Assembly: GCA_030429345.1 (NCBI GenBank)
Contig: JAUIFJ010000021.1
Location: forward strand, 21,616 to 85,615
Length of the DNA stretch: 64,000 nt
Reading direction: 5' to 3'
DNA from: a bacterium
Lineage (GTDB): Bacteria > CAIWAD01
A model generated the notes under the pieces. The model searched no databases. It was not told the origin of the DNA and worked only from the letters and a program-made list of their open reading frames with translations. Of this stretch, positions 1 through 64,000 are shown one piece after another (the first letter of the stretch is position 1; every line of letters begins with the position of its first letter). The translations under genes were made by a program, and so were the position numbers.

Positions 1-27
1 CCTCACCCTGTCGGCCAGTGCGAAAGT

Positions 28-57
28 CTGCAGGCCGCCGAACAGGACGGCCTGCAG
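28..57 (-). terminator. Hairpin after the first minus-strand gene
   Basis: A perfect 10-bp inverted repeat (CTGCAGGCCG at 28-37 and its complement at 48-57) with a 10-nt loop lies about 27 bases past the stop codon of the minus-strand gene ending at 84. No clear T-run follows, so it may be a weak terminator or only an mRNA-stabilising hairpin. Confidence 0.45.
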
Positions 58-83
58 AACGAAGAACCATGTTCTGGATCCAA

Positions 84-3000
84 TCACTTCAGCAGCAGAA
101 GTTTGGCCGTCTGCGGAGCACCGTTCTGCGGTGCCACATGCAGAAAGTACACACCGCTGGCAAGGTGCGACCCGTCCACGCGAAAGCGATGCGACCCCGC
201 CGGAAGTGTCTGGTCGACCACCGTCCTCACGCGCGCACCGCTGATGTCATACAGCGCGGCCTTGATGTATGAATCCTGAGTGAGTACCACAGGCACGTGA
301 GTCACAGGATTGAAAGGATTGGGAACTGCCAGCCCCAACTGGAAGGAAGTCGCTCGAGTTGCAGGTGCAAGGCTCTCTTCCGTTTCAGCTGCTTCACCGG
401 CAGCGAGCAGGGCCATGGCCCGGTGCGCCTGTGCCTGGTTCGTGATCCTGTTTCGCGAGGACGCGAAGGAAGACGACTGCCCAACCGGCGGGTAGGTTCC
501 CACTTCCGCGATCAGGATGTTGATCACCAGCTGATCCGTTGGATCTGTATACGTGGTCAGCATGCCGCTGAGTGCTGCCAGAGCTACTGTGCGATCTCCC
601 CACCGGGCTTCGATGACCCAGGCATAGGCTTCCTGCTCCACGCCCAGGTGTGGATTGTGTGCCAGTGTATTCTGGGACACGCTGAACATTTGCGAGTGCA
701 GGGCAGCCGCGTTCTGCCGACCCCAGGTTGTGTGCACGGCGCTGCTCTTCAGGCTCTTGGACGCGCTTGTGGAATAGCTGCTCTTCGGGTAGGTCTCAAG
801 GAGCTGGAACCAGTGCGAACTGGCACCCGAGTAGTTGCCGATCAAGTAGGCTGCCTCCCCATCGAGGAACATGATTTTGTCCGAAGTGGACGGAGGAATC
901 ATCCCCTGGCCGAATTCGCCGCATTCATCCAGAAAATCCGCAGGAACCATGGCATTCACCCATTGTGGTACGTGCAACCAAAGATCTTCCCAGAGTGCTA
1001 TGCCATTCGACTCTGAGGCGCCCCAATAGTTTCCCGACCAGATGACTCCATCTGCTGGCGGATTTTGTGATCCTAGATTACTAGTAATAAAGCCATCGAA
1101 GGGATCATGGGAATACTGTGGGTGAATGAAACAGTTCTCACCCGCTTCGAGAATCAACTCACCATTGATCAGATCAATCAAGGGAGCTTGTATATCATCT
1201 TCCCTGGATATCGTGTTCCAACCATGGTCGAAGCCCATGTCGGTCCGGCTATTAATGGCCTGGATCGCATAATCCTCCACCACATCCAGGAGTTGACAAC
1301 CCGAGAGGTTAACACTTGTCAATCCCAAGACCAGCTGGGTATGCTGCTGCGGACCAACACCTCTGAACCAGCAGTGATCCAGTACTGCCGCAGTCGCCCC
1401 GGCAGACGGCACGCCCAGTATCTGCAGATCGAAGTAGGCTTCTTGACTGGCAACGCCGAAGTGGCAGCCGCTGAACTCAGCGTAAGAGTCACTGACCTGG
1501 AAACTCCCGAGTCCGGCTTCCGGATTCGTGATCTCCCACTGGGTGGTCCCCACTCCATCGAAGCGAATGCCGTCGAACTTCCCCTGGCAGCCCGAGTAGA
1601 TCTGCATGTACTGCTTCGCGCTGTTCAGGATCTCGAAGTTCTGCTCCTCCAGCGATTCGCTGCCCACAAGATTCAGATCAATGTTCTTGAAGGAGAGACC
1701 ATACTCAAGAGGCAGATTCACAGTCAAGCCATGGGTAATCAGTTCAGCGGGTTCTTCTTCGGATCCACCATAGAAGTGGAACTGATTCCCGGAAAGGCGC
1801 CCGTCCACTTGAATCCGATCCGCTCCGACAAAGACGACTCGCCCTTTCCGCTCGGCGTCACCGATGGTAATGGACTCACAGGCTTCGAGCATCAAGGTTC
1901 CGTCATTGATCACACGAATGACGACGCCAGGTTCGATGACGATTTTCTCGCTCGCCAGGTGGATGAACTCATCATCGATTTCATACCAGCCCTCCTTGAT
2001 TGTGGCTGTTCCATCAATGACTGTGACAGGAATCGATGACTGCTCCGGCAGGGTTGGAGTCCAGCCGATGTTTCGACATGTCAGGTCCCAATCCAGATCC
2101 TGCAGATTCTGCTGTCCCTTGTCCTGCAGTCGACCGACAAATTGAGGGCGATAGTCGTTCTGGCCTTGGCTCACCAAAGCAGGCGTGGCGGGCACTTCCG
2201 TGATGAAGTAGTATGAATCCGCAACCGGGGGCGTCCCGATGCCGCCGTCGCAGTATATGCTTCCCAGCGGAAACTGGGACATTCCCTGAATGAAGGTGTT
2301 CTTCATCGCCAGATCGGCAGTTCCCGTCACATCTCTGAAATCCGGGGATGCGACCTCGACCGTCAAACCTTCATAGCTGGCATTGTTCACGAAGGTGCAG
2401 TTCTTGATATCGTAGGCGTTTCCACCTCCGTCGCACTCGTGCAACACAAGACCCTCTGCAAAGAGATCGAGGACCGGAGCCGTCGGCTCATGTGTACGGT
2501 TGTCTGCAATCAGGGTATTGTCCAGAAGAAAATCATCTACGTAATCGAGATAAACTGCTGCACCCATTCGATCGGCATCATCTGCGATGGTCCATGTGGC
2601 GGTGTCCATCGGTCCGATCCAGTTGGTCCCGATTTCAGAATTTCTAAGAGTGAATTCACCGCCTGGAGCCGGATCATCTTCAGATGTTTGTCCGCCCATA
2701 CCAATTGCCGATCCACAAATTATTGTCCCTTCGTTCGGATCAAGGAACTGATCTGGGAGCAGTTGATTGTATTCAAATCTTACGTTCTCAAGTGCAACAG
2801 AGGCTGCGCTAAAATCGCAGTTCTCGAAGTCCTCTCCGGCCTTGGAGAAAAAGTTGAAGTGTTCATAGTATGTTCGTGCGCCGATTCCTGCACCGGTCGC
2901 CAGGCCACAAGCTCCAGTTATCTTGTTGCTATTGAAACTGCCGCCCTGAATCGCTACAGCGGCCCCGAACACCCCTACTCCACCTCCAACCTTGATAAGT

Positions 3001-3344
3001 GAACCGCCTAAAATCTCATTCGCCTCCACAAGTGTATTCGTCATCTGGAGGCCCGTCATCACTGCAGCGACGCCACCGCCAAATGAAACTTCGCCTCCAT
3101 TCGTAACTCTGTTCAAACGAATCACGGATGCTGCACTCTCATCTGTCCAGTGTAGACTCAAACCCCCAAAAATGCATGATCCCGCAAAGATTCCACCTCC
3201 TGAATATAGAGCTGAGTTGCTTTCGATCGCGCAACCATCAAAACGAACTACAGTTTGATACGAAGTCTCTTCCTCTTCGAAGCGTGATACCACTGCCATG
3301 CCTCCACCAACTCCGTCTTCCACTTGATTGAGCTGTAGTGCCAC
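84..3344 (-). CDS. Surface repeat protein, downstream part of a frameshifted gene, with C-terminal sorting tail
   Basis: This open frame of 1086 residues from a GTG at 3344 lacks a signal peptide. Its frame stays open upstream of 3344 to about 3420 and continues the protein encoded at 3410-4249, so it is probably the larger part of one gene of about 1390 residues. The first 300 residues carry GGGI/GGGV and FxxN-type repeats like those of chlamydial polymorphic outer-membrane proteins, which suggests a right-handed beta-helix. The last 80 residues form a FlgD-like domain beginning at an NPFNP motif and ending in LLLLK, as in type IX-like sorting tails. It is probably exported and surface-attached. 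GC content is lower than in neighbouring housekeeping genes. The real start is not the GTG unless the frameshift is genuine. Confidence 0.7.
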   Translation of the reverse strand: MALQLNQVEDGVGGGMAVVSRFEEEETSYQTVVRFDGCAIESNSALYSGGGIFAGSCIFGGLSLHWTDESAASVIRLNRVTNGGEVSFGGGVAAVMTGLQMTNTLVEANEILGGSLIKVGGGVGVFGAAVAIQGGSFNSNKITGACGLATGAGIGARTYYEHFNFFSKAGEDFENCDFSAASVALENVRFEYNQLLPDQFLDPNEGTIICGSAIGMGGQTSEDDPAPGGEFTLRNSEIGTNWIGPMDTATWTIADDADRMGAAVYLDYVDDFLLDNTLIADNRTHEPTAPVLDLFAEGLVLHECDGGGNAYDIKNCTFVNNASYEGLTVEVASPDFRDVTGTADLAMKNTFIQGMSQFPLGSIYCDGGIGTPPVADSYYFITEVPATPALVSQGQNDYRPQFVGRLQDKGQQNLQDLDWDLTCRNIGWTPTLPEQSSIPVTVIDGTATIKEGWYEIDDEFIHLASEKIVIEPGVVIRVINDGTLMLEACESITIGDAERKGRVVFVGADRIQVDGRLSGNQFHFYGGSEEEPAELITHGLTVNLPLEYGLSFKNIDLNLVGSESLEEQNFEILNSAKQYMQIYSGCQGKFDGIRFDGVGTTQWEITNPEAGLGSFQVSDSYAEFSGCHFGVASQEAYFDLQILGVPSAGATAAVLDHCWFRGVGPQQHTQLVLGLTSVNLSGCQLLDVVEDYAIQAINSRTDMGFDHGWNTISREDDIQAPLIDLINGELILEAGENCFIHPQYSHDPFDGFITSNLGSQNPPADGVIWSGNYWGASESNGIALWEDLWLHVPQWVNAMVPADFLDECGEFGQGMIPPSTSDKIMFLDGEAAYLIGNYSGASSHWFQLLETYPKSSYSTSASKSLKSSAVHTTWGRQNAAALHSQMFSVSQNTLAHNPHLGVEQEAYAWVIEARWGDRTVALAALSGMLTTYTDPTDQLVINILIAEVGTYPPVGQSSSFASSRNRITNQAQAHRAMALLAAGEAAETEESLAPATRATSFQLGLAVPNPFNPVTHVPVVLTQDSYIKAALYDISGARVRTVVDQTLPAGSHRFRVDGSHLASGVYFLHVAPQNGAPQTAKLLLLK

Positions 3345-3409
3345 TTCCGTGAAGTCTGCATTGCAGTTCTTCAGGAAAATCCCTCCGCCCGATGAGTTCG
3401 CGTTATTTG

Positions 3410-4249
3410 CTATAAACTCTGCCGGTTGTACAGAACTTGCGAACTTCGAATAGCGAGTCCATGTTCAAGGTAGTACCCGTGCAAAGCGCCACCAAAGGCG
3501 GCAGCATTCGCTTCGAATCGGCAGTCTTCAAGAATCGCCTGAGAATCGAGAAAATCAAGTTTCATCGCGCCACCGGCTCCCGCCAGTCCCTCTAGAATCA
3601 TGTTTCCAAAAAAGAAAGATTCGTAACACTGAAGATCGCCATACTTTGCGTAGATGGCTCCTCCCCAGGGTCCACCCTCCTGAGGAATCCCTTCAACAAT
3701 CGAGTTGCCAATAAAGTCGCAGTCGAAAAGAAACGAGCTTGTCTCTTTCGCATACAGTGCGCCTCCCTGGCCGACGACTGAATTGCCTTCAAAGACGGTT
3801 CGACTCAAAGTTACATTCCCGTCAATGGCGAAGATTGCTCCACCCTGGCTTGTTTCAGACTGCCCATTACTCCTAAACTGAACATCCTCGCAATACAAGA
3901 AGGCGTGATCCAGGAAAATCGAACCGCCAAAAGGAGTTCCTTCGCCACCAGTTAACTCGAAACCGATCAATTGAACGATTTCTGAGTTCAGGATCAGGTT
4001 GAAATGTCTCGAGTTCTGTGCAGCGACAATCTCTACAGCAATCTGTTCATCCGCTGAGAGAGTAAACCCGTTCGGAAGGGGATACTCTTGGTCCAGATTG
4101 TAAGTACCACCGGCCGTGATTCGGACCTCCGTCAGTGGCTGCGCTACGGAGAGTGCCTGATTCAACTCGGCAGGCGTAGCAACATAGGTGATCTGGGCAA
4201 TGGCCAATCGGGCAATGATGAGGGAGAGAAGAAAAATGAAGGAAGGCAT
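3410..4249 (-). pseudogene. Exported Pmp-like repeat protein, upstream part of a frameshifted gene
   Basis: The start at 4249 is chosen because it opens a signal peptide (MPSFIFLLSLIIARLAIAQ) and has GGAG about 9 bases upstream. A longer in-frame start at 4384 has no such support. The mature part has repeated GGAI/GGAL and FxxN units (for example GGAIFAIDGN, GGALYAKE, GGAIYAKYGD) typical of polymorphic outer-membrane repeats. The frame stops at 3410 just after VLYNRQSL. The frame one base over reads AEFIANNANSSGGGIF without a break into the next 1086-residue frame, which restores the repeat pattern. A single-base indel near 3415-3425, either a real mutation or an assembly error, is the simplest explanation. 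Confidence 0.7.
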
Positions 4250-4342
4250 CGGGGTGTCTCCGAAGGAAGAGATGGAACCCGCCATGCAACGATCGAGTAG
4301 CGCAGCATCCAGCGCAGATCGTTTTGGCGAGCGACTGTCCCG

Positions 4343-4372
4343 AGTATACCCCCCCCTAAGGCAGATTGTCAA
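4343..4372 (-). promoter_or_regulatory. Sigma-70-type promoter for the Pmp-like gene
   Basis: On the minus strand a perfect TTGACA (4367-4372) is followed after 18 bases by TATACT (4343-4348), five of six to the -10 consensus. Predicted transcription starts near 4336, giving a leader of about 87 nt before the ATG at 4249. The spacer contains an unusual run of eight G. Confidence 0.65.
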
Positions 4373-4559
4373 GAGCGTAGACATTATTCTAGCAGGATCT
4401 ACGCTTGAAATATGTCAAGTACTGAATTTCGAATGCGCTTGTTCTGTAGGACATTTTCTGGAACCGCGTCACAAACAGGCTGCAGTCCTATTGCTCCGTA
4501 CCGGCGGTTGCCTTGCGTCGTGAGTGGCATGTCCAAGTGATTGAAACAGCCGCTAGCGG

Positions 4560-4690
4560 AAGATGGGCCCCCGCCTTCGCGGGGGCGACGGAATAGGGCA
4601 TAGGCATCCGTGCGATGGCGTGAAGGGCTGCAGCCCTTCGGCCTGCGGCGCGGGCCGGATCCCCGCCTGCGCGGGGATGACTGGATGGCG
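4560..4690. repeat. REP-like cluster of three palindromes
   Basis: Three hairpins sit close together. CCCCCGC-cttc-GCGGGGG lies at 4568-4585. A perfect 18-base palindrome GAAGGGCTGCAGCCCTTC lies at 4622-4639. ATCCCCGCctgcGCGGGGAT lies at 4659-4678. The first and third are variants of the same C-rich/G-rich stem followed by GACG or GACTGG, similar to dispersed palindromic repeats found between genes in many GC-rich bacteria. Confidence 0.6.
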
Positions 4691-4760
4691 CGTTGGCACG
4701 GGTGCGTCAACACCAGGTGGGGCGTCGGCACAGGTATACAAAATGGAAGTGCATAGAGAG

Positions 4761-4791
4761 AAAAGGCCCGCTTCCTTCGAAGCGAGCCTTT
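4761..4791 (-). terminator. Rho-independent terminator of the ExbBD/TonB operon
   Basis: Read on the minus strand, AAAGGCTCGCTTC and its near-perfect complement enclose a four-base loop and end in TTTTC. It lies 26 bases after the stop codon at 4817 and matches the end of the eight-gene unit. Confidence 0.75.
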
Positions 4792-4816
4792 GTGATACGC
4801 AATCGCAGACGGAAGA

Positions 4817-5842
4817 CTAGGAGCCGAAGGTGAACTTCTGCCCCATCTTGAAATCGCCCAGGCTGTCGTCGATGGGATCGAAGCGCCAGCTCTGGATCTT
4901 GCGCTGCATGCAGCGTTCGACGCGGGAGCCCGTTCGCTCGTCGCTCCAGCGGCTCTGGCTGAAGCTGATGTCCTTGGTCGTGCCGTCCGGCGCGATGGTG
5001 AAGCGCGCCAGCACGCTGCCGGAAAGGTCCGCGCTTCTGCGCAGCTGCTGCTCGTAGCAGTCCTTGAGGCCCGGTGTGTAGCCGCTGATCTTGTCGCGCA
5101 GGGCATTGGGGCTGCGGGCCGCCTCTGCGCTGAACTTGCCGCTGCGGTCGTAGCTCTCCACGTCGCCGATCACCAGATCGCCCACCGTGCCGCCGGCCAC
5201 GCCGGCGTCGACGGCCGAGATGGCGTCGCCGATGTCCACGCCGCCGCTGCCGCCGCCGCTGGGGGCGTCGGTGCGCAGGCGGCGCACGCCTTCGGCCTCG
5301 CTGCCGCGGACCAGGTTGCCCACGCCGCTAAGGCCAATGCCCTCGCCGGCCTGCACGCGGTCCTCGTCCACCAGGTCTGAGGCTCCGCCCCCTTCGCCCA
5401 GCACGAGCCCGATGCCGCCGGAGTTGTTGATCACCTGCTGCTCCAGTTCGGCGCTGCGGGCCTGCCGGCTGGCGCGGTCCTCGCGGCGGCGCGCCTGGCG
5501 CTCCTGCACGTTCTCCTGCTGGCGCTCTTCGGGCTGCTCCAGCACTTCCCTGGCCTCTTCCTGGCGCTCGACCACCGCTTCGGGCAGATCGGCCACTTCG
5601 GCAATCTCGGGGACTTCCTCTTCCACGGGCGGTTCTTCCACCTGGGTGATGTTCTCGAAGCGGCGCGCGAAGAATTCCCGCACTTCCTCCTCGGACATCG
5701 TCGGCAGATCCCGTCCCATGCCCCAGAGAATGATCAGCAGTTCGACGGTTCCCATGACAGCGATGATGATCGCCAGGGTCCAGTCGAAATCCTTCAGGGG
5801 CTTTCGCTTGTATGCCGACAGGGCGGCAGTCTGAACAGCCAT
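4817..5842 (-). CDS. TonB-like AgmX/PglI C-terminal domain protein
   Basis: A 341-residue bitopic protein. One membrane segment lies at about residues 21-41. A long Glu/Arg-rich, probably coiled-coil stretch at 60-135 follows, then a Gly/Ser-rich linker. The C-terminal domain from about 255 carries two cysteines (about 262 and 311) and a QSWRFDP ending, as in the AgmX/PglI family (TonB-like energy transducers described in Myxococcus gliding clusters). By analogy with TonB it should span the periplasm and transmit motion from the ExbB/ExbD stator encoded just upstream. It is the last gene of the unit, 10 bases after the ExbD at 5853. Its outer-membrane partner is not evident. Confidence 0.8.
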   Translation of the reverse strand: MAVQTAALSAYKRKPLKDFDWTLAIIIAVMGTVELLIILWGMGRDLPTMSEEEVREFFARRFENITQVEEPPVEEEVPEIAEVADLPEAVVERQEEAREVLEQPEERQQENVQERQARRREDRASRQARSAELEQQVINNSGGIGLVLGEGGGASDLVDEDRVQAGEGIGLSGVGNLVRGSEAEGVRRLRTDAPSGGGSGGVDIGDAISAVDAGVAGGTVGDLVIGDVESYDRSGKFSAEAARSPNALRDKISGYTPGLKDCYEQQLRRSADLSGSVLARFTIAPDGTTKDISFSQSRWSDERTGSRVERCMQRKIQSWRFDPIDDSLGDFKMGQKFTFGS

Positions 5843-5852
5843 TCGGCCCCTC

Positions 5853-6407
5853 CTATTCGGCTTTGATGATCACGAACTCGGTCTGCCGGTAGCCTGCGTC
5901 CGCGCAGGTCTGCAGCACCTTGAGCACCGAGTTGTAATTGACTGCCTTGTCCGCCTGGATCGTGATCTCGCCCTTGAACTCGATCCCGAAGCGCTCTTCG
6001 AGCTCCCGGGCCTCGCTGGCGTTCTCCTGCAGGTAGGACTTCAGCCCCGGCAGTTCCATGCTGGTCGTCGCGGTGGCGCTCAGCAGCTCGCCGCCGTCCA
6101 GCATTTCCAGCCGTTCGCCTTCGCGCTCGACGTAGACTCCGGGCAGGCTTCCCCCGCGCCCCGCGTCGATCACGATCGACAACACGGACTTGGGATTCTC
6201 GTCGATCGTAGACGACGGCAGTTCCAGCTTGTCGACCTGTGTCACAAGAGCACCGGTCGCGCTGTAGCTCTTCAGGAGGAAGAGCAGGATGATTGTCATC
6301 AGATCCATCATCGAGGCCAGCGGCATCCCCTCTTCGGGTTGCGGCCGGTGTTTCCTCATGAAGGATGGGGCGGCAGCCATACTCCTACTCCTATTGGACT
6401 TTGCCAA
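5853..6407 (-). CDS. exbD: ExbD/TolR-family stator protein with the conserved Asp
   Basis: 184 residues: a short basic N-terminus, one membrane helix at about 30-48 (PLASMMDLMTIILLFLLK) and a periplasmic domain ending in the VLQTCADAGY and VIIKAE pattern of ExbD/TolR proteins. D35 sits where the proton-pathway Asp of TolR (D23) and ExbD (D25) lies. With the ExbB at 7024-7677 it should form the proton-driven inner-membrane motor. It overlaps the preceding ExbD gene by 17 bases, which suggests translational coupling. Confidence 0.88.
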   Translation of the reverse strand: MAKSNRSRSMAAAPSFMRKHRPQPEEGMPLASMMDLMTIILLFLLKSYSATGALVTQVDKLELPSSTIDENPKSVLSIVIDAGRGGSLPGVYVEREGERLEMLDGGELLSATATTSMELPGLKSYLQENASEARELEERFGIEFKGEITIQADKAVNYNSVLKVLQTCADAGYRQTEFVIIKAE

Positions 6408-7023
6408 GCAACGGCGAGGGGAACATCATCGTCTCCTGCTTGGAGGCAGGATCCACGTAGCTCCGGGCCCGATCCATGAGATTGACCAGATCCTGGAACT
6501 CCATCGCGTTGGGTGCGGCGATGACGATCTTTTCCGCGTCGCTGTACTTGTAGTCGTTGACCATCTGGGGCGTGCCGTCCGGGTTGAAGATCGGCTTTCC
6601 CTTCTCGTCCTTGTTCTGCACTTCGCCCAGCAGGGCCGGTGTGACAACCTGGCTGTGCACGTCGTACAGGTGCTCGCCCAGGGCGTCGAAGTCCAGGCTG
6701 CCGTCTCCCAGCCGCGGAATGCGGTTGTAGTACAGCGTGTTTTCCGTTTCCGCGGTCTGGTTGAAGCAGGAAACGGAAATGCCCAGACTGTCCACGGCGA
6801 CCACCAGGTTCATCTTCTCCTTGGGGGTCTCCTGGTCGGGCAGGCTGGCGGCGCTGGCTCCTCCCGCCGAGGGCAGGCGGGTCTCCAGCAGGCCGAGCTT
6901 GACGAACTCCGCCGTCGCCAGTAGAAGGGGAATCAGCACCACCACGAGGTTCATGATGGGCGTCAGGTCGAGCTCATCCGAGCCGGGTTCGACCTTTCGC
7001 TTCTGACTGGGTTTGAAGGCCAC
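6391..7023 (-). CDS. ExbD/TolR-family protein with Asn at the proton-pathway position
   Basis: 210 residues, with one membrane helix at about 20-40 (LTPIMNLVVVLIPLLLATAE) and a periplasmic domain. Aligned by eye with TolR/ExbD, the essential membrane Asp is replaced by N25, while the flanking LTP and ATA residues are kept. It starts one base after the ExbB stop codon. The gene pair therefore encodes one ExbD with Asp and one without, and a mixed dimer would be asymmetric. The periplasmic part contains an insertion around 120-150 with no clear counterpart in short ExbD proteins. Confidence 0.85.
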   Translation of the reverse strand: MAFKPSQKRKVEPGSDELDLTPIMNLVVVLIPLLLATAEFVKLGLLETRLPSAGGASAASLPDQETPKEKMNLVVAVDSLGISVSCFNQTAETENTLYYNRIPRLGDGSLDFDALGEHLYDVHSQVVTPALLGEVQNKDEKGKPIFNPDGTPQMVNDYKYSDAEKIVIAAPNAMEFQDLVNLMDRARSYVDPASKQETMMFPSPLLGKVQ

Positions 7024-7677
7024 TTATTTGCTCCCGGTGATCTGGTTGATCAGCTTGACCGCGTGCTCATCGATGTCGGCGAGAATCTGGTTGGTCTTGT
7101 CGTTGATCAGCGAGAAGCCGAACATGGAGGGAATGGCCACGAAGAGGCCGCAGAGCGTGGTCAGCATAGCGGTGGAAATACCCATGGCCAAGCCTTCGCT
7201 GCCGCTGGCGCCGCCGACGGCAAGGGCCTCGAAGGAGAGGATCAGACCGAAAATCGTACCGGTCAGACCCAGCAGGGTCGAGACATTGGCGAAGAACTGC
7301 AGCCAGCTGGTGCGCTTGGTCAGCTTGGGAATGATCTCGAGGCTGGCCTCGTCGACCGCGTTCTGGATGTTGCGGTAGTCGATGTACTCCATGCCGACGG
7401 CCACCTTGAGCGCGCGCCCGAAGACATAGGCCACGGCCTTGTCGCTCAGGTCGTCGGCCAGCTTGTGGGCGCTCTTCAGATCGCCCTTCTTGATCAGCGC
7501 GATCACGTCCGAAGAGAACTTCTCGGCATCGATGTTGGCCTTGAGATACACCGTCAGGAAGCGCTCCACGAAGAGGGCCGTGGAGATCAGGCCGACGAGT
7601 GCCAGAGCCCAGAAGAAGAACCAGCCGTCTCCGCTCGAGGGGTTGAACTGGTTCAGCAGTTTGATGATAACGGTCAT
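7024..7677 (-). CDS. exbB: MotA/TolQ/ExbB-family proton channel protein
   Basis: 217 residues. Membrane segments are visible near 18-38 (the FFFWALALVGL region), near 110-140 (FANVSTLLGLTGTIFGLILS) and near 155-180, with a cytoplasmic stretch between the first two, as in ExbB and TolQ. The LLGLTGTIFGLI stretch is the usual family signature. It should assemble as the pentameric stator around the ExbD dimer. The next gene starts one base away, and a 42-base gap separates it from the Cys-rich gene upstream. Confidence 0.9.
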   Translation of the reverse strand: MTVIIKLLNQFNPSSGDGWFFFWALALVGLISTALFVERFLTVYLKANIDAEKFSSDVIALIKKGDLKSAHKLADDLSDKAVAYVFGRALKVAVGMEYIDYRNIQNAVDEASLEIIPKLTKRTSWLQFFANVSTLLGLTGTIFGLILSFEALAVGGASGSEGLAMGISTAMLTTLCGLFVAIPSMFGFSLINDKTNQILADIDEHAVKLINQITGSK

Positions 7678-7719
7678 TGGGGGATTCCTCCGGTCGTGCG
7701 TTGCGTATAGCTGTTTGTC

Positions 7720-8109
7720 TTATTCAGGGGTCAGGGTGCCGTCCAGCAGGTCCACCACCACCAGACGCAGGTTCTCGATCACGCCCTTGAGCTTGGTCGA
7801 GGCGCAATTGGGATTGGTGAACACGCAGATATTGGCGCGGCAGTAGTCCTGGCGCTCGTTGCATCCGACGCTGTGCTGGTAGCTGGCCGTCGGGCGCATG
7901 TCGCGCGTGATGCGACGGCGGGTCAATTCGACGCCACGCTGCTCGGCCAGCTTGTGGCAGAAGTCCCACAGGAAGGTCTGCAACTCGAGGATCTCCATGG
8001 GCTTGAGGCGGTCGAGCTCCTGGTGAAAGGCCTTGCGGTCCTTGCTGAGCTCGACCATCCGTGTGCCCAGAGAAGTGTTCCTGGAGCGGGCGTCTTCATT
8101 CGGTTGCAT
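7720..8109 (-). CDS. Small Cys-containing protein of unknown function
   Basis: I do not recognise the family. The likely start is the ATG at 8109 (MQPNEDARSR, 129 residues), overlapping the end of the preceding gene by 14 bases; an earlier in-frame start at 8193 lies wholly inside that gene. No signal peptide or membrane segment is visible. An N-terminal helical region (about 15-65) is followed by cysteines at 83, 90, 95 and 102 (C-x6-C-x4-C-x6-C), with a further Cys at 51. This could bind a metal, but that is inference. Its position between exported TPR proteins and ExbB suggests a cytoplasmic role in the same machine. Confidence 0.55.
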   Translation of the reverse strand: MQPNEDARSRNTSLGTRMVELSKDRKAFHQELDRLKPMEILELQTFLWDFCHKLAEQRGVELTRRRITRDMRPTASYQHSVGCNERQDYCRANICVFTNPNCASTKLKGVIENLRLVVVDLLDGTLTPE

Positions 8110-8452
8110 CGCGGTTCTCCTCTTTGGCCGGCGGCGCTTCCAGGGACAGCGGGGCCACGCTGCGTCGGCGCTCGAGCAGCGGGGCGGGATCACTGATCTT
8201 CATCTCCAGGCGAATGCCCGGGTTCAGGTTCACGATCCGCGGATCCGGACGGCGCAGCTTGTCCAGAAAGCTCTTCTCCAGCTTGAAGGTGCTGAGCTCC
8301 GGCTGGATACGCGCGCTGATGATGGCCACGGCCGGTTCGCGCACCTCGCCCTCGATGGTCACTTCATCGAGAATCAGGTACTCGCCCTCCTGGGCCGGCA
8401 GCAGGCGCGCCAGCAGGAGCAGCAGCAGGCTAGTCCACGCGGTTCTTGTCAT
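8096..8452 (-). CDS. Small exported protein of unknown function in the TPR/ExbBD operon
   Basis: 118 residues. A signal peptide (MTRTAWTSLLLLLLARLLPAQ) is followed by a short beta-rich domain (EYLILDEVTIEGEV, AIISARIQPELSTF) and a basic and acidic C-terminal tail. The LDEVTIEGEV phrase resembles the start of proteins tied to TonB-type periplasmic complexes, but I cannot name a family. Its start lies inside the 3' end of the large TPR gene (overlap 23 bases) and its end overlaps the Cys-containing gene. Confidence 0.6.
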   Translation of the reverse strand: MTRTAWTSLLLLLLARLLPAQEGEYLILDEVTIEGEVREPAVAIISARIQPELSTFKLEKSFLDKLRRPDPRIVNLNPGIRLEMKISDPAPLLERRRSVAPLSLEAPPAKEENRDATE

Positions 8453-11400
8453 GGATCCGGTTCTTTTCTCTTGTCAGGCGTTGTACTTCACGGGCCTCGC
8501 GTTCCTGCTGGATCTGGGCCTCGAAGAGCTCATCGGTCAGCTGCGGCATTTCGCGCAGCAGCAGTTCGGCGACCAGGCCGCCTCCGCTGCCGTCGGCATC
8601 CTCCACTTCGACGGCAATGGCGTTGACCCCTTCCTGCAGGAATTCGCTCAGGTTGTAGCTGCGCAGCTCGCTGACCTGGCCCTCGGGGGCGCGCACTTCA
8701 TCAATGTACTCACCATTGAAGAAGAGATAGAAGGTATCATCGCCGGCGATCTTGATTTCCGCTCCGATGGGCGTGCCGTCCAGGCGGAAGTTGTGCCGGA
8801 AGTAGGCCGTGTCCGCCTCGGCGCTTTCGGCCTGGGCGAAACTCAGCACGCGCAGGCGGGGCGCGGCCAGACTGTCGGCGGCCGCCAGGGTGTCCAGCAC
8901 GACTGCCCCCTCGGGAAGCGGGGCGTCCAGGGCCACCACGCTGGTGTCCGCTGCCGTCAGGGCCGATGCGCTGCCGCCATGCCAGAGCACGCTCGCCTCC
9001 GGCAGCAAAGCGGAAAGGCGAGGACGGGCGACCAGGGCTACGGGATCCCAGTTGGCGCTGCTGTCCAGCGAAATGCTACTGAAACCTTCCTGGTACTCTT
9101 CGGCCACCAGCCAGTCGCTTCCGCTGAGCAGGCTGCGTTCGGTCTCCTGCAGGCCGAAGCGGTCGCCGAACTGTTCGGGATCGATCTTGGCCAGCTGGTA
9201 GAGCAGCTTGCGTCCTTCCAGGCCGTCCGGATTGTAGGCGCTGACGACGGGTTCGCACTCCAGCAGCGCGTCCTCGCCGCTCAGGCTCAGGCTGTAGATG
9301 GCGTCCTCGTAGGTATTGTGGGCATCCTCGAAGACATAGCTCGCCGACTCGGTGAACTGCTGCCAGTAGACTTCCTTGCCCGCCGTCAAGGTGTCGATCC
9401 GCGCCTGAATGCGGTCCCGCAGGCGGAAGGCGCGGAAGACCATGCTGTCCGCCAGACTGGCAGGAATACCGCCGGAGAAATCGTTGGCGGCCAGCATGTC
9501 GGCGATGCTGCCGTGCACCTTCAGGCTGTTCATGGCGTAGGCCTGGTTGAACTCGGTCATGTCCAGCAGGTCGTTGCCGTAGTCCACCTGGTCGCGGTCG
9601 CGCTCGTCGTAGTAGCCTTCGCCGCGGGCAATGATCTCGTCAAAGGCCAGCCGCGCCGCTTCCTCGTCGCGCGCGTTGGCCCGAATGAACTGCTCGTAGG
9701 CATCGGGCACCTTGTGCGCCACGTCCTGGACACGCGCCAGGACGCGCGGACGCCAGTTGCGGGCCAGGCCCACCTGGGCAATGGTCTGCAGGCCCTGGTT
9801 CCAGGCCTCGATGACGCCCTGGGTCGCCTGCAGCGCCGCGCCGCCCAGGTAGTTGATGTCCAGGTCCTTGGCCCTCAGGAAGACGTCCCGCTGGCGGCTG
9901 GGAACATCCAGGATCTGCATGACGCGGCTCTCGTAGAGCTCCATGTCGGCGAAGACGATCTCCGGGACGCGTTCGCGGCTGCGCGTGGTCCAGGTCTGGC
10001 TTTCGTGGACCGTGTTCTCCAGTTCGTCGAAGGCCTTCTGCAGGCTGAGCTGCCGGTCGAGACTGTCCTGGGGAGCTCCGCCGCTGGTATCCGCGGCCGC
10101 GATGAAGGCCGCCAGCTCGTCCTGGCGCCGGCGCAGGTCCTCCAGCTGTTCCTGCAGGTCCTCGATGCCCCCTTCCAGCTGTTCAGTCGTGCTGATGAAG
10201 GAGGTCAGCGCCACCTGGGCCAGCTCGTGGGCCGTGTTCTGAATGCGGATTTCTTCCTTGACGCGCTCTTCCGGCGAACTGTAGTCCAGCCGTTCCTGCT
10301 CGCGGTAGGCGCGGGCGAATTCGGCATGGATCTCGGCCATCAGGTAGCGGGCGCGGAAGATGTCCAGCGAGCCATAGCCCAGCAGTTCGGTCAGATCATC
10401 ATAGAGACGGTCGCGGAAGGCGCGCTTCGAGGCCAGTTCCGATTCCAGCAGGTTGGCCGGCAGGTGGAGTTCCATGGCGCGGTACTCGTCGAACTCCCAT
10501 TCGACGATCTGCCGCAGGGCCTTGCTGGCATAGAAGGGATTGCCCTCGCCGCCGGTGGCCACCAGGTCGCGGTTGCGGGCGACGGCATTCTGGTATTCCG
10601 TGCGGGCCTCGGCCTCGCGCTCGTTCTCCAGGAACCAGTTGCCGCGTTCCGTAAAGGCCTGGACCGTGCGGGGGTCTCCGGGAAAGCGCGCCGCGAAATC
10701 GGCGTAGATGCGGTTGGCGCTTTCGATGTCGTCCAGTTTCAGGTACAGGCCCGCGTTGGCGAAGAGAATCGCGTTGGCGTCCTCCGCGTCCGGATAGCGG
10801 TCCACGTAGAGCTGGTTCATGCGGATTGTCGCCACCCATTCCTCTTCCTGTTCATAGGAATAGGAGGCGTTGAGGATCGAGCTGCGCGCGAACTCCGACT
10901 CCGGGTACTCCATGGCCAGGCGCTCGAAATTCTGCGCCGCCATCAGGCGCTGGTCCAGTTCCTGCATGAAGAGGAAGGCGGCCAGCGAGAGGCTCTTGTC
11001 GGCGAATTCACTGGCCGGGTAGTTGTCGGCCAGGTAGAGATAGGTGTCGGCGCTTTCCTGGAACTCGCCGGCCAGCTTGAACTCGTCGGCAGCATCGAAG
11101 AGGCTGGCATCGGCAAAGGCGGCGTCCGGCACTTCCAGGGCCACGCGCTTGAACTCGCGGGCCGCGGCCAGGTGGTCCTCGCCCTTGCGGAAACCTTCGG
11201 CGGCGGCGTAGACGCTTTCCGCCTGGCGTGTGCGCGCCTTGCTCAGCGTCTCCTCGCTCAGGCCCAGGTCCTGGATGGTCTTGGCCGTCTCCTCGGCGGC
11301 GGTGAACTCGCGGCGGGCGAACTGGCCCTCGAGCTTCAGGGCATAGGCCTCTTCCAGCTCGGCGCTTTCCGGATACTCGCCGATCACGCGGTCGAAGAGC

Positions 11401-13325
11401 TCCGCGGCGGCGAGGAAATCGGAACGGTTGTAATACATCTTGCCGGCGACCATCAGGTAGCCCGCGGCCGCCTCGTCGGCGGGGAAGAGCTCGACGAAGC
11501 CGCTCAGCGCGGCCAGCTTCTGCTCCTCGCGGGGGCTGAGGGAGGTCGTGGTGTACTCCACTCCTTCCGGCTGATCCCCGATCACCTCGGTCTCGACCTC
11601 GCCTTCGCCGGCGACCAGGGTCTCGCTCATCACGATGGCGTTGTAGGCCGCGTCACGCACATTGCGCTCCGGGTATCCCGCGGCGATGGTCATGTACTCG
11701 TCGTAGGCCTTCTCCGGGTCCTTGATCTCCGTTTCCAGGACCTTGGCCAGGTTCCAGTGGATGTTGAAGGAGCTGGTGTCCTCCGGGAAGGTCTTGAGGT
11801 ACTTGCGGCTCAGATCGACGAACTCGTCGAACTTCTCCCGCTGCCGGGAGTCATAGGCCAGGTTGAGGGCAATGCGCACGTTCTGCCGCAGGTTCTGGTT
11901 GATCAGCTCCGGCAGGCGGGCGTCGGCTTCGCGCCCTTCCGCCCAGTCGCTTTCCGGATTGTAGACATCGAAGAGCTCGTTCTTTTCGACATAGGCGGAG
12001 GCGGGATCGTTGAGTCCCTCCGGGCCGTAGCAGGCAATGATCTTCTCCTGGATGAAGGGCGCCTCGTCGCTGTCCGGATAGAGCACGAGCAGGCTGTCAT
12101 AGGCCGCCACCGCCTTGGCGAAATCCTGCACCTGGGTAAACCAGATGTCGCCGTAGGTCTCCATGAGCTGCAGGCCGTAGCCTTCGTATACGGCGGGGTT
12201 GTCGCGCACGAAGCCGGTCAGCGGACCGATGCTGGCCGCTTCCCAGTCGGGATCCGCGTAGTTGACGGCAATGTAGGTCACACTCTCGTCGCGCAGGTCC
12301 GAGGCCTCGGCCTCCGGCCCGGCGCCGTGCAGGGCGGCCTGGGAGAAGTACTCCACCGACTGCGTGTTGTCGCCGCTGCGGTAGTAGCACCAGCCCAGCT
12401 TGTAGAGCGCCTTCTCGCGGGCATCGTATTCCGTGTACTCGAGCACCTTGCCGTAGCAGTCGACGGCCGTGGCGATCGACTCCTCGAAGTCGCCCTGGGC
12501 CGCGCGGTTGAACCAGTATTCGCCCAGGCGCATCCAGGCTTCCGGGGCGTAGCTCGACTGGGAGAAGTCGCGGACCAGCTGCTCGTAGAGGCGGCGGCTG
12601 GCTTCGCGCTCGACCTCGTCCAGGCTGTTCTCGCGAATGTAGGCCAGGTTGTAGAGCGCGTCGTCCATGTACTCCGAGTAGGGGAATTCGTCGACGATGC
12701 GCTGGTACTTGTTGACCGCGTCGTAGAAGTCGCGCACCGGCTCCATGCCGGCGGGCAAGCCCTGATCGAAGGCTTCCGCCTGGCGATCCAGCTCGTCGAA
12801 GTACTCGTCCTGGGTCTGTTCGTAATACAACTCGGCCAGCTGCAGGCAGAGTTTGGCCACCACGTCCCGTTGGCGGAATTTCTGCAGGCTGCGCTTGCGG
12901 CGATACTCGCTCAGGAAGCCTTCGCCCTGCTGCAGGATGTCCGCGCGCAGGGCATTGCGCTGGCGCAGCAGCTCCTCCAGCTCGGCCTGGTAGCGGGCCT
13001 GCAGGTCCAGCAGCTGGGGCCGGTCCATTTCCAGCAGGGCCTGCTCCTCGATGGTGCGCAGCAGACCCAGCAGCTTCAGCTTGAGCTTGGCCACCTCGAT
13101 GGTGATCTCGCCCTGCTGCGTGCTGTCCGCGCCGGCTTCCAGGGACTGCAGTTCCCCGTAGCGGGCAAGGATGCGGTCGCCTTCCTCGATGTAGGCGCGG
13201 GTGCGCTCGCTGACCTGGAGCTGGGAAACCTCTGCCCAGCGGTCCAGCACGGCTTCCTCGATGCCGGACTCCCCGGCTGCCCAGATGGGGGAACAGGCGA
13301 GCAGAAGCAGGATCAGGGCCTTCAT
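8430..13325 (-). CDS. Giant exported TPR-repeat protein with C-terminal jelly-roll-like domain
   Basis: 1631 residues with a signal peptide (MKALILLLLACSPIWAAGES). Residues from about 190 to 1000 contain many tetratricopeptide repeats of the outer-membrane-lipoprotein type (YxxALYNLAYI, ALYKLGWCYYRSGD, AAELFDRVIGEYPES). A long alpha-helical, partly coiled-coil stretch follows. Near 1500-1590 a beta-rich segment (DDTFYLFFNGEYIDEV, LQEGVNAIAVEVEDADG) resembles the jelly-roll domains attached to glycosidases. It probably works in the periplasm as a scaffold. Its start overlaps the stop of the preceding TPR gene by an ATGA, indicating coupled translation. Function is inferred only from domains and context. 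Confidence 0.8.
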   Translation of the reverse strand: MKALILLLLACSPIWAAGESGIEEAVLDRWAEVSQLQVSERTRAYIEEGDRILARYGELQSLEAGADSTQQGEITIEVAKLKLKLLGLLRTIEEQALLEMDRPQLLDLQARYQAELEELLRQRNALRADILQQGEGFLSEYRRKRSLQKFRQRDVVAKLCLQLAELYYEQTQDEYFDELDRQAEAFDQGLPAGMEPVRDFYDAVNKYQRIVDEFPYSEYMDDALYNLAYIRENSLDEVEREASRRLYEQLVRDFSQSSYAPEAWMRLGEYWFNRAAQGDFEESIATAVDCYGKVLEYTEYDAREKALYKLGWCYYRSGDNTQSVEYFSQAALHGAGPEAEASDLRDESVTYIAVNYADPDWEAASIGPLTGFVRDNPAVYEGYGLQLMETYGDIWFTQVQDFAKAVAAYDSLLVLYPDSDEAPFIQEKIIACYGPEGLNDPASAYVEKNELFDVYNPESDWAEGREADARLPELINQNLRQNVRIALNLAYDSRQREKFDEFVDLSRKYLKTFPEDTSSFNIHWNLAKVLETEIKDPEKAYDEYMTIAAGYPERNVRDAAYNAIVMSETLVAGEGEVETEVIGDQPEGVEYTTTSLSPREEQKLAALSGFVELFPADEAAAGYLMVAGKMYYNRSDFLAAAELFDRVIGEYPESAELEEAYALKLEGQFARREFTAAEETAKTIQDLGLSEETLSKARTRQAESVYAAAEGFRKGEDHLAAAREFKRVALEVPDAAFADASLFDAADEFKLAGEFQESADTYLYLADNYPASEFADKSLSLAAFLFMQELDQRLMAAQNFERLAMEYPESEFARSSILNASYSYEQEEEWVATIRMNQLYVDRYPDAEDANAILFANAGLYLKLDDIESANRIYADFAARFPGDPRTVQAFTERGNWFLENEREAEARTEYQNAVARNRDLVATGGEGNPFYASKALRQIVEWEFDEYRAMELHLPANLLESELASKRAFRDRLYDDLTELLGYGSLDIFRARYLMAEIHAEFARAYREQERLDYSSPEERVKEEIRIQNTAHELAQVALTSFISTTEQLEGGIEDLQEQLEDLRRRQDELAAFIAAADTSGGAPQDSLDRQLSLQKAFDELENTVHESQTWTTRSRERVPEIVFADMELYESRVMQILDVPSRQRDVFLRAKDLDINYLGGAALQATQGVIEAWNQGLQTIAQVGLARNWRPRVLARVQDVAHKVPDAYEQFIRANARDEEAARLAFDEIIARGEGYYDERDRDQVDYGNDLLDMTEFNQAYAMNSLKVHGSIADMLAANDFSGGIPASLADSMVFRAFRLRDRIQARIDTLTAGKEVYWQQFTESASYVFEDAHNTYEDAIYSLSLSGEDALLECEPVVSAYNPDGLEGRKLLYQLAKIDPEQFGDRFGLQETERSLLSGSDWLVAEEYQEGFSSISLDSSANWDPVALVARPRLSALLPEASVLWHGGSASALTAADTSVVALDAPLPEGAVVLDTLAAADSLAAPRLRVLSFAQAESAEADTAYFRHNFRLDGTPIGAEIKIAGDDTFYLFFNGEYIDEVRAPEGQVSELRSYNLSEFLQEGVNAIAVEVEDADGSGGGLVAELLLREMPQLTDELFEAQIQQEREAREVQRLTREKNRIHDKNRVD

Positions 13326-15547
13326 GAGCGCCCTCCTTGGCCTTCTTCTCCCTGTGGCGTCTCTTCAGGAGGCGCGCTTTCCTGCGGCTCGTCGCCGGCA
13401 GGATCCTGCGGCTCGTTTCCGGCGGGGGCCTGCTCGAAGGGCGTTTCCTGCCCCGGGGGCGTCACTTCGCCGCTCAGCAGGCCGTGAATCTGATCCAGGT
13501 AGTTCTCGAGTTCCTTGATCCGCTCGTCCAGGTCTTCCAGTTCCTCGAAACGGATCTCGCCCAGCACGAGGCGCGAAAAGGCCAGGTTCGACCAATGCGG
13601 CAGGTCGCTGCTGAAGGGCGCCTGGCGGCGGGCTTCCGTGCCGACGCGCCAGCGGTCCATCCGGTTCTGCAGCCGGCTGAAACGCTGGGCCAGCACCTGT
13701 TCGTCGAGGCCGGTGCTGTTTTGCGGCTCCTCGTCCAGCGAGCTACGCGTCTCCACGATCTGCCCGAGCTCGACCTGGGTGCCGAAAATCAGGCTGTCGA
13801 TGGTGGCCTTGGCCATCTGGTGCTTATTCTCGCGCAGCACCACCGGGTTGCGGCGGATCTCGATCAATCCGGCGACGCGGATCTTGCCCATCAGGCTCTG
13901 GACCTGGTCGCGCAGGTTGAGGTAGTTCAGCTCGGTTTCGGCGGACCAGTTCTCCCGGGGGCCCGAGAAGCGGTCCATCTGCTCGCGCAGCTGCAGGATC
14001 AGCTTGCGCTCGTCGATGTAGTCGCCCATGCTCTGGTTGGCCGTGGCCAGTTCCGCGTACTGCACCCGGCGGAAGACCTGCCGCGTCTGGTTGCGCAGGT
14101 CCAGGTAGTCGCTGTAGAGACTGCGGTCGCCGTCGACGAAGACCTGCTCCTCCATGCGCGAGAGCTGGCGGATCAGGCCGTGCACCTGGGCCTGCTCGTT
14201 CATCAGCACGCGCAGGTTCTCGCCGCGCTCGGCGTGATCCAGCACGATGCCGTACTGCTCGGCGCTGTTCTCAACGTCTTCCATCTTCTCGCTGGCATAG
14301 CCGGCCAGGGTCTTGGCTTCGTAGAGGTACTCGCTGTCCGGCATGTGATTCGCCAGTTCCAGGCTGCGGCGGTAGGCGTTGGCGTAGTCGCTCAGGCTGA
14401 GATCCGACCAGGCCTGGCCGATGAGGGCGTCGTCGTACCATTCGCTGCCCAGCTCGATCGAGTCGAACATGGCGGCGGCTTCCTCGAAGCGCCCTTCCTC
14501 GAAGTAGAGGTGTCCCAGCTTGACGTGCACATCCTCCTTCAGATAGCCCACGTCGCTGAAGCCTTCGCCTTCCAGGGACTGCTCGAGCAGGCCCTCGAAC
14601 AAGGCAATGGCCTTGGAATACTCCGTGTTGAGAATGAAGCACGTACCCAGCAGGTGGCGCGAGCGATAGTAGTAGTCCGAGCCCGGCGGCAGCTGCGAAA
14701 GAATCGCGATGGCGTCCTCGATGCGATCCAGCTGGAAGTGGACGATGCCCATCATGTAGGCCGTCTCCCAGTCGCGCCCGGCCTCTCCGCGCTCATGCTC
14801 GTTGAAGTCGTTGAGCGCCGTCTGGAACTGGCCGAAATAGGTGTCCACGTAAATAAGGTGGCGCAGGGCGGTCTCGCGGTACTCGCTGTCCGGATGATTG
14901 CGCAGCAGGCGACGGTAGAGCAGCGCGGCCTGGTGATACAGGTTCTCCGCGAAGCAGCTTTCGGCCTCGAAGAACAGCAGGTCGTCCACGTTGCGGTAGG
15001 GGTAGGACTGGCGGATCTTGCCCAGCAGGCGGGCGCTCAGTTCGTAGTCGCTGTGGGCGTACTGCAGCACGGCCTGGCGCAGTTCCCATGAGAACTGGCG
15101 CGCCTCTTCCTCGTCGGAAAGGGCGGCCAGCAGGCCCTCGCGCAGCTGGCCGGCGAGCATCAGCCGGTAGACCAGGTCGGCGCGCTGGCTGTGGATCCAG
15201 TAGTGCACGCGTTCGCCGGGTTCCGCGTCCTCGGGCAGTTCGGGCAGGCCTTCCAGCACCTGTTCCTGCAGCAGGTCGCGGATTGCCTGGGCATCGAAGG
15301 CGCCGGCGGCTCCGGGAAACTCCAGGCAATGGTGAATGCTGCGAAGTTCCCAGGTCAGCTGCTTCTCGAGCAGCAGCAGTTCCCGGTTGAAACGCTGCAC
15401 CGCTTCGGCCAGGTAGGCGCGACGGGCCTCGTCGAAGTCGGGATCCGTGAGAGCGGCCGCTTCCAGGCGGAGTGGCACAAAGCCAATCCACCCGAACAGA
15501 CACAACAGGCCGATGCGGGAAAGGATCGAAATGGAGCTGCGCTTCAT
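13322..15547 (-). CDS. Exported TPR-repeat protein, first gene of the ExbBD operon
   Basis: About 741 residues. The start at 15547 is preferred because it opens a signal peptide (MKRSSISILSRIGLLCLFGW...LEA) with AAGGA close upstream; the longer frame to 15757 has no such support. The body has TPR-like repeats (ELSARLLGKIRQSYPYRNVDDLLFFEAES, HQAALLYRRLLRNHPDSEYRETALR, KLGHLYFEEGRFEEAAAMFDSI, each a different repeat). The C-terminal tail from about 690 is rich in Pro, Glu and Gln and looks disordered. It is followed without a gap by the second TPR gene, so the whole set down to the TonB-like gene is probably one transcript. Confidence 0.78.
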   Translation of the reverse strand: MKRSSISILSRIGLLCLFGWIGFVPLRLEAAALTDPDFDEARRAYLAEAVQRFNRELLLLEKQLTWELRSIHHCLEFPGAAGAFDAQAIRDLLQEQVLEGLPELPEDAEPGERVHYWIHSQRADLVYRLMLAGQLREGLLAALSDEEEARQFSWELRQAVLQYAHSDYELSARLLGKIRQSYPYRNVDDLLFFEAESCFAENLYHQAALLYRRLLRNHPDSEYRETALRHLIYVDTYFGQFQTALNDFNEHERGEAGRDWETAYMMGIVHFQLDRIEDAIAILSQLPPGSDYYYRSRHLLGTCFILNTEYSKAIALFEGLLEQSLEGEGFSDVGYLKEDVHVKLGHLYFEEGRFEEAAAMFDSIELGSEWYDDALIGQAWSDLSLSDYANAYRRSLELANHMPDSEYLYEAKTLAGYASEKMEDVENSAEQYGIVLDHAERGENLRVLMNEQAQVHGLIRQLSRMEEQVFVDGDRSLYSDYLDLRNQTRQVFRRVQYAELATANQSMGDYIDERKLILQLREQMDRFSGPRENWSAETELNYLNLRDQVQSLMGKIRVAGLIEIRRNPVVLRENKHQMAKATIDSLIFGTQVELGQIVETRSSLDEEPQNSTGLDEQVLAQRFSRLQNRMDRWRVGTEARRQAPFSSDLPHWSNLAFSRLVLGEIRFEELEDLDERIKELENYLDQIHGLLSGEVTPPGQETPFEQAPAGNEPQDPAGDEPQESAPPEETPQGEEGQGGRS

Positions 15548-16161
15548 CGTTTCCTTCGTTCCTGGACTGCTCAACGCGCTGAAAGGACGCAAAAGGAGTG
15601 CGCCTCTTTCAATGCCTGCGCCGGTCTGCGAAGACCGGTCGGCTCGAATCGAAACGGGGATCCGGAATGTTCGGAACTCACGGCCTCCCCTTCCTGGACA
15701 AGAATCGCTGTGTCTCCTGAAGGCCGTCCTCGGTGTCTTCCGCTTTCCTTGCGGCAAAACGGAATAACGAGTGTATCGTCAGACCGACACCGGGACTGAA
15801 GACGGACTACCTGCCGCGACCCGGAACCGAAAACGCCACTTCTGTCAGGATATGGCGCAATCTGTCAAGCGGCACTCGCACCAACGCGGAAGCGGCAGTC
15901 GAAGCTGCGCTTCGGTCGACGAATCAGCCTTGCACAAGGGGGAGCACCCCCAGGAAACCGGGCTCTTCCGGAAGCCCAGCCTCCGGGATTCGGTGAATCT
16001 ACTGATTTTAATGCTGTTGCAGGAAGGGTCTCATCGGCCCCGATCGGGTTTTTCTTGGGAATCCTCTCCCATGCCGCATCGAACACGAATTGAACACGAG
16101 TCGAATCGCAGTCCAACACCTGTAGGGGACATTCGGGTCTTGTTTCCGAACAGGATCCTTC
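15548..16161. other. Divergent intergenic region between the TPR operon and the porin gene
   Basis: About 610 bases between two divergently transcribed units, so promoters for both should lie here. I found no strong consensus promoter. A short palindrome CCCGATCGGG followed by TTTTTC near 16040 is terminator-like on the plus strand. Short open frames crossing the region show no domain or signal peptide. Confidence 0.5.
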
Positions 16162-17310
16162 ATGCAGCTACTTCCCCTCATCCTGGCCCTTTTGCTCTGC
16201 GCGACAGCGAGCAAGGCCCAGTACAGCATCGCCTACCCGGATGGACGGCTGGAACTCGAAGGCCGGCTGCGCCTGGGCTGGCATCATCGCTTCCTCTTTG
16301 AAGGGGACGAGGATGGCAACAAGAACCGCTTCTATGTGCAACAGGCGCGGCTCAAGTTTTCCGGCACTCTCTACGACAGTCGCATGGCCTGGGAGACCCA
16401 GTTCGAGCTGCGAGGCTACAACGGCCTCGAGCGGGAAGAGGACCACGAGGACGACTACCAGGGATTCGAGGCCAAGGACCTGCATCTTTCCTGGCGGCCC
16501 AGCAACCAGGTCACCTTGCGCCTGGGACAGCAGAAGATCCCCTACGGCCGCAAGCAGATGGTTCCCCAGCATGCTCACTCGATGGTCAAGCGTGCGGACA
16601 TCGTCGACGGTTTCCTGCCGGGGCGGGACCGCGGCCTGATGCTGCGCGCGCGCACCCCAGGAAGAGACTTCCTGCTCTTTGCCGGCCTGTTCACCGGCAA
16701 CGGCGAGAACCTGAAGTACAACGATCCGGCCGGCCGCTACCTGGGCAGCCTGCGCCTCGAGTGGCAACCCCTGGGCGAGATCGGCAAGAGCGAGGGCGAT
16801 TACGGGCGCAGCCCGCGGCCCCTGCTGCTGGCGGGGGTAAACGTGGCGCGCAGCCATGACTCCGTGATCCGCGGCAGCGAAGAGCGCGAGTACCAGCGCG
16901 GCATCGACGGCAGGAAACTGCTCTACGGCGCGGACCTCAGCCTCAAGTGGCGCGGCCTCTTCCTGCTCTTCGAGGCCGACCGGGCGCGCATGAGCCCCGC
17001 GGCCGGCGTGGAGTACCTGGCGGGAGGCATTGTCGCCCAGGCCTCGTACTACATGGAACCGGCCCTTCTTCCAGGCGATACGGGAATCGAGTTCGTGATC
17101 CAGTACGACGAGTTCAACCCGAGCGACCAGACCGACGGGCCCCTCAAGGACACGCAGCGCACGGTCACGACCGGCATCAACCTCCTGCCTGACGGACACG
17201 ACCTCAAGGTGATGCTCGACTACTTCCACCGGCTGAAGATCCGTGACGAGGATCCCAATCCCTGGAAGGAGAACGAGGTGCGGCTGATCGTGCAGTTGAG
17301 GATCAAGTAG
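16162..17310 (+). CDS. Phosphate-selective porin O/P-type outer-membrane protein
   Basis: 382 residues with a signal peptide (MQLLPLILALLLCATASKAQ). The mature part is a series of amphipathic beta-strands with the features of the OprO/OprP family: an early strand ending in RFYVQQARLKFSGTLYD, the WETQFELRG strand, the LSWRPSNQVTLRLGQQKIPYGR segment, and a Q/K-rich C-terminus ending in VRLIVQLRIK. It should be a beta-barrel porin of the outer membrane. The phosphate preference is a family label and cannot be deduced here. The lipoprotein gene begins two bases after its stop codon. Confidence 0.82.
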   Translation: MQLLPLILALLLCATASKAQYSIAYPDGRLELEGRLRLGWHHRFLFEGDEDGNKNRFYVQQARLKFSGTLYDSRMAWETQFELRGYNGLEREEDHEDDYQGFEAKDLHLSWRPSNQVTLRLGQQKIPYGRKQMVPQHAHSMVKRADIVDGFLPGRDRGLMLRARTPGRDFLLFAGLFTGNGENLKYNDPAGRYLGSLRLEWQPLGEIGKSEGDYGRSPRPLLLAGVNVARSHDSVIRGSEEREYQRGIDGRKLLYGADLSLKWRGLFLLFEADRARMSPAAGVEYLAGGIVAQASYYMEPALLPGDTGIEFVIQYDEFNPSDQTDGPLKDTQRTVTTGINLLPDGHDLKVMLDYFHRLKIRDEDPNPWKENEVRLIVQLRIK

Positions 17311-17312
17311 CC

Positions 17313-18710
17313 ATGAGAACCGCTTGCTGTCTCCCCCTGTTGCTGCTGCTGGGATGCGTGGCCGACGACGCCGACGAGACCGCGCTGGGCACCAGCCTGG
17401 TGATCAACGAGTTCCTGGCCAGCAACGATTCGCAGGGCAGCGACGAGCAGGGCGAGTTCGACGACTGGGCCGAACTCTACAATGCCGGCGACGAGCCCTT
17501 CGAGCTGCACGGACTGTACTTCAGCGACAACCTGGGCGACCCGCGCAAACACCAGATCATCGACCCGGGGGCCGTGCTGATGCCTGGGGAGTACGTGCTG
17601 ATCTGGTGCGACAGCCAGCCCGAGCAGGGACCGTATCACACGTCCTTCAACCTGAGCGCCTCCGGGGAGGACATTGTGATCACCAGCGCCGGGGGACAGG
17701 CCCTGGACGCGATCACCTTCGGGGCGCAGACCACGGATGTCTCGCTGGGACGCTCCCCCGACGGAAGCGGCAACTGGATCGAGTTCGCCCTGCCGACACC
17801 CGGAGCGAGCAACGAGGAGGCGGAGCCGGTCTTCGAGGCGAGACTGGTGCTCAACGAGATCCTTGCCGACAACGGCGGCTGCTGCCCCGACGAACACGGC
17901 GATTTCGACGATTACATCGAGCTGCGCAACATCGGCAACGCCCCGGCGCTGCTCAACGGCCTGGCCCTGAGCGACGATGCCGCCCTGCCGGAGCTCTTCC
18001 TGTTGAGCCTGCCCGCCGACAGCAGCCTCCCGCCCGGCGAACGCTGTGTCTTTTGGTGTGACGACCAGGGCGAGCAGGGGCCGTTCCACACGCCCTTCGG
18101 CCTCTCGCGCAACGGCGAGAGCCTCTGGCTGCGACACGGCAGCCAGGCGGATTCGGTGGTCTTCCCCGCCCTGGCCGCGGACGAGGCCTGGGGCCGTCAC
18201 CCGGCCACCCATTCCTGGATGGCCATGCAGTCGCCGACCCCCGGGCAGGAGAACCTCCCTGCGGCGGGCAGCACGCCCGGGGGACTGCTGATCAACGAGT
18301 ACCTCGCTTCCAACGATTTCTGCTGCAGCGACGAGAACGGCGAATTCGACGACTGGATCGAGGTATACAACAGCGGAAACGCGCCTGTCCCGCTGAACGG
18401 CCTCTTCCTGAGCGACGACGGCGCGGAACCGCTCAAGCACCAGGTGGAGATTCCCGGCGACAGCCTGCTGCCTCCCGGAGGCCATGCGGTCTTCTGGTGT
18501 GATTCACAGGTCAGCCAGGGGCCCTTCCACTGCGGCTTCGCCCTGAGCGCCGGAGGCGAGCAGATCCGCCTGAGCGCGGCGGACGGCACCCTGCTCGACA
18601 GCCGCGACTACGATACCCAGACCACGGATGTCAGCGAGGGGCGCAGCCCCGACGGGAGCGACAGCTGGACGAACTTTGTCACACCGACACCGGGAGCAGC
18701 GAACGAATGA
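17313..18710 (+). CDS. Lipoprotein with three lamin-tail domains
   Basis: 465 residues. A lipoprotein signal with lipobox LLGC ends at Cys 15. Three tandem lamin-tail domains (LTD) of about 140 residues each follow, beginning near 29, 177 and 327. Each has the NEFLASND or NEILADNG start, the DDWxELYN strand, a PGEYVLIWCDSQPEQGP-like middle and an end at TPTPGASNE or similar. Repeats 2 and 3 contain a vicinal Cys pair (GGCCPDEHG, DFCCSDENG). LTD modules are usually extracellular binding or attachment domains. Unlike the next LTD protein it has no sorting tail, so it is probably anchored by lipid. Its stop overlaps the next start (ATGA). Confidence 0.85.
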   Translation: MRTACCLPLLLLLGCVADDADETALGTSLVINEFLASNDSQGSDEQGEFDDWAELYNAGDEPFELHGLYFSDNLGDPRKHQIIDPGAVLMPGEYVLIWCDSQPEQGPYHTSFNLSASGEDIVITSAGGQALDAITFGAQTTDVSLGRSPDGSGNWIEFALPTPGASNEEAEPVFEARLVLNEILADNGGCCPDEHGDFDDYIELRNIGNAPALLNGLALSDDAALPELFLLSLPADSSLPPGERCVFWCDDQGEQGPFHTPFGLSRNGESLWLRHGSQADSVVFPALAADEAWGRHPATHSWMAMQSPTPGQENLPAAGSTPGGLLINEYLASNDFCCSDENGEFDDWIEVYNSGNAPVPLNGLFLSDDGAEPLKHQVEIPGDSLLPPGGHAVFWCDSQVSQGPFHCGFALSAGGEQIRLSAADGTLLDSRDYDTQTTDVSEGRSPDGSDSWTNFVTPTPGAANE

Positions 18711-19441
18711 GCCGATACTGGATCCCCCTTCTCCTGCTGGCCCTGTCGGCCTGCCGCGACGGGCATCAGGAACCGGGCAGCGCGGCCTGGGAACTGCTGG
18801 CCCAGTACCCGCTGAGCGTGCCCGAGCCTTCGGGCCTCTGCCTGGACCGGGAAAGCGGGTCCCTGTATACGGTGAGCGACGAGACCGGGCTGGTCTACCG
18901 CATGGACCTGGAAGGCCATGTGCTCCAGACCCTCTCCTGGACCGGCGACGATCCGGAAGGCATCTGCATCGATCCCCGCGACGGCAGCCTCTGGGTGGTC
19001 GTCGAAAGGCGGCGGCAGCTGGTGCGCCTCAGCCGGGCCGGCAGCGAACTGGAGCGCTGGAACATGGACCTGCCGGGTGCCGCCAACAGCGGCCTGGAAG
19101 GGGTCGCTGTCGAACCGGATGGCCACGCCCTTGTGGTACAGGAGAAGGACCCCGGCCAGCTGCTGCGCTGGCTGCCGGGCGAGGCCGAGCTGGAAGTGCA
19201 TCCGCTCGACTTTGCCAGGGACTACTCGGGACTGTGCCACGACCCGGAGCGGAACCGGCTCTATGTGCTTTCCGACGAGAGCGAGATCCTGGTCCGCCTG
19301 GACGCCGGGGGCATCGAGAAGCGCTGGGACCTGGGCCTGCGCCGCCTGGAAGGCGTCGCCATCGACGGAGACATCGCCTACCTGGTCAGCGACGCCCTGG
19401 CGCGTCTCTTCGTGATCCAACTGCACGAACACACGGAATAA
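18707..19441 (+). CDS. SdiA-regulated-type beta-propeller lipoprotein
   Basis: 244 residues. Lipobox LSAC follows a short hydrophobic leader (MSRYWIPLLLLALSAC). The rest consists of repeated propeller blades (PSGLCLDRESGSLYTVSDETG, DPEGICIDPRDGSLWVVVE, LEGVAVEPDG, LEGVAIDGDIAYLVSDA). The spacing and the EG(I/V)AV/D phrases match the SdiA-regulated (phytase-like/esterase-like) propeller family. Catalytic activity is not established for most members, so I assign no reaction. The ATG overlaps the stop of the upstream LTD gene, which suggests joint translation. Confidence 0.78.
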   Translation: MSRYWIPLLLLALSACRDGHQEPGSAAWELLAQYPLSVPEPSGLCLDRESGSLYTVSDETGLVYRMDLEGHVLQTLSWTGDDPEGICIDPRDGSLWVVVERRRQLVRLSRAGSELERWNMDLPGAANSGLEGVAVEPDGHALVVQEKDPGQLLRWLPGEAELEVHPLDFARDYSGLCHDPERNRLYVLSDESEILVRLDAGGIEKRWDLGLRRLEGVAIDGDIAYLVSDALARLFVIQLHEHTE

Positions 19442-19485
19442 ACAATACAGCACCATCCTGGATGCTGGACAGAGTGGAGACGCAG

Positions 19486-21162
19486 ATGCGCGGAATGTTA
19501 TTCCTGCTGCTGGGCCTGGCGTACTCGGCCGCGGCGCAGACCCTCGTGATCAACGAGTTCCTGGCTTCCAATTCGGCCCACGGCGCCGACGAGGCCGGCG
19601 AGTACGACGACTGGGTCGAGATCTATAATCCCGGCAGCGAGGCCGTCGACCTGGCCGGCCTCTGGTTCTCCGACACGGAAGGGATTGCCGGCACGCAGAT
19701 TCCCTTCGGCCAGCCCGAGCTGACGACGGTTCCCGCCGGCGGCTTCAAACTGGTCTGGTTCGACGAGGACCTGGACCAGGGCCCGCTGCACGTGGACGAC
19801 AAGCTGAGCGCCGGCGGCGAGGCGATCGTGATGCTCGCCGAGGACAGCCTGACCGTGATCGACAGCTATGTCTTCGAGGAACAGGACACGGACATCAGCG
19901 AGGGACGCAGCACGGACGGCGGCGAGACCTGGGACTTCTTCAACCTGCCGACCCCGGGCATCAGCAATACGGAATCACCATTGCCCGAGCTGAAGATCAA
20001 CGAGTTCCTGGCTTCCAATGTCAGCGGCATCCAGGACGACGACGAGGAATACGAGGACTGGCTGGAGATCTACAACGCCGGCGCATGGGCGGTGGACCTG
20101 GCGGGGTATCACGTCTCGACCAGCATGGGCAATACCGGCACGATGGTGCCTTCCGGCCAGCCCCTGCTGACGACCGTACCCGCCGGCGGCTTCCTGCTGC
20201 TCTGGATGGACGGGGAAACGGAGGAAGGCCTGACCCACATGGGGAACACGCTGAGCAGCGCCGGCGGCAGCATCGTGCTCTGGGCGCCCGACGGCGAGAC
20301 CGTCATCGACAGCTACAGCTACGAGGACCAGGACAACGACGTCAGCGAGGGACGGAGCAGCGACGGGGGAGCCGACTGGACCTTCTTCAGCTCTCCCACG
20401 CCCGGCGAATCCAATGGCGGCCCGCTCATGCAGACGCTCTGGATCAATGAGTACCTGGCCTCCAATGACTTCTGCTGCACGGACGAGAATGGTGAATATG
20501 ACGACTGGGCCGAGGTCTACAATCCCGGTCCCGACCCGGTCGACATGGCCGGCCTCTGGTTCAGCGACGACGCCAGCGAGCCGGCAACCCAGATTCCGGA
20601 GGGTTTTCCCGAGCTGACCGTCGTGCCGCCCGGAGGCTTCGCCGTGCTCTGGTTCGACGAGCAGCCCGAACAGGGGCCCTTGCACATCGACTCCAAACTG
20701 AGCGGGGACGGTGAGACCGTGGCCATGTTCCACCCGAACGGCGTGATCATGGAGGCCGTCGACTACGGCCCGCAGGTGACCGACCAGAGCGAGGGCCGTG
20801 AGACAGACGGCGGCGAGAGCTGGGTCTTCTTCCCCATGCCGACGCCCGGCGCCAGCAACCAGGCCACGGCCATCCACGCCGCTCCGGCGAGGCCGCAGGC
20901 CTTCGGCCTGGGCGCGGCCTATCCCAATCCCTTCAATCCCGCGACGACCGTGCGCTTCCGCCTGGCGGAAGCCGGCATGAGCGCTCTCCGCGTATACGAC
21001 CTGCAGGGAGCCCTGGTGCAGCGGATCGAGCTGGGTCCGCTCCCCGTCGGCGAGCACCGGCAGACACTGACCCTGCCGGCGGCGGCCGCTTCCGGACTGT
21101 ACCTGCTCGAGCTGCACAGCGGACAGATGCGTGATACGCAAAAGATCCTGTTGCTGAAATAG
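19486..21162 (+). CDS. Secreted lamin-tail-domain protein with NPFN sorting tail
   Basis: 558 residues. The start at 19486 is chosen because it begins a signal peptide (MRGMLFLLLGLAYSAAAQ) and has GGAG at a normal distance; the frame is open further upstream but only as a shadow of the propeller gene. Three LTD repeats begin at NEFLASNS, NEFLASNV and NEYLASND. The third has a vicinal Cys pair (DFCCTDENG). The last 85 residues form a FlgD-like tail from YPNPFNPATTV to DTQKILLLK. It is predicted to be secreted and held on the cell surface. Confidence 0.82.
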   Translation: MRGMLFLLLGLAYSAAAQTLVINEFLASNSAHGADEAGEYDDWVEIYNPGSEAVDLAGLWFSDTEGIAGTQIPFGQPELTTVPAGGFKLVWFDEDLDQGPLHVDDKLSAGGEAIVMLAEDSLTVIDSYVFEEQDTDISEGRSTDGGETWDFFNLPTPGISNTESPLPELKINEFLASNVSGIQDDDEEYEDWLEIYNAGAWAVDLAGYHVSTSMGNTGTMVPSGQPLLTTVPAGGFLLLWMDGETEEGLTHMGNTLSSAGGSIVLWAPDGETVIDSYSYEDQDNDVSEGRSSDGGADWTFFSSPTPGESNGGPLMQTLWINEYLASNDFCCTDENGEYDDWAEVYNPGPDPVDMAGLWFSDDASEPATQIPEGFPELTVVPPGGFAVLWFDEQPEQGPLHIDSKLSGDGETVAMFHPNGVIMEAVDYGPQVTDQSEGRETDGGESWVFFPMPTPGASNQATAIHAAPARPQAFGLGAAYPNPFNPATTVRFRLAEAGMSALRVYDLQGALVQRIELGPLPVGEHRQTLTLPAAAASGLYLLELHSGQMRDTQKILLLK

Positions 21163-21176
21163 AAAAAGGGGACACA

Positions 21177-23528
21177 ATGAAAGGACATGGAATGAAGCAT
21201 TTGCTTTGCCTGACCGCCCTGGTCGCGGCCTCGACGGTCCGTGCCGATGTGGTGATCAACGAGATCCACTACAATCCCGGCGCCGGCCTGGATGACGCGA
21301 ACTACGAGTGGTTCGAGCTGCACAACACCGGCGGAAGCTCCGTCGACCTGAGCGGCTGGAGCATCACCGACGACGTGCCCGCCGGCCACAGCGCCGTGAC
21401 ACACACCTTCGCCGGCGGCACTACGATCGCCGCGGGCGGCTACCTGGTGGTCGGCAGCAATCCTTCCGCCGTCGAGAGCTTCTACGGCATCAGCGGCGTG
21501 ATCCTCTGGGACAGCGGCGCGCTGGACAATGGCGACGACCCGATCGTGCTGCGCGACGCCGCGACGACCATCGTCGACCAGGTCTACTACCTGGACGACA
21601 GCGGCTGGCCCACGGCCTGCGACGGCGACGGCCCGAGCCTCGAACTGATCAACCCCGAGCTGGACAACGACAACTTCGCCGCCTGGGATGCCAGCGCCGT
21701 GGATCACGGCACACCCGGCGCCGCCAACAGCGTCTACACCAGCGACGCCGAGCCCGTCGCCGGCAACCTCTTCCACAGCCCGCAGAACCCGGGCACGGGC
21801 CAGATCGTCACGATCAACGTCGATGTCACCGACGACCAGGGCGTGAGCCAGGTGCTGTTGCGCTTCAATCCCGGCACGAGCGACCAGGCCGTGCTGATGT
21901 CGAACGGCGGCAGCGGTGACACTTGGACCGGCTTCATCGGCCCCTTCGCCGAGGGCAGCCTGGTCAGCGTGGCCATCGAGGTCACCGACAGCGGCAACCA
22001 GACGGTGACCTACCCCGGCCAGCTCAACACGGACGACTCCTACTTCTTCTACGTGACCGACAGTCCGCTGGCGGACGGCGACCTGGTCTTCAGCGAGTTC
22101 CAGTATACGGACGCCTGCTTCGGCAACCTGGACTGGGTCGAGCTCTACAACAACACGGCGGCCGCCATCGAGCTGGGCAGCTTCCAGTTCAAGGACGACC
22201 AGGACGATCACATCTTCGAGATTCCCGGCGGCACGACGATCGACGCCGGAGCCTACCTGGTGCTCGCCCAGGACGCGGCCCAGCTGACGCTGGACTACGG
22301 GGTCACGAACGTGGTCGGGGACATCGAGAACGGCCTGGGCAGCGGCGGCGACGCCCTGCGCCTCTTCGACATCAACGGCAACCTGCTGGACGCCGTGTAC
22401 TACGAGGTCGGCGTTAACGACTGGCCCGACGGCACGGTCGGCAACAGCGTGAGCCTGATCGACGTCAGCAGCGACAACAGCCTGGGCGCTTCCTGGGAAC
22501 TGAGCACCGCTCCCTGCGGCAGCCCCGGCGTGGCCAATGATGTAGACATCTTCGCCCCCTCCGTGCTCAGCGCCGGCGTGATCAACGACACCACCATCGA
22601 GCTCAGCTTCGACGAGGAGATGGATCCGGTCACCGCCGAGACCCTTTCCAACTACTCGCTGAGCGGCAATGCCTGCACCTCGGCCAGCCTGGTCGACCCG
22701 ATGACCGTCGAGCTGCAGTTCGGCATCCCCATCGGCCTGGGCTACTATGTGCTGCATGTGGAAAATGTCGAGGACCTGGCGGGCAATGCCGTTCCGGCCA
22801 GCGACATCTCCATCGCCTACGCCACGGCGGACGCCGTCGTGATCACCGAGATCCTGCAGAATCCCAGCGTCGACGACGACTTCGGCGAGTGGTTCGAGCT
22901 CTACAATCCCGGTGCGAGCCCGGTCAACCTGCGCGGCTGGATTCTCAGGGACTACGACACGGACAGCCACGTGATCAGTCCCGACGCCGACCTCTTCGTG
23001 ATGCCCGGCGAGTTCTTCGTGCTCGGCCGCAGCGGGGATACGACCTTCAACGGCGACTACGCGCCGGACTATGTCTACGGCGACGAGTTCCAGCTGGCGA
23101 ATGGTGCCGACGAGATCCAGCTGCTGGCAGGCCTGACCGTGATCGACGAATGCGCCTACGACGGCGGCAGCGAGTGGCCCGATCCCAACGGCATCTCCAT
23201 GGAGCTGATGGCCATTGGCCTGGACAACAATGTGGGCGCCAACTGGGGCGAAGCGACGACCGCCTTCGGCCTGGGCGACCTGGGCACGCCCGGTGCCTTC
23301 AACAGCATCTGGAGCCTGGAGGCTCCCGTGCTGACGATCACCTTCAGCGATCCCGACATCGAGCTCGACTGGAACGCCGTGCCTTTCGCCGCCGACTACC
23401 AGGTGCTGGTCTCCGATGGCCTGGGCCTGCCCTTCAGCGAGCTGGCCGTGACCACGGACACCTTCTACAGCTTCCCCGCCGGTCCTGCCGGCAGCGTCAA
23501 GCTCTACCAGGTGCTGCCGCGGCAGTAG
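21177..23528 (+). CDS. Secreted multi-domain LTD protein without sorting tail
   Basis: 783 residues from the ATG at 21177; a second ATG at 21192 (MKHLLCLTALVAASTVRA) gives a cleaner signal peptide, and both have a ribosome site. LTD domains begin at NEIHYNPGAG (about 25), FSEFQYTDAC (about 305) and TEILQNPSVD (about 560). A bacterial Ig-like segment at about 460-550 (LSAGVINDTTIELSFDEEM) and a fibronectin-like C-terminus (DIELDWNAVPFAADYQVLVSD) complete the protein. There is no NPFN tail, in contrast to the gene before it. It lies 14 bases after that gene and is followed by a strong terminator. Confidence 0.8.
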   Translation: MKGHGMKHLLCLTALVAASTVRADVVINEIHYNPGAGLDDANYEWFELHNTGGSSVDLSGWSITDDVPAGHSAVTHTFAGGTTIAAGGYLVVGSNPSAVESFYGISGVILWDSGALDNGDDPIVLRDAATTIVDQVYYLDDSGWPTACDGDGPSLELINPELDNDNFAAWDASAVDHGTPGAANSVYTSDAEPVAGNLFHSPQNPGTGQIVTINVDVTDDQGVSQVLLRFNPGTSDQAVLMSNGGSGDTWTGFIGPFAEGSLVSVAIEVTDSGNQTVTYPGQLNTDDSYFFYVTDSPLADGDLVFSEFQYTDACFGNLDWVELYNNTAAAIELGSFQFKDDQDDHIFEIPGGTTIDAGAYLVLAQDAAQLTLDYGVTNVVGDIENGLGSGGDALRLFDINGNLLDAVYYEVGVNDWPDGTVGNSVSLIDVSSDNSLGASWELSTAPCGSPGVANDVDIFAPSVLSAGVINDTTIELSFDEEMDPVTAETLSNYSLSGNACTSASLVDPMTVELQFGIPIGLGYYVLHVENVEDLAGNAVPASDISIAYATADAVVITEILQNPSVDDDFGEWFELYNPGASPVNLRGWILRDYDTDSHVISPDADLFVMPGEFFVLGRSGDTTFNGDYAPDYVYGDEFQLANGADEIQLLAGLTVIDECAYDGGSEWPDPNGISMELMAIGLDNNVGANWGEATTAFGLGDLGTPGAFNSIWSLEAPVLTITFSDPDIELDWNAVPFAADYQVLVSDGLGLPFSELAVTTDTFYSFPAGPAGSVKLYQVLPRQ

Positions 23529-23564
23529 ACCGACGCTTCATTCCCCTTCCGGGGAAATCGACCA

Positions 23565-23600
23565 CAAAGCCCCCGTTGCGTCGCCGCGGCGGGGGCTTTG
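23565..23600. terminator. Bidirectional terminator between convergent genes
   Basis: A GC-rich hairpin with AAAGCCCCCG and its complement CGGGGGCTTT around a short loop, flanked by A/T tracts on both sides. It separates the plus-strand LTD gene (ends 23528) from the minus-strand cupin gene (ends 23639) and can serve both. Confidence 0.8.
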
Positions 23601-23638
23601 CATTCCAGTCGTGTACCAGCCTGGGGGGGGAGCGGGCC

Positions 23639-24112
23639 TTATCCGTCCGTCGCCGGGCGGATGAATCGCTCCAGCTCCGGATCCATTTTCCGCAGGCGCT
23701 GCGCCTCCGGCCCTTCCGGATCGATCAGTTCGAAATCGGCGAAATCGAAGCCCGGTCCGACGCTGCAGCCGACCAGGGCTTCCGGCGCGGCGATGACTTC
23801 GGCGGCTTGCCAATAGCCGGCGGGCACCACGTGGCAGAAGCGCTCCTCGTTGCGCGAAAGCTCGACGCAGTCGATCTCATCCCCCCGACCGTCCCACTGG
23901 TAAAGGCGCAGGCCGCGCCCGCAGTAGAGACTCCAGACCTCGTCGGAACCCACCCGGTGGAAACGGCTGACTTCCCCGGGCGACAGTTCGAAGTAGATGT
24001 GCGTCAGCGCGTCGCGCGCCCGCCCGTTGTCGGCGAGTACCTTGCGCGGCGAGCGGAAGACTTCCTGGAAGCGGCCGCCTTCCGGATGGGGAAGCAGGTT
24101 GTCGGGGCGCAT
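23639..24112 (-). CDS. DUF985 cupin-fold protein
   Basis: 157 residues from the ATG at 24112, which has AAAGGAG upstream; the longer frame to 24253 crosses the divergent gene and is rejected. It shows the DUF985 pattern: HPEGGRFQEVFRS, then THIYFELSPGEVSRFHRVGSDEVWSLYCG, then LSRNEERFCHVVPAGYWQAAE and the closing GPGFDFADFELID. The His and Glu residues in FHRVGSDE would line the cupin pocket. The substrate is unknown. It is divergent from the VOC gene. Confidence 0.85.
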   Translation of the reverse strand: MRPDNLLPHPEGGRFQEVFRSPRKVLADNGRARDALTHIYFELSPGEVSRFHRVGSDEVWSLYCGRGLRLYQWDGRGDEIDCVELSRNEERFCHVVPAGYWQAAEVIAAPEALVGCSVGPGFDFADFELIDPEGPEAQRLRKMDPELERFIRPATDG

Positions 24113-24192
24113 GGGGGGCTCCTTTCCTAGCTTGCTCTGCGAGTACAGGCCAACTTGCCACTCCCCGCAGGATTTCCTTAGAGGAGAACACC

Positions 24193-24564
24193 GTGACTGA
24201 AAACTCCTGGTACGCGCGCCCGGTCTTCTTCGTGAAGGACTGCGAGGCTGCAAGGGCCTTCTACTCGAAGCTCGGATTCGCCGAAGAGTGGCGTTTCGAG
24301 GAGGATGGAACAGTCGTGGCCCTGCAGGTTCAGCGCGCGGGCGCGGAACTGATTCTCAACCGCAACCCGGAGCGCGCCGGCGGCGGGCGGCTCTTCCTCT
24401 CGCTGGAAGCGGGCGAAGCATCACGCTGCGAGAAGGAATTCGCGGCGAAGGATGTTCGCGTGTCACACGGGCACTGGGGCATGCCGGTCCTTGTGATCCA
24501 GGATCCGGACGGCAACGAGCTGCTGCTGACGGATGATGCCTGGCAGGAGGAACGCCCGGTGTGA
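24193..24564 (+). CDS. VOC-family (glyoxalase/bleomycin-resistance-like) protein
   Basis: 123 residues from a GTG start with GAGGAG upstream. The fold signature is visible as ARPVFFVKDCEAARAFYSKLGF at the start and MPVLVIQDPDGNELLL at the end, with the expected two beta-alpha-beta-beta-beta modules. The DPDGNELLL Glu is the usual metal ligand of the second module. The specific substrate (dioxygenase, glyoxalase or antibiotic binding) cannot be told. Confidence 0.82.
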   Translation: MTENSWYARPVFFVKDCEAARAFYSKLGFAEEWRFEEDGTVVALQVQRAGAELILNRNPERAGGGRLFLSLEAGEASRCEKEFAAKDVRVSHGHWGMPVLVIQDPDGNELLLTDDAWQEERPV

Positions 24565-24633
24565 TACTCGCCGGGTAGCGACAGGGTGTGGGTGAAACCT
24601 GCGGGCGCCTTGGGAACGGGTGGGGGTTTGCTT

Positions 24634-24705
24634 GCCGTCTCCGCGGGTTGGCATGCGCATTGACGCGTGTTGGAGGGTGCCACCGTCTCCGCGGGGTGGC
24701 ACCCG
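24634..24705. repeat. Pair of related GC-rich repeat units with hairpin
   Basis: Two copies of a unit related to CCGTCTCCGCGGGkTGGCAysCG lie at 24635-24657 and 24683-24705. The second is embedded in a hairpin with a 10-bp stem (GGGTGCCACC at 24675-24684 and its complement at 24695-24704). This looks like a small dispersed intergenic repeat and not a gene. Confidence 0.5.
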
Positions 24706-24759
24706 CGGCTACGATTCTGTCGCCGCTTCGCGGCTTTTCTGGAAGACGTTGATTTGCAG

Positions 24760-24809
24760 GGTGTGGAACACGCCAGGCTCTCCTGGAGAGGGTTGGCGTG
24801 TTCCACACC
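24760..24809 (-). terminator. Long hairpin at the end of the MBOAT/ligase/dehydrogenase operon
   Basis: A perfect 16-bp inverted repeat (GGTGTGGAACACGCCA at 24760-24775 and its complement at 24794-24809) with an 18-nt loop lies 12 bases after the stop codon at 24821. There is little T-run, so termination efficiency is uncertain. It could also be a small mobile palindrome. Confidence 0.55.
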
Positions 24810-24820
24810 ACATTTTGATT

Positions 24821-25981
24821 CTACGTTCCGCTTCCCATGCCCAGCCAGGCGGCGACGATGTTGATCATCATTTCGCTTGTGCCGGAATAGATCTTGCCGC
24901 CGATGGCGTCGCGCAGGACGCGCTCGACCTTGTACTCGGTGGTGAAGCCGTAGCCGCCGTGGATCTGGATGCAGCGCTCGGCGGCGTCGACGAAGGCTTC
25001 GCTGACGAAGAGCTTGGACAAGGCGGCGTCCTGTGAGACGCTGCGGCTCTTCTCCAGCCGGTCCGCGCTGCGGTAGACCATCAGGCGGCTGCTTTCCAGG
25101 TGCGCCTTGATGCGTGCCACATGCTCGCGGATCGCCGGGTAGCGCTCGATGGGGCGGCCGAACTGGCTGCGCGTGCGGGCGTAAGTCGTCGCCGTTTCCA
25201 GCAGGCGCTCCATGGCGCCCACGTGGATCGCCGAGAGCAGGGCCCGCTCCCAGTCCATGCTGTGGGTGAACATCGTCGCGCCGGCGCCTTCGCCACCCAG
25301 CATGTTCGCCGCGGGCACGCGGGCCTCCTGGAAACTGATCTCCCCGAAGGGCGAGGTGCGAATGCCCATCTTCTCGATCTTGCGGCTGCAGCTCACGCCG
25401 GGGGTGTCCATTTCGACGATGAAACAGCTCACGCCGCCGTGAAAGCCCTTCTCCGCGTCGGTCAACGCGAAGGCGACGAAGAGGTCGGCCACCGGCGCGT
25501 TGGTGATGAAGATCTTGTTCCCGGTCAGGACATAGTGCTCGCCGTCCTTCTCGGCCTTCGTCGTCATGGCGAAGGCGTCGGAACCCGTATTCGCCTCGGT
25601 CATGGCGTTGGAGGCGATCAGCGATCCGTCACACAGGCCGGGCAGGTATTTCCGCTTCTGCTCCTCCGTGCCGAACTTGTCAATGGGCACGGCGCAAGGC
25701 AGCATGTGGGCGCAGAGGCTGAAGAGCAGCCCGCCGTCCCAGCAGCCCTGGCCCAGGGCCTCCAGGGCGATCGCCGTCGACAGAGGGTCCAGTCCCCCGC
25801 CGCCGTACTCCTCGCTGACGGCGAGTCCGGGAATGCCCATCTCGCCCATCTTCTTCCACAGGTCGGCGGCGAAGACCTGCTCGCGGTCGCGGCTCTCCAG
25901 GTCGTCGTTCAGCTCCTGGCGCGCGAACTTGAGCAATGTCTCACGCAGGCTCTTCTGTTCTTCGGTGTACTCCAGGATCAT
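24821..25981 (-). CDS. Acyl-CoA-dehydrogenase-like flavoprotein, proposed prolyl-carrier-protein oxidase
   Basis: 386 residues from the ATG at 25981, which overlaps the ligase stop as ATGA. FAD-binding signatures of the acyl-CoA dehydrogenase fold are present: MTEANTGSD (127-135), NKIFITNA (155-162), RTRSQFGRPI and QIHGGYGFTTEY. The Glu of the common IYEGT motif, the base in medium-chain enzymes, is Ser here (S366 in KIYSGTSE). A Glu is kept in MDWER (E245), the position used by isovaleryl-CoA dehydrogenase. Flavoproteins that oxidise prolyl-carrier protein to pyrrolyl-carrier protein (PltE/RedW/CloN3/Bmp3) are relatives of this type. Context with a proline-type ligase and carrier supports that role; an ordinary acyl-CoA dehydrogenase is the alternative. 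Confidence 0.75.
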   Translation of the reverse strand: MILEYTEEQKSLRETLLKFARQELNDDLESRDREQVFAADLWKKMGEMGIPGLAVSEEYGGGGLDPLSTAIALEALGQGCWDGGLLFSLCAHMLPCAVPIDKFGTEEQKRKYLPGLCDGSLIASNAMTEANTGSDAFAMTTKAEKDGEHYVLTGNKIFITNAPVADLFVAFALTDAEKGFHGGVSCFIVEMDTPGVSCSRKIEKMGIRTSPFGEISFQEARVPAANMLGGEGAGATMFTHSMDWERALLSAIHVGAMERLLETATTYARTRSQFGRPIERYPAIREHVARIKAHLESSRLMVYRSADRLEKSRSVSQDAALSKLFVSEAFVDAAERCIQIHGGYGFTTEYKVERVLRDAIGGKIYSGTSEMMINIVAAWLGMGSGT

Positions 25982-27546
25982 GCAAGTCTCTCCTTCAGGC
26001 CCTGGTAATCGGTCTTGTCGGTGGAGGTCTTCGGCAGGCTGTCGAAGAAATGGAAGTCGTCGGGGATCATGTAGGACAGCAGGTTCTTCGCGCACCATCC
26101 CTTGAGGGCGATGATCGAGAGCCTCTCTCCGCTGCGGGTCGCCAGGCAGGCGCTGATGCGCACCTCGCCCTGGTCATTGGTCCGCGCCAGCACGGCGACC
26201 TCGCGCAGGTCCTCGTGCCGGTGCAGGGTGGCCTCGATCTCGCCCAGCTCGACCCGGTAGCCGCGCTTCTTGACCATGCGGTCGCGCCGGCCGGCGAAGA
26301 GCAGTTCGCCGTCCCCCGGATCACGAACCACGTCGCCCGTGTTGTACCAGCGTCGGCCGTCGATCTCGACGAAGGCCTGCGCGTCCAGCTGCGGCGCTTT
26401 CCAGTAGCCGCTCATCACGCCGGGTCCGTCGATCAGCAGCAGGCCCTCCTCCCCGGGCGTCACGGGGCGGTTGTCGTGATCCACGATCAGCGAGTCGTAG
26501 TGGGCGCAGACCCCACCGATCGGGTAGGGCGTATCACGGCTGTCGCCCTCCGGCCCCGGCAGGCGGTGCGCCGTGCAGACATTGGTCTCCGTCGGCCCGT
26601 AGAGATTCCAGTACTCCGGCTTCGGCAGCAGCTCGCGCAGCCGGCGCAGCTGCTGGATCGGGAAGACCTCGCCGGCGAAATTGACCAGGCGCAGCGCGCT
26701 GGTGTCCTGCTCGGCCAGGTTGCCGTAGTCCAGCATCAGGCTGAGGATCGAGGGAGTCGAATACCAGCAGGTAATGCCCTCGTCCTCCAGCAGCTCGCAG
26801 AGGCGGATCGGGTTCTTGCCGTCCTCCTCGCCGATCAGGTGCAGGCTGGCTCCGTGCAGCAGGGGCACATAGATGTCCAGGATGCTGAGGTCGAAATGAA
26901 AGGGCGCGTGGGAACTGAAACGGTCCTTCGGCGTCGGCGCGAAGGTCCGCGCGCACCAGTCGATGAAGGCCAATGCGGCCTGCTGGCTCACCTGGACGCC
27001 CTTGGGGTCCCCCGTGCTGCCGGAGGTATACAGGATGTAGGCCAGGTCCTGCGGATCCCGCGGCGTGGCAGGCTCCGTGCGCCCCCGCGGCGTGACACGG
27101 TGATCCGTCAGCAACTGCGGCAGGCTGGTCTCGCTGTCGGGGTTGACGCCGATGATCCGTGCGCGGTGTCCCAGTTCCTCGAGAGCCAGGCGCAGGTCCT
27201 CGACCCGGTGGGTCTGGCAGATGATCGTGTGGACCTCGCAATCACGGAAGATCCAGGCGGCGCGCTCGATCGGTCCGCCGGCGTCGACGGGCACATGGAC
27301 CGCCCCCAGCTTCTGCGCCGCGAAGAGGAAGGCCAGCGACTCCAGGGACTTGGGCAGGCAGATGCCCAGCCGTTCCCCGTTGAGCAGGCCGCCCTTGTAG
27401 AGCAGTTCCGCGCAGCGATCGACTCCGAGCACGAACTCGGCGTAGTTGGCTTCCCGGTCGCGGGCCGTGTCCCGAACGGCCAGCTCGTGGGGTGAAAGAC
27501 GGCCGCCCGCCTCGAGGCAGGCGTGCAGGGTGGCGGGTGCAGCCAT
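25978..27546 (-). CDS. Stand-alone amino-acid adenylation enzyme, proposed L-prolyl-AMP ligase
   Basis: 522 residues of the adenylate-forming family. The P-loop YTSGSTGDPKG lies at 173-183, followed by YGPTE (316-320), YNTGD (401-405) and the final catalytic Lys in TSTDKTDY (K511). Placing the nine specificity positions by eye against GrsA gives D219, L220, L223, Y262, N289, A291, L315, V323, C324. As I recall the PltF/RedM/CouN4 proline code (D-L-L-Y-L-A-L-V-C), this differs at one position. DltA (D-alanine ligase) has Cys where A291 is, so I do not call it DltA. It should load the adjacent carrier protein. Two bases separate it from the carrier gene, and it overlaps the dehydrogenase start. 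Confidence 0.82.
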   Translation of the reverse strand: MAAPATLHACLEAGGRLSPHELAVRDTARDREANYAEFVLGVDRCAELLYKGGLLNGERLGICLPKSLESLAFLFAAQKLGAVHVPVDAGGPIERAAWIFRDCEVHTIICQTHRVEDLRLALEELGHRARIIGVNPDSETSLPQLLTDHRVTPRGRTEPATPRDPQDLAYILYTSGSTGDPKGVQVSQQAALAFIDWCARTFAPTPKDRFSSHAPFHFDLSILDIYVPLLHGASLHLIGEEDGKNPIRLCELLEDEGITCWYSTPSILSLMLDYGNLAEQDTSALRLVNFAGEVFPIQQLRRLRELLPKPEYWNLYGPTETNVCTAHRLPGPEGDSRDTPYPIGGVCAHYDSLIVDHDNRPVTPGEEGLLLIDGPGVMSGYWKAPQLDAQAFVEIDGRRWYNTGDVVRDPGDGELLFAGRRDRMVKKRGYRVELGEIEATLHRHEDLREVAVLARTNDQGEVRISACLATRSGERLSIIALKGWCAKNLLSYMIPDDFHFFDSLPKTSTDKTDYQGLKERLA

Positions 27547-27548
27547 GG

Positions 27549-27797
27549 CTAGCCCTTTCGGGATTCGACGAAGGCAACGATCCGGTCAATGGTGTCCAGG
27601 TGCTCGGCGCCGACCTCGTGGGCGGCGAACTCGACTCCGTAGCTGTCCTCCAGGAAGGTGACCAGCTTCAGGGTCGCCAGCGAATCGAGGATCCGGCTGC
27701 TGACCAGCTCGACATCATCGGTCAGCGATTCGGCGGGCTCTCCGGGCAGGAATTCCTTGAGGATGAATTCGCGGATCTCTTCACGCATCTCGGCCAT
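27549..27797 (-). CDS. Stand-alone carrier protein (PCP/DltC-like)
   Basis: 82 residues from the ATG at 27797, chosen because it overlaps the upstream stop as TGATG and has GGAGAG just before it; a start four codons earlier (27809) is possible. The phosphopantetheine attachment Ser is S39 in ILDSLATLKL, within the four-helix carrier pattern (LTDDVEL, FLEDSYGVEF, TIDRIVAFVE). It resembles the small carriers paired with DltA or PltF and is distinct from the fatty-acid AcpP at 49010. It is proposed to hold the amino acid for oxidation and for transfer by the MBOAT protein. No phosphopantetheinyl transferase is seen in the window. Confidence 0.85.
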   Translation of the reverse strand: MAEMREEIREFILKEFLPGEPAESLTDDVELVSSRILDSLATLKLVTFLEDSYGVEFAAHEVGAEHLDTIDRIVAFVESRKG

Positions 27798-30307
27798 CAG
27801 TCTCTCCATATCTTGTTTGCATCACGTCTGAATTCGTCGTACAGGCGCTCGGCGACCATGCGGTGGCCTACCGCCGAGGGATGGTCGTCCCAGGGCTTGA
27901 CCCACAGCTCTTCCGGCTCCGGTCCGGCGTATACGCCGGCCAGGTCGATCACCGGGCGACCCGTGGCGCGGGCCGTGGCGACGACCTCTTCCCAGCTCAT
28001 CTGCAGCTTGTGCTCCAGCAGCAGGGGCACGAAGAGGAAGACCAGCTTCTGCTCCCTTTCGGCGCAGAGCTCGCTCATGCGGCCGAAGATCCAGCCAAGC
28101 AGTTCCTGCTCGAAGGGCCGCAGGTGGCGGATCGCGGCGCTCTCCTCCATGCCTGGCCGGGCTCCGGCCCGTTCGACCAGTTCGTCCAGCCAGGGGTGGG
28201 GCAGCGGGACTTCGCGCTCGAGCAGCCAGGCCAGGCGATCGACGCCGTGCTTGCCGTCGATGATGTGTCCCACGTAGACCACGTTGTCGGCGTGGAAGCG
28301 GGGCACCTGGTCCTCGAGCACGGCCAGGATGTCGAGGGGCGTATAGCCCTCGACGCCGAAATTGAGGATCTCGAAGGGGGTACCGCTCTCGTTGACCTTC
28401 TTCTCCAGCAGGGACTCGAAGTCGTCTTCCTGTGCCACACCGCTGCCGTAGAGGTGGGAGGCGCCGATCCAGGCCGAGCGCCGGGTTCCCTCCGCCGGTC
28501 GCGCGGCATAGTCCAGGTCCCGCAGTCCCTCGCTGTTGACGCGCACCTGGACGCCCTTGTGGCGCTGTTCCGTGTTCGGCACCAGCTTGAGGAAGGGCAG
28601 GCCGTCGACCGGCTCGGACAGAATGCTCTTCTTCAGCGAGACCCAGTCGGCGGGCTTCTGCTGGAAGACCTCGTTCAGCTGGGGATTGTCCCAGCCCACA
28701 TCGTTCAGCTTCTCGTAGTAGTCCCTCTGGCGGCGCATCTTGTCGCGGTCGTTGAGCACCGGGCTCTTCACCTGGTGGACCAGGTCGCGCGCCTCCTGGG
28801 GAAAGCGGTTGTATACGGCCGGGTAGCCGATGGCGAAGAGCAGCGCCAGCATGCCGCCCGTGCGCAGCGCTTCCTGCCAGAAGGGGCGATGGGGCGGCTT
28901 GTTGTAGAGGAAGTAGAGGCCGGCCAGGAAATGGATCACGATGCCCGCGGCGACCAGGGCGACGATGCCTCCCCCGCCGGGCTCGATCCGTCCGGCCATG
29001 CTGAAGAGGCTGGCCCACTCGCGCACCGAATCCGTGATCCACATGGACCACAGCACGCAGATCGTCAGGAAGACGCCCGTGGTCTTCACCGCGATGCGCG
29101 CCTTGACCTTCAGGCCGCCGCGGCTTTCCTGCAGCCGCTGCAGCGGGGTCTTCTTCTCCTCGAGCACCACGTTGACCGCGACCAGGGCGCAGAGCACGAC
29201 CCAGAAAAGGATGTCGTGCGTCGCCAGCAGGAATTCGCCGCGGATCCAGAACCAGAGCCAGGCGTGGAAGAACCAGGTGGCGAAGAAGACCCAGACCGTT
29301 CCCAGGACCAGCGCCTGGGTATTGCCGTACTTGCGCAGGCGGAAAAAGGCCGGATAATAGAAGACCTTCAGCATGAAGTCCTTCCAGTAGATGTTGATCC
29401 GGCGCCAGAAATCGGTGAAGCTGCTGGCCAGGTAGAAGAGATGATGCGTTTCCGGCAGGTTGTAGCCGAAGATGCGCACAAGGCCGATCACCAGGTGGAA
29501 CTGCCCGCTGACATTCAGGTAGAGCAGGAAGGGCCAGCTCAGGTAGCGCAGCAGGCTGCCCAGGCCGATCACGTCCGTGGTGTCGATGGGCGCGTGCTGA
29601 TAGATCAATCGATACAGAATGAGCTGCAAGACGCCGCGGGCGATCCAGGACATGCCTTCCTGGACGTCGCGGGCCTTCTTCTCCGGCTTGCCCTGGCTGC
29701 GGACGAAGGTCTGGTAGTCCACGGAGGGAAAGAGCGGGAAGACCACATTGGGCACCATGAAGAAGTAGGCCAGTCGGTTGGGCCAGGTCACCGGCGCCGT
29801 CTTGTGGGATTGATCATAGAGGAAAATGATCATCCGGATCGAGAAGAGGGAGCCCAGGATCGGCCAGATCGCCCCCGACCAGGGGTGCTCGATGGCTCCG
29901 CCGCGCATGAAGGCCAGCAGCGTGATCGCCGCGCCGAGAATGCCCCAGCGCAGCAGGGCCGGGCCGGGGATGGCTGTCAAGGCGATCAGCCCGACTCCCA
30001 GTCCGAGCAGCCAGCCGCCGTGCAGCCAGCCGAAGACCAGCGGAAAACTGCCCATGGACAGCAGCACGAAGAGCCAGTGCTTGTAGCGTGGCGGGGTGAA
30101 ATAATGCAGGGCGAAACCGCCGAGCAGGTAGAAACTGAAGTGGTGGAAGATCTGCCCCTGCAGCTGGAAACTCCAGCCGGTCAGGTAGAGGGCAAGCGCC
30201 AGCTGGAACCAGAGAGCGCCGAATTTCAGCAGCTCCCCGATGCCGGGAAAGGCGTAAGAAGGGCGGTCGCCGCTTGCGGGCGGCGCCTGAGTGGGATTCG
30301 TGCTCAT
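27797..30307 (-). CDS. MBOAT acyltransferase fused to an SGNH-hydrolase-like domain (DltB-DltD-like fusion)
   Basis: 836 residues. About ten membrane segments in residues 28-500 include the MBOAT core: SSFTDFWRRINIYWKDFML at 295-313 and the putative catalytic H348 in FATWFFHAWLWF, as in DltB and alginate acyltransferases. A soluble part from about 505 to the end holds an SGNH/GDSL-type domain: IGASHLYGSG (614-623, nucleophile S617), ILNFGVEGY (647-655) and WDDHPSAVGH (806-815, catalytic H809). In the Dlt pathway these two activities are separate proteins (DltB and DltD). It is the first gene of the unit and would move the acyl group from the carrier across the membrane to an exported acceptor. 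The acceptor is unknown. Confidence 0.85.
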   Translation of the reverse strand: MSTNPTQAPPASGDRPSYAFPGIGELLKFGALWFQLALALYLTGWSFQLQGQIFHHFSFYLLGGFALHYFTPPRYKHWLFVLLSMGSFPLVFGWLHGGWLLGLGVGLIALTAIPGPALLRWGILGAAITLLAFMRGGAIEHPWSGAIWPILGSLFSIRMIIFLYDQSHKTAPVTWPNRLAYFFMVPNVVFPLFPSVDYQTFVRSQGKPEKKARDVQEGMSWIARGVLQLILYRLIYQHAPIDTTDVIGLGSLLRYLSWPFLLYLNVSGQFHLVIGLVRIFGYNLPETHHLFYLASSFTDFWRRINIYWKDFMLKVFYYPAFFRLRKYGNTQALVLGTVWVFFATWFFHAWLWFWIRGEFLLATHDILFWVVLCALVAVNVVLEEKKTPLQRLQESRGGLKVKARIAVKTTGVFLTICVLWSMWITDSVREWASLFSMAGRIEPGGGGIVALVAAGIVIHFLAGLYFLYNKPPHRPFWQEALRTGGMLALLFAIGYPAVYNRFPQEARDLVHQVKSPVLNDRDKMRRQRDYYEKLNDVGWDNPQLNEVFQQKPADWVSLKKSILSEPVDGLPFLKLVPNTEQRHKGVQVRVNSEGLRDLDYAARPAEGTRRSAWIGASHLYGSGVAQEDDFESLLEKKVNESGTPFEILNFGVEGYTPLDILAVLEDQVPRFHADNVVYVGHIIDGKHGVDRLAWLLEREVPLPHPWLDELVERAGARPGMEESAAIRHLRPFEQELLGWIFGRMSELCAEREQKLVFLFVPLLLEHKLQMSWEEVVATARATGRPVIDLAGVYAGPEPEELWVKPWDDHPSAVGHRMVAERLYDEFRRDANKIWRD

Positions 30308-30736
30308 GGGTCCAGGAACTGTGAGTTGCCGAAACTCTGAATAAAGCAGGTTGCTCGGAGTTGTGCAATTCCAGCGAGGTTAGAAATACGCACCCTCTTC
30401 TGATTCTTCTGCCAGCGTGAACCATTCAGGCCCGATCAGGCCTCGTCCTCCGATTTCCGCGTCCTCCAGTGTGCGGCAGATCTCTTGCTCCCGCCCTTGC
30501 AATGCCGCAGCCTGCCGCTGGATGCCCTTGGATGCCGTTGCCAGCAATGAAGGCTGCCGGTGTGCACAGGGTCTGCACTCCGATCCGCAGGCCGATCCCG
30601 ATGCCGGGAACCAGCAGCAGGTTGAATCGGTGCATTGTCGCGCTCCGTTCATGGAGAGACGGCGCTCCGACACCCTTCCCGCGATTGCGCGCCGCGAATG
30701 CCTCCGGCAGTTGTATACGACCCATGGCAGGCCTGT
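30308..30736. other. Interval upstream of the MBOAT operon; one doubtful small gene
   Basis: About 430 bases without a secure gene. A minus-strand frame at 30426-30635 could encode 69 residues starting with a hydrophobic stretch (MHRFNLLLVPGIGIGLRIGV) with GGAG nine bases upstream. Its second half is Arg/Gly-rich and looks like chance coding, so I do not list it as a gene. The putative MBOAT promoter lies at 30340-30368. Confidence 0.4.
30340..30368 (-). promoter_or_regulatory. Possible promoter of the MBOAT operon
   Basis: On the minus strand TTGCAC (30363-30368) is followed after 17 bases by TTTATT (30340-30345), four of six matches at each element. It would give a leader of about 26 nt before the ATG at 30307. 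Moderate evidence only. Confidence 0.4.
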
Positions 30737-31414
30737 TCAGGCGCCCTGCGCAAGGACCCCGCTGCCGTGTCCGCTGCTCCAGGCCTGGATGCGCTCCCAG
30801 TCGCGGTAGTCTCCTTCCGCCACGCCCATCAGGTTCATGATCCCCCGGATCAGCAGCCGGGTCGGGAGTCCCATGCGGGAGGTATCCAGCACGCCGGCAA
30901 AGGCCCCCACCTCTTCGGCCTTCACCCCGGGCAGTTGGTCGGCAATGTGGCCGGCGTAGCTCTCCGCTTTCCTCTGCGCGGCCGGTCCCTTGTGCGACAA
31001 GGTCAGGCAACTGAAGAATCCGGCCACATGACGCTCCTGCAAGGCCTCCCGGTGCCTGTGGGCAAAGACGCGCGCCTCTTTCATCCAGCGGTCGTATTGA
31101 ATCGGAGCCCCCAGCACGACGCAGGAGTAGGCATCGATGCTGTCGATTTCGGTCATGGGCGCCGTATGAACGATTCGCCCGGCATTGCGCAGGGTCAGCG
31201 CGATTCTCAAGGCGATTTCTTCGGTCGATCCGAAGGCGCTGGCCCAGGTCACCAGCCAGGAGTTTTCGGCAACCGCCTGGCGATCGACGGGGCCGGTCTC
31301 CAGGACTTCGGCGATTCCAGGCGCAAGCCCGGGAAAGGACAAGCCGGCCAGCCAGGCCGCCGCAGAGACCTGGAGGCTTCGGCCGATGAACTGGCGGCGG
31401 GAGAGACGTTGCAT
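30737..31414 (-). CDS. Tat-exported flavodoxin-domain protein (HemG-like)
   Basis: 225 residues. The N-terminus has a twin-arginine signal (LSRRQFIGRSLQVSAAAWLAG). The body is a flavodoxin-like domain: WASAFGSTEEIALRIA (the FMN phosphate loop, about 57-72), DAYSCVVLGAPIQYDRWMKE and VAGFFSCLTLS. Spacing of GAPIxYxxW resembles the HemG-type flavodoxin family. A Tat signal on such a domain is uncommon, since HemG proteins are cytoplasmic, so a redox role in the periplasm is possible. It is divergent from a TetR gene with two operators between them, so it is likely repressed by that regulator. Confidence 0.78.
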   Translation of the reverse strand: MQRLSRRQFIGRSLQVSAAAWLAGLSFPGLAPGIAEVLETGPVDRQAVAENSWLVTWASAFGSTEEIALRIALTLRNAGRIVHTAPMTEIDSIDAYSCVVLGAPIQYDRWMKEARVFAHRHREALQERHVAGFFSCLTLSHKGPAAQRKAESYAGHIADQLPGVKAEEVGAFAGVLDTSRMGLPTRLLIRGIMNLMGVAEGDYRDWERIQAWSSGHGSGVLAQGA

Positions 31415-31442
31415 GGCCGGGGACCCTTTCAGCGATAAGAAC

Positions 31443-31457
31443 TTGACACAGTGTCAA
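31443..31457. promoter_or_regulatory. TetR operator 1
   Basis: A perfect 6-3-6 palindrome, TTGACA-cag-TGTCAA, centred at 31450 in the divergent gap, 29 bases from the flavodoxin-like gene start. Its arms are identical to those of operator 2, and TetR-family dimers bind sites of this size. The TTGACA half could also serve as a -35 box. Confidence 0.72.
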
Positions 31458-31484
31458 TTGAACGGGCGCAAACATGGCGCTATC

Positions 31485-31499
31485 TTGACACCATGTCAA
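31485..31499. promoter_or_regulatory. TetR operator 2, overlapping the regulator start codon
   Basis: TTGACA-cca-TGTCAA centred at 31492, flanked by C and G that extend the palindrome by one base each side. It covers the ATG at 31493. The centre-to-centre distance to operator 1 is 42 bases, about four helical turns, placing both sites on the same DNA face and fitting cooperative binding and autoregulation. Confidence 0.72.
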
Positions 31500-32089
31500 G
31501 TCGAAATATTTCCACACGCGAAACAATCCTGCGGGCCGCCTGGCAGCTGCTGGAAGCCAACAGTGGCCAGGCGGTCCAGATGAAGGATATCGCCAGGCAG
31601 GCGGGTATCTCCCGTCAAGCCATGTACCTGCACTTCGCCTCAAGGCTGGAGCTGCTGAAGGCCACCCTGGCCTATATCGATCAGGAAAAGGGCCTGGAGC
31701 AAAGGCTGCGCCCCTTCGAGCAAGCCGGCAGCGGACGGGATCGGCTGCGCCTGGCGGTGGAGGTCTGGGGCAACTACATTCCCGAGATCCATGGAGTCGC
31801 CCGCGCCCTGGTCGACAGGCAGCCGGAGGACCAGGCGGCCCGCGCCGCCTTCGACGACTGCATGGCCTGCCTGCGGGAGGCCTGCATCACGACGATCGGC
31901 GACCTGCAGAACGAGCAGGCACTGCTTCCCGAATGGAACACGAGGCAGGCGGTAGATATCATGTATACACTGTTGTCCATCCGCAACTGGGAAATGCTGC
32001 GTCTGGAGTGCGGCTGGTCGCAGGAGCGCTATGTGCGGGGGCTTCTGCACACGCTGCAGCGAAGCCTACTGGTGGATCCCGCATCGTAG
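31493..32089 (+). CDS. TetR-family transcriptional regulator
   Basis: 198 residues from the ATG at 31493. The N-terminal HTH is clear: STRETILRAAWQLLEANSGQ, MKDIARQAGISRQAMYLHFASRLELLKATL. The C-terminal ligand domain is alpha-helical and of unknown specificity. No ribosome site precedes the ATG, which lies inside operator 2, so translation may be leaderless; an alternative GTG at 31451 lies inside operator 1. It probably represses itself and the flavodoxin-like gene. Confidence 0.85.
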   Translation: MSSRNISTRETILRAAWQLLEANSGQAVQMKDIARQAGISRQAMYLHFASRLELLKATLAYIDQEKGLEQRLRPFEQAGSGRDRLRLAVEVWGNYIPEIHGVARALVDRQPEDQAARAAFDDCMACLREACITTIGDLQNEQALLPEWNTRQAVDIMYTLLSIRNWEMLRLECGWSQERYVRGLLHTLQRSLLVDPAS

Positions 32090-32162
32090 ACCGGTTCCCA
32101 TGTCCATGCGCCTGTCGGACCGCTGACCGCTCCAGGCGCGCAGAGCTGCTGGAGGTGTCACC

Positions 32163-32756
32163 ATGTTCGAACAGCCGCGGGAAGTCCGGTTCACCCTGCC
32201 CGGGTGGCTGCTGTCCTACGCCGGTACCCACGAAACGACGACCGATCGGAAGCAGCGCATGCGCTTCGTCATCGAGGCCGCGCGACAGAATGTGCTCCGC
32301 GACGGAGGCGCCCCCTTCGCCGCCGCGGTCTACGAAATGGAAAGCGGCCGCCTGGTCTCCCTGGGCGTCAATCGGGTCACTGCGCAGGACTGCTCCCTTC
32401 TCCACGCGGAGATGGTCGCCATCGCCCTGGCCCAGCGCCAGCGGGAGACCTTCGACCTGGCAGCCCCCGGGCAGCCACCTTTCGAATTGTATACCAGCAC
32501 CGAACCCTGCGCCATGTGCTACGGCGCCATTCCCTGGTCCGGCCTGCGCCGCATCGTCTGCGCCGCCCGCGAGGAGGACGCCCGCGAAATCGGCTTCGAC
32601 GAGGGGCCGAAACCGGAGGACTGGATCGGGGGACTTCAGAAGCGGGGCATCGAGGTCGTTACCGGCGTGGAACGCGAGGCGGCGCGGAAGGTGCTTCAGC
32701 TCTACGTGGAGTCGGGGGGCGTGGTCTACAACGGAGGGAGAAAGCAATCACCGTGA
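32163..32756 (+). CDS. Cytidine/deoxycytidylate-deaminase-family nucleoside deaminase
   Basis: 197 residues with both zinc motifs: HAE at 81-83 (LLHAEMVAIALAQ) and PCAMC at 115-119 (TSTEPCAMCYGAIPWSGLRRIV). The zinc ligands are H81, C116 and C119, and the proton shuttle is E83. The wide spacing between the motifs and the C-terminal extension point to guanine-deaminase-like or other nucleobase deaminases more than to tRNA-specific TadA. It is preceded by GGAGGTGTCACC, a good ribosome site. The substrate is not determined. Confidence 0.82.
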   Translation: MFEQPREVRFTLPGWLLSYAGTHETTTDRKQRMRFVIEAARQNVLRDGGAPFAAAVYEMESGRLVSLGVNRVTAQDCSLLHAEMVAIALAQRQRETFDLAAPGQPPFELYTSTEPCAMCYGAIPWSGLRRIVCAAREEDAREIGFDEGPKPEDWIGGLQKRGIEVVTGVEREAARKVLQLYVESGGVVYNGGRKQSP

Positions 32757-32896
32757 ATGCACAATTCTCAATTGGAGCGCTGAGGATGCCAAAGGGCTCC
32801 GCGCCAGCGAGGCACCCGTTGGCTCAGCAACTAAGGAACCAGTCCCGGATCAGGAGTTTGCAAATACCTCAATCCGGCGAAACCGGCATCCCAGGA

Positions 32897-34330
32897 ATGC
32901 TCATGCTGGTCCTTCTGCTTCCCTTTGCCGCCCAGGCACAGCACCTGACCTTCAGCGATCCCGTTCTACTAGTTGCACCTGCAGAGTATTTCTTCGACGG
33001 CCTTCTCGTTGCGGACCTGAATCAGGATGGCCTGCAGGATATCCTGTACAAAATTGGAAGCCTTGAAGCGATCTGGCATGCGCAACAGGATTCCATGCAA
33101 TTCTCGGCAGCGCTTTCGATCCCAGGCACGGCGGAATTTTCAGCAACCATCGATGCCGAGAGTGCAGATGTGGATCTGGATGGGGTTCCGGACCTGATCA
33201 TGGCCAGATCGCCCCTTGATTCCTTGTCGTACAGCGTACTCAAGTATTCGGAGCAAGCAGGAACCCTTGGGATCACGGATTCCCTGGGGCCACAGGGAGG
33301 GCCCGCATCACGCTTTTCCATGGTGGACCTGGATGGAGATCTCGATCCTGATCTGTTGAAATGGAGCACATTGCCTTCCCGCCCACTCGGCTGGTATGAA
33401 AATACAGGACCTGCAGGTTTGTCGGCGTATCATCTGATCGATTCTCTTGAGGTGTTCACTGTGCTCTCAGGTGACGTGGACAACGATGGCGACCTGGACA
33501 TTTGCCTGGACGTGGGGAACGCAGGATTGTACTGGCTGGAGAACATGGATGGATCGGCAAGCCAGTTTACGCTTCATGCCATTACGGAGAGCGGAAGACT
33601 GCAGGGCATTGCGGATGTGGATTCCGATGGCGATCCGGACCTTCTGGCCTGGGACTACTGGAACAATTTTCCATTCCCCGATTCTCTCGCCCTGCACCTG
33701 TACAGGAATACTGCTGGCACTGGAGTATTCACTGAAGCACAGACCCTCTATGCCGGCATAGCCAGATCGGATATCTATCGTTCACAATTCGTCGACCTGG
33801 ATGAAGACGGTGATGTAGACATTCTCGTGGCTGCCACAGCAGTGTACTGGTACGAGAACCTGGATGGCCAAGGAAACTACTCTGAGCTGCAAACACTGAA
33901 AGAGCCCTTCTGGCCTGACTATGCATCCATCCTGTACAATGTCGTGGACCTGGACACGGATGGGTTGCCCGACCTGGTTGTCCATGACTGGCGCTTCGGC
34001 GTGGCCTGGATGCGGAACATGGGGATGACCGGTATCGCCGGGAATCCCTTGCCGGCGACACCGGAACTTCACCCCCGGATCCAGCTTGTTTCTCCCAACC
34101 CATTCAATGCCCAGCTGCGCATCGACCTTCAGGTGCCCCACGCGCAGAGCATCCAGCTGGCCCTCTACAACGTGGCGGGGCAAAGGGTATTATCATGGCC
34201 TTTACACTACTATCCCCCCGGAGCGCACACGGTGAGAATCGACGAATTCCAGGGAAGCAGCGGCAAGTACTTCCTGCACTTGCAGGCAGAATCCAGTTTC
34301 GACACACGCGGTATCACCTTGATCAAGTAG
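32897..34330 (+). CDS. Secreted FG-GAP/VCBS-repeat protein with sorting tail
   Basis: About 477 residues from the ATG at 32897; the second ATG at 32903 has better ribosome-site spacing. Either opens a signal peptide (MLMLVLLLPFAAQAQ). Seven Asp-rich calcium-binding-type repeats follow (DLNQDGLQDI, DVDLDGVPDL, DLDGDLDPDL, DVDNDGDLDI, DVDSDGDPDL, DLDEDGDVDI, DLDTDGLPDL), as in VCBS/FG-GAP propellers. The last 80 residues form a FlgD-like tail from SPNPFNAQLRI to RGITLIK. The protein should be surface-exposed. Base composition is lower in GC than in the flanking genes. Confidence 0.82.
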   Translation: MLMLVLLLPFAAQAQHLTFSDPVLLVAPAEYFFDGLLVADLNQDGLQDILYKIGSLEAIWHAQQDSMQFSAALSIPGTAEFSATIDAESADVDLDGVPDLIMARSPLDSLSYSVLKYSEQAGTLGITDSLGPQGGPASRFSMVDLDGDLDPDLLKWSTLPSRPLGWYENTGPAGLSAYHLIDSLEVFTVLSGDVDNDGDLDICLDVGNAGLYWLENMDGSASQFTLHAITESGRLQGIADVDSDGDPDLLAWDYWNNFPFPDSLALHLYRNTAGTGVFTEAQTLYAGIARSDIYRSQFVDLDEDGDVDILVAATAVYWYENLDGQGNYSELQTLKEPFWPDYASILYNVVDLDTDGLPDLVVHDWRFGVAWMRNMGMTGIAGNPLPATPELHPRIQLVSPNPFNAQLRIDLQVPHAQSIQLALYNVAGQRVLSWPLHYYPPGAHTVRIDEFQGSSGKYFLHLQAESSFDTRGITLIK

Positions 34331-34410
34331 CTCTACGGGGAGAGTTTCTATGGCACACGATTCCGCACTGTCCTACTCAGCCAATTTTTCCCTTGTATTC
34401 CGCCCGGACG

Positions 34411-34452
34411 CAAAAAGAATACCCAGCCTGCCATAGCACGCGGGGTTTCGTG
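34411..34452 (-). terminator. Degenerate terminator copy after the BrnA-like gene
   Basis: This stretch is a diverged copy (36 of 42 bases) of the terminator at 34849-34890. Its stem has mismatches, so it is probably weak. It lies 32 bases past the BrnA-like stop codon, in the right place to end that minus-strand gene. Confidence 0.5.
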
Positions 34453-34483
34453 TTCATTCTCACAACCGTCGATCCTGATCCGT

Positions 34484-34702
34484 CTACGAGGCCCAGTTCA
34501 GATTCAGCTTCCGCTTGTGTTCCACACAATCGCGCAGATAGAGATTGATCAGGGTCTGGTATGGAATGCCGCTCTCCTCGGCCAGCTCGCGGAAGTAGTC
34601 GATGATGTCCGTACCCATGCGAATCGTCACCTGCTTCTTCAGCTTGGCGGCGTAAGGATTGCGCCGGCTCTTCATGGTTGCCAGGTCATATTCCTTTTTC
34701 AT
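34484..34702 (-). CDS. BrnA/CopG-type ribbon-helix-helix antitoxin, no toxin beside it
   Basis: 72 residues. The ribbon-helix-helix pattern is KKQVTIRMGTDIIDYFRELAEESG followed by IPYQTLINLYLRDCVEHK, as in BrnA antitoxins and CopG-like regulators. In BrnTA systems the toxin gene brnT lies just upstream and overlaps; the 260 bases between this start and atpC contain no such frame. It therefore appears to be an orphan. It may act as a DNA-binding regulator or be the remnant of a toxin-antitoxin pair. Confidence 0.78.
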   Translation of the reverse strand: MKKEYDLATMKSRRNPYAAKLKKQVTIRMGTDIIDYFRELAEESGIPYQTLINLYLRDCVEHKRKLNLNWAS

Positions 34703-34856
34703 GGATTTCCCCAGGGATAAAGTTTATGCTCCTTGGCTGTCGCCTTTCGCGCTGACTGGCTCTACCCCATTCAAAGTGCTGCTCGTTCATACATGCACTA
34801 TACATACACTGTAGGTTGCGTGCAATCAGGGTCTACCGCAAGTCTATACAAAAGAA

Positions 34857-34886
34857 AAACCCCGCCTGCCGTAGCAAGCGGGGTTT
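34857..34886 (-). terminator. Terminator of the ATP synthase operon
   Basis: On the minus strand, AAACCCCGC pairs with GCGGGGTTT around a 12-base loop, and a T-rich run (GTTTTTCTTT) follows. It lies 77 bases beyond the atpC stop codon, after a second hairpin at 34904-34944. Confidence 0.8.
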
Positions 34887-34903
34887 CGTGATTGTTCGTG
34901 TAG

Positions 34904-34944
34904 GGGTCGATCGCGCAGCCTTGGCTGCGCGCTGCGATCGACCC
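34904..34944. repeat. Bulged long palindrome after atpC
   Basis: GGGTCGATCGC-GCAGCC pairs with GGCTGC and GCGATCGACCC, interrupted only by a five-base bulge and a two-base loop. It could be an mRNA-stabilising hairpin or a dispersed palindromic element. Confidence 0.55.
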
Positions 34945-34962
34945 TTACACTCCCGTGTACAC

Positions 34963-37758
<2,796 letters not shown>

Positions 37759-37761
37759 CGA

Positions 37762-39303
<1,542 letters not shown>

Positions 39304-39345
39304 TGTTCTCCCTAAGGGTTCAGGCCGTTGTTCGCGGCCGGGCCG

Positions 39346-39891
39346 CTAGCTCTGTGTGACAGCGGCCGCCTTCATGTGCTTGCGCAGGGCTTCGAGTCGG
39401 GTCCGCAGGCTGGCGTCCAGCAGGCGACCGGCGGCACGCACCCGGAAGCCGCCGAGCAGCTCCGGACGGGTCCGCGTCTCCAGCTGGACCGTCTTGCCGA
39501 AGGTCTTCGAAATGCTGTCCGCCAGCTCCCCGCGCAGGTCCTCGTCTACATCGACGGCGCTTTCCAGCAGGCCGTGGATGCGGCCCTGGCTGGCTTCCAC
39601 CCGCAGGCGGAAGTCCTCGGCCATTTCCGCCAGCAGTCCGGCGCGGCCCTTGCGGACCACCAGCTGCAGGAAGGCGAGAAAACGCGGATGCGCCTGCGCG
39701 AAGAGCTCGTCCAGCACCGCCTGGCGCCTGGCCAGGGGGACCTTGGGGCTCAGCAGGAAGCTTTCCAGTTCCCCGGGCAGCGCCTGTGAAAGCGCCTCCA
39801 GGTCCTTGAGCAGCGCTTCGACGATTCCCTCTTCCGCAGCCAGCTCGTAGAGAGCTCCGGCGTAGGTCCGGCTGATCGGCGAGACGCTCAT
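39346..39891 (-). CDS. atpH: ATP synthase F1 subunit delta
   Basis: 181 residues from the ATG at 39891 (MSVSPISRTYAGALYELA). The frame is open much further upstream, but only as a shadow of atpF. The N-terminal domain links to alpha, and the C-terminal FGKTVQLETRTRPELLGGFRVRAAGRLLDASLRTRLEAL stretch is typical. It forms the peripheral stalk cap. The start overlaps the atpF stop as ATGA. Confidence 0.93.
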   Translation of the reverse strand: MSVSPISRTYAGALYELAAEEGIVEALLKDLEALSQALPGELESFLLSPKVPLARRQAVLDELFAQAHPRFLAFLQLVVRKGRAGLLAEMAEDFRLRVEASQGRIHGLLESAVDVDEDLRGELADSISKTFGKTVQLETRTRPELLGGFRVRAAGRLLDASLRTRLEALRKHMKAAAVTQS

Positions 39892-40388
39892 GCCTGGCTC
39901 CCGCTCTTCAGCGAGCTGCGGATCAGGTCCTCGTGGGCCGCCCGATCCAGGCTCTTCTGCAGCAGGGTCTCGGCGGCGGAAAGGCTCAGGTCCACCAGCT
40001 CGTCCTGGGCATTCTGCAGCACCTTCTGGCGCTCCAGCTCCAGCTCGCGGCGGGCCTTCTCCTTTTCCGCCTGGGCCTCGGCCTTGGCGGCTTCCATCTG
40101 GTCGGCCTCGAAGCGCTTGGCGCGCTCGCGGCTTTCTGCCAGCATCTTCTGGGACTCGGCGCGCGCCTCGTTCAGATTGGCCTCGTAGCCCTTGCGGGCA
40201 TCCTCGGCTGCCTGACGATCGCTGGCCGCCTGTTCCAGGTCCTGGCGGATCCCGTCTTCGCGGTTCTTCAGTCCCTGCAGAATGGGACCCCAGGCAAACT
40301 TGCCCAGAATCACCAGCAGCAGGATGAAGGTGAGCAGGGTCCACAGGACCGAGCCCGGATCCACGGAGAAGATCTGGTTGAGAGTCAT
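39888..40388 (-). CDS. atpF: ATP synthase F0 subunit b
   Basis: 166 residues: one N-terminal membrane helix (PGSVLWTLLTFILLLVILGKFAW) followed by a long charged helix (about 35-140) rich in Glu, Arg and Gln, which forms the dimeric peripheral stalk. The final part (LVDLSLSAAETLLQKSLD) binds subunit delta. It lies between atpE and atpH. Confidence 0.93.
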   Translation of the reverse strand: MTLNQIFSVDPGSVLWTLLTFILLLVILGKFAWGPILQGLKNREDGIRQDLEQAASDRQAAEDARKGYEANLNEARAESQKMLAESRERAKRFEADQMEAAKAEAQAEKEKARRELELERQKVLQNAQDELVDLSLSAAETLLQKSLDRAAHEDLIRSSLKSGSQA

Positions 40389-40425
40389 TGTGGTCCTTCC
40401 TTCCGAAAAGGTCCCGGACGCTTGT

Positions 40426-40647
40426 CTAGCCCAGGGCGATCAGCAGGCAGATCACGGCGGCGAAGAAGGCCACACCCTCGATCAGGGCGGCGGAAATGAT
40501 CATGGCCGTCTGGATCTTGGCCGTCGCTTCCGGCTGACGGGAAATGCCGTCCATCGCGCTGCCGCCGATTCGACCGATGCCCAGGCCCGCGCCCAGAGCC
40601 ACCAGACCCGCACCGATGCCCGCGCCCATGATTCCGATTGTTTCCAT
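40426..40647 (-). CDS. atpE: ATP synthase F0 subunit c
   Basis: 73 residues, a two-helix hairpin: the Gly-rich helix 1 (GAGIGAGLVALGAGLGIGRIGG), the polar loop SRQPEA and helix 2 with the ion-binding Glu in SAALIEGVAFFAAV. The residues that make a sodium site in Ilyobacter-type rings (Gln in helix 1, Ser/Thr after the Glu) are Ile and Gly here, so a proton-coupled ring is inferred. Confidence 0.95.
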   Translation of the reverse strand: METIGIMGAGIGAGLVALGAGLGIGRIGGSAMDGISRQPEATAKIQTAMIISAALIEGVAFFAAVICLLIALG

Positions 40648-40689
40648 CTGTCTGTGTCTCCCGAAAAGGATTGAAGGTTGTTGTGTGAT

Positions 40690-41709
40690 TCAGTGTTGAT
40701 GGATGCTGCCGCCGACGAAGATCGAGGTCAACATCACGAAAACGTAGGCCTGCAGGAAGGCCACGAAGAGTTCCAGAATGCTGAAGAGGGCCGCGAAGGG
40801 CACGATGCCCAGGGCCAGCAGCGGCACCAGGATCAGGCCCATGAAGGCCGCCAGCACGGCGTGGCCCGCCATCAGGTTGGCGAAGAGGCGCACGCAAAGC
40901 GCGAAGGGCTTGGTGAACATGCCCAGGAACTCGATCGGCAGCAGGATCGGCGCGACGAGGATCGGCACGCCGTGGGGCATCAGGCCCTTGAAGTGGCCGA
41001 TGACGCCATGCTCGCGAATGCCGGCCCACTGGATCAGCACGAAGGCCATCAGGGCCAGGCCAAGGGTGATGCTCAGGTTGCCCGTCGCGCTGGAGCCGAA
41101 GGGCACCATGCCCAACAGGTTCATGGTCAGAATGAAGAAGAACAGGGTCAGGAAGAAGGGCATGTACTTCACGCCGTCGTCGCCCGCTGTAGGACGGACC
41201 ACCTCGTCGCGGAAGTAGACGATCAGCACCTCGACCAGGTTGCCCAGGCCGCGGGGATTGCGGCTGCCGGCGCTTCGGCGGGCCAGCATCAGCACCACGA
41301 AGAGCAGCACCCCTGCGAAGAACATGTAGACGATGTGCTTGCTGACCGGGATCCAGGCCTCGCCGGGCTTGCTCGGCACGCGCCACTTGATGATGGGGTT
41401 TCCTTCGGCGGTGGCGGCGTGCATGCCGTCCAGGAAGGGAGCGCGGATCTTCCAGTCCTTGGTATAGATCTTGGCGCCGGGGAGCTCGAGCTTCTGCAGG
41501 TCGACCAGGTGGTGCTCGATGTTGTGCTTGATCTTCTCGCCGCTGGACATCTCTCCGTGCCCACCGTGGGCATCGCCGTGATGCGCGTCGGCGGTGGTGG
41601 CGGCCTTGCCGTGATCGTGGCCGCCGTGGTCGTGATCGCCGGCGGCGAAGAGGGTGCCGGACCAGGCCAGGCAGAGCAGCAACAGAGCCAGGTGGGACAA
41701 GCGCTTCAT
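40690..41709 (-). CDS. atpB: ATP synthase F0 subunit a with exported His-rich N-terminal extension
   Basis: 339 residues. The membrane part has the conserved helices (LTMNLLGMVPFGSSATGNLS, and PFALCVRLFANLMAGH with the essential Arg). Before it lies an unusual stretch: a signal-peptide-like leader (residues 1-23) followed by a segment with eight His in 25-52 (DHDHGGHDHG, ADAHHGDAHGGHGE). Long N-terminal extensions occur in subunit a of FCB-group bacteria; the His/Asp pattern suggests metal or proton binding, which is inference. The start overlaps the AtpI-like gene as ATGA. Confidence 0.93.
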   Translation of the reverse strand: MKRLSHLALLLLCLAWSGTLFAAGDHDHGGHDHGKAATTADAHHGDAHGGHGEMSSGEKIKHNIEHHLVDLQKLELPGAKIYTKDWKIRAPFLDGMHAATAEGNPIIKWRVPSKPGEAWIPVSKHIVYMFFAGVLLFVVLMLARRSAGSRNPRGLGNLVEVLIVYFRDEVVRPTAGDDGVKYMPFFLTLFFFILTMNLLGMVPFGSSATGNLSITLGLALMAFVLIQWAGIREHGVIGHFKGLMPHGVPILVAPILLPIEFLGMFTKPFALCVRLFANLMAGHAVLAAFMGLILVPLLALGIVPFAALFSILELFVAFLQAYVFVMLTSIFVGGSIHQH

Positions 41710-42029
41710 TCGGTCTTCGTTCCCCGTGTATGCGGCCCGGACTCCGGTCCGCGTCGCAGTTTCATTGTATACAGCGCCAACTGGGCGCCGATGCCAAGCA
41801 TGTAGACTGCCAGCAGCGAGACCGCGAAACGGACCAGCTGCTCCTTCTCCAGGCTCCTCGAGAGCAGGATCAGGCTCAAGGTGACCAGCATGAGCTTCAA
41901 CAGGAACGCGCCCGTGAAGCGTGCCAGGTACTGCAGCGGTTCGCGGCCGACCGCGCCCCGTGTGATCAGCCAGCCCAGCAGGGCCAGACCCAGGCCGGCG
42001 AGCACTCCGCCGGTGATCTCAGGAGGCAT
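41706..42029 (-). CDS. atpI: AtpI-like ATP synthase subunit I membrane protein
   Basis: 107 residues with four predicted membrane segments (GVLAGLGLALLGWLITRG, YLARFTGAFLLKLMLVTLSL, FAVSLLAVYMLGIGAQLALY and a shorter one). Its place just before atpB and its size match the ATP synthase subunit I family, which helps assemble the c-ring or supplies Mg2+ in some species. It overlaps AtpZ by 11 bases. Confidence 0.75.
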   Translation of the reverse strand: MPPEITGGVLAGLGLALLGWLITRGAVGREPLQYLARFTGAFLLKLMLVTLSLILLSRSLEKEQLVRFAVSLLAVYMLGIGAQLALYTMKLRRGPESGPHTRGTKTE

Positions 42030-42270
42030 GATCCTGCCTTTCCTCCTCCTCCGCCCGGCGCTGCAGGTCTTTCAGACGCAGCAGCAGCCAGTAGAATGCC
42101 GCTGCGAAACTGAGGATCAGCAGCAGCAGCATCATCCAGGGCTTCGTGCCCCAGCGGGCATCCAGCTTCCAGCCGCCCCAGGCGCCCAGGGCAATGGCCA
42201 GGCCGAAACGCAGGCCCAGTTCCAGGAACTGGCCGGCGCGGCCATAGCCTTCGCCAATGCCCGAACTCAC
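42019..42270 (-). CDS. atpZ: AtpZ/AtpI-family small membrane protein
   Basis: 83 residues from a GTG start that overlaps the bactofilin stop (GTGA). Two membrane helices (GLRFGLAIALGAWGGWKLDARWG and MMLLLLILSFAAAFYWLLLRL) around a short loop match the AtpZ (F0F1-ATPase gene 1) family, including the GGxxLD turn. It sits at the head of the ATP synthase genes, as is usual. Confidence 0.82.
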   Translation of the reverse strand: MSSGIGEGYGRAGQFLELGLRFGLAIALGAWGGWKLDARWGTKPWMMLLLLILSFAAAFYWLLLRLKDLQRRAEEEERQDHAS

Positions 42271-42710
42271 CCCTTCTTGCTGTCCGCGCCGAAGAGACCA
42301 CTCTTCGGGCTATCGGAAGCGGGGGTCGCGGCAGGCTGCGTCGCCTTCGTGCCGCTGTCGGCGGGAGAACCGCCTTCGGGCTTGCCGCCCATGTTGCACA
42401 TGCCCTCGAAGCGGGCTCCGTCCTCGATCACCAGGCGCACCGTGACCAGATCGCCTTCGAGGCGCGAAGTGCCTTTGAGCTCGACCTTTTCGCTGGCCTG
42501 GATGCTGCCTTTGATCAGCCCGGCGGTGCTGATGTGGCGTCCCTTCAGGTCGCCGTCCACCTTGCCGGTGCTGCCGACGGTGATCGTTCCTTCGGAAGTC
42601 ACCTCGCCGGTCAAATGTCCTTCAATGCGCACGCTGTCCTTGGACTCGATGGTCCCCTTGAAGACCGCGTCCTTGCTGAGGACTGTTTCACCCTTGCTGT
42701 TGCCGTCCAT
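42267..42710 (-). CDS. Bactofilin family polymer-forming protein
   Basis: 147 residues. The bactofilin beta-helix domain is clear at about 10-110: LSKDAVFKGTIESKDSVRIEGHLTGEVTSEGTITVGSTGKVDGDLKG is its repetitive start, with further turns of about six residues each. The C-terminal 40 residues are Pro/Ser/Lys-rich and disordered. Bactofilins form filaments at the inner membrane and often position peptidoglycan hydrolases. The M23 gene lies 12 bases upstream, a known pairing. Confidence 0.92.
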   Translation of the reverse strand: MDGNSKGETVLSKDAVFKGTIESKDSVRIEGHLTGEVTSEGTITVGSTGKVDGDLKGRHISTAGLIKGSIQASEKVELKGTSRLEGDLVTVRLVIEDGARFEGMCNMGGKPEGGSPADSGTKATQPAATPASDSPKSGLFGADSKKG

Positions 42711-42722
42711 GGCCTGTCCTTT

Positions 42723-43439
42723 CTAGTGCTCGTCCGCTGTCCGGGCGGCGGCCGCCTGCAGCCCGGTTTCGCTCAGTGTCGGCGCGGGGTCGACGAAGCG
42801 GCCCTCGTGCTGCAGGGCATAGTGCAGGTGCGCCCCGCCGTCCTTCATGGGAGCGACCCGTCCGATCAGTTCGCCCCGCGAGACCCGGTCCCCCAGGCGG
42901 CAGAGCGGCGGGTCCAGATGCCCGTACCAGCTGATCCAGTCCTCTTCATGATCAATGAGAACCAGCCAGCCCCAGCGGCTCGTCTCCCCGCGGAAGATGA
43001 CCTGCCCGCCGGCGGAAGCCAGAACGGCCTCGTGCTTTCGGGTAGCCAGGTCGACCCCGGGATGGCTTGCGGCTCCGGGCCATTCGGCCTGCTCGAAGCC
43101 GCGGCTCAAACGCCCCTCGACGGGCGACCCGACGGGCGGTCCCCCGCCCAGTCCGTTTCCCCGTCCGCTGAGCGCCTGCTGAGCGCTGGCCGGAGCCGGC
43201 CGCAGACCCAGGTCGAGTGTCCGACGCAGGCCCTCATTGAGCTCGCCCACGGCGGCCAGGTCCCGTTGCAGTTCCCGGATCCGCAGCATCTCGCGGCGCA
43301 GGCGGCGATTTTCTTCCCGCAGATCGGCGTCTTCGCGCGCCTGAAGAACCAACCAGCCGTAGTGGGTCAAAACCACGCCCAGCAGCAGGATCAGGCTGCG
43401 GCGCACTCGTCCGCGGGCAGCGTGTTCAATTTTTAACAT
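42723..43439 (-). CDS. M23-family membrane-anchored peptidoglycan endopeptidase
   Basis: 238 residues from the ATG at 43439 (MLKIEHAARGRVRRSLILLL); the longer frame to 43727 has no support. One membrane helix (about 16-34) and a coiled coil (about 38-75) precede the M23 domain. The zinc motifs are present: HxxxD in SHPGVDLAT and HxH in HLHYAL, with the usual WYGHLDPPL between. It should cut peptide crosslinks in the periplasm, probably guided by the adjacent bactofilin. Confidence 0.9.
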   Translation of the reverse strand: MLKIEHAARGRVRRSLILLLGVVLTHYGWLVLQAREDADLREENRRLRREMLRIRELQRDLAAVGELNEGLRRTLDLGLRPAPASAQQALSGRGNGLGGGPPVGSPVEGRLSRGFEQAEWPGAASHPGVDLATRKHEAVLASAGGQVIFRGETSRWGWLVLIDHEEDWISWYGHLDPPLCRLGDRVSRGELIGRVAPMKDGGAHLHYALQHEGRFVDPAPTLSETGLQAAAARTADEH

Positions 43440-43713
43440 TCTAACAAAGAACTGTGCGACACAAAAACTTAACAGTAAAAAGATTTCCCCCCTTAGAAGC
43501 AATGGCAAGCGCGCAACATCCGGGGCCTGAGCGCTCTTTTTTCCCGTGGTCGCGGAAAAGCCGAGGGCAGGTTCAGCATTTTGCAGCGTGTCCAGCGAAC
43601 TGGACAAGAGAGAGCACGGGAAGGGGTCCGGCCTCTTTTGGGCTTGACTGCCTGCAGCCGGCTTAACAGGTTGTGCGGGCGCTTTTCCGGTTCTCCCAAT
43701 CCAGGAGAACCCC

Positions 43714-44907
43714 ATGCCCGAGACCATGGCACTCAGCTTTCGGCCCAGTGCGGCCGGCGCGAAACGCCTTCCCCTCCACGAGCACCTGCCTCCGGCAACG
43801 GCCGCACTGCTGCTGCTGGACCAGTTGCGTCCGACGCCCGACTGGCATTTTCACCCGGACTCCCCGCGGGAAACACTCTGGCATCTGCTGCTCGACCTGG
43901 AGGGGCCGCTTGGGCACCTGGCCCTGCCTGTATTCCGTTCCCTGGAAGAAGGCCTGGACGAAGAAGGTCCCGGAATCAAACGCGCCGAACTGGAACGCCT
44001 CTGCTGGTACCGCCAGCTTCTGGCCTTGGGTCGTCGCGCCCGGCTGCGCGAGGCCCTGGAAGGGGAAATCACCCGCGCGGATCACAGCCGGCTCTTCCAT
44101 TGCGAGATCCTGCACCTTTTTGCACTAAGCCGGGGCAAGGCAAGCAAGCTGGCGCGCAAGGCCCTCGAGCGGGAAGTCCTGCTGCGCCAGGACTGCGGCA
44201 GCGAATGGCGCCGGCAGCGCGCGCGTGCCCTGCTGGCCCGGCAGCAGAGCGAAGAAGCCTGCCGGCAAATGATCCTGCGGGCCCGCAGCCAGGGAGTGCA
44301 GATCCGCCTTCGGCATCTGGCAGGGCAGGGGCTTCCGGATGCGGACTGCCTGAGGGATGCCCTGCGCCTGACGCGGCCGGCCTCGCTGGGTCGCCTGCTG
44401 GAAGCATGGCTCGGCCGGCAGCACGTGCGCCTTCGTCTGGAGTTCTCCGGCTGGCCGCTGCTTCGCGGTCTGCTGCAGGCCCTGCTCGATCCGGGCGGAC
44501 CGGTGGTCGAGGTCCAGGCCGGCGCACTGCCCGCGAAACTGCCCCTCGAAGCGGGCTGCCTGCTCGTGATCCACCAGGACTACGGAGATCCGCCGCGACT
44601 GCCGACCCTGCCGGAAGAGGGGCGGGCACTCTGGCTCTGCCCCGGGGGCCCCGTCGCGGAAGGATGGACGGAAGTCGGTTCCCCGCTGGACGCGCGCCTG
44701 CATCGCACGCTGGGCGGCAGCTGGCTGAAGCACCCGGAACAGGTCCTGCCCCTGCGGCAGTTTGTCGCACAGGTGGAAGGGCAGTACATCCGGGAAGTCC
44801 TGCGCCTGCATCACGGCGTCAAGATGCGCGCCTGCGAAAGCCTGGGCATCGCCCGGCAGACCCTGTACTCCAAACTGGCCGAAACGGAAGGGCTGGACTA
44901 CCACTGA
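43714..44907 (+). CDS. Orphan regulator with C-terminal Fis-type HTH
   Basis: 397 residues from the ATG at 43714, with AGGAG six bases upstream. Only the last 45 residues are recognisable: YIREVLRLHHGVKMRACESLGIARQTLYSKL is the Fis/NtrC-type HTH. There is no AAA+ domain, receiver domain or GAFTGA loop. The first 340 residues are Leu/Arg-rich and mostly helical; residues 225-335 contain strands that might be a decayed or diverged nucleotide-binding fold (CLLVIHQDYGDPP, ALWLCPGGPVAEG). It could be a sigma-54 activator that has lost its ATPase, or an unrelated regulator. It is convergent with the CNNM-type gene. Confidence 0.65.
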   Translation: MPETMALSFRPSAAGAKRLPLHEHLPPATAALLLLDQLRPTPDWHFHPDSPRETLWHLLLDLEGPLGHLALPVFRSLEEGLDEEGPGIKRAELERLCWYRQLLALGRRARLREALEGEITRADHSRLFHCEILHLFALSRGKASKLARKALEREVLLRQDCGSEWRRQRARALLARQQSEEACRQMILRARSQGVQIRLRHLAGQGLPDADCLRDALRLTRPASLGRLLEAWLGRQHVRLRLEFSGWPLLRGLLQALLDPGGPVVEVQAGALPAKLPLEAGCLLVIHQDYGDPPRLPTLPEEGRALWLCPGGPVAEGWTEVGSPLDARLHRTLGGSWLKHPEQVLPLRQFVAQVEGQYIREVLRLHHGVKMRACESLGIARQTLYSKLAETEGLDYH

Positions 44908-44998
44908 GGCGGAAGGCAACCTGCGCCAAGGAAGCTGGCGGGTCGCGGAAGCCGCTGTCGAAAAGCGGCGCGGCGGCTGGGTAGGGTTTTTCCGCGCT

Positions 44999-46225
44999 TC
45001 AGGAACTGCCTGCCCCGTCCCGCTCCCCTGTCTCACGAAGCATCAGGTTGCCCAGCCGGTTTGCCTGGGCGGAGAGCACACGGAACTCCAGGTCCTCGAT
45101 CTCGAGGGTCTCGCCGCGTTCCGGAATCCGTCCCAGGCCGTTGATCAGCCAGCCGCCGATGGTCTCCCAGTCGCTTTCCGGCTCGGGGCGCTCGAGGAGT
45201 TCGCAGACCTCGTCGAGCGGCGTGGAGGCGTCGAGCAGGATGCGGCCGTCGGCGAGGCGCACGGGCGCGGTCCGCACGGAGTCGTGCTCGTCGTCGATGT
45301 CGCCGAGCAGCTCCTCCATCAGGTCTTCCAGCGTGACCAGTCCCGCCGTGCCGCCGAACTCGTCAAGGACCACGGCCAGCTGGCATTTCCCGCTGCCGAA
45401 AGCCGCCAACTGGCTCTTGGCGCTGCGGCTGCCCGGCACGGCGGGCACCGCGCGCACCAGGGCGGCAATGCTTTCCGGTGCCCGGAACAGGTCGTGGGCC
45501 ATGACGTAGCCGATGATGTGATCCAGGGTTTCCCTGTAGACCAGCACCTTGGTGAAGCCGTGTCTCACGACGATCGCCGCGAGTTCCTCTGCGCCGGCCT
45601 GTTCCTCGATGGCGACGATCTCCGTGCGCGGGGTCATGACCTCTTCCAGGGTTGTCTCACGCAGCTCGAAGACGCGGCGGGCGATCTCGCGGCCCGTATC
45701 CTCCTGTTCCTCTTCCGGGGAGGGGAAGAACAGGGTATGCATGTGCGCCCGCAGCTCCATTGCGCCGGTTTCCCGCTCGCCTTCCCCGGAGCGCGGAGTC
45801 AGGAAGCGCAAAAAGCGAACCAGCGGCCAGAGAGCCAGGTGGAAGGGGCGGATCAGCAGGCTCATCCAGGGAAAGAGCCGATAGCGCAGCTGGTGGAAAA
45901 GGGCCTTGGGCAGAAGTTCGCCGAAGAGGAAGATCACCAGCGTGCCAAGGGCCAGGACACCTTCCTGGCTCCAGCCGGCAGCGACCAGGCTGACCGCCAG
46001 CAGCGAGCTGAAGGCCGTGTTGCTGATGTTGGTCCCGACCAGGCAGGTGATCAGGAAGGGTTCCGGATTGCGGAAGTAGTGCCGCGTGCTCCCGCTTCCC
46101 AGACGCTCGCGCTTGTGCCACATGTCCGGCAGCAGGCCGTTGAGCGCCGTGAAGCCGATCTCGGCCCCGCTGAAAAGGGCGCTCAGCAGAAGAAGCAACA
46201 GCAGAAGGAGCAGCAGGCTCAACAC
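44999..46225 (-). CDS. CNNM/CorC-type (HlyC/CorC family) membrane protein with CBS domains
   Basis: 408 residues from a GTG at 46225 that overlaps the yigZ stop; a longer frame is rejected as shadow. The DUF21 membrane domain covers about 1-190 with three or four helices and the SALFSGAEIGFTAL start. A CBS pair follows (VFELRETTLEEVMTPRTEIVAI, GFTKVLVYRETLDHIIGYVMAHD) and then the CorC-HlyC domain (LAVVLDEFGGTAGLVTLEDLMEELLGDIDDEHD). Members handle Mg2+ or other divalent cations; substrate and direction are not shown by the sequence. Confidence 0.88.
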   Translation of the reverse strand: MLSLLLLLLLLLLLSALFSGAEIGFTALNGLLPDMWHKRERLGSGSTRHYFRNPEPFLITCLVGTNISNTAFSSLLAVSLVAAGWSQEGVLALGTLVIFLFGELLPKALFHQLRYRLFPWMSLLIRPFHLALWPLVRFLRFLTPRSGEGERETGAMELRAHMHTLFFPSPEEEQEDTGREIARRVFELRETTLEEVMTPRTEIVAIEEQAGAEELAAIVVRHGFTKVLVYRETLDHIIGYVMAHDLFRAPESIAALVRAVPAVPGSRSAKSQLAAFGSGKCQLAVVLDEFGGTAGLVTLEDLMEELLGDIDDEHDSVRTAPVRLADGRILLDASTPLDEVCELLERPEPESDWETIGGWLINGLGRIPERGETLEIEDLEFRVLSAQANRLGNLMLRETGERDGAGSS

Positions 46226-46836
46226 GGCTCTACCTTGCCGCGGCCCTGCAGCAGGACTTCGGCGCGCTTCAGGAATTCCTGCTCGCGGGAAAGGGGAAGG
46301 GCCAGCAGCAGTTCGGCCTCGACGCCCGGGCGGGCACCTTCCTCGAGCGCATCGCACTCGTCCATCAGGCGCTTGAAGAGGGTCATCCGTTCCCAGGGAA
46401 GGACCGCGCGCAGGCGGCTTCGTCGTATACGCTCTTCGCGCGGACAGTCCTCGAGGGCCGCGCGGGCCGCTTCGCCGTAGGCGCGGACCAGGCCGCCGGT
46501 GCCCAGCTTGACGCCGCCGAACCAGCGGACCACGACCACCAGCAGGTCGCTGAGGCCCGAGCGGCGGATCTCGCCCAGGATCGGCTGACCGGCGCTCCCG
46601 GAGGGCTCGCCGTCATCGCTGCTGTATACATCGTCCAGGGAGGGAGGACCGAAGCGCCAGGCGGGACAGTGGTGGCGGGCCTTGTGATGCTCTTCGCGTA
46701 TACGGGCGTGCGCCAGGCGCGCCTGCTCTGTCGAACGCGCCGGCTCGACGCAGGCCAGGAAGGTGCTGCGGCGGACCTTGATCTCGGCCCGGGCGGATTC
46801 CAGGGGCACCGGGTAGCGGTCTTCCGCTTTGTCCAT
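46219..46836 (-). CDS. yigZ: YigZ/IMPACT-family protein
   Basis: 205 residues. The IMPACT N-terminal domain is clear: RSTFLACVEPARSTEQA, HHKARHHCPAWRFG, DDGEPSGSAGQPILGEI and VVVRWFGGVKLGTGGLVRAYGEAA. The C-terminal DUF1949 domain follows. Its role in bacteria is not firmly known; the eukaryotic relative is a translation regulator. It lies between rnc and the CNNM-type gene, overlapping the rnc stop by one base. Confidence 0.9.
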   Translation of the reverse strand: MDKAEDRYPVPLESARAEIKVRRSTFLACVEPARSTEQARLAHARIREEHHKARHHCPAWRFGPPSLDDVYSSDDGEPSGSAGQPILGEIRRSGLSDLLVVVVRWFGGVKLGTGGLVRAYGEAARAALEDCPREERIRRSRLRAVLPWERMTLFKRLMDECDALEEGARPGVEAELLLALPLSREQEFLKRAEVLLQGRGKVEPC

Positions 46837-47615
46837 CAGTCCCCGTTCTCCGCCTCGCCCTCGCCGGGATCCTCCTCGCGCCGCACTCCCAGTTGCCGCA
46901 GACCGGCGCGGGCCGCCTGCTGCTCGGCTTTCTTCTTGCTGCTTCCGGTCCCCTTGCCCACGGCGCGCTCGCCCAGGCGGACCTCGACCACGAAGAACTT
47001 GTTGTGATCCGGGCCGATCTCTTCGATCACTCGATAGGTCGGGGACCCCAGGTTGCGGTGCTGGCTCAGTTCCAGCAGCTGGCTCTTGTAGTTCTGGTTC
47101 TTGCGCACGACCTCTCGCAGGCTGATGCCTTCCAGCACGAAGTCGTCGACGAAACGACGCGCGGCGCGAATGCCGCCATCCAGGTAGATCGCGCCGATCA
47201 GCGCCTCGAAACTGTCTTCGAGAATGCTCTCGCGGTCCCGGCCACCGGTCCGTTCTTCGGATTCGGACAGCAGCAGGAAGGATCCCAGCTCGATCTCGCG
47301 GGCCTTGCCCACCAGGAACTTGCCGCTGACAATGATCGACTTGAACTGGGTCAGCTCGCCTTCCTTGCTCTCTTCCCGGCGACGAAAGAGGTGGTCGGCG
47401 ACGCAGAGGTCCAGGACCGCGTCCCCCAGGAACTCCAGCCGCTCGTTGGAGTCAAGGGTCGACTGCTCGTGCTGGCCGAGCCAGGAGCGGTGGCGCAAAC
47501 CCGTCAGTAGAAGCTCGGGATCGCGGAAGTGGTAGCCGATGCGTTCTTGCAGTGGAGTCAGTTCCGGGTGGGACCGACGATGCGAAGTGCGCTGAAAAAG
47601 AGCCAGCAGGTTCAT
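46836..47615 (-). CDS. rnc: Ribonuclease III
   Basis: 259 residues from the ATG at 47615 (MNLLALFQRT); the longer start at 47675 lies inside fabF. The signature NERLEFLGDAVLDLCVAD and the second active-site segment DSFEALIGAIYLDGG are present, followed by a double-stranded RNA-binding domain (YKSQLLELSQHRNLGSPTY...SKKKAEQQAARAGL). It processes rRNA precursors and other structured RNAs. Confidence 0.95.
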   Translation of the reverse strand: MNLLALFQRTSHRRSHPELTPLQERIGYHFRDPELLLTGLRHRSWLGQHEQSTLDSNERLEFLGDAVLDLCVADHLFRRREESKEGELTQFKSIIVSGKFLVGKAREIELGSFLLLSESEERTGGRDRESILEDSFEALIGAIYLDGGIRAARRFVDDFVLEGISLREVVRKNQNYKSQLLELSQHRNLGSPTYRVIEEIGPDHNKFFVVEVRLGERAVGKGTGSSKKKAEQQAARAGLRQLGVRREEDPGEGEAENGD

Positions 47616-47640
47616 GGCATTCGGTGATTGGGCCTGGACT

Positions 47641-48891
47641 TCAGGACTCGTGGCCCCCGATGACCAGGCTGGCATTGTGGCCGCCGAAGCCGAAGGTGTT
47701 CGACAGGGCCAGTGGCAGATCCATCTTGAGCGCTTCTCCGCGAACGATTTGAAGGTCGACTTCGGAATCCAGGGTTTCCACGTTGATCGTCGGCGGGATC
47801 AGCCCCTCGCGCACGCTGAGCAGAGTGGCAACGAATTCGATGGCTCCGGCAGCTCCAAGCAGATGACCGGTCATCGACTTGGTGCTGTTGATCTTCAACT
47901 GATCGGCATGAGAACCGAAGACCTTGCGGATGGCCTGCAATTCGAGCAGATCCCCGGCCGGCGTCGAAGTCCCGTGGGTGTTGACGTGCACCAGTTCTTC
48001 CAGCTCGCGTCCCGAGTCGGCCATGGCGATCTTCATCGCCCGCTGTGCGCCTTCGCCTTCCGGCGCTGGAGCGGTCAAATGGAAGGCGTCCGCGCTGTAG
48101 CCGCTGCCCAGGACCTCCCCATAGATCGTGGCCCCGCGCTTGAGTGCGTGCTCGCGCTCTTCCAGGATCACCACGGCGCCGCCTTCCCCCATCACGAAGC
48201 CGTCGCGGTCGGCATCGAAGGGACGGCTGGCGTGCAGGGGATCGTCGTTGCGGGTGCTGAGGGCCTTGAGGGCGTTGAAGCCGGCCACGCTGAGCGGAGT
48301 GATGCTGGCTTCACAGCCGCCGCTGATCATCACATCTGCTTCGCCGTAGCGGATGGTCTTGAAGGCGTTGCCCAGGGCGTGGGAGGAACTGGCGCAGGCG
48401 CTGACCGTCACGTAGTTGGGGCCCTTGAAACCGAAACGGATCGAGACCTGCCCGGCGACAATGTCCGAGATCATCATGGGGATGAACATCGGAGGCACGC
48501 GACCCGGCCCCTTTTCGAGCAGGATCTGGTGGGTGTTCTCGAGCACCGACATGCCGCCGATCCCGCTGGCCAGGATCACGCCTGCCCTCTCCAGGTCAAT
48601 GGCCGAAAGATCCAGCCCGCTGTCCTCCACCGCCATCATCGAGGCAATGACCCCATACTGGCAGAAGGGGTCCATGCGCTTGGCCTCGACCTTCTTCAGC
48701 CAGTTGGTGGCGTCGAAATCCTTCAGCTCACAGGCGAAGCGGGTCTGAAAGTCGCTTGCGTCGAAGCGGGTGATCGGGCCGGCGCCGCTGCGGCCTTCCA
48801 CGAGGCCCTGCCAGAAACTCTGCCTGTCCAGCCCCAGGGGGCTGAGCACGCCGATTCCGGTGACGACGACGCGACGTGTGTTGTGCTGCAT
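47641..48891 (-). CDS. fabF: Beta-ketoacyl-ACP synthase II
   Basis: 416 residues starting at MQHNTRRVVVTGIGVLSPLG. The Cys-His-His triad of condensing enzymes is in VSACASSSHALGNA, NTHGTSTPAGD and SMTGHLLGAAGAIE. It extends acyl chains on AcpP in fatty-acid synthesis. The start is 26 bases before rnc's frame ends its overlap region, and a hairpin terminator separates it from acpP, so it may have its own transcript. Confidence 0.95.
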   Translation of the reverse strand: MQHNTRRVVVTGIGVLSPLGLDRQSFWQGLVEGRSGAGPITRFDASDFQTRFACELKDFDATNWLKKVEAKRMDPFCQYGVIASMMAVEDSGLDLSAIDLERAGVILASGIGGMSVLENTHQILLEKGPGRVPPMFIPMMISDIVAGQVSIRFGFKGPNYVTVSACASSSHALGNAFKTIRYGEADVMISGGCEASITPLSVAGFNALKALSTRNDDPLHASRPFDADRDGFVMGEGGAVVILEEREHALKRGATIYGEVLGSGYSADAFHLTAPAPEGEGAQRAMKIAMADSGRELEELVHVNTHGTSTPAGDLLELQAIRKVFGSHADQLKINSTKSMTGHLLGAAGAIEFVATLLSVREGLIPPTINVETLDSEVDLQIVRGEALKMDLPLALSNTFGFGGHNASLVIGGHES

Positions 48892-48935
48892 GCGAATCTT
48901 CCCCTCTGCGTCCGGCTGGACCGGAGCTCAAAAAG

Positions 48936-48972
48936 AGAGGCGGCCGACGGGCACTCCCCCTTCGCCGCCTCT
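48936..48972 (-). terminator. Terminator between acpP and fabF
   Basis: AGAGGCGG at 48965-48972 (minus strand) pairs with CCGCCTCT at 48936-48943, and CTTTTT follows. It lies 38 bases after the acpP stop codon inside an otherwise continuous block, so it probably lowers expression of fabF, rnc and yigZ relative to acpP. Confidence 0.7.
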
Positions 48973-49009
48973 GCGATAGGATCTGCTGCTGGGTGGCAGG
49001 AACGAAGCC

Positions 49010-49252
49010 CTACTTGCCGACGGCTTCTTCCAGGAACTTGCAGACGGCACCAACCGTCGTCAGGCCCTGGGCGGTGTCGTCGTCGACCTCGAGCCCGTAA
49101 CGGTCTTCCATGGCATTGACGATCTCGAAACGGGCGATCGAGTCCGCTCCCAGGTCCCCGTCGAACGTGGCTTCCATGGTGATCTTGGATTCGTCGTCGA
49201 TATCCAGGTTCTCCAGAATGATCTCCTTGACCTCGTCGTAATACTTGGACAT
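49010..49252 (-). CDS. acpP: Acyl carrier protein
   Basis: 80 residues, strongly acidic. The phosphopantetheine Ser is in the DLGADSIARFEIVNAME segment (S38). The usual Leu after the Ser is Ile here, and the next residues ARFE replace the common DTVE, a small difference from most AcpP. It carries growing acyl chains for the Fab enzymes. It is 140 bases downstream of fabG, which leaves room for its own promoter. Confidence 0.94.
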   Translation of the reverse strand: MSKYYDEVKEIILENLDIDDESKITMEATFDGDLGADSIARFEIVNAMEDRYGLEVDDDTAQGLTTVGAVCKFLEEAVGK

Positions 49253-49392
49253 GCCACTGCTCCTGTGTTTGGGCACTCGATGCCGGGGTGTCTGTTCATG
49301 CTGCGCCGCCCGGAGGCGGCTCGAATTCTGCGTGCACTCCGCCGGGGAGTCACGCGCAGAAGGCGGAAAGTACGAATCGGGACCGATTGCAA

Positions 49393-50133
49393 TCAACTGT
49401 GGATCGCCAGGCCCCCGTCCACGTTGAGAACCTGTCCCGTGATGTACGCGGCTTTCTCGCCGGCAAGGAAGAAGACGGCCTCGGCCACGTCTACCCCCTG
49501 CCCGGGGCGGGCCAGGGGAATGCCGGAAACCATGGCTTCCCGGGCCTTTTCCGCAATCGCCGCCGTCATGTCGGTTTCGATGTAGCCGGGCGCGACGGCG
49601 TTGACGCGGATTCCGCGCGCCGCCAGTTCCTTGGCCGCGCTGAGGGTCAGGCCGATCACGCCGGCCTTGGCCGCGGTGTAGTTGACCTGCCCCGGATTGC
49701 CGGTGTGCGCCACGACGCTGGTCAGGTTGATCACGCTGCCTTTGCGGGCGCGCATCATGCCCTTGACCGCGTGGCGCAGGGTGTTGAAGCAGCCCTTCAG
49801 GTTGACGTCCTGCACCTGGTCCCACTGGGCCTCGCTCATGCGCATCAGCAGCATGTCCTGGGTGATGCCCGCGTTGTTGACCAGCACCTCGAGGGCTCCG
49901 GCCTCGGCGTCGATGGCGGCGATGGCCGCTCCGACGGCGGCGAAGTCGGCCACGTCGCAGACCAGGCCCTGGCAGTCGAGGCCCTGCGCGGCGAAGCTCT
50001 CGCCGGCCTGTCTCACACTGTCCTCGCTGCGTCCCGTATACCAGACGCGATCCCCTTCGCGGGCGAAACGCGCCGTGATCGCCGCTCCGATGCCCCTTGT
50101 GCCGCCGGTCACCAGTACATTCCGCGCGCTCAT
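49393..50133 (-). CDS. fabG: 3-oxoacyl-ACP reductase
   Basis: 246 residues from the ATG at 50133, which overlaps the fabD stop as ATGA. The NAD(P)-binding TGGTRGIGAAI, the NNAG loop and the Ser-Tyr-Lys triad (NLTSVVAHTGNPGQVNYTAAKAG) are present, and the C-terminus ends in the typical YITGQVLNVDGGLAI. It reduces ketoacyl-ACP in each elongation cycle. Confidence 0.95.
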   Translation of the reverse strand: MSARNVLVTGGTRGIGAAITARFAREGDRVWYTGRSEDSVRQAGESFAAQGLDCQGLVCDVADFAAVGAAIAAIDAEAGALEVLVNNAGITQDMLLMRMSEAQWDQVQDVNLKGCFNTLRHAVKGMMRARKGSVINLTSVVAHTGNPGQVNYTAAKAGVIGLTLSAAKELAARGIRVNAVAPGYIETDMTAAIAEKAREAMVSGIPLARPGQGVDVAEAVFFLAGEKAAYITGQVLNVDGGLAIHS

Positions 50134-51068
50134 GCCGCACCTCCCAGCCATTCTTCCAGTTCCCCGGCCTTGTCCAGGGTTTCTACCGGAACGTCCTTCG
50201 CGATCTTGCGCATCAGCCCCTTGAGCACCTTGCCCGGGCCCAGTTCCAGAGCGCTTTGCACTCCGGATCCCGCCAGGCGCTCCATCGACTGGGCCCAGAG
50301 AACCGGTTCGGTCAATTGCCGTTCCAGCAGCTGCTTGAGTTCACCGGGATCCTCGCAGGCCTGCCCGCTCACGTTGCAGTAGACAGGGGCCAGGCCGCGC
50401 TGCAGGTTGAGCCTGCCCAGGCCTTCCAGCAGTCCCTGGCGCGCGCCCTCCATCAAGGGGCTGTGAAAGGCGCCGCTGACCACCAGCTTCTTGAGAATGC
50501 GTCCGCCGGCCTCCTTGAGCAGGACCAGGGCGCGATCAACCCCTTCGATGCTGCCCGAGATCACGACCTGTCCCGGCGAATTGAAGTTGGCCATGCGTAC
50601 GACACCGGCCTCCTCCTCCGCCCGCCGGCAGGCCTTCTGGATCACATCGTCCTCCATGCCGATCACGGCGGCCATGGTGCCCGGCTTCTCCAGGCCGGCG
50701 TCGTACATCAGCCGCCCGCGCAGGGCCACCAGTTCCGCGCCGTCCAGAGGGTCGATCCATCCGGCGGCGGCCAGGGCGCTGTACTCGCCCAGGGAATGGC
50801 CGGCGACGGCCAGGGGTCGGTGCCCCTTCTCGCGCAGGGCCAGGGCCAGGGCGACGCTGTGGCAGTAGATCGCCGGTTGCGTCAGGTAGGTCTTCTTCAG
50901 CTCTTCCACCGGCCCCTCTGCGCAGACGCGGAGCAGGGGCAGGCCCGTGCGCTCCTCGGCGGCGGCGTAGAACCGGGCGACGGCGGGCAGGGACTCGACC
51001 AGGTCGGCGGCCATGCCCACGTATTGCGCTCCCTGTCCCGGGAATAGCCAGGCGTGTTGCAATGCCAT
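50130..51068 (-). CDS. fabD: Malonyl-CoA:ACP transacylase
   Basis: 312 residues. FPGQGAQYVGM at the N-terminus, the catalytic Ser in AGHSLGEYSAL and the conserved ANFNSPGQVVISG and VSGAFHSPLM (catalytic His) are all present. It loads malonyl groups on AcpP. It lies 21 bases after fabH. Confidence 0.95.
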   Translation of the reverse strand: MALQHAWLFPGQGAQYVGMAADLVESLPAVARFYAAAEERTGLPLLRVCAEGPVEELKKTYLTQPAIYCHSVALALALREKGHRPLAVAGHSLGEYSALAAAGWIDPLDGAELVALRGRLMYDAGLEKPGTMAAVIGMEDDVIQKACRRAEEEAGVVRMANFNSPGQVVISGSIEGVDRALVLLKEAGGRILKKLVVSGAFHSPLMEGARQGLLEGLGRLNLQRGLAPVYCNVSGQACEDPGELKQLLERQLTEPVLWAQSMERLAGSGVQSALELGPGKVLKGLMRKIAKDVPVETLDKAGELEEWLGGAA

Positions 51069-51089
51069 CGTGCTCCTCGCAGTGCTGTG

Positions 51090-52073
51090 TTACAATCGAA
51101 CGATGGCCGAGGCCCAGGTGAAGCCTCCGCCGAAGACGGTCATCAGGACGGTGTCGCCGGGGCCGACGCGGCGCTCGCGCACGGCCTCGTCCAGGGCGAT
51201 GGGGATCGAGGCGGCGCTGGTGTTGCCGAAGCGGTCCACGTTGACCATGGTCTTCTCCATGGGGAAGCCGAAGCGCTCGCAGGTGGCCTCGATGATGCGG
51301 ATGTTGGCCTGGTGCGGCACCAGCAGGTCGATGTCCCCGGGCTGCAGGCCTGTTTTCTTCAACACCTGCTCGACACTGTCCGCCATGCAGCGCACGGCAT
51401 TGGTGTATACCTGGCGGCCGCGCATCTTGACGGTGTGATCCATTTCCGCCAGGCTCTCCGGACTGAGGCGCCGCAGGGAGCCGCAGCCCGGGGTCCAGAG
51501 CAGCTCGGCCAGGTCGCCGTTGCTGCGGCTGTAGGTGCCCAGGATGCCGCTCTCGTCCTCGCACTCTCCCAGAACGACCGCGCCGGCGGCATCTCCGAAG
51601 AGCACGCAGGTCGTGCGGTCCTCCCAGTCGATCATGCTGGTCAGGATCTCGCCGCCGATCACAAGGGCCTTCTTCTTGGCGCCGGTGCGGATCATGGCGT
51701 CGGCCAGCTCGAGTCCGTATACGAATCCCGAACAGGCGGCGCTCAGGTCGAAGGCGGCGGCGTTGGTCGCGCCCAGTTTGCTCTGCGTGAAGACGGCGGT
51801 GGCGGGGAACTTGCAGTCGCCGGTCACGGTGCCGACAATGATCAGGTCCAGTTCGGCGGCATCGATGCCGGCGGCCTCCAGGGCCTTGCGTCCGGCCCCG
51901 GCGCAGAGATCGCTGGTGACGACCCCGTCCTCGGGACGGGCGATGTAGCGTTGGCGAATGCCGGTGCGGCTGACGATCCATTCGTCCGTGGTGTCGACGA
52001 TCCGGCTCAGCTCGTCATTGGTCAGAAGGGTGGGCCCGGTCTCGTGTCCGGTGCCCAGGATCTTGCTGTGCAT
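51090..52073 (-). CDS. fabH: Beta-ketoacyl-ACP synthase III
   Basis: 327 residues. The Cys-His-Asn triad is in AACSGFVYGL, VPHQANIRIIEA and RFGNTSAASIP. It starts fatty-acid chains by condensing acetyl- or another acyl-CoA with malonyl-ACP. A 139-base gap separates it from plsX. Confidence 0.95.
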   Translation of the reverse strand: MHSKILGTGHETGPTLLTNDELSRIVDTTDEWIVSRTGIRQRYIARPEDGVVTSDLCAGAGRKALEAAGIDAAELDLIIVGTVTGDCKFPATAVFTQSKLGATNAAAFDLSAACSGFVYGLELADAMIRTGAKKKALVIGGEILTSMIDWEDRTTCVLFGDAAGAVVLGECEDESGILGTYSRSNGDLAELLWTPGCGSLRRLSPESLAEMDHTVKMRGRQVYTNAVRCMADSVEQVLKKTGLQPGDIDLLVPHQANIRIIEATCERFGFPMEKTMVNVDRFGNTSAASIPIALDEAVRERRVGPGDTVLMTVFGGGFTWASAIVRL

Positions 52074-52212
52074 GAGGGACTCCTCGCTGGCGCCGCTGGC
52101 CCGGGCAGGTTCTGTAGTACGGAAATCCTGCCGGCCCGGCCCGCGACGAAGAAGGCATCAATATAGGACAAGGCAGGGGCCTTTCACGCCCCGCCCGGTC
52201 GGCGCCCCGGCT

Positions 52213-53190
52213 TCATGTGTGCTCCTGCAGCGAGCGGGTGATGCGGTCATTGACCTTGTTCAGCAGCATCAGGCGGGTCACACCGATGGCGCTCTCGATG
52301 GCGCGGGCGCTGGAGCTTCCGTGACAGATCACGCTGTTGCCCTGGACGCCGATCAAGGGCGCGCCGCCGTATTCCTCATAGTTGAACTCCTGCCGCAGTT
52401 CGCGAATGGCCGGCTTGAGCAAAGCGGCTCCGAACAGGCGCAGGGGGCGGCCCTGAATGTGATCCACCAGGCGGGACTTGAGCACCGGCAGGATCGATTC
52501 GGCGAACTTGAGCGTGATGTTGCCGGTGAATCCGTCGCAGACCAGCACGTCCGCCTTGCCCGCCAGCACATCCCGGCCTTCCAGGTTGCCTAGGAAACGA
52601 AGATCGCTGTCCAGCAGGCTCTTGTGGGCTTCGACCACGGCGCGGTTTCCCTTGCCCGGCTCCTCCCCGATGGAAAGCAGGGCGATTCCCGGGCTTTCCA
52701 CTCCCAGCACCGCCTGGCTGAAGATGTGGCCCATGCGGGCATACTGCAGCAGCTCGGCGGCTGTCGCGTCGCTGCTGGCTCCGACATCCAGCAGGACAAG
52801 GGGACGCCCCAGGCTGGGAAGCACGCTGATGATGGCGGGACGTCGCACGCCGGGCAGGCGGCCCAGGTGTTTCAGCGAAGCGGCGACCTGTGCGCCGGTG
52901 CTGCCCGCCGAAAGCACGGCATCCGCTTCCCCGCGCTGATGCAGGTCGAGGGCAATGGAAATGGAGCTGTCGCGCTTCTGCCGCAGGGCGGCCAGAGGCG
53001 GATCCGCCATGAGGATCACGCTGCCGCAAGTGACGACTTTCACGCGTGGCCCTGGATTGCGCGGCAGGGCCTTCGGCATTCCTACCAGCAGAAAGTCCAG
53101 GTCGGACCAGCGCGCCGCTGCCGCCTGAACGGCCTGCAGCACGACTCCTGGGGCATGGTCGCCGCCCATGCCGTCTACGGCAATGCGCAT
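52213..53190 (-). CDS. plsX: Phosphate acyltransferase PlsX
   Basis: About 325 residues from the ATG at 53190 (MRIAVDGMGGDHAPGVVLQ), the usual PlsX start; a start at 53226 is possible. Family motifs MRIAVDGMGGDHAP, GSTGA and DGFTGN are visible. It makes acyl-phosphate from acyl-ACP for phospholipid synthesis. In most bacteria it sits between rpmF and fabH, as here. Confidence 0.95.
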   Translation of the reverse strand: MRIAVDGMGGDHAPGVVLQAVQAAAARWSDLDFLLVGMPKALPRNPGPRVKVVTCGSVILMADPPLAALRQKRDSSISIALDLHQRGEADAVLSAGSTGAQVAASLKHLGRLPGVRRPAIISVLPSLGRPLVLLDVGASSDATAAELLQYARMGHIFSQAVLGVESPGIALLSIGEEPGKGNRAVVEAHKSLLDSDLRFLGNLEGRDVLAGKADVLVCDGFTGNITLKFAESILPVLKSRLVDHIQGRPLRLFGAALLKPAIRELRQEFNYEEYGGAPLIGVQGNSVICHGSSSARAIESAIGVTRLMLLNKVNDRITRSLQEHT

Positions 53191-53306
53191 CGGTTCATCC
53201 GGCTTGGGAAGGGCTTGTACCGGCATTGTATCCGGTTGGGGTTTTCCGGAAGGGGTGTTCCGGGAATCGGGAAAAACTCAGCGGCCCGCGAAGGGGCCGC
53301 CTGCAA

Positions 53307-53483
53307 CTAGCGGGGAGAAACGACCTGGCGCCCCTTGTACATGCCGCAGGTCGGGCAGACGCGATGGCTCATCTTGGCATTGCCGCAGTTGGGGCAGAGG
53401 GACCAGCCCATGGGGGTCAACGCGTGATGGCTGCGACGCTGGTCACGGCGCGCCTTGGAGGTTTTTTTCTTGGGTACCGGCAT
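53307..53483 (-). CDS. rpmF: 50S ribosomal protein L32
   Basis: 58 residues. It begins [20 protein letters not shown] and contains two Cys pairs ([18 protein letters not shown]), the zinc ribbon of Cys-type L32, and ends in [10 protein letters not shown]. It lies between yceD (33 bases upstream) and plsX (about 115 bases downstream), the normal order. The presence of all four Cys suggests a zinc-dependent form. Confidence 0.96.
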
Positions 53484-53516
53484 CTGGAAAACTCTCTTTC
53501 TGGAGATTTATACGGT

Positions 53517-54026
53517 TCAGGATTCATCGCGCCGGAAGCGGGCCAGTCCCGCCAGCGGTCCGGCGGCCGCTTCCTGCTTCTGGCAGTCACAGGCTTCTTC
53601 GTTCAGGTCTTGCCCGCATTGCGGACACAGGCCCTTGCAGTCCTCGCGGCAATAGACCCGCTCCTCGAGAGTCAGCAGGATTTCGTCCCTCAGCTCTGCA
53701 GCCAGGGAAAACTCCTCATCCTCGGGCTTGATCAGATGGATTTCCTCGGGATCGACGCCCTGGGGCAGCTCTTCCCCTTGAAAGGCCGTAACCCTGCCCG
53801 CAACGGTGTCCTCCAACTCGAGCTCGACTGCGCAACGGTCGCAGGGGCGCTCCCGGAAAAGCTCCGCCCGGAAGTCGAAGAGCAGGAATCCGTCTTCGGC
53901 CTGCACGCGGACATCCAGGCCCAGGGTTTCGCCTCTGACTTCGGCAGGCAGGTCGAGGGAAGCAAGCAGCGCCTGCAACTCGAAGTGATTCTGTCCGTTT
54001 CGAAGATTCTTCAGAAGCAAAATCAT
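53517..54026 (-). CDS. yceD: YceD/DUF177-family protein
   Basis: 169 residues from the ATG at 54026 (MILLLKNLRNGQNHFEL). The family pattern CDRCAVELE and the C-terminal Cys cluster (YCREDCKGLCPQCGQDLNEEACDC) are visible; YceD proteins help ribosomal RNA maturation and are nearly always next to rpmF. A strong promoter places its start only two bases from the predicted transcription start, so the mRNA may be leaderless. Confidence 0.9.
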   Translation of the reverse strand: MILLLKNLRNGQNHFELQALLASLDLPAEVRGETLGLDVRVQAEDGFLLFDFRAELFRERPCDRCAVELELEDTVAGRVTAFQGEELPQGVDPEEIHLIKPEDEEFSLAAELRDEILLTLEERVYCREDCKGLCPQCGQDLNEEACDCQKQEAAAGPLAGLARFRRDES

Positions 54027-54440
54027 AGCCGCGCAATATAACGGGCTCTGGACGCCTGTGTCAAGTTCAGAAAAGCGCCAGATAGGTCTCACCCGGGTGC
54101 GAAGCCGCTATTCAAGTCCGGATCCCGAAACGCCGATACAGGACTCCAAAGCTCCTCCAAGGCTGCGCGCGCCAGCCGGATCCCCCCTTCGCGCCAACCG
54201 GTCTGGATTTGCCTTGAAAGCGGGAGAATGTGAGCCAACTGCATGAAATCAAGTTTCTTGCGGTTCTAATTGAGAGACAGCTTCCTTAAATTGTGTCCGC
54301 GGCCTTTGTCCCGAGTCAGCAGTCTCTGTTCGGATTCGGGCTTTATCAAAGCGGCGCAGCCTGGAGGGGGTTCGGTTTCAGCGATATTCGCGGAGACCGG
54401 ACAAATGTTCAGAAACGACACACACGTTTCCGGAGGGGAA
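54027..54440. other. Divergent intergenic region before the large secreted protein
   Basis: About 410 bases between yceD and the 1237-residue secreted protein. It holds the yceD promoter at 54035-54064. On the plus strand I see no clear consensus promoter. A long in-frame extension upstream of 54441 has no signal peptide and is treated as non-coding. Confidence 0.5.
54035..54064 (-). promoter_or_regulatory. Strong sigma-70-type promoter of the yceD-rpmF-plsX-fab operon
   Basis: On the minus strand TTGACA (54059-54064, perfect) is followed after 18 bases by TATATT (54035-54040, five of six). Transcription is expected to begin near 54028, almost at the yceD ATG (54026), leaving no room for a ribosome-binding site. 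Confidence 0.75.
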
Positions 54441-57400
54441 ATGAAACGACTGACCAGTACAATTCTGGGTCTGTTCGTCCTGTTGGCCGCCATCACCCTG
54501 CAGCCTGTCAGGGTCGAGGCAACCACCTACACCATCGACTCCTTGTATGTCTACGGTTCCGGCGGCCGCACAGATCAAAGCATTGATGTTTCAGAAACCA
54601 TCACCGTAGTCTGCCGCATCAGCGCCGGGGCCTGGAATACGAGCACCCCCCTGAACAGCTTCTACATCGTGCCCAATACCCAGAACCCGCCAACGGTCGG
54701 CGGTGTCCAGGCCGGACAGGCCACGGAATACGGAAACGGCGATATCGATGACATCAGTTTCACGGATTCCAACCAGAAGTTCAGTTTCACGATTGACGCG
54801 CCTGTCTGGAACGCCGGTGAGAACTCGTTCACCATTTTCATGGACGGCCGCGCATCCGGATTCGGCAACACCATCAGCACGGCGGAAACCATGGTTGCCG
54901 CCGGCGGTGCCACCACCCTGCTGAATACCAACCCCGGCAGCGGAATCGGTTTCGGCTACGGCCTTCCCATTGTGGACACGACGGAACCGGCCTTCGTTCT
55001 GGCCGGCACGTATGCGGTGGATCTGGACACCCTGCGAGTGCAGTTTGACGAGGTCGTTTCGGAAGTCGGCGGCGATTGCGGCCTGAACTTCGAATTGACC
55101 GGCGACGGCATCGGCGGGACGATCGTCGGCGACGACATGATCAATGAGACCGGATTTGTCTGGAAGATCCATTTGGCCAGCAGCCTGCCTTCCCGCGACT
55201 GGCAAGGCACCGTCACCTATGACCGCGACAACAGCGCCAACCAGGTGGAAGACGCCAGCGGCAACGAAGTCGCCGACGGCGAAACAGTGGATCCCACGAC
55301 GGAACAAATCCCTCCTGCCGCTCCGACCATGACCTCGCCCCTGATCACGACCGATCTCAGCGGAGCCACCGTGGACTGGACGGGCACGGCCGACAACGGA
55401 ACGACAGACAGTTCGCTCGACTATGTCCAGCTGCAGGGCAGCAATGACGACGCCAGCTATGTGGCCGTCGGCACGCAGGATTCCAACACCATCGACACGG
55501 ACTATTCCGGCAGCTACACGATCGGAACCGAATACGCCTACTACCGCCTGCTGGCCGTGGACGGCAGCGGCGCCAGCACCCCGGGCGCATCGGTCGGCTC
55601 CTTCCAGGCTGCACAGCGCCTTGTCTTCAGCGGTGATACGACCGAGCCGGTCAACACGGACGAGGACCAGATCACAGTCAGCGTCAACGATGCCTACGGC
55701 AACACGGAAAATGTCACGGCGACCATCGGCCTGGCCCGCACCTCCGGCAACGGCGACCTGACTTTCCGCGAGACACAGGGCGGCAGCAGCATCGGCACCA
55801 ACAACGCCATTCTCAATCTGACGGCCTCCAGCAGCACCACCTTCTATTATGAAAGCGACGCCACCGGCGCGCATTCCATGAGGGCCACGACCGCAGGCCT
55901 GGTCGCCGACACCCTGGATGTGACCATTGTCGCCGGTGCCGCCTCCCAGCTGCTGGTTCTGCTTCCGGGCGAAAGCTTCGTCGACGGCACGGGCATCACG
56001 GGAACCGCCGACCCGCAGACGGCCGGCAATTCCTTCAACGTCACCTTCTACATTACCGACTCCGAAGGCTACGTGGTGGATACGGAAGACAGTCCCCGCG
56101 ATCTGGATTTCTCCTCCACGGCTTCCGCTGGGCCCCTGGGCGACAATCCGACCATCAACGGCCTGAACTCGGGCAGCTGGAACAATGTCAGCATCAGTTT
56201 CAGCGACGGCGTCAGCGCTGCCGTGCCGGTGGTCTTCTACAATGACAGCGAGACACCGACACTGGAAGCCTCCGACAATTCCGGTTCGCCTACGCTGAGC
56301 GCGGTTGCCAGCAACGCGGTCACGGTCGATTTCGATTCCGCGGACCACCTGGTCTTTGCACTCGACAACGGCAGCCAGGAAAGCAATACCGACTGGACCG
56401 GGACCAATACCATTACGGTGCTGGACCAGTGGGGCAACACGGTAACGGACTTCGACGCAAGTTCAACCAATATCACCCTGACCGCCACCCCCAGCGCGGG
56501 CGTGACCATCGAGGTCGGCGAGCGCGGAGACGCCGTGCTCGACCAGGCGGGCGACTTCTCCAGCGGTGTCGCCGACCTGACCAGCATCGGCGTTTCCCTG
56601 ACCGGGGCGGCCAACACCTACACCATTGACGGCACAAGCGCCCTGGCCGAGAACGTGGCCAATACGACGGACACGATCGCCATCACGGTCAATGCGCCCA
56701 CCGTCAGCAATCCGATTCCCCCGCGTTTGACGCATATCGACGCCCAACCGGGCAACGCAGGTGTCTTCCTGCTGGCCGATATTGACGAGAACGGCGAAAC
56801 CCTCTACATCGTCTGGGGTTTCGATGATGACTCGACGACGGCTGCCTACAGCACTGCCCACCGCGACAGCGCGGCAGTGATCAGCGGCACCGGAACGGTC
56901 GACAAGTACATTTCCAGCACCACGCTGGACGATGGCGCCGCCTATGACTACATGCTCTTCTGGATCAGCGGCAGCGACTCGGAAGGCAACCCGGTGGATG
57001 GCACCCCGATCTACAGCGATCCGGTGGTCCTGCTGGTCAATCCGACCCTTATCGTCGAGGGCATCGATGTTGGCGGTTCCATGCTGCCCAACACCTCCAA
57101 CAACCTGATGACCCGCATCAACCTGACGGCCGAACAGGTCGGCGCCACCATTCGTATGACGGATCTGCAGCTTTCGCAGACTTCTACAAGCAACGCGACG
57201 ACCAGCCATATTTCCGGATTCTCGCTGTGGCTCGATGACGGCAACGGCACCTGGAACGGATCCGGCACCGAAACCCTGATCGACACGGACAGCGGAACGA
57301 TCAATCCCAGTTTCACGGATTTGACCGTGGATGTCACCAACACCGGTGGCGCCTCCTCCACTGTTCTATGGGTGACCGTTGACCTGAGCGCCAATGCTTC

Positions 57401-58154
57401 GGTCAACCAGAACCACGGCCTGGAAATCGTCAGCGCGAACGACATCGAAGTCAGCATCGCCACAGACGACGTGGCAGGCCTGGGCGGCAGTTTCCCGCAG
57501 CCGCCCGACGCGGCCGACTACACCCTGCCCGTGGAGCTCAGCCTCTTCAGCGCGGAAGCAGACTACGGCGTCAACAAGCTGGATTGGCGCACGGACAGCG
57601 AAGAGAACAATGTGGGCTTCCGTCTCTGGCGCGCCCCGGTGGAAAGCGAGGGCGTGACCCCGCCGCCTTCGCGCTTCGTCGCCCTGGCGGACTACAACAG
57701 CGAAAGGGGCCTGTTGGGTCGTGACACCTTCAACGGCACGACGGAGTACGCCTTCCAGGACCGTTCCATCGAGCCTGGCGCGGACTACTGCTACAAGCTG
57801 GAAAGCATCGACAGCGACGGCAGCAGCAATTTCTATGAGCTGGTGGCCTTCGTCAGCAGCCTGGAGCAGCCGACCCATTTCGAACTGGGCGGCAATTACC
57901 CCAATCCCTTCAATCCGGACACGCGCTTCGACATCCTGCTGCCCGAAGACAGCCGGGTATCGCTGAAGATCTACAACATCCAGGGGCAGCTGGTCCGCAC
58001 GCTGAGCAGCGGCGAAACCCTTCCCTGGGGCCGTCACACGGTGCGCTGGGACAGCCGCAACGATCACGGCCTCTCCGTCGCCAGCGGCATGTACATCTAC
58101 GAGATGAAGGCCGGCACCTACGAACACAGCCGCAAGATGCTGCTGCTGAAGTAG
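54441..58154 (+). CDS. Large secreted Ig-like-domain protein with NPFN sorting tail
   Basis: 1237 residues from the ATG at 54441, which has GGAGGGG just upstream and opens a signal peptide (MKRLTSTILGLFVLLAAITL...VEA). The interior has several beta-rich modules. Near 440-520 and 700-760 are invasin-like repeats (AASQLLVL...NSFNVTFYITDSEGYVV, and VFALDNG...NTITVLDQWGNTVTDF). From about 1035 (PVELSLFSAEADYGVNKLDWRTDSE) it has the pattern often found before sorting tails, and it ends with YPNPFNPDTRF...SRKMLLLK. It is probably an outer-surface protein of unknown binding role, transcribed alone and followed by a terminator. Confidence 0.83.
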   Translation: MKRLTSTILGLFVLLAAITLQPVRVEATTYTIDSLYVYGSGGRTDQSIDVSETITVVCRISAGAWNTSTPLNSFYIVPNTQNPPTVGGVQAGQATEYGNGDIDDISFTDSNQKFSFTIDAPVWNAGENSFTIFMDGRASGFGNTISTAETMVAAGGATTLLNTNPGSGIGFGYGLPIVDTTEPAFVLAGTYAVDLDTLRVQFDEVVSEVGGDCGLNFELTGDGIGGTIVGDDMINETGFVWKIHLASSLPSRDWQGTVTYDRDNSANQVEDASGNEVADGETVDPTTEQIPPAAPTMTSPLITTDLSGATVDWTGTADNGTTDSSLDYVQLQGSNDDASYVAVGTQDSNTIDTDYSGSYTIGTEYAYYRLLAVDGSGASTPGASVGSFQAAQRLVFSGDTTEPVNTDEDQITVSVNDAYGNTENVTATIGLARTSGNGDLTFRETQGGSSIGTNNAILNLTASSSTTFYYESDATGAHSMRATTAGLVADTLDVTIVAGAASQLLVLLPGESFVDGTGITGTADPQTAGNSFNVTFYITDSEGYVVDTEDSPRDLDFSSTASAGPLGDNPTINGLNSGSWNNVSISFSDGVSAAVPVVFYNDSETPTLEASDNSGSPTLSAVASNAVTVDFDSADHLVFALDNGSQESNTDWTGTNTITVLDQWGNTVTDFDASSTNITLTATPSAGVTIEVGERGDAVLDQAGDFSSGVADLTSIGVSLTGAANTYTIDGTSALAENVANTTDTIAITVNAPTVSNPIPPRLTHIDAQPGNAGVFLLADIDENGETLYIVWGFDDDSTTAAYSTAHRDSAAVISGTGTVDKYISSTTLDDGAAYDYMLFWISGSDSEGNPVDGTPIYSDPVVLLVNPTLIVEGIDVGGSMLPNTSNNLMTRINLTAEQVGATIRMTDLQLSQTSTSNATTSHISGFSLWLDDGNGTWNGSGTETLIDTDSGTINPSFTDLTVDVTNTGGASSTVLWVTVDLSANASVNQNHGLEIVSANDIEVSIATDDVAGLGGSFPQPPDAADYTLPVELSLFSAEADYGVNKLDWRTDSEENNVGFRLWRAPVESEGVTPPPSRFVALADYNSERGLLGRDTFNGTTEYAFQDRSIEPGADYCYKLESIDSDGSSNFYELVAFVSSLEQPTHFELGGNYPNPFNPDTRFDILLPEDSRVSLKIYNIQGQLVRTLSSGETLPWGRHTVRWDSRNDHGLSVASGMYIYEMKAGTYEHSRKMLLLK

Positions 58155-58176
58155 CCTCCAAATCACAGGTCACACA

Positions 58177-58206
58177 AAGCCCCGGTCGCAAGGCCGGGGC
58201 TTTTTT
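58177..58206 (+). terminator. Rho-independent terminator
   Basis: AAGCCCCGG pairs with CCGGGGCTT around a short loop, followed by TTTTTT. It starts 23 bases after the stop codon of the large secreted protein. Confidence 0.88.
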
Positions 58207-58207
58207 G

Positions 58208-58330
58208 TTCTCACGCAGAGACGCGGAGGCGCGGAAAGCGGGTGATGTGAAGGGCGAAAGGTGTTTGTCCAGTGGGGCGCGTCTGGCCCAAGACACCTCT
58301 GCTCCGTGCCTCCGCGTCCCTGCGCGAGAA
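58208..58330. repeat. Inverted repeat of a 28-base GC-rich unit
   Basis: TTCTCACGCAGAGACGCGGA and eight further bases at 58208-58235 are repeated in inverted orientation at 58303-58330, matching at 25 of 28 positions. The 67 bases between show no open frame of note. This TTCTCxCGCAGxGACGCGGAG motif resembles a dispersed intergenic repeat seen in many environmental genomes. Confidence 0.6.
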
Positions 58331-58355
58331 CTCCCGTATCACAGCGCGGGAACGT

Positions 58356-59630
58356 CTAGGCCACCGGAATCTCTCCAGCCTTCTCCAGGCCCTGCTTGAA
58401 GAGGATCGGGCCGAGCAGCTGGTTGACCAGTACCGCGGCAATGATCATGTCCTGCACCTGGTCTCCGCCCTGTGGCACATTGTCGGCAATGATCGCGGCA
58501 AAGCCCAGGCTGACTCCGGCCTGTCCCAGAAAGCCCTTCCAGCCCTGCCTGCGAATGCTGGGCTCCGCCCGGCAGAGGCGGCTGGCGGTCCAGTTGCTGG
58601 CCCATTTTCCGCTCATGCGCACGGCCACGAAGAACAGGGCCAGCGGCCAGAGCCGAGCGAGTACGGCGGGATCCAGGGAAGCGCCGGTGATCCCGAAAAA
58701 GACCAGGTAGATCGGCAAGCTGATTTTCTCGAGAGCGCCGATGAAGGGCTGTCCCTTGTCCGAGAAATTGGCGATCACGAAACCCGCGCCGACGGCCACC
58801 AGCAGGCTCTCCAGGTGCAGGTCGTGCGACAGGCGGACCATCAGCAGGCAGAAGCCCAGCAGCACCAGGTGCAGGTGGGCCTGGCGACGCTTCATCCACA
58901 GGATCAGCGCCAAGCCGCAGGCCGCCCCGACAGAGATGCTGGCCAGCATCAGCAGGACTTCTTGCAGCAGGTGGCTTTCGCCGCCGGCATGGAAGAGCGG
59001 CAGGGTCAGTTGGCGAGTCAGGGTGAAGGCCAGGATCACCACCACGTCCATCACGATCGTGACACCAAGGGAATAGTCGCGCATCGGCCCCTTGGCGCCG
59101 GTCTCGACGATCACGGCCACGCTGGTCGCCGGCGACTTGGCCACGCTGACCATCGCCACCAGCGCGATGAGGGCCGCGCTGCTCAACGGGCTGAGCCCCT
59201 GCAGGAAGGGAATGTGGTCGCGCACGAGCCAAAAGGCCGTGAACATGAGCAGTCCGCCCAGCAGCACCTGGAAAACCGCGCTGCTGGCGATCAGCCAGAG
59301 CTGCTTGCGGATCGACTCCAGGCGCAGTTCCCCGCCCGCCTCGAGGGCGATCAGGAAGAGCGCGCTGCGATCGAAGAGCTTCAGCTGCTCCACCACCTGC
59401 TGGTCCAGCAGTCCGAGAAGGGCCGGCCCGCAGAGCAGTCCCGCGAGCAGGTAGCCCGTGATCGCCGGCATGCGCATGCGCAGCGTCCATTCGCCGAAGA
59501 CATAGCCCGCCAGGATCAGGAAGCCGAAGGCCATGGCCGAGTGATGCCCCGCGTCCGCCGCGCCCTGCAGCCCCAGGCTGCCCAGGCCCTTCATCAGGCC
59601 CAGAAGGGCGATGAGCATCAGAAGGCGCAT
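58356..59630 (-). CDS. Cation:proton antiporter (CPA2/Kef-type), copy 1
   Basis: 424 residues with about 12 membrane segments in the CPA2 fold. Recognisable parts are ITGYLLAGLLCGPALLG near 57-73, LFLIALEAGGEL, the VSVAKSPATSVAVIVE stretch after the core helices, and the QAGVSLGFAAIIADNV segment. The usual ND or DD ion pair is not obvious, so the transported ion is uncertain. It is about 60 % identical by eye to the next gene and has homologous flanks, so the two are a tandem duplication. Confidence 0.83.
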   Translation of the reverse strand: MRLLMLIALLGLMKGLGSLGLQGAADAGHHSAMAFGFLILAGYVFGEWTLRMRMPAITGYLLAGLLCGPALLGLLDQQVVEQLKLFDRSALFLIALEAGGELRLESIRKQLWLIASSAVFQVLLGGLLMFTAFWLVRDHIPFLQGLSPLSSAALIALVAMVSVAKSPATSVAVIVETGAKGPMRDYSLGVTIVMDVVVILAFTLTRQLTLPLFHAGGESHLLQEVLLMLASISVGAACGLALILWMKRRQAHLHLVLLGFCLLMVRLSHDLHLESLLVAVGAGFVIANFSDKGQPFIGALEKISLPIYLVFFGITGASLDPAVLARLWPLALFFVAVRMSGKWASNWTASRLCRAEPSIRRQGWKGFLGQAGVSLGFAAIIADNVPQGGDQVQDMIIAAVLVNQLLGPILFKQGLEKAGEIPVA

Positions 59631-59816
59631 GCGCGCCTCTCAAAGATGAAGTACGAAGGGTGAAGGTTGAAGTGGAGGGTGCTGGTAGAGCGTGACTGGG
59701 TCAGAGAACACCGGTTCCTTGTATCACCCGTCGAACTGCTCTTTAATCGGAGCAAAACCAAAACCCTTCCCTTACTCCCGAGTCTCACCTCAACCTTCAA
59801 CCTTCAACCTTCATAC
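59631..59816. repeat. Spacer with heptamer repeats, copy 1
   Basis: The start (GAAGTACGAAGGGTGAAGG at 59648) and the end (three units of TTCAACC around 59790-59812) are inverted versions of a seven-base repeat and can fold into a long stem. The same plan with changed sequence occurs at 61095-61294. Confidence 0.65.
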
Positions 59817-61094
59817 TTATTCCTTCCCGATCTCCCCCGCCTTCTCCAGGCCCTTCTTGAAGAGCACCGGTCCCACCAGCTGGTTGACGAGCACGGCGGC
59901 GATGATCATTTCCTTGACCATGCCGCCCTGCAGGGGGACTACTTCGGCAATGATCGCCGCGAAGCCCAGGCTGACTCCGGCCTGTCCCAGAAAGCCCTTC
60001 CAACCATGTGTCACGACCGCCTTCGGCGCCCGCAGGAGCGTCGTCGCGGTGCGGTTGCTCAGCCACTTGGCGAACATGCGGACAACCACGTAGAACAGGG
60101 CCAGCAGCCAGAGCTTCTTCAGGGCCTCGATGTCCAGTCCCGCTCCGGTAATGCCGAAGAAGACGAGGAAGATCGGCAGGCTGACGGCCTCCAGAGAATG
60201 CAGCAGCTTCTCGCCCTTGTCCGAGAAATTGCAGATCACAAAACCGGCTCCCACCGCTACCAGCAGACTTTCCAGGTGGAAGTCCGCGCAGAGGCGCACC
60301 ATGAGCAGACAGTAGGCCAGGAGCACCAGCGGCAGATGCTCCCTGCGATGACGCATCCACAGGATCAGCAGTCCGCCGCTGCCCGCTCCGACGGCGATAC
60401 TGGTAATCATCAGCACGATTTCGTGCAGCAGATGGGACTCGACATCGCCGGCGCCCAGGACGGGCAGGCTGATCTGGCGCAACAGGGTGAAGGCCAGGAT
60501 GATCAGCACATCCATCAGGATCGTGACTCCCAGCACATAGTCCCTCATGGGTCCCTTCGCGCCCGTTTCGACGATGACGGCGACTGTTTCGGCCGGGGAC
60601 TTGGCCACGCTGATCATCGCCACCAGGGCCAGCAGGGCAACCGTCGCGCCACCGCCGAGCCCTTCGAGAAAGGGCACATAAGGGCGCACCAGCCAGAATG
60701 CGCTGAAGGCCACGGCCCAGCCCAGGGTCAACTGGAAGAACGAACTGGTGACGATCAGTTTCCACTGCTGTTTCAGGCTGTCCACGCGCAGTTCGGCGCC
60801 GGCCCCGAAGGCGATCAGGAAGAGCGCGGTGCGGTCGAAGATCTTCAGATGACTCACGACCTCGGCGTCCAGCATGCCCAGGACGCCCGGACCGCAGAAG
60901 ACCCCGGCCAGCAGATAGCCCGTGATACGCGGCAAGGTCAGGTGCCGCGCCCAGTCCGCGAAGACCGTGCCGGCGAGGATCATGAAGCCGAAGGCCATCG
61001 CCGCGTGATGCCCCGTGTCCTCGGTCGACTCCAGCCCCAGGTCCCCCAGGAGTTTCATCAGGGCCAGCAGGGCAATGAGCATCATGAGGCGCAT
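59817..61094 (-). CDS. Cation:proton antiporter (CPA2/Kef-type), copy 2
   Basis: 425 residues, paralogue of the gene at 58356, with the same segments: ITGYLLAGVFCGPGVLG, LFLIAFGAGAEL, ISVAKSPAETVAVIVETGAKGPM and QAGVSLGFAAIIAEVV. The stop codon lies at the edge of the heptamer-rich spacer. It is likely a membrane exchanger of K+ or Na+ for protons; no TrkA-N domain is attached. The three antiporter genes run in the same direction. Confidence 0.83.
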   Translation of the reverse strand: MRLMMLIALLALMKLLGDLGLESTEDTGHHAAMAFGFMILAGTVFADWARHLTLPRITGYLLAGVFCGPGVLGMLDAEVVSHLKIFDRTALFLIAFGAGAELRVDSLKQQWKLIVTSSFFQLTLGWAVAFSAFWLVRPYVPFLEGLGGGATVALLALVAMISVAKSPAETVAVIVETGAKGPMRDYVLGVTILMDVLIILAFTLLRQISLPVLGAGDVESHLLHEIVLMITSIAVGAGSGGLLILWMRHRREHLPLVLLAYCLLMVRLCADFHLESLLVAVGAGFVICNFSDKGEKLLHSLEAVSLPIFLVFFGITGAGLDIEALKKLWLLALFYVVVRMFAKWLSNRTATTLLRAPKAVVTHGWKGFLGQAGVSLGFAAIIAEVVPLQGGMVKEMIIAAVLVNQLVGPVLFKKGLEKAGEIGKE

Positions 61095-61294
61095 GCGCGC
61101 CTCGCAAGGATGACGTACGAAGGTTGAAGGTTGAAGTGGGGGGGGCCGGCAGAGCGCCGCCTGGTCAGTGAAAACGGACCTCCGTCATCGCCTGCAAGAA
61201 TCCTCTTCAACATGGCCAAATCCTGAACCCTTTCTCCATTCGCGAGTCTCACTTCATCCTTCATCCTTCATCCTTCATCCTTCATCCTTCATCC
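61095..61294. repeat. Spacer with heptamer repeats, copy 2
   Basis: Six tandem CTTCATC units at 61252-61293 are followed by CTTCTTC. The far end (61110 onward) has GAAGGTTGAAGGTTGAAG, the inverted form of a related heptamer. The array includes the stop codon of the third antiporter gene. It is a short tandem repeat of the kind that varies in copy number. Confidence 0.75.
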
Positions 61295-62475
61295 TTCTTC
61301 CCATCTCCCCGTGATCCAAACCCCGCCAGCAGGGCGAAGAGCAGGACCGCCGGTACGGCCACCGCGGGAATCAGTTCCCGCCCCGCCGTGTGCTGCTGCC
61401 ATTGGCTGATGGCGATCGCCAGGGCCACGCCGCCCTGGGGCAGCAGAGTCAGCAGGGGCACGCCCTGCCCGGCGCCTTTCTTTCCGGATGCGGCAGGCCA
61501 GAGCCGATTGTCGGCCTGGCGGGCAAGGCCGATGGCGAGCGTACGCAGCACGACGAAGGCCGCCAGGGCCGGCAGCAGGCCGGGCCCCGGTTCCCAGACC
61601 AGGCCGGCGACGACGATCAGGGTCAGGAAGAGCGGTCGCTCGTAGACGACGAGGAAGTGATACAGGCGATTGCCGTGCCGCGCCTGGTTGACCAGCCAGG
61701 CACCGACGAGCAGGTTGAGGAAGAGCGGCGGCACCTGGGTCACGGCGGCCACTCCGCCGCAGAAGACCATCATGCCGATGAGCAGCAGGGCCAGCCTGCG
61801 GTTGGCCGCGCCGTGAGACATGAAAAAGTGGAACAGGAATGCCAGCACCGCGGCCAGGCCGATGCTGAAGAGCACGCGCAAGGGCGCGGCGGGCAGCCAG
61901 CCGGCCAGGTCGGGCTGCGGGAAGAAGATCACGACGACCAGGCCATTGAAGAGCACCGCATAGAGGCAGCTGAGGTTGGCATAGAGCAGCATGCGCCTTC
62001 CGGCCGCCTCGCGGGCCATGTCTTTCCCTTCGATCAGCAGGACGAAGGTGGGCGAACTGGCTCCGGCGATCAGGGATAGAATCAGCGAAGCCCCCAGGGC
62101 GTCCGCCGGGGCGATCTTGAGAAACAACGGGAAGAGGCCGGCAAAGGCGAGACCGGAGACAACCAGGAAGTGCAGCAGGCTGCCGGTCACTTCGCGGGGG
62201 GTGATCTGTTTCAGGTCGGCGATCTTCAACTGCAGCCCCAGCAGCAGGCCGACCCAGCCGATGGCCAGGTTGAAGAGCGGGTCCAGGTCGCTGAGGGCCT
62301 CGAAGCCGATCAGTCCGGTCACCTGCGGACCGCCGGCCCAGCCCAGCAGCAGATAGCCCAGTCCGCCGGCCACCGCCGGGCGCAAGGGCTTGGGCAGGCG
62401 CATGTGCCGGGCCGTGTGGGTCTGCGCCAGCAGCACAACAAGGGCCAGGATGAGAATCACGTATACCGAGTGCAA
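61282..62475 (-). CDS. Cation:proton antiporter-like membrane protein, divergent third copy
   Basis: 397 residues, with about 12 membrane segments but clearly more diverged than the other two (MHSVYVILILALVVLLAQ start, the GGPQVTGLIGFEALSDLDPLFNLAIGWVGLLLGLQL region, LLPQGGVALAIAISQWQQHT near the end). The pattern of a conserved Gly/Leu core and the GASSPTF loop fits the CPA superfamily. The last codons, KKDEG and the stop, lie in the CTTCATC array, so a change in repeat number could alter the C-terminus. It is upstream of copy 2 in transcription order. Confidence 0.75.
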   Translation of the reverse strand: MHSVYVILILALVVLLAQTHTARHMRLPKPLRPAVAGGLGYLLLGWAGGPQVTGLIGFEALSDLDPLFNLAIGWVGLLLGLQLKIADLKQITPREVTGSLLHFLVVSGLAFAGLFPLFLKIAPADALGASLILSLIAGASSPTFVLLIEGKDMAREAAGRRMLLYANLSCLYAVLFNGLVVVIFFPQPDLAGWLPAAPLRVLFSIGLAAVLAFLFHFFMSHGAANRRLALLLIGMMVFCGGVAAVTQVPPLFLNLLVGAWLVNQARHGNRLYHFLVVYERPLFLTLIVVAGLVWEPGPGLLPALAAFVVLRTLAIGLARQADNRLWPAASGKKGAGQGVPLLTLLPQGGVALAIAISQWQQHTAGRELIPAVAVPAVLLFALLAGFGSRGDGKKDEG

Positions 62476-62664
62476 GGGGACTCCGCGAGGACATGGAAGC
62501 GAATCCCCCGAAAGATAAGGATCCCCATTCCCCGACGCGTGGATAAGTGCGGAGGAAAACGGAAGATGCGGAGTCGAATGCCCCGCAAAAGCGGGAGCGA
62601 AATCCGAAGAGGCCGTTGCAAGTATCGCAGACCATCCCTAGATTGGTGGTCTTGTTCGAGACAG

Positions 62665-62738
<74 letters not shown>

Positions 62739-62749
62739 CTAGTAAATAC

Positions 62750-62784
62750 AAGGGCTTAGAAGAGATTCTAGGCCCTTTCTTTTT
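62750..62784 (+). terminator. Terminator after tRNA-Arg
   Basis: AAGGGC-t-TAGAA pairs with TTCTA-g-GCCCTT around a four-base loop and is followed by TCTTTTT. It lies 11 bases after the tRNA. Confidence 0.8.
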
Positions 62785-62885
62785 GCCCCATCTAACACCT
62801 GTCTAACAGGGTGGCCAACTGCCAAATCTGGAGTCGCCTCCGCTCCAGGAACGACGCCGCCTTTGTCACTCATTTCAATGGTTGG

Positions 62886-64000
62886 CTACCGGTCCCGGGA
62901 TCGTGCCGGCAACTGAGAAGGTGGATCGGTCATCAGCTCCCTGGTGTACCGGGTCTTGGGCCGGCCTTCCGGATCATAGCCCACGGTGGTCGAGCCGCCG
63001 AAATCGAAGGCCACCAGGCGGTGCGCGAACTGGTAGTTGGCGTAGCGGTCCTCGGTGGTCAGGATGTGCTCCACGGCCGCGCCGTTGGACCCGCCATCGA
63101 TGCCCAGGCCGGCGAAGGCGAAGTGGTCGTCGAGGATCGCGATCAGCGCCGCCTGGTACGTGTAGGGCAGGCGTTCGTTGTGCACGCGCAGGACAGGAAT
63201 CAGCCGCCCCTTTTCGTCCTCCTCCCAGACCGTCAGCTCCGAGGGGTCGTTGGTGTAGCCCAGGTCCCCGCCCAGCCAGAAGGTGCCGCCGGGACGCTCC
63301 TGCAGGTCCAGCCGGTAGGCCAACCGGTCCCACGCTTCGTCCACGCTCTGGATGGCCACGAACTCCTCGCCCTCGATGCGCACGCAGCGGTACCGGCCCT
63401 CGAGCTTGCGCTCGCAGCCCTGGTACTGCTTGTGGTTGAAGGCCGCGTAACTGGGTGCCCCGTGCTCCCCTGCCACCTCGTGCTGGTAACGCGGTCTGCC
63501 TTCCCCGCCGTAGCGCCGAATCGCCATCTCCCGGTCTGCCTTCGTCCAGGTGGGGACGATCCAGCTGGGCCACTTGTAGACCTTGGATCCCGAGCCGTCC
63601 TGGGTTAGCCGGTAGTACTGGGTGTTCCTGAGGCCGTTGGGGTTCGTATACACCCGGAGCTGGGCGCCCGGATTCAGCACCCGGAACACCGCCTTCCACG
63701 CCGCCTCCGGGTACATCGCGGCTTCGTCGACGATGACCCGCGCGCAGTGCAGGGATCGAACGGCCGCCCCCGCGGACACAGCGGGCCTGAAATACTGGAT
63801 CACCCCCGACTTCCACTTGATCTGGTAGTAGGGCTTGCGCGTAATGAGCTGCCGGCCCGACCGGGGATCTACGGCCACCTGGGCGTTCAGGAAGTCGGAG
63901 CCAAAGATCTGGTCCTCCACTTCCTCGATGATCTTGTTCAGATGCCCTTCGTTGGGTGTGGTGATCAGCGTCTTGCTATTCCGGCCTGTCACACCTTCGT
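62886..64000 (-). CDS. Phage terminase large subunit, cut by the right window edge
   Basis: At least 371 residues are visible, and the frame stays open to the edge. The Walker B motif is in ARVIVDEAAMYPEAAWK, and the nuclease (RNase H-like) start is in FWLGGDLGYTNDPSELTVW with the first metal-binding Asp; LGIDGGSNGAAVEHIL is the second nuclease block. The Walker A loop must lie beyond the edge. The protein would package phage DNA into capsids. Its 3' end lies 148 bases from the tRNA-Arg, so it may belong to a prophage or gene-transfer element integrated there. The very short tail (QLPARSRDR) may indicate truncation. Confidence 0.85.
   Translation of the reverse strand, partial: EGVTGRNSKTLITTPNEGHLNKIIEEVEDQIFGSDFLNAQVAVDPRSGRQLITRKPYYQIKWKSGVIQYFRPAVSAGAAVRSLHCARVIVDEAAMYPEAAWKAVFRVLNPGAQLRVYTNPNGLRNTQYYRLTQDGSGSKVYKWPSWIVPTWTKADREMAIRRYGGEGRPRYQHEVAGEHGAPSYAAFNHKQYQGCERKLEGRYRCVRIEGEEFVAIQSVDEAWDRLAYRLDLQERPGGTFWLGGDLGYTNDPSELTVWEEDEKGRLIPVLRVHNERLPYTYQAALIAILDDHFAFAGLGIDGGSNGAAVEHILTTEDRYANYQFAHRLVAFDFGGSTTVGYDPEGRPKTRYTRELMTDPPSQLPARSRDR

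Follow-up and report, generated by a model that had tools for sequence, protein, structure and literature searches.

A predicted Dlt-like acylation cassette for a proline-derived group, found across bacterial phyla

Within a window of 64,000 nucleotides from a bacterial contig (JAUIFJ010000021.1), we identify four genes that probably form a self-contained, Dlt-like acylation cassette handling a proline-derived group. The initial annotation described four overlapping or nearly touching genes, and all are found here on the minus strand (as are all features below), with their identities established by sequence or structure: an MBOAT-SGNH fusion acyltransferase (27797..30307, 836 aa), a carrier protein (27549..27809, 86 aa) with its phosphopantetheine Ser43 in a DSL motif, a stand-alone adenylation enzyme predicted to be an L-proline:carrier ligase (25978..27546, 522 aa), and an acyl-CoA-dehydrogenase-like flavoprotein predicted to be a prolyl-carrier oxidase (24821..25981, 386 aa). 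The acyltransferase and carrier genes overlap by 13 bases, and 2 bases separate the carrier gene from that of the adenylation enzyme. The listed flavoprotein reading frame (26098-24821, 425 aa) begins too early; because relatives of approximately 382 aa begin at a matching ATG, we place its start at the ATG at 25981, where start codon and ligase stop codon share the sequence ATGA. The source genome also contains one family match to a phosphopantetheinyl transferase (PPTase).

In the proposed pathway, the ligase would form prolyl-AMP and charge the holo-carrier with L-proline, and the flavoprotein would oxidize the prolyl ring on the carrier, with a four-electron reaction giving a pyrrole-2-carboxyl group as the most likely outcome. 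At the inner membrane surface, the carrier would hand this group to the MBOAT half of the fusion, which would move it across to a tyrosine; from there, the SGNH half would esterify an as yet unidentified acceptor outside the cytoplasm, whether polysaccharide, lipid, or protein. The oxidation level, carrier-to-MBOAT transfer, tyrosine shuttle, and acceptor are all inferred, without experiment.

Ligase and carrier

The specificity code proposed earlier for the ligase, D-L-L-Y-N-A-L-V-C, was confirmed by alignment with PltF and PigI (PDB) and 43 relatives, and the accompanying claim that DLLYLALVC marks proline ligases of pyrrole biosynthesis agrees with the published consensus for stand-alone L-proline ligases, a DLLYLALVC-type code (PMC3874040). 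Measured against the proline code (D)L(L/F)YLALVC, the window ligase qualifies with 8 of 9 positions, while 26 relatives show 9 of 9; exact DLLYLALVC is present in 26 of 44 cassette ligases, with variation among the others nearly confined to GrsA positions 239 and 299, and ligases of eleven further genomes follow DL[LF]Y[LNFC]ALVC. Asn299 in the window ligase is no obstacle to proline, since CcbC, a genuine L-proline ligase, carries Cys there, and position 299 was modelled without contact to proline (PMC3874040). The enzyme also scores above the cut-off of the AA-adenyl-dom model, and its best single-domain PDB match is PltF (292 bits).

A ligase, carrier, MBOAT, and SGNH domain combined in this way follow the logic of Dlt, and the MBOAT fold is closest to DltB, so that a DltABCD variant moving D-alanine, with the flavoprotein as an unrelated fatty acid enzyme, could be considered. 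We find this barely tenable: the ligase reaches 255.9 bits with the DltA model TIGR01734 (cut-off, 559.85), is not DltA by that criterion, and carries a code unlike that of DltA, while the flavoprotein is linked in 32 loci and is of the prolyl oxidase type, unlike its paralogs in the same genome.

The carrier matches PP-binding with an E value of 0.002, and its orthologs adjoining acyltransferase genes share 39 to 57% identity. Its best NCBIfam model, and nearest named family, is NF052616, the carrier associated with the OlsHI ornithine-lipid pathway, at 97.1 bits (cut-off, 130). An OlsHI reading was rejected on this score and because the OlsHI paper contains no MBOAT, SGNH, proline, or “acyl carrier protein” (PMC12493201); that pathway includes the GH3-like OlsH, whereas the cassette has no OlsH gene.

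Flavoprotein lineage and oxidation level

The best PDB matches of the window oxidase are AnaB (top, 353 bits), PltE, and Bmp3, and in IQ-TREE analysis the cassette oxidases form one clade with these three enzymes against canonical acyl-CoA dehydrogenases (100/100). The best NCBIfam model is PigA, at 418 bits against a cut-off of 500; RedW gives 382 against 650, and neither reaches the equivalog level. PigA makes the pyrrole of prodigiosin. The catalytic Glu of prolyl oxidases is present in the aligned cassette members and retained in the window oxidase as E245 (SMDWER; codon 25249-25247). The window protein has YSGT instead of YEGT, the form found in the acyl-CoA dehydrogenase paralogs of the source genome. 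Possession of the catalytic Glu, which is essential in AnaB and Bmp3 (PMC10849742), together with membership of the known prolyl oxidase clade was our criterion for a prolyl-carrier oxidase, and the window flavoprotein meets it.

At finer resolution, AnaB is sister to cassette oxidases of Myxococcota and Microvirga, forming a clade with four of them (99/96), while the clade of the window oxidase excludes AnaB (97/87); IQ-TREE gives no supported placement of the window oxidase in the PltE/Bmp3 branch or in that of AnaB. Two prolyl oxidase lineages have been taken into cassettes (AU test, P = 0.003). A FastTree grouping of the main cassette oxidase clade with PltE/Bmp3 (0.95) was not used, because IQ-TREE leaves it open.

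These placements bear on whether the oxidase of the same cassette might halt at two electrons, so that a 1-pyrroline-carboxyl (dehydroprolyl) group would be transferred, an outcome we regard as unlikely but worth retaining, and one that may be the rule in the Myxococcota and Microvirga variant. AnaB, the single best PDB match of the window oxidase and the clade mate of the four cassette oxidases, yields carrier-bound dehydroproline, to judge from a title cited in PMC3874040. Set against this, four-electron oxidation is the activity described for PltE, RedW, and Bmp3 (PMC10849742), PigA is the best family model, and AnaB falls outside the window oxidase clade. In addition, an ester of a cyclic imine would be fragile, and the halogenase-like neighbors at some loci suit an aromatic pyrrole better. 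Four-electron oxidation to the pyrrole remains the preferred reading.

Fold and active sites of the acyltransferase

The AlphaFold2 model of the acyltransferase (pLDDT, 86; pTM, 0.83) contains an MBOAT domain at about residues 42 to 433 (30184-29009), recognized by structure comparison, and an SGNH domain at about residues 549 to 833 (28663-27809), supported by structure comparison and Pfam. Ranked by Z score, the membrane domain is closest to DltB (8jem, Z 20.6 over 367 residues; 6bug, Z 20.2), and PORCN and HHAT also match (Z about 18; residues 42 to 470). Pfam MBOAT (PF03062) finds no match in the acyltransferase nor across the whole genome, and recognition of the MBOAT half therefore rests on structure; the earlier assignment of this half is upheld by the model and its DltB-like fold, not by Pfam. 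The SGNH part matches 8a2n (Z 20.8) and Escherichia coli TesA (Z 15.6), with Pfam Lipase_GDSL_2 in support in 31 of 41 relatives. A profile of the acyltransferase retrieved only weak SGNH matches from PDB. CgnD as best SGNH match was taken as a likeness of fold only.

His348 (29264..29266), invariant in all 86 aligned proteins, is the probable MBOAT catalytic His by analogy with His315 of PatA (PMC12148441). The SGNH nucleophile Ser617 (28457..28459) is accompanied by His809 (27883-27881) and Asp807; the Ser and His are invariant, and the Asp exceeds 90% conservation. The protein thus qualifies as an MBOAT with an invariant His plus an SGNH domain with Ser/His, and also fits the DltB criterion of an MBOAT fold with a catalytic His; a separate DltD and a DltX with FXYXXF are not present.

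This shuttle motif of DltX and PatA is absent from the aligned linker, which retains only its Y-x-x-L half, and an invariant YYExL stands in its place. The invariant pair Tyr530-Tyr531 (28715..28720) lies between the last membrane helix and the SGNH domain, and residues 530 to 540 are the only internal stretch with pLDDT below 50. We infer that this flexible site is a candidate acyl-shuttle tyrosine, a role without functional data. A-V-Y-N-R-F (approximately residues 497 to 502 in the window protein) was rejected as an FXYXXF equivalent, since it is not conserved.

Distribution and comparison with known systems

The conservation search proposed in the initial annotation shows the set to be kept across phyla in several gene orders (MCAD, CADM, CMAD, ADMC, and divergent forms). 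The cassette occurs in at least ten bacterial phyla, and the ligase and flavoprotein genes stand beside the acyltransferase in 32 of 79 related loci; within the source phylum, no other genome with a cassette was found among five genomes. Among 199 genomes sampled from one family, 8 carry the acyltransferase, 9 the ligase, and 9 the flavoprotein, and these are shared genomes to an extent beyond chance (Fisher P = 1.7e-13). Transfer of plain proline by loci without an adjoining oxidase is not favored, as seven of eight such genomes encode the oxidase elsewhere. Among 20 genomes with a lone acyltransferase, 11 have the ligase elsewhere, and no close ligase was found in the other nine, most of which are MAGs and possibly incomplete. 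The coupling of a proline-to-pyrrole module to a DltB-like acyltransferase, as first suggested, is borne out by linkage that persists despite gene shuffling, by co-occurrence at the genome level, and by the code, phylogeny, catalytic residues, fold, and two oxidase lineages.

Flavin-halogenase-like proteins with WxWxIP adjoin acyltransferases in three loci (L040, L044, and L055), and a B12-radical-SAM plus Rieske pair is found in two (L009 and L018); most loci lack such enzymes, whose substrates are not known. L009 also adjoins aryl-polyene-like ketosynthase genes. Betaproteobacteria carry the four genes on their own, amid housekeeping genes. No consistent clue to the acceptor emerges from the neighboring genes, which include only scattered sugar, glycosyltransferase, carbamoyltransferase, and XrtA-linked genes.

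The pyrrolyl group could alternatively end in a small secreted natural product or lipid, the cassette being a compact natural product pathway with membrane-coupled acyl transfer. Proline-pyrrole modules are otherwise known from secondary metabolism (PMC10849742, PMC3874040), and the ketosynthase neighbors and tailoring enzymes at some loci point the same way. We nevertheless hold this to be unlikely, a shade more so than the two-electron product, as the conserved set lacks condensing or peptide assembly genes, the betaproteobacterial cassette is isolated, and characterized bacterial MBOAT-SGNH systems target envelope polymers (PMC12148441).

Surface acylation, the reading we prefer, shares with D-alanylation of teichoic acids by DltABCD/DltX a stand-alone amino acid ligase, a small carrier, a DltB-fold MBOAT, an SGNH transferase, and ATP-driven thioester-to-ester transfer across the membrane. 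It differs in its proline code, additional prolyl oxidase, fusion of MBOAT and SGNH without FXYXXF, and occurrence in many Gram-negative phyla. MBOAT/SGNH O-acetylation systems, PatA-PatB among them, likewise have the MBOAT His, SGNH Ser-His, and outward transfer, but such pathways are stated to work from acyl-CoA without a carrier, with SGNH fusion assigned to AT3 rather than MBOAT (PMC12148441), whereas the cassette has both a carrier and an MBOAT-SGNH fusion. With the thiotemplated pyrrole modules (PltF-PltL-PltE, RedM-RedO-RedW, CloN4-N5-N3, PigI-PigG-PigA, and Bmp4-1-3), the cassette has in common the ligase code, carrier, and Glu-bearing prolyl oxidase, and their pyrrole halogenases and CloN6 methyltransferase parallel its halogenase and B12-radical-SAM tailoring. 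Those modules end in polyketide, peptide, or soluble acyltransferase steps, while the cassette ends in an MBOAT-SGNH protein and its oxidase forms a clade of its own. The anatoxin-a starter module (AnaC, AnaD, and AnaB) is related through AnaB to the Myxococcota and Microvirga oxidases, yet its two-electron oxidation feeds a polyketide synthase.

The earlier statement that no such pathway is known to have been described withstood text searches of open-access papers, with most subscription journals not covered, and an entire type of surface modification thus seems to be undescribed. We see an even chance that this is a phylum-crossing surface chemistry comprising pyrrole-2-carboxyl esters (some halogenated, methylated, or hydroxylated), a carrier-drawing MBOAT-SGNH fusion, and a new tyrosine shuttle, with several copies served by one supply module in some genomes. 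The compact cassette, present in at least ten phyla and in cultured species such as Pseudothauera rhizosphaerae, Paraglaciecola arctica, Singulisphaera acidiphila, and Methylomonas sp. SURF-2, makes biochemistry and genetics feasible at once and offers a way to study what leads MBOAT proteins to select carriers rather than CoA. If the proposal is true, an aromatic, redox-made heterocycle would join the few acyl groups known to be carried through bacterial membranes (acetyl, D-alanyl, and a few others), and envelope acylation and pyrrole natural products, two hitherto separate fields, would be joined.

Organization of the cassette and the expected substrate of its ligase

The four minus-strand genes, spanning 30307 down to 24821, begin with an MBOAT-SGNH membrane acyltransferase (836 aa), whose gene overlaps by 13 bases that of an 86-aa carrier; an adenylation enzyme (the ligase, 522 aa) follows after 2 bases, and a 386-aa flavoprotein comes last. 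The listed flavoprotein open reading frame starts too early relative to its relatives, a comparison that places the ATG at 25981, sharing an ATGA with the stop codon of the ligase gene. With a flavodoxin-like protein upstream, and a cupin and then unrelated genes downstream, the cassette stands as an isolated set in the window. The flavodoxin-like protein (30737-32089) has an N-terminal twin-Arg-like stretch, its gene being divergent from a TetR regulator gene. Farther away, we observe a plus-strand series of proteins that look secreted and carry repeated lamin-tail (LTD) domains (17313-23528), one bearing a C-terminal sorting-signal-like tail (approximately 20950-21162), and minus-strand genes for ATP synthase alpha, gamma, beta, and epsilon in their usual, ordinary order (34963-39303).

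The initial annotation had likened the ligase to the PltF group of proline ligases, and PltF is indeed its top single-domain relative in the PDB; it scores above the NCBIfam amino-acid adenylation cutoff and far under that of the NCBIfam DltA model. The core of its substrate pocket matches PltF best, followed by PigI and then the DltA proteins. PDB 7thn, which we take to be PigI, is itself recorded as an L-proline--[L-prolyl-carrier protein] ligase. The specificity code D-L-L-Y-N-A-L-V-C was recovered with the same letters as first read, including Asn at position 299 (GrsA numbering). Among 44 cassette ligases, 26 carry exactly DLLYLALVC, and position 299 is Phe in 7 and Asn in 3; orthologs from 11 further genomes share the code, their residue at this position being L, N, F, or C. 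The published stand-alone L-proline consensus after Asp is L(L/F)YLALVC, CcbC is a proven proline ligase with Cys at the 299 position, and in modelling only 236, 301, and 330, with the invariant Asp and Lys, are placed against proline (PMC3874040). Because the code matches this consensus except at 299, CcbC tolerates Cys there, and 299 is not modelled against proline, L-proline is the expected substrate, as predicted from sequence.

Oxidase lineages and possible tailoring genes

Against the PDB, the flavoprotein matches AnaB, PltE, and Bmp3 best, above every acyl-CoA dehydrogenase. It contains (in SMDWER) the Glu essential in AnaB and Bmp3 (6CXT) (PMC10849742), and has YSGT where ordinary acyl-CoA dehydrogenases have the glutamate of YEGT; four paralogs in its own genome show E-G-T or E-G-S at this site. 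In the IQ-TREE phylogeny, cassette oxidases and known prolyl oxidases form a single clade (support 100/100), with the window oxidase inside a cassette-only clade covering many phyla (97/87) and an AnaB-related oxidase in a second cassette group from Myxococcota and a Microvirga megaplasmid (99/96). A single common clade of all cassette oxidases was rejected (AU p 0.003), a somewhat flattering value since the idea of this grouping came from a preceding tree. That two prolyl-oxidase lineages serve one acyltransferase family is strong evidence that proline oxidation matters to the acyltransferase. The number of electrons removed cannot be read from sequence, and we favor pyrrole with fair confidence over a two-electron product for the window oxidase. 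The second cassette form, with the AnaB-like oxidase, was seen at four loci (L041, L052, L057, and L082; Myxococcota and an alphaproteobacterial megaplasmid), the last being that of Microvirga sp. VF16 (megaplasmid pMVF16-2, 9293-15562); its product may be dehydroproline.

Genes for CmlS-like, flavin-halogenase-like proteins with WxWxIP adjoin the acyltransferase in three loci of the acyltransferase-similarity scan of GTDB species genomes (L040:10395-11786; L044:5055-7861, two proteins; L055:2980-4290), where halogenated pyrrole decoration is possible. In two others, the cassette contains or adjoins genes for a B12-radical-SAM protein and for the alpha and beta subunits of a Rieske oxygenase (L009:10505-17133; L018:4318-13458). 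These extended cassettes, one from a methanotroph and one from a betaproteobacterium, share 65-77% identity. Flavin halogenases are used in pyrrole pathways. CloN6 is cited in PMC10849742 as a methyltransferase acting on a pyrrole-2-carboxyl group. The tailoring neighbors support an aromatic intermediate without proving it.

Fold and active site of the acyltransferase

Although a Pfam search of the acyltransferase returned no MBOAT match, its AlphaFold2 model (40-sequence input; pLDDT 86, pTM 0.83) aligns with DltB at Z 20.6 across 367 residues and with PORCN and HHAT at Z of approximately 18, and structure matching, with Foldseek also run, identifies the C-terminal domain as SGNH. His348, Ser617, and His809 are invariant among relatives. 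FXYXXF, the acyl-shuttle motif of DltX and PatA (PMC12148441), is not present in the cassette acyltransferase. Y530-Y531 are invariant and Leu534 nearly so in the linker from the last helix to the SGNH domain, the sole internal region of very low model confidence; an acyl shuttle would be expected to resemble a mobile tyrosine loop, and that role is only inferred for this pair. Published MBOAT/SGNH systems apart from Dlt are described as lacking a carrier, and SGNH fusion as associated with AT3 proteins (PMC12148441); the cassette family, having a carrier and SGNH fused to MBOAT, departs from both statements. In three Singulisphaera/Isosphaeraceae loci (L068, L072, and L076), MBOAT and SGNH are separate open reading frames adjoining the ligase, with no carrier found adjoining them and the oxidase elsewhere.

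Conservation of the set and relation to Dlt

The scan, drawn by similarity to the window acyltransferase and thus favoring close relatives, yielded 79 acyltransferase loci. Conservation in related genomes, left as a check by the initial annotation, was borne out: among the 32 loci where sequence extends 4.5 kb or more to each side, 23 have all four genes, and acyltransferase, ligase, and oxidase are together in 32 of 79, the four-gene linkage persisting despite at least five changes in gene order and orientation. Complete sets are found in Pseudomonadota, Acidobacteriota, Gemmatimonadota, Rhodothermota, Planctomycetota, Hydrogenedentota, Myxococcota, Calditrichota, Verrucomicrobiota, and the window's phylum; Anaerolineae also carry the set, but with their oxidase gene at a separate genomic site. 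Cultured bearers of the acyltransferase include Pseudothauera rhizosphaerae, Paraglaciecola arctica, Methylomonas sp. SURF-2, Singulisphaera acidiphila, and the Microvirga strain. In one family, represented by 199 genomes, 8 genomes have the acyltransferase; close ligase orthologs are in those 8 and in one more (there near a contig end), and oxidase orthologs in the same 9 (Fisher p 1.7e-13, uncorrected for common descent). Where no oxidase adjoins, one of cassette type lies elsewhere in 7 of 8 genomes, and genomes with a lone acyltransferase have a ligase elsewhere in 11 of 20 cases. The Rhodothermota bins JAHQVL01 and JABDKO01 each encode four or five MBOAT-SGNH acyltransferases and one ligase (L033, L045, and L060 are from one genome; L048, L066, and L070 from one genome), which suggests a single supply feeding several acceptors.

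As to the acceptor, XrtA-system glycosyltransferases account for three of the neighbors at the scanned loci and other neighbors are sugar-making, but many cassettes are isolated; an envelope polymer or lipid is presumed by default, by analogy with the MBOAT-SGNH family.

On the evidence of code, oxidase clade, fold, and linkage, the original proposal of a proline-to-pyrrole module coupled to a DltB-like acyltransferase remains the best reading. The cassette works like Dlt, yet it lacks two defining Dlt features, the D-Ala ligase and the separate SGNH protein with an FXYXXF shuttle, and because both fail we file it as a variant form of the envelope acylation that relies on a carrier and an MBOAT protein.
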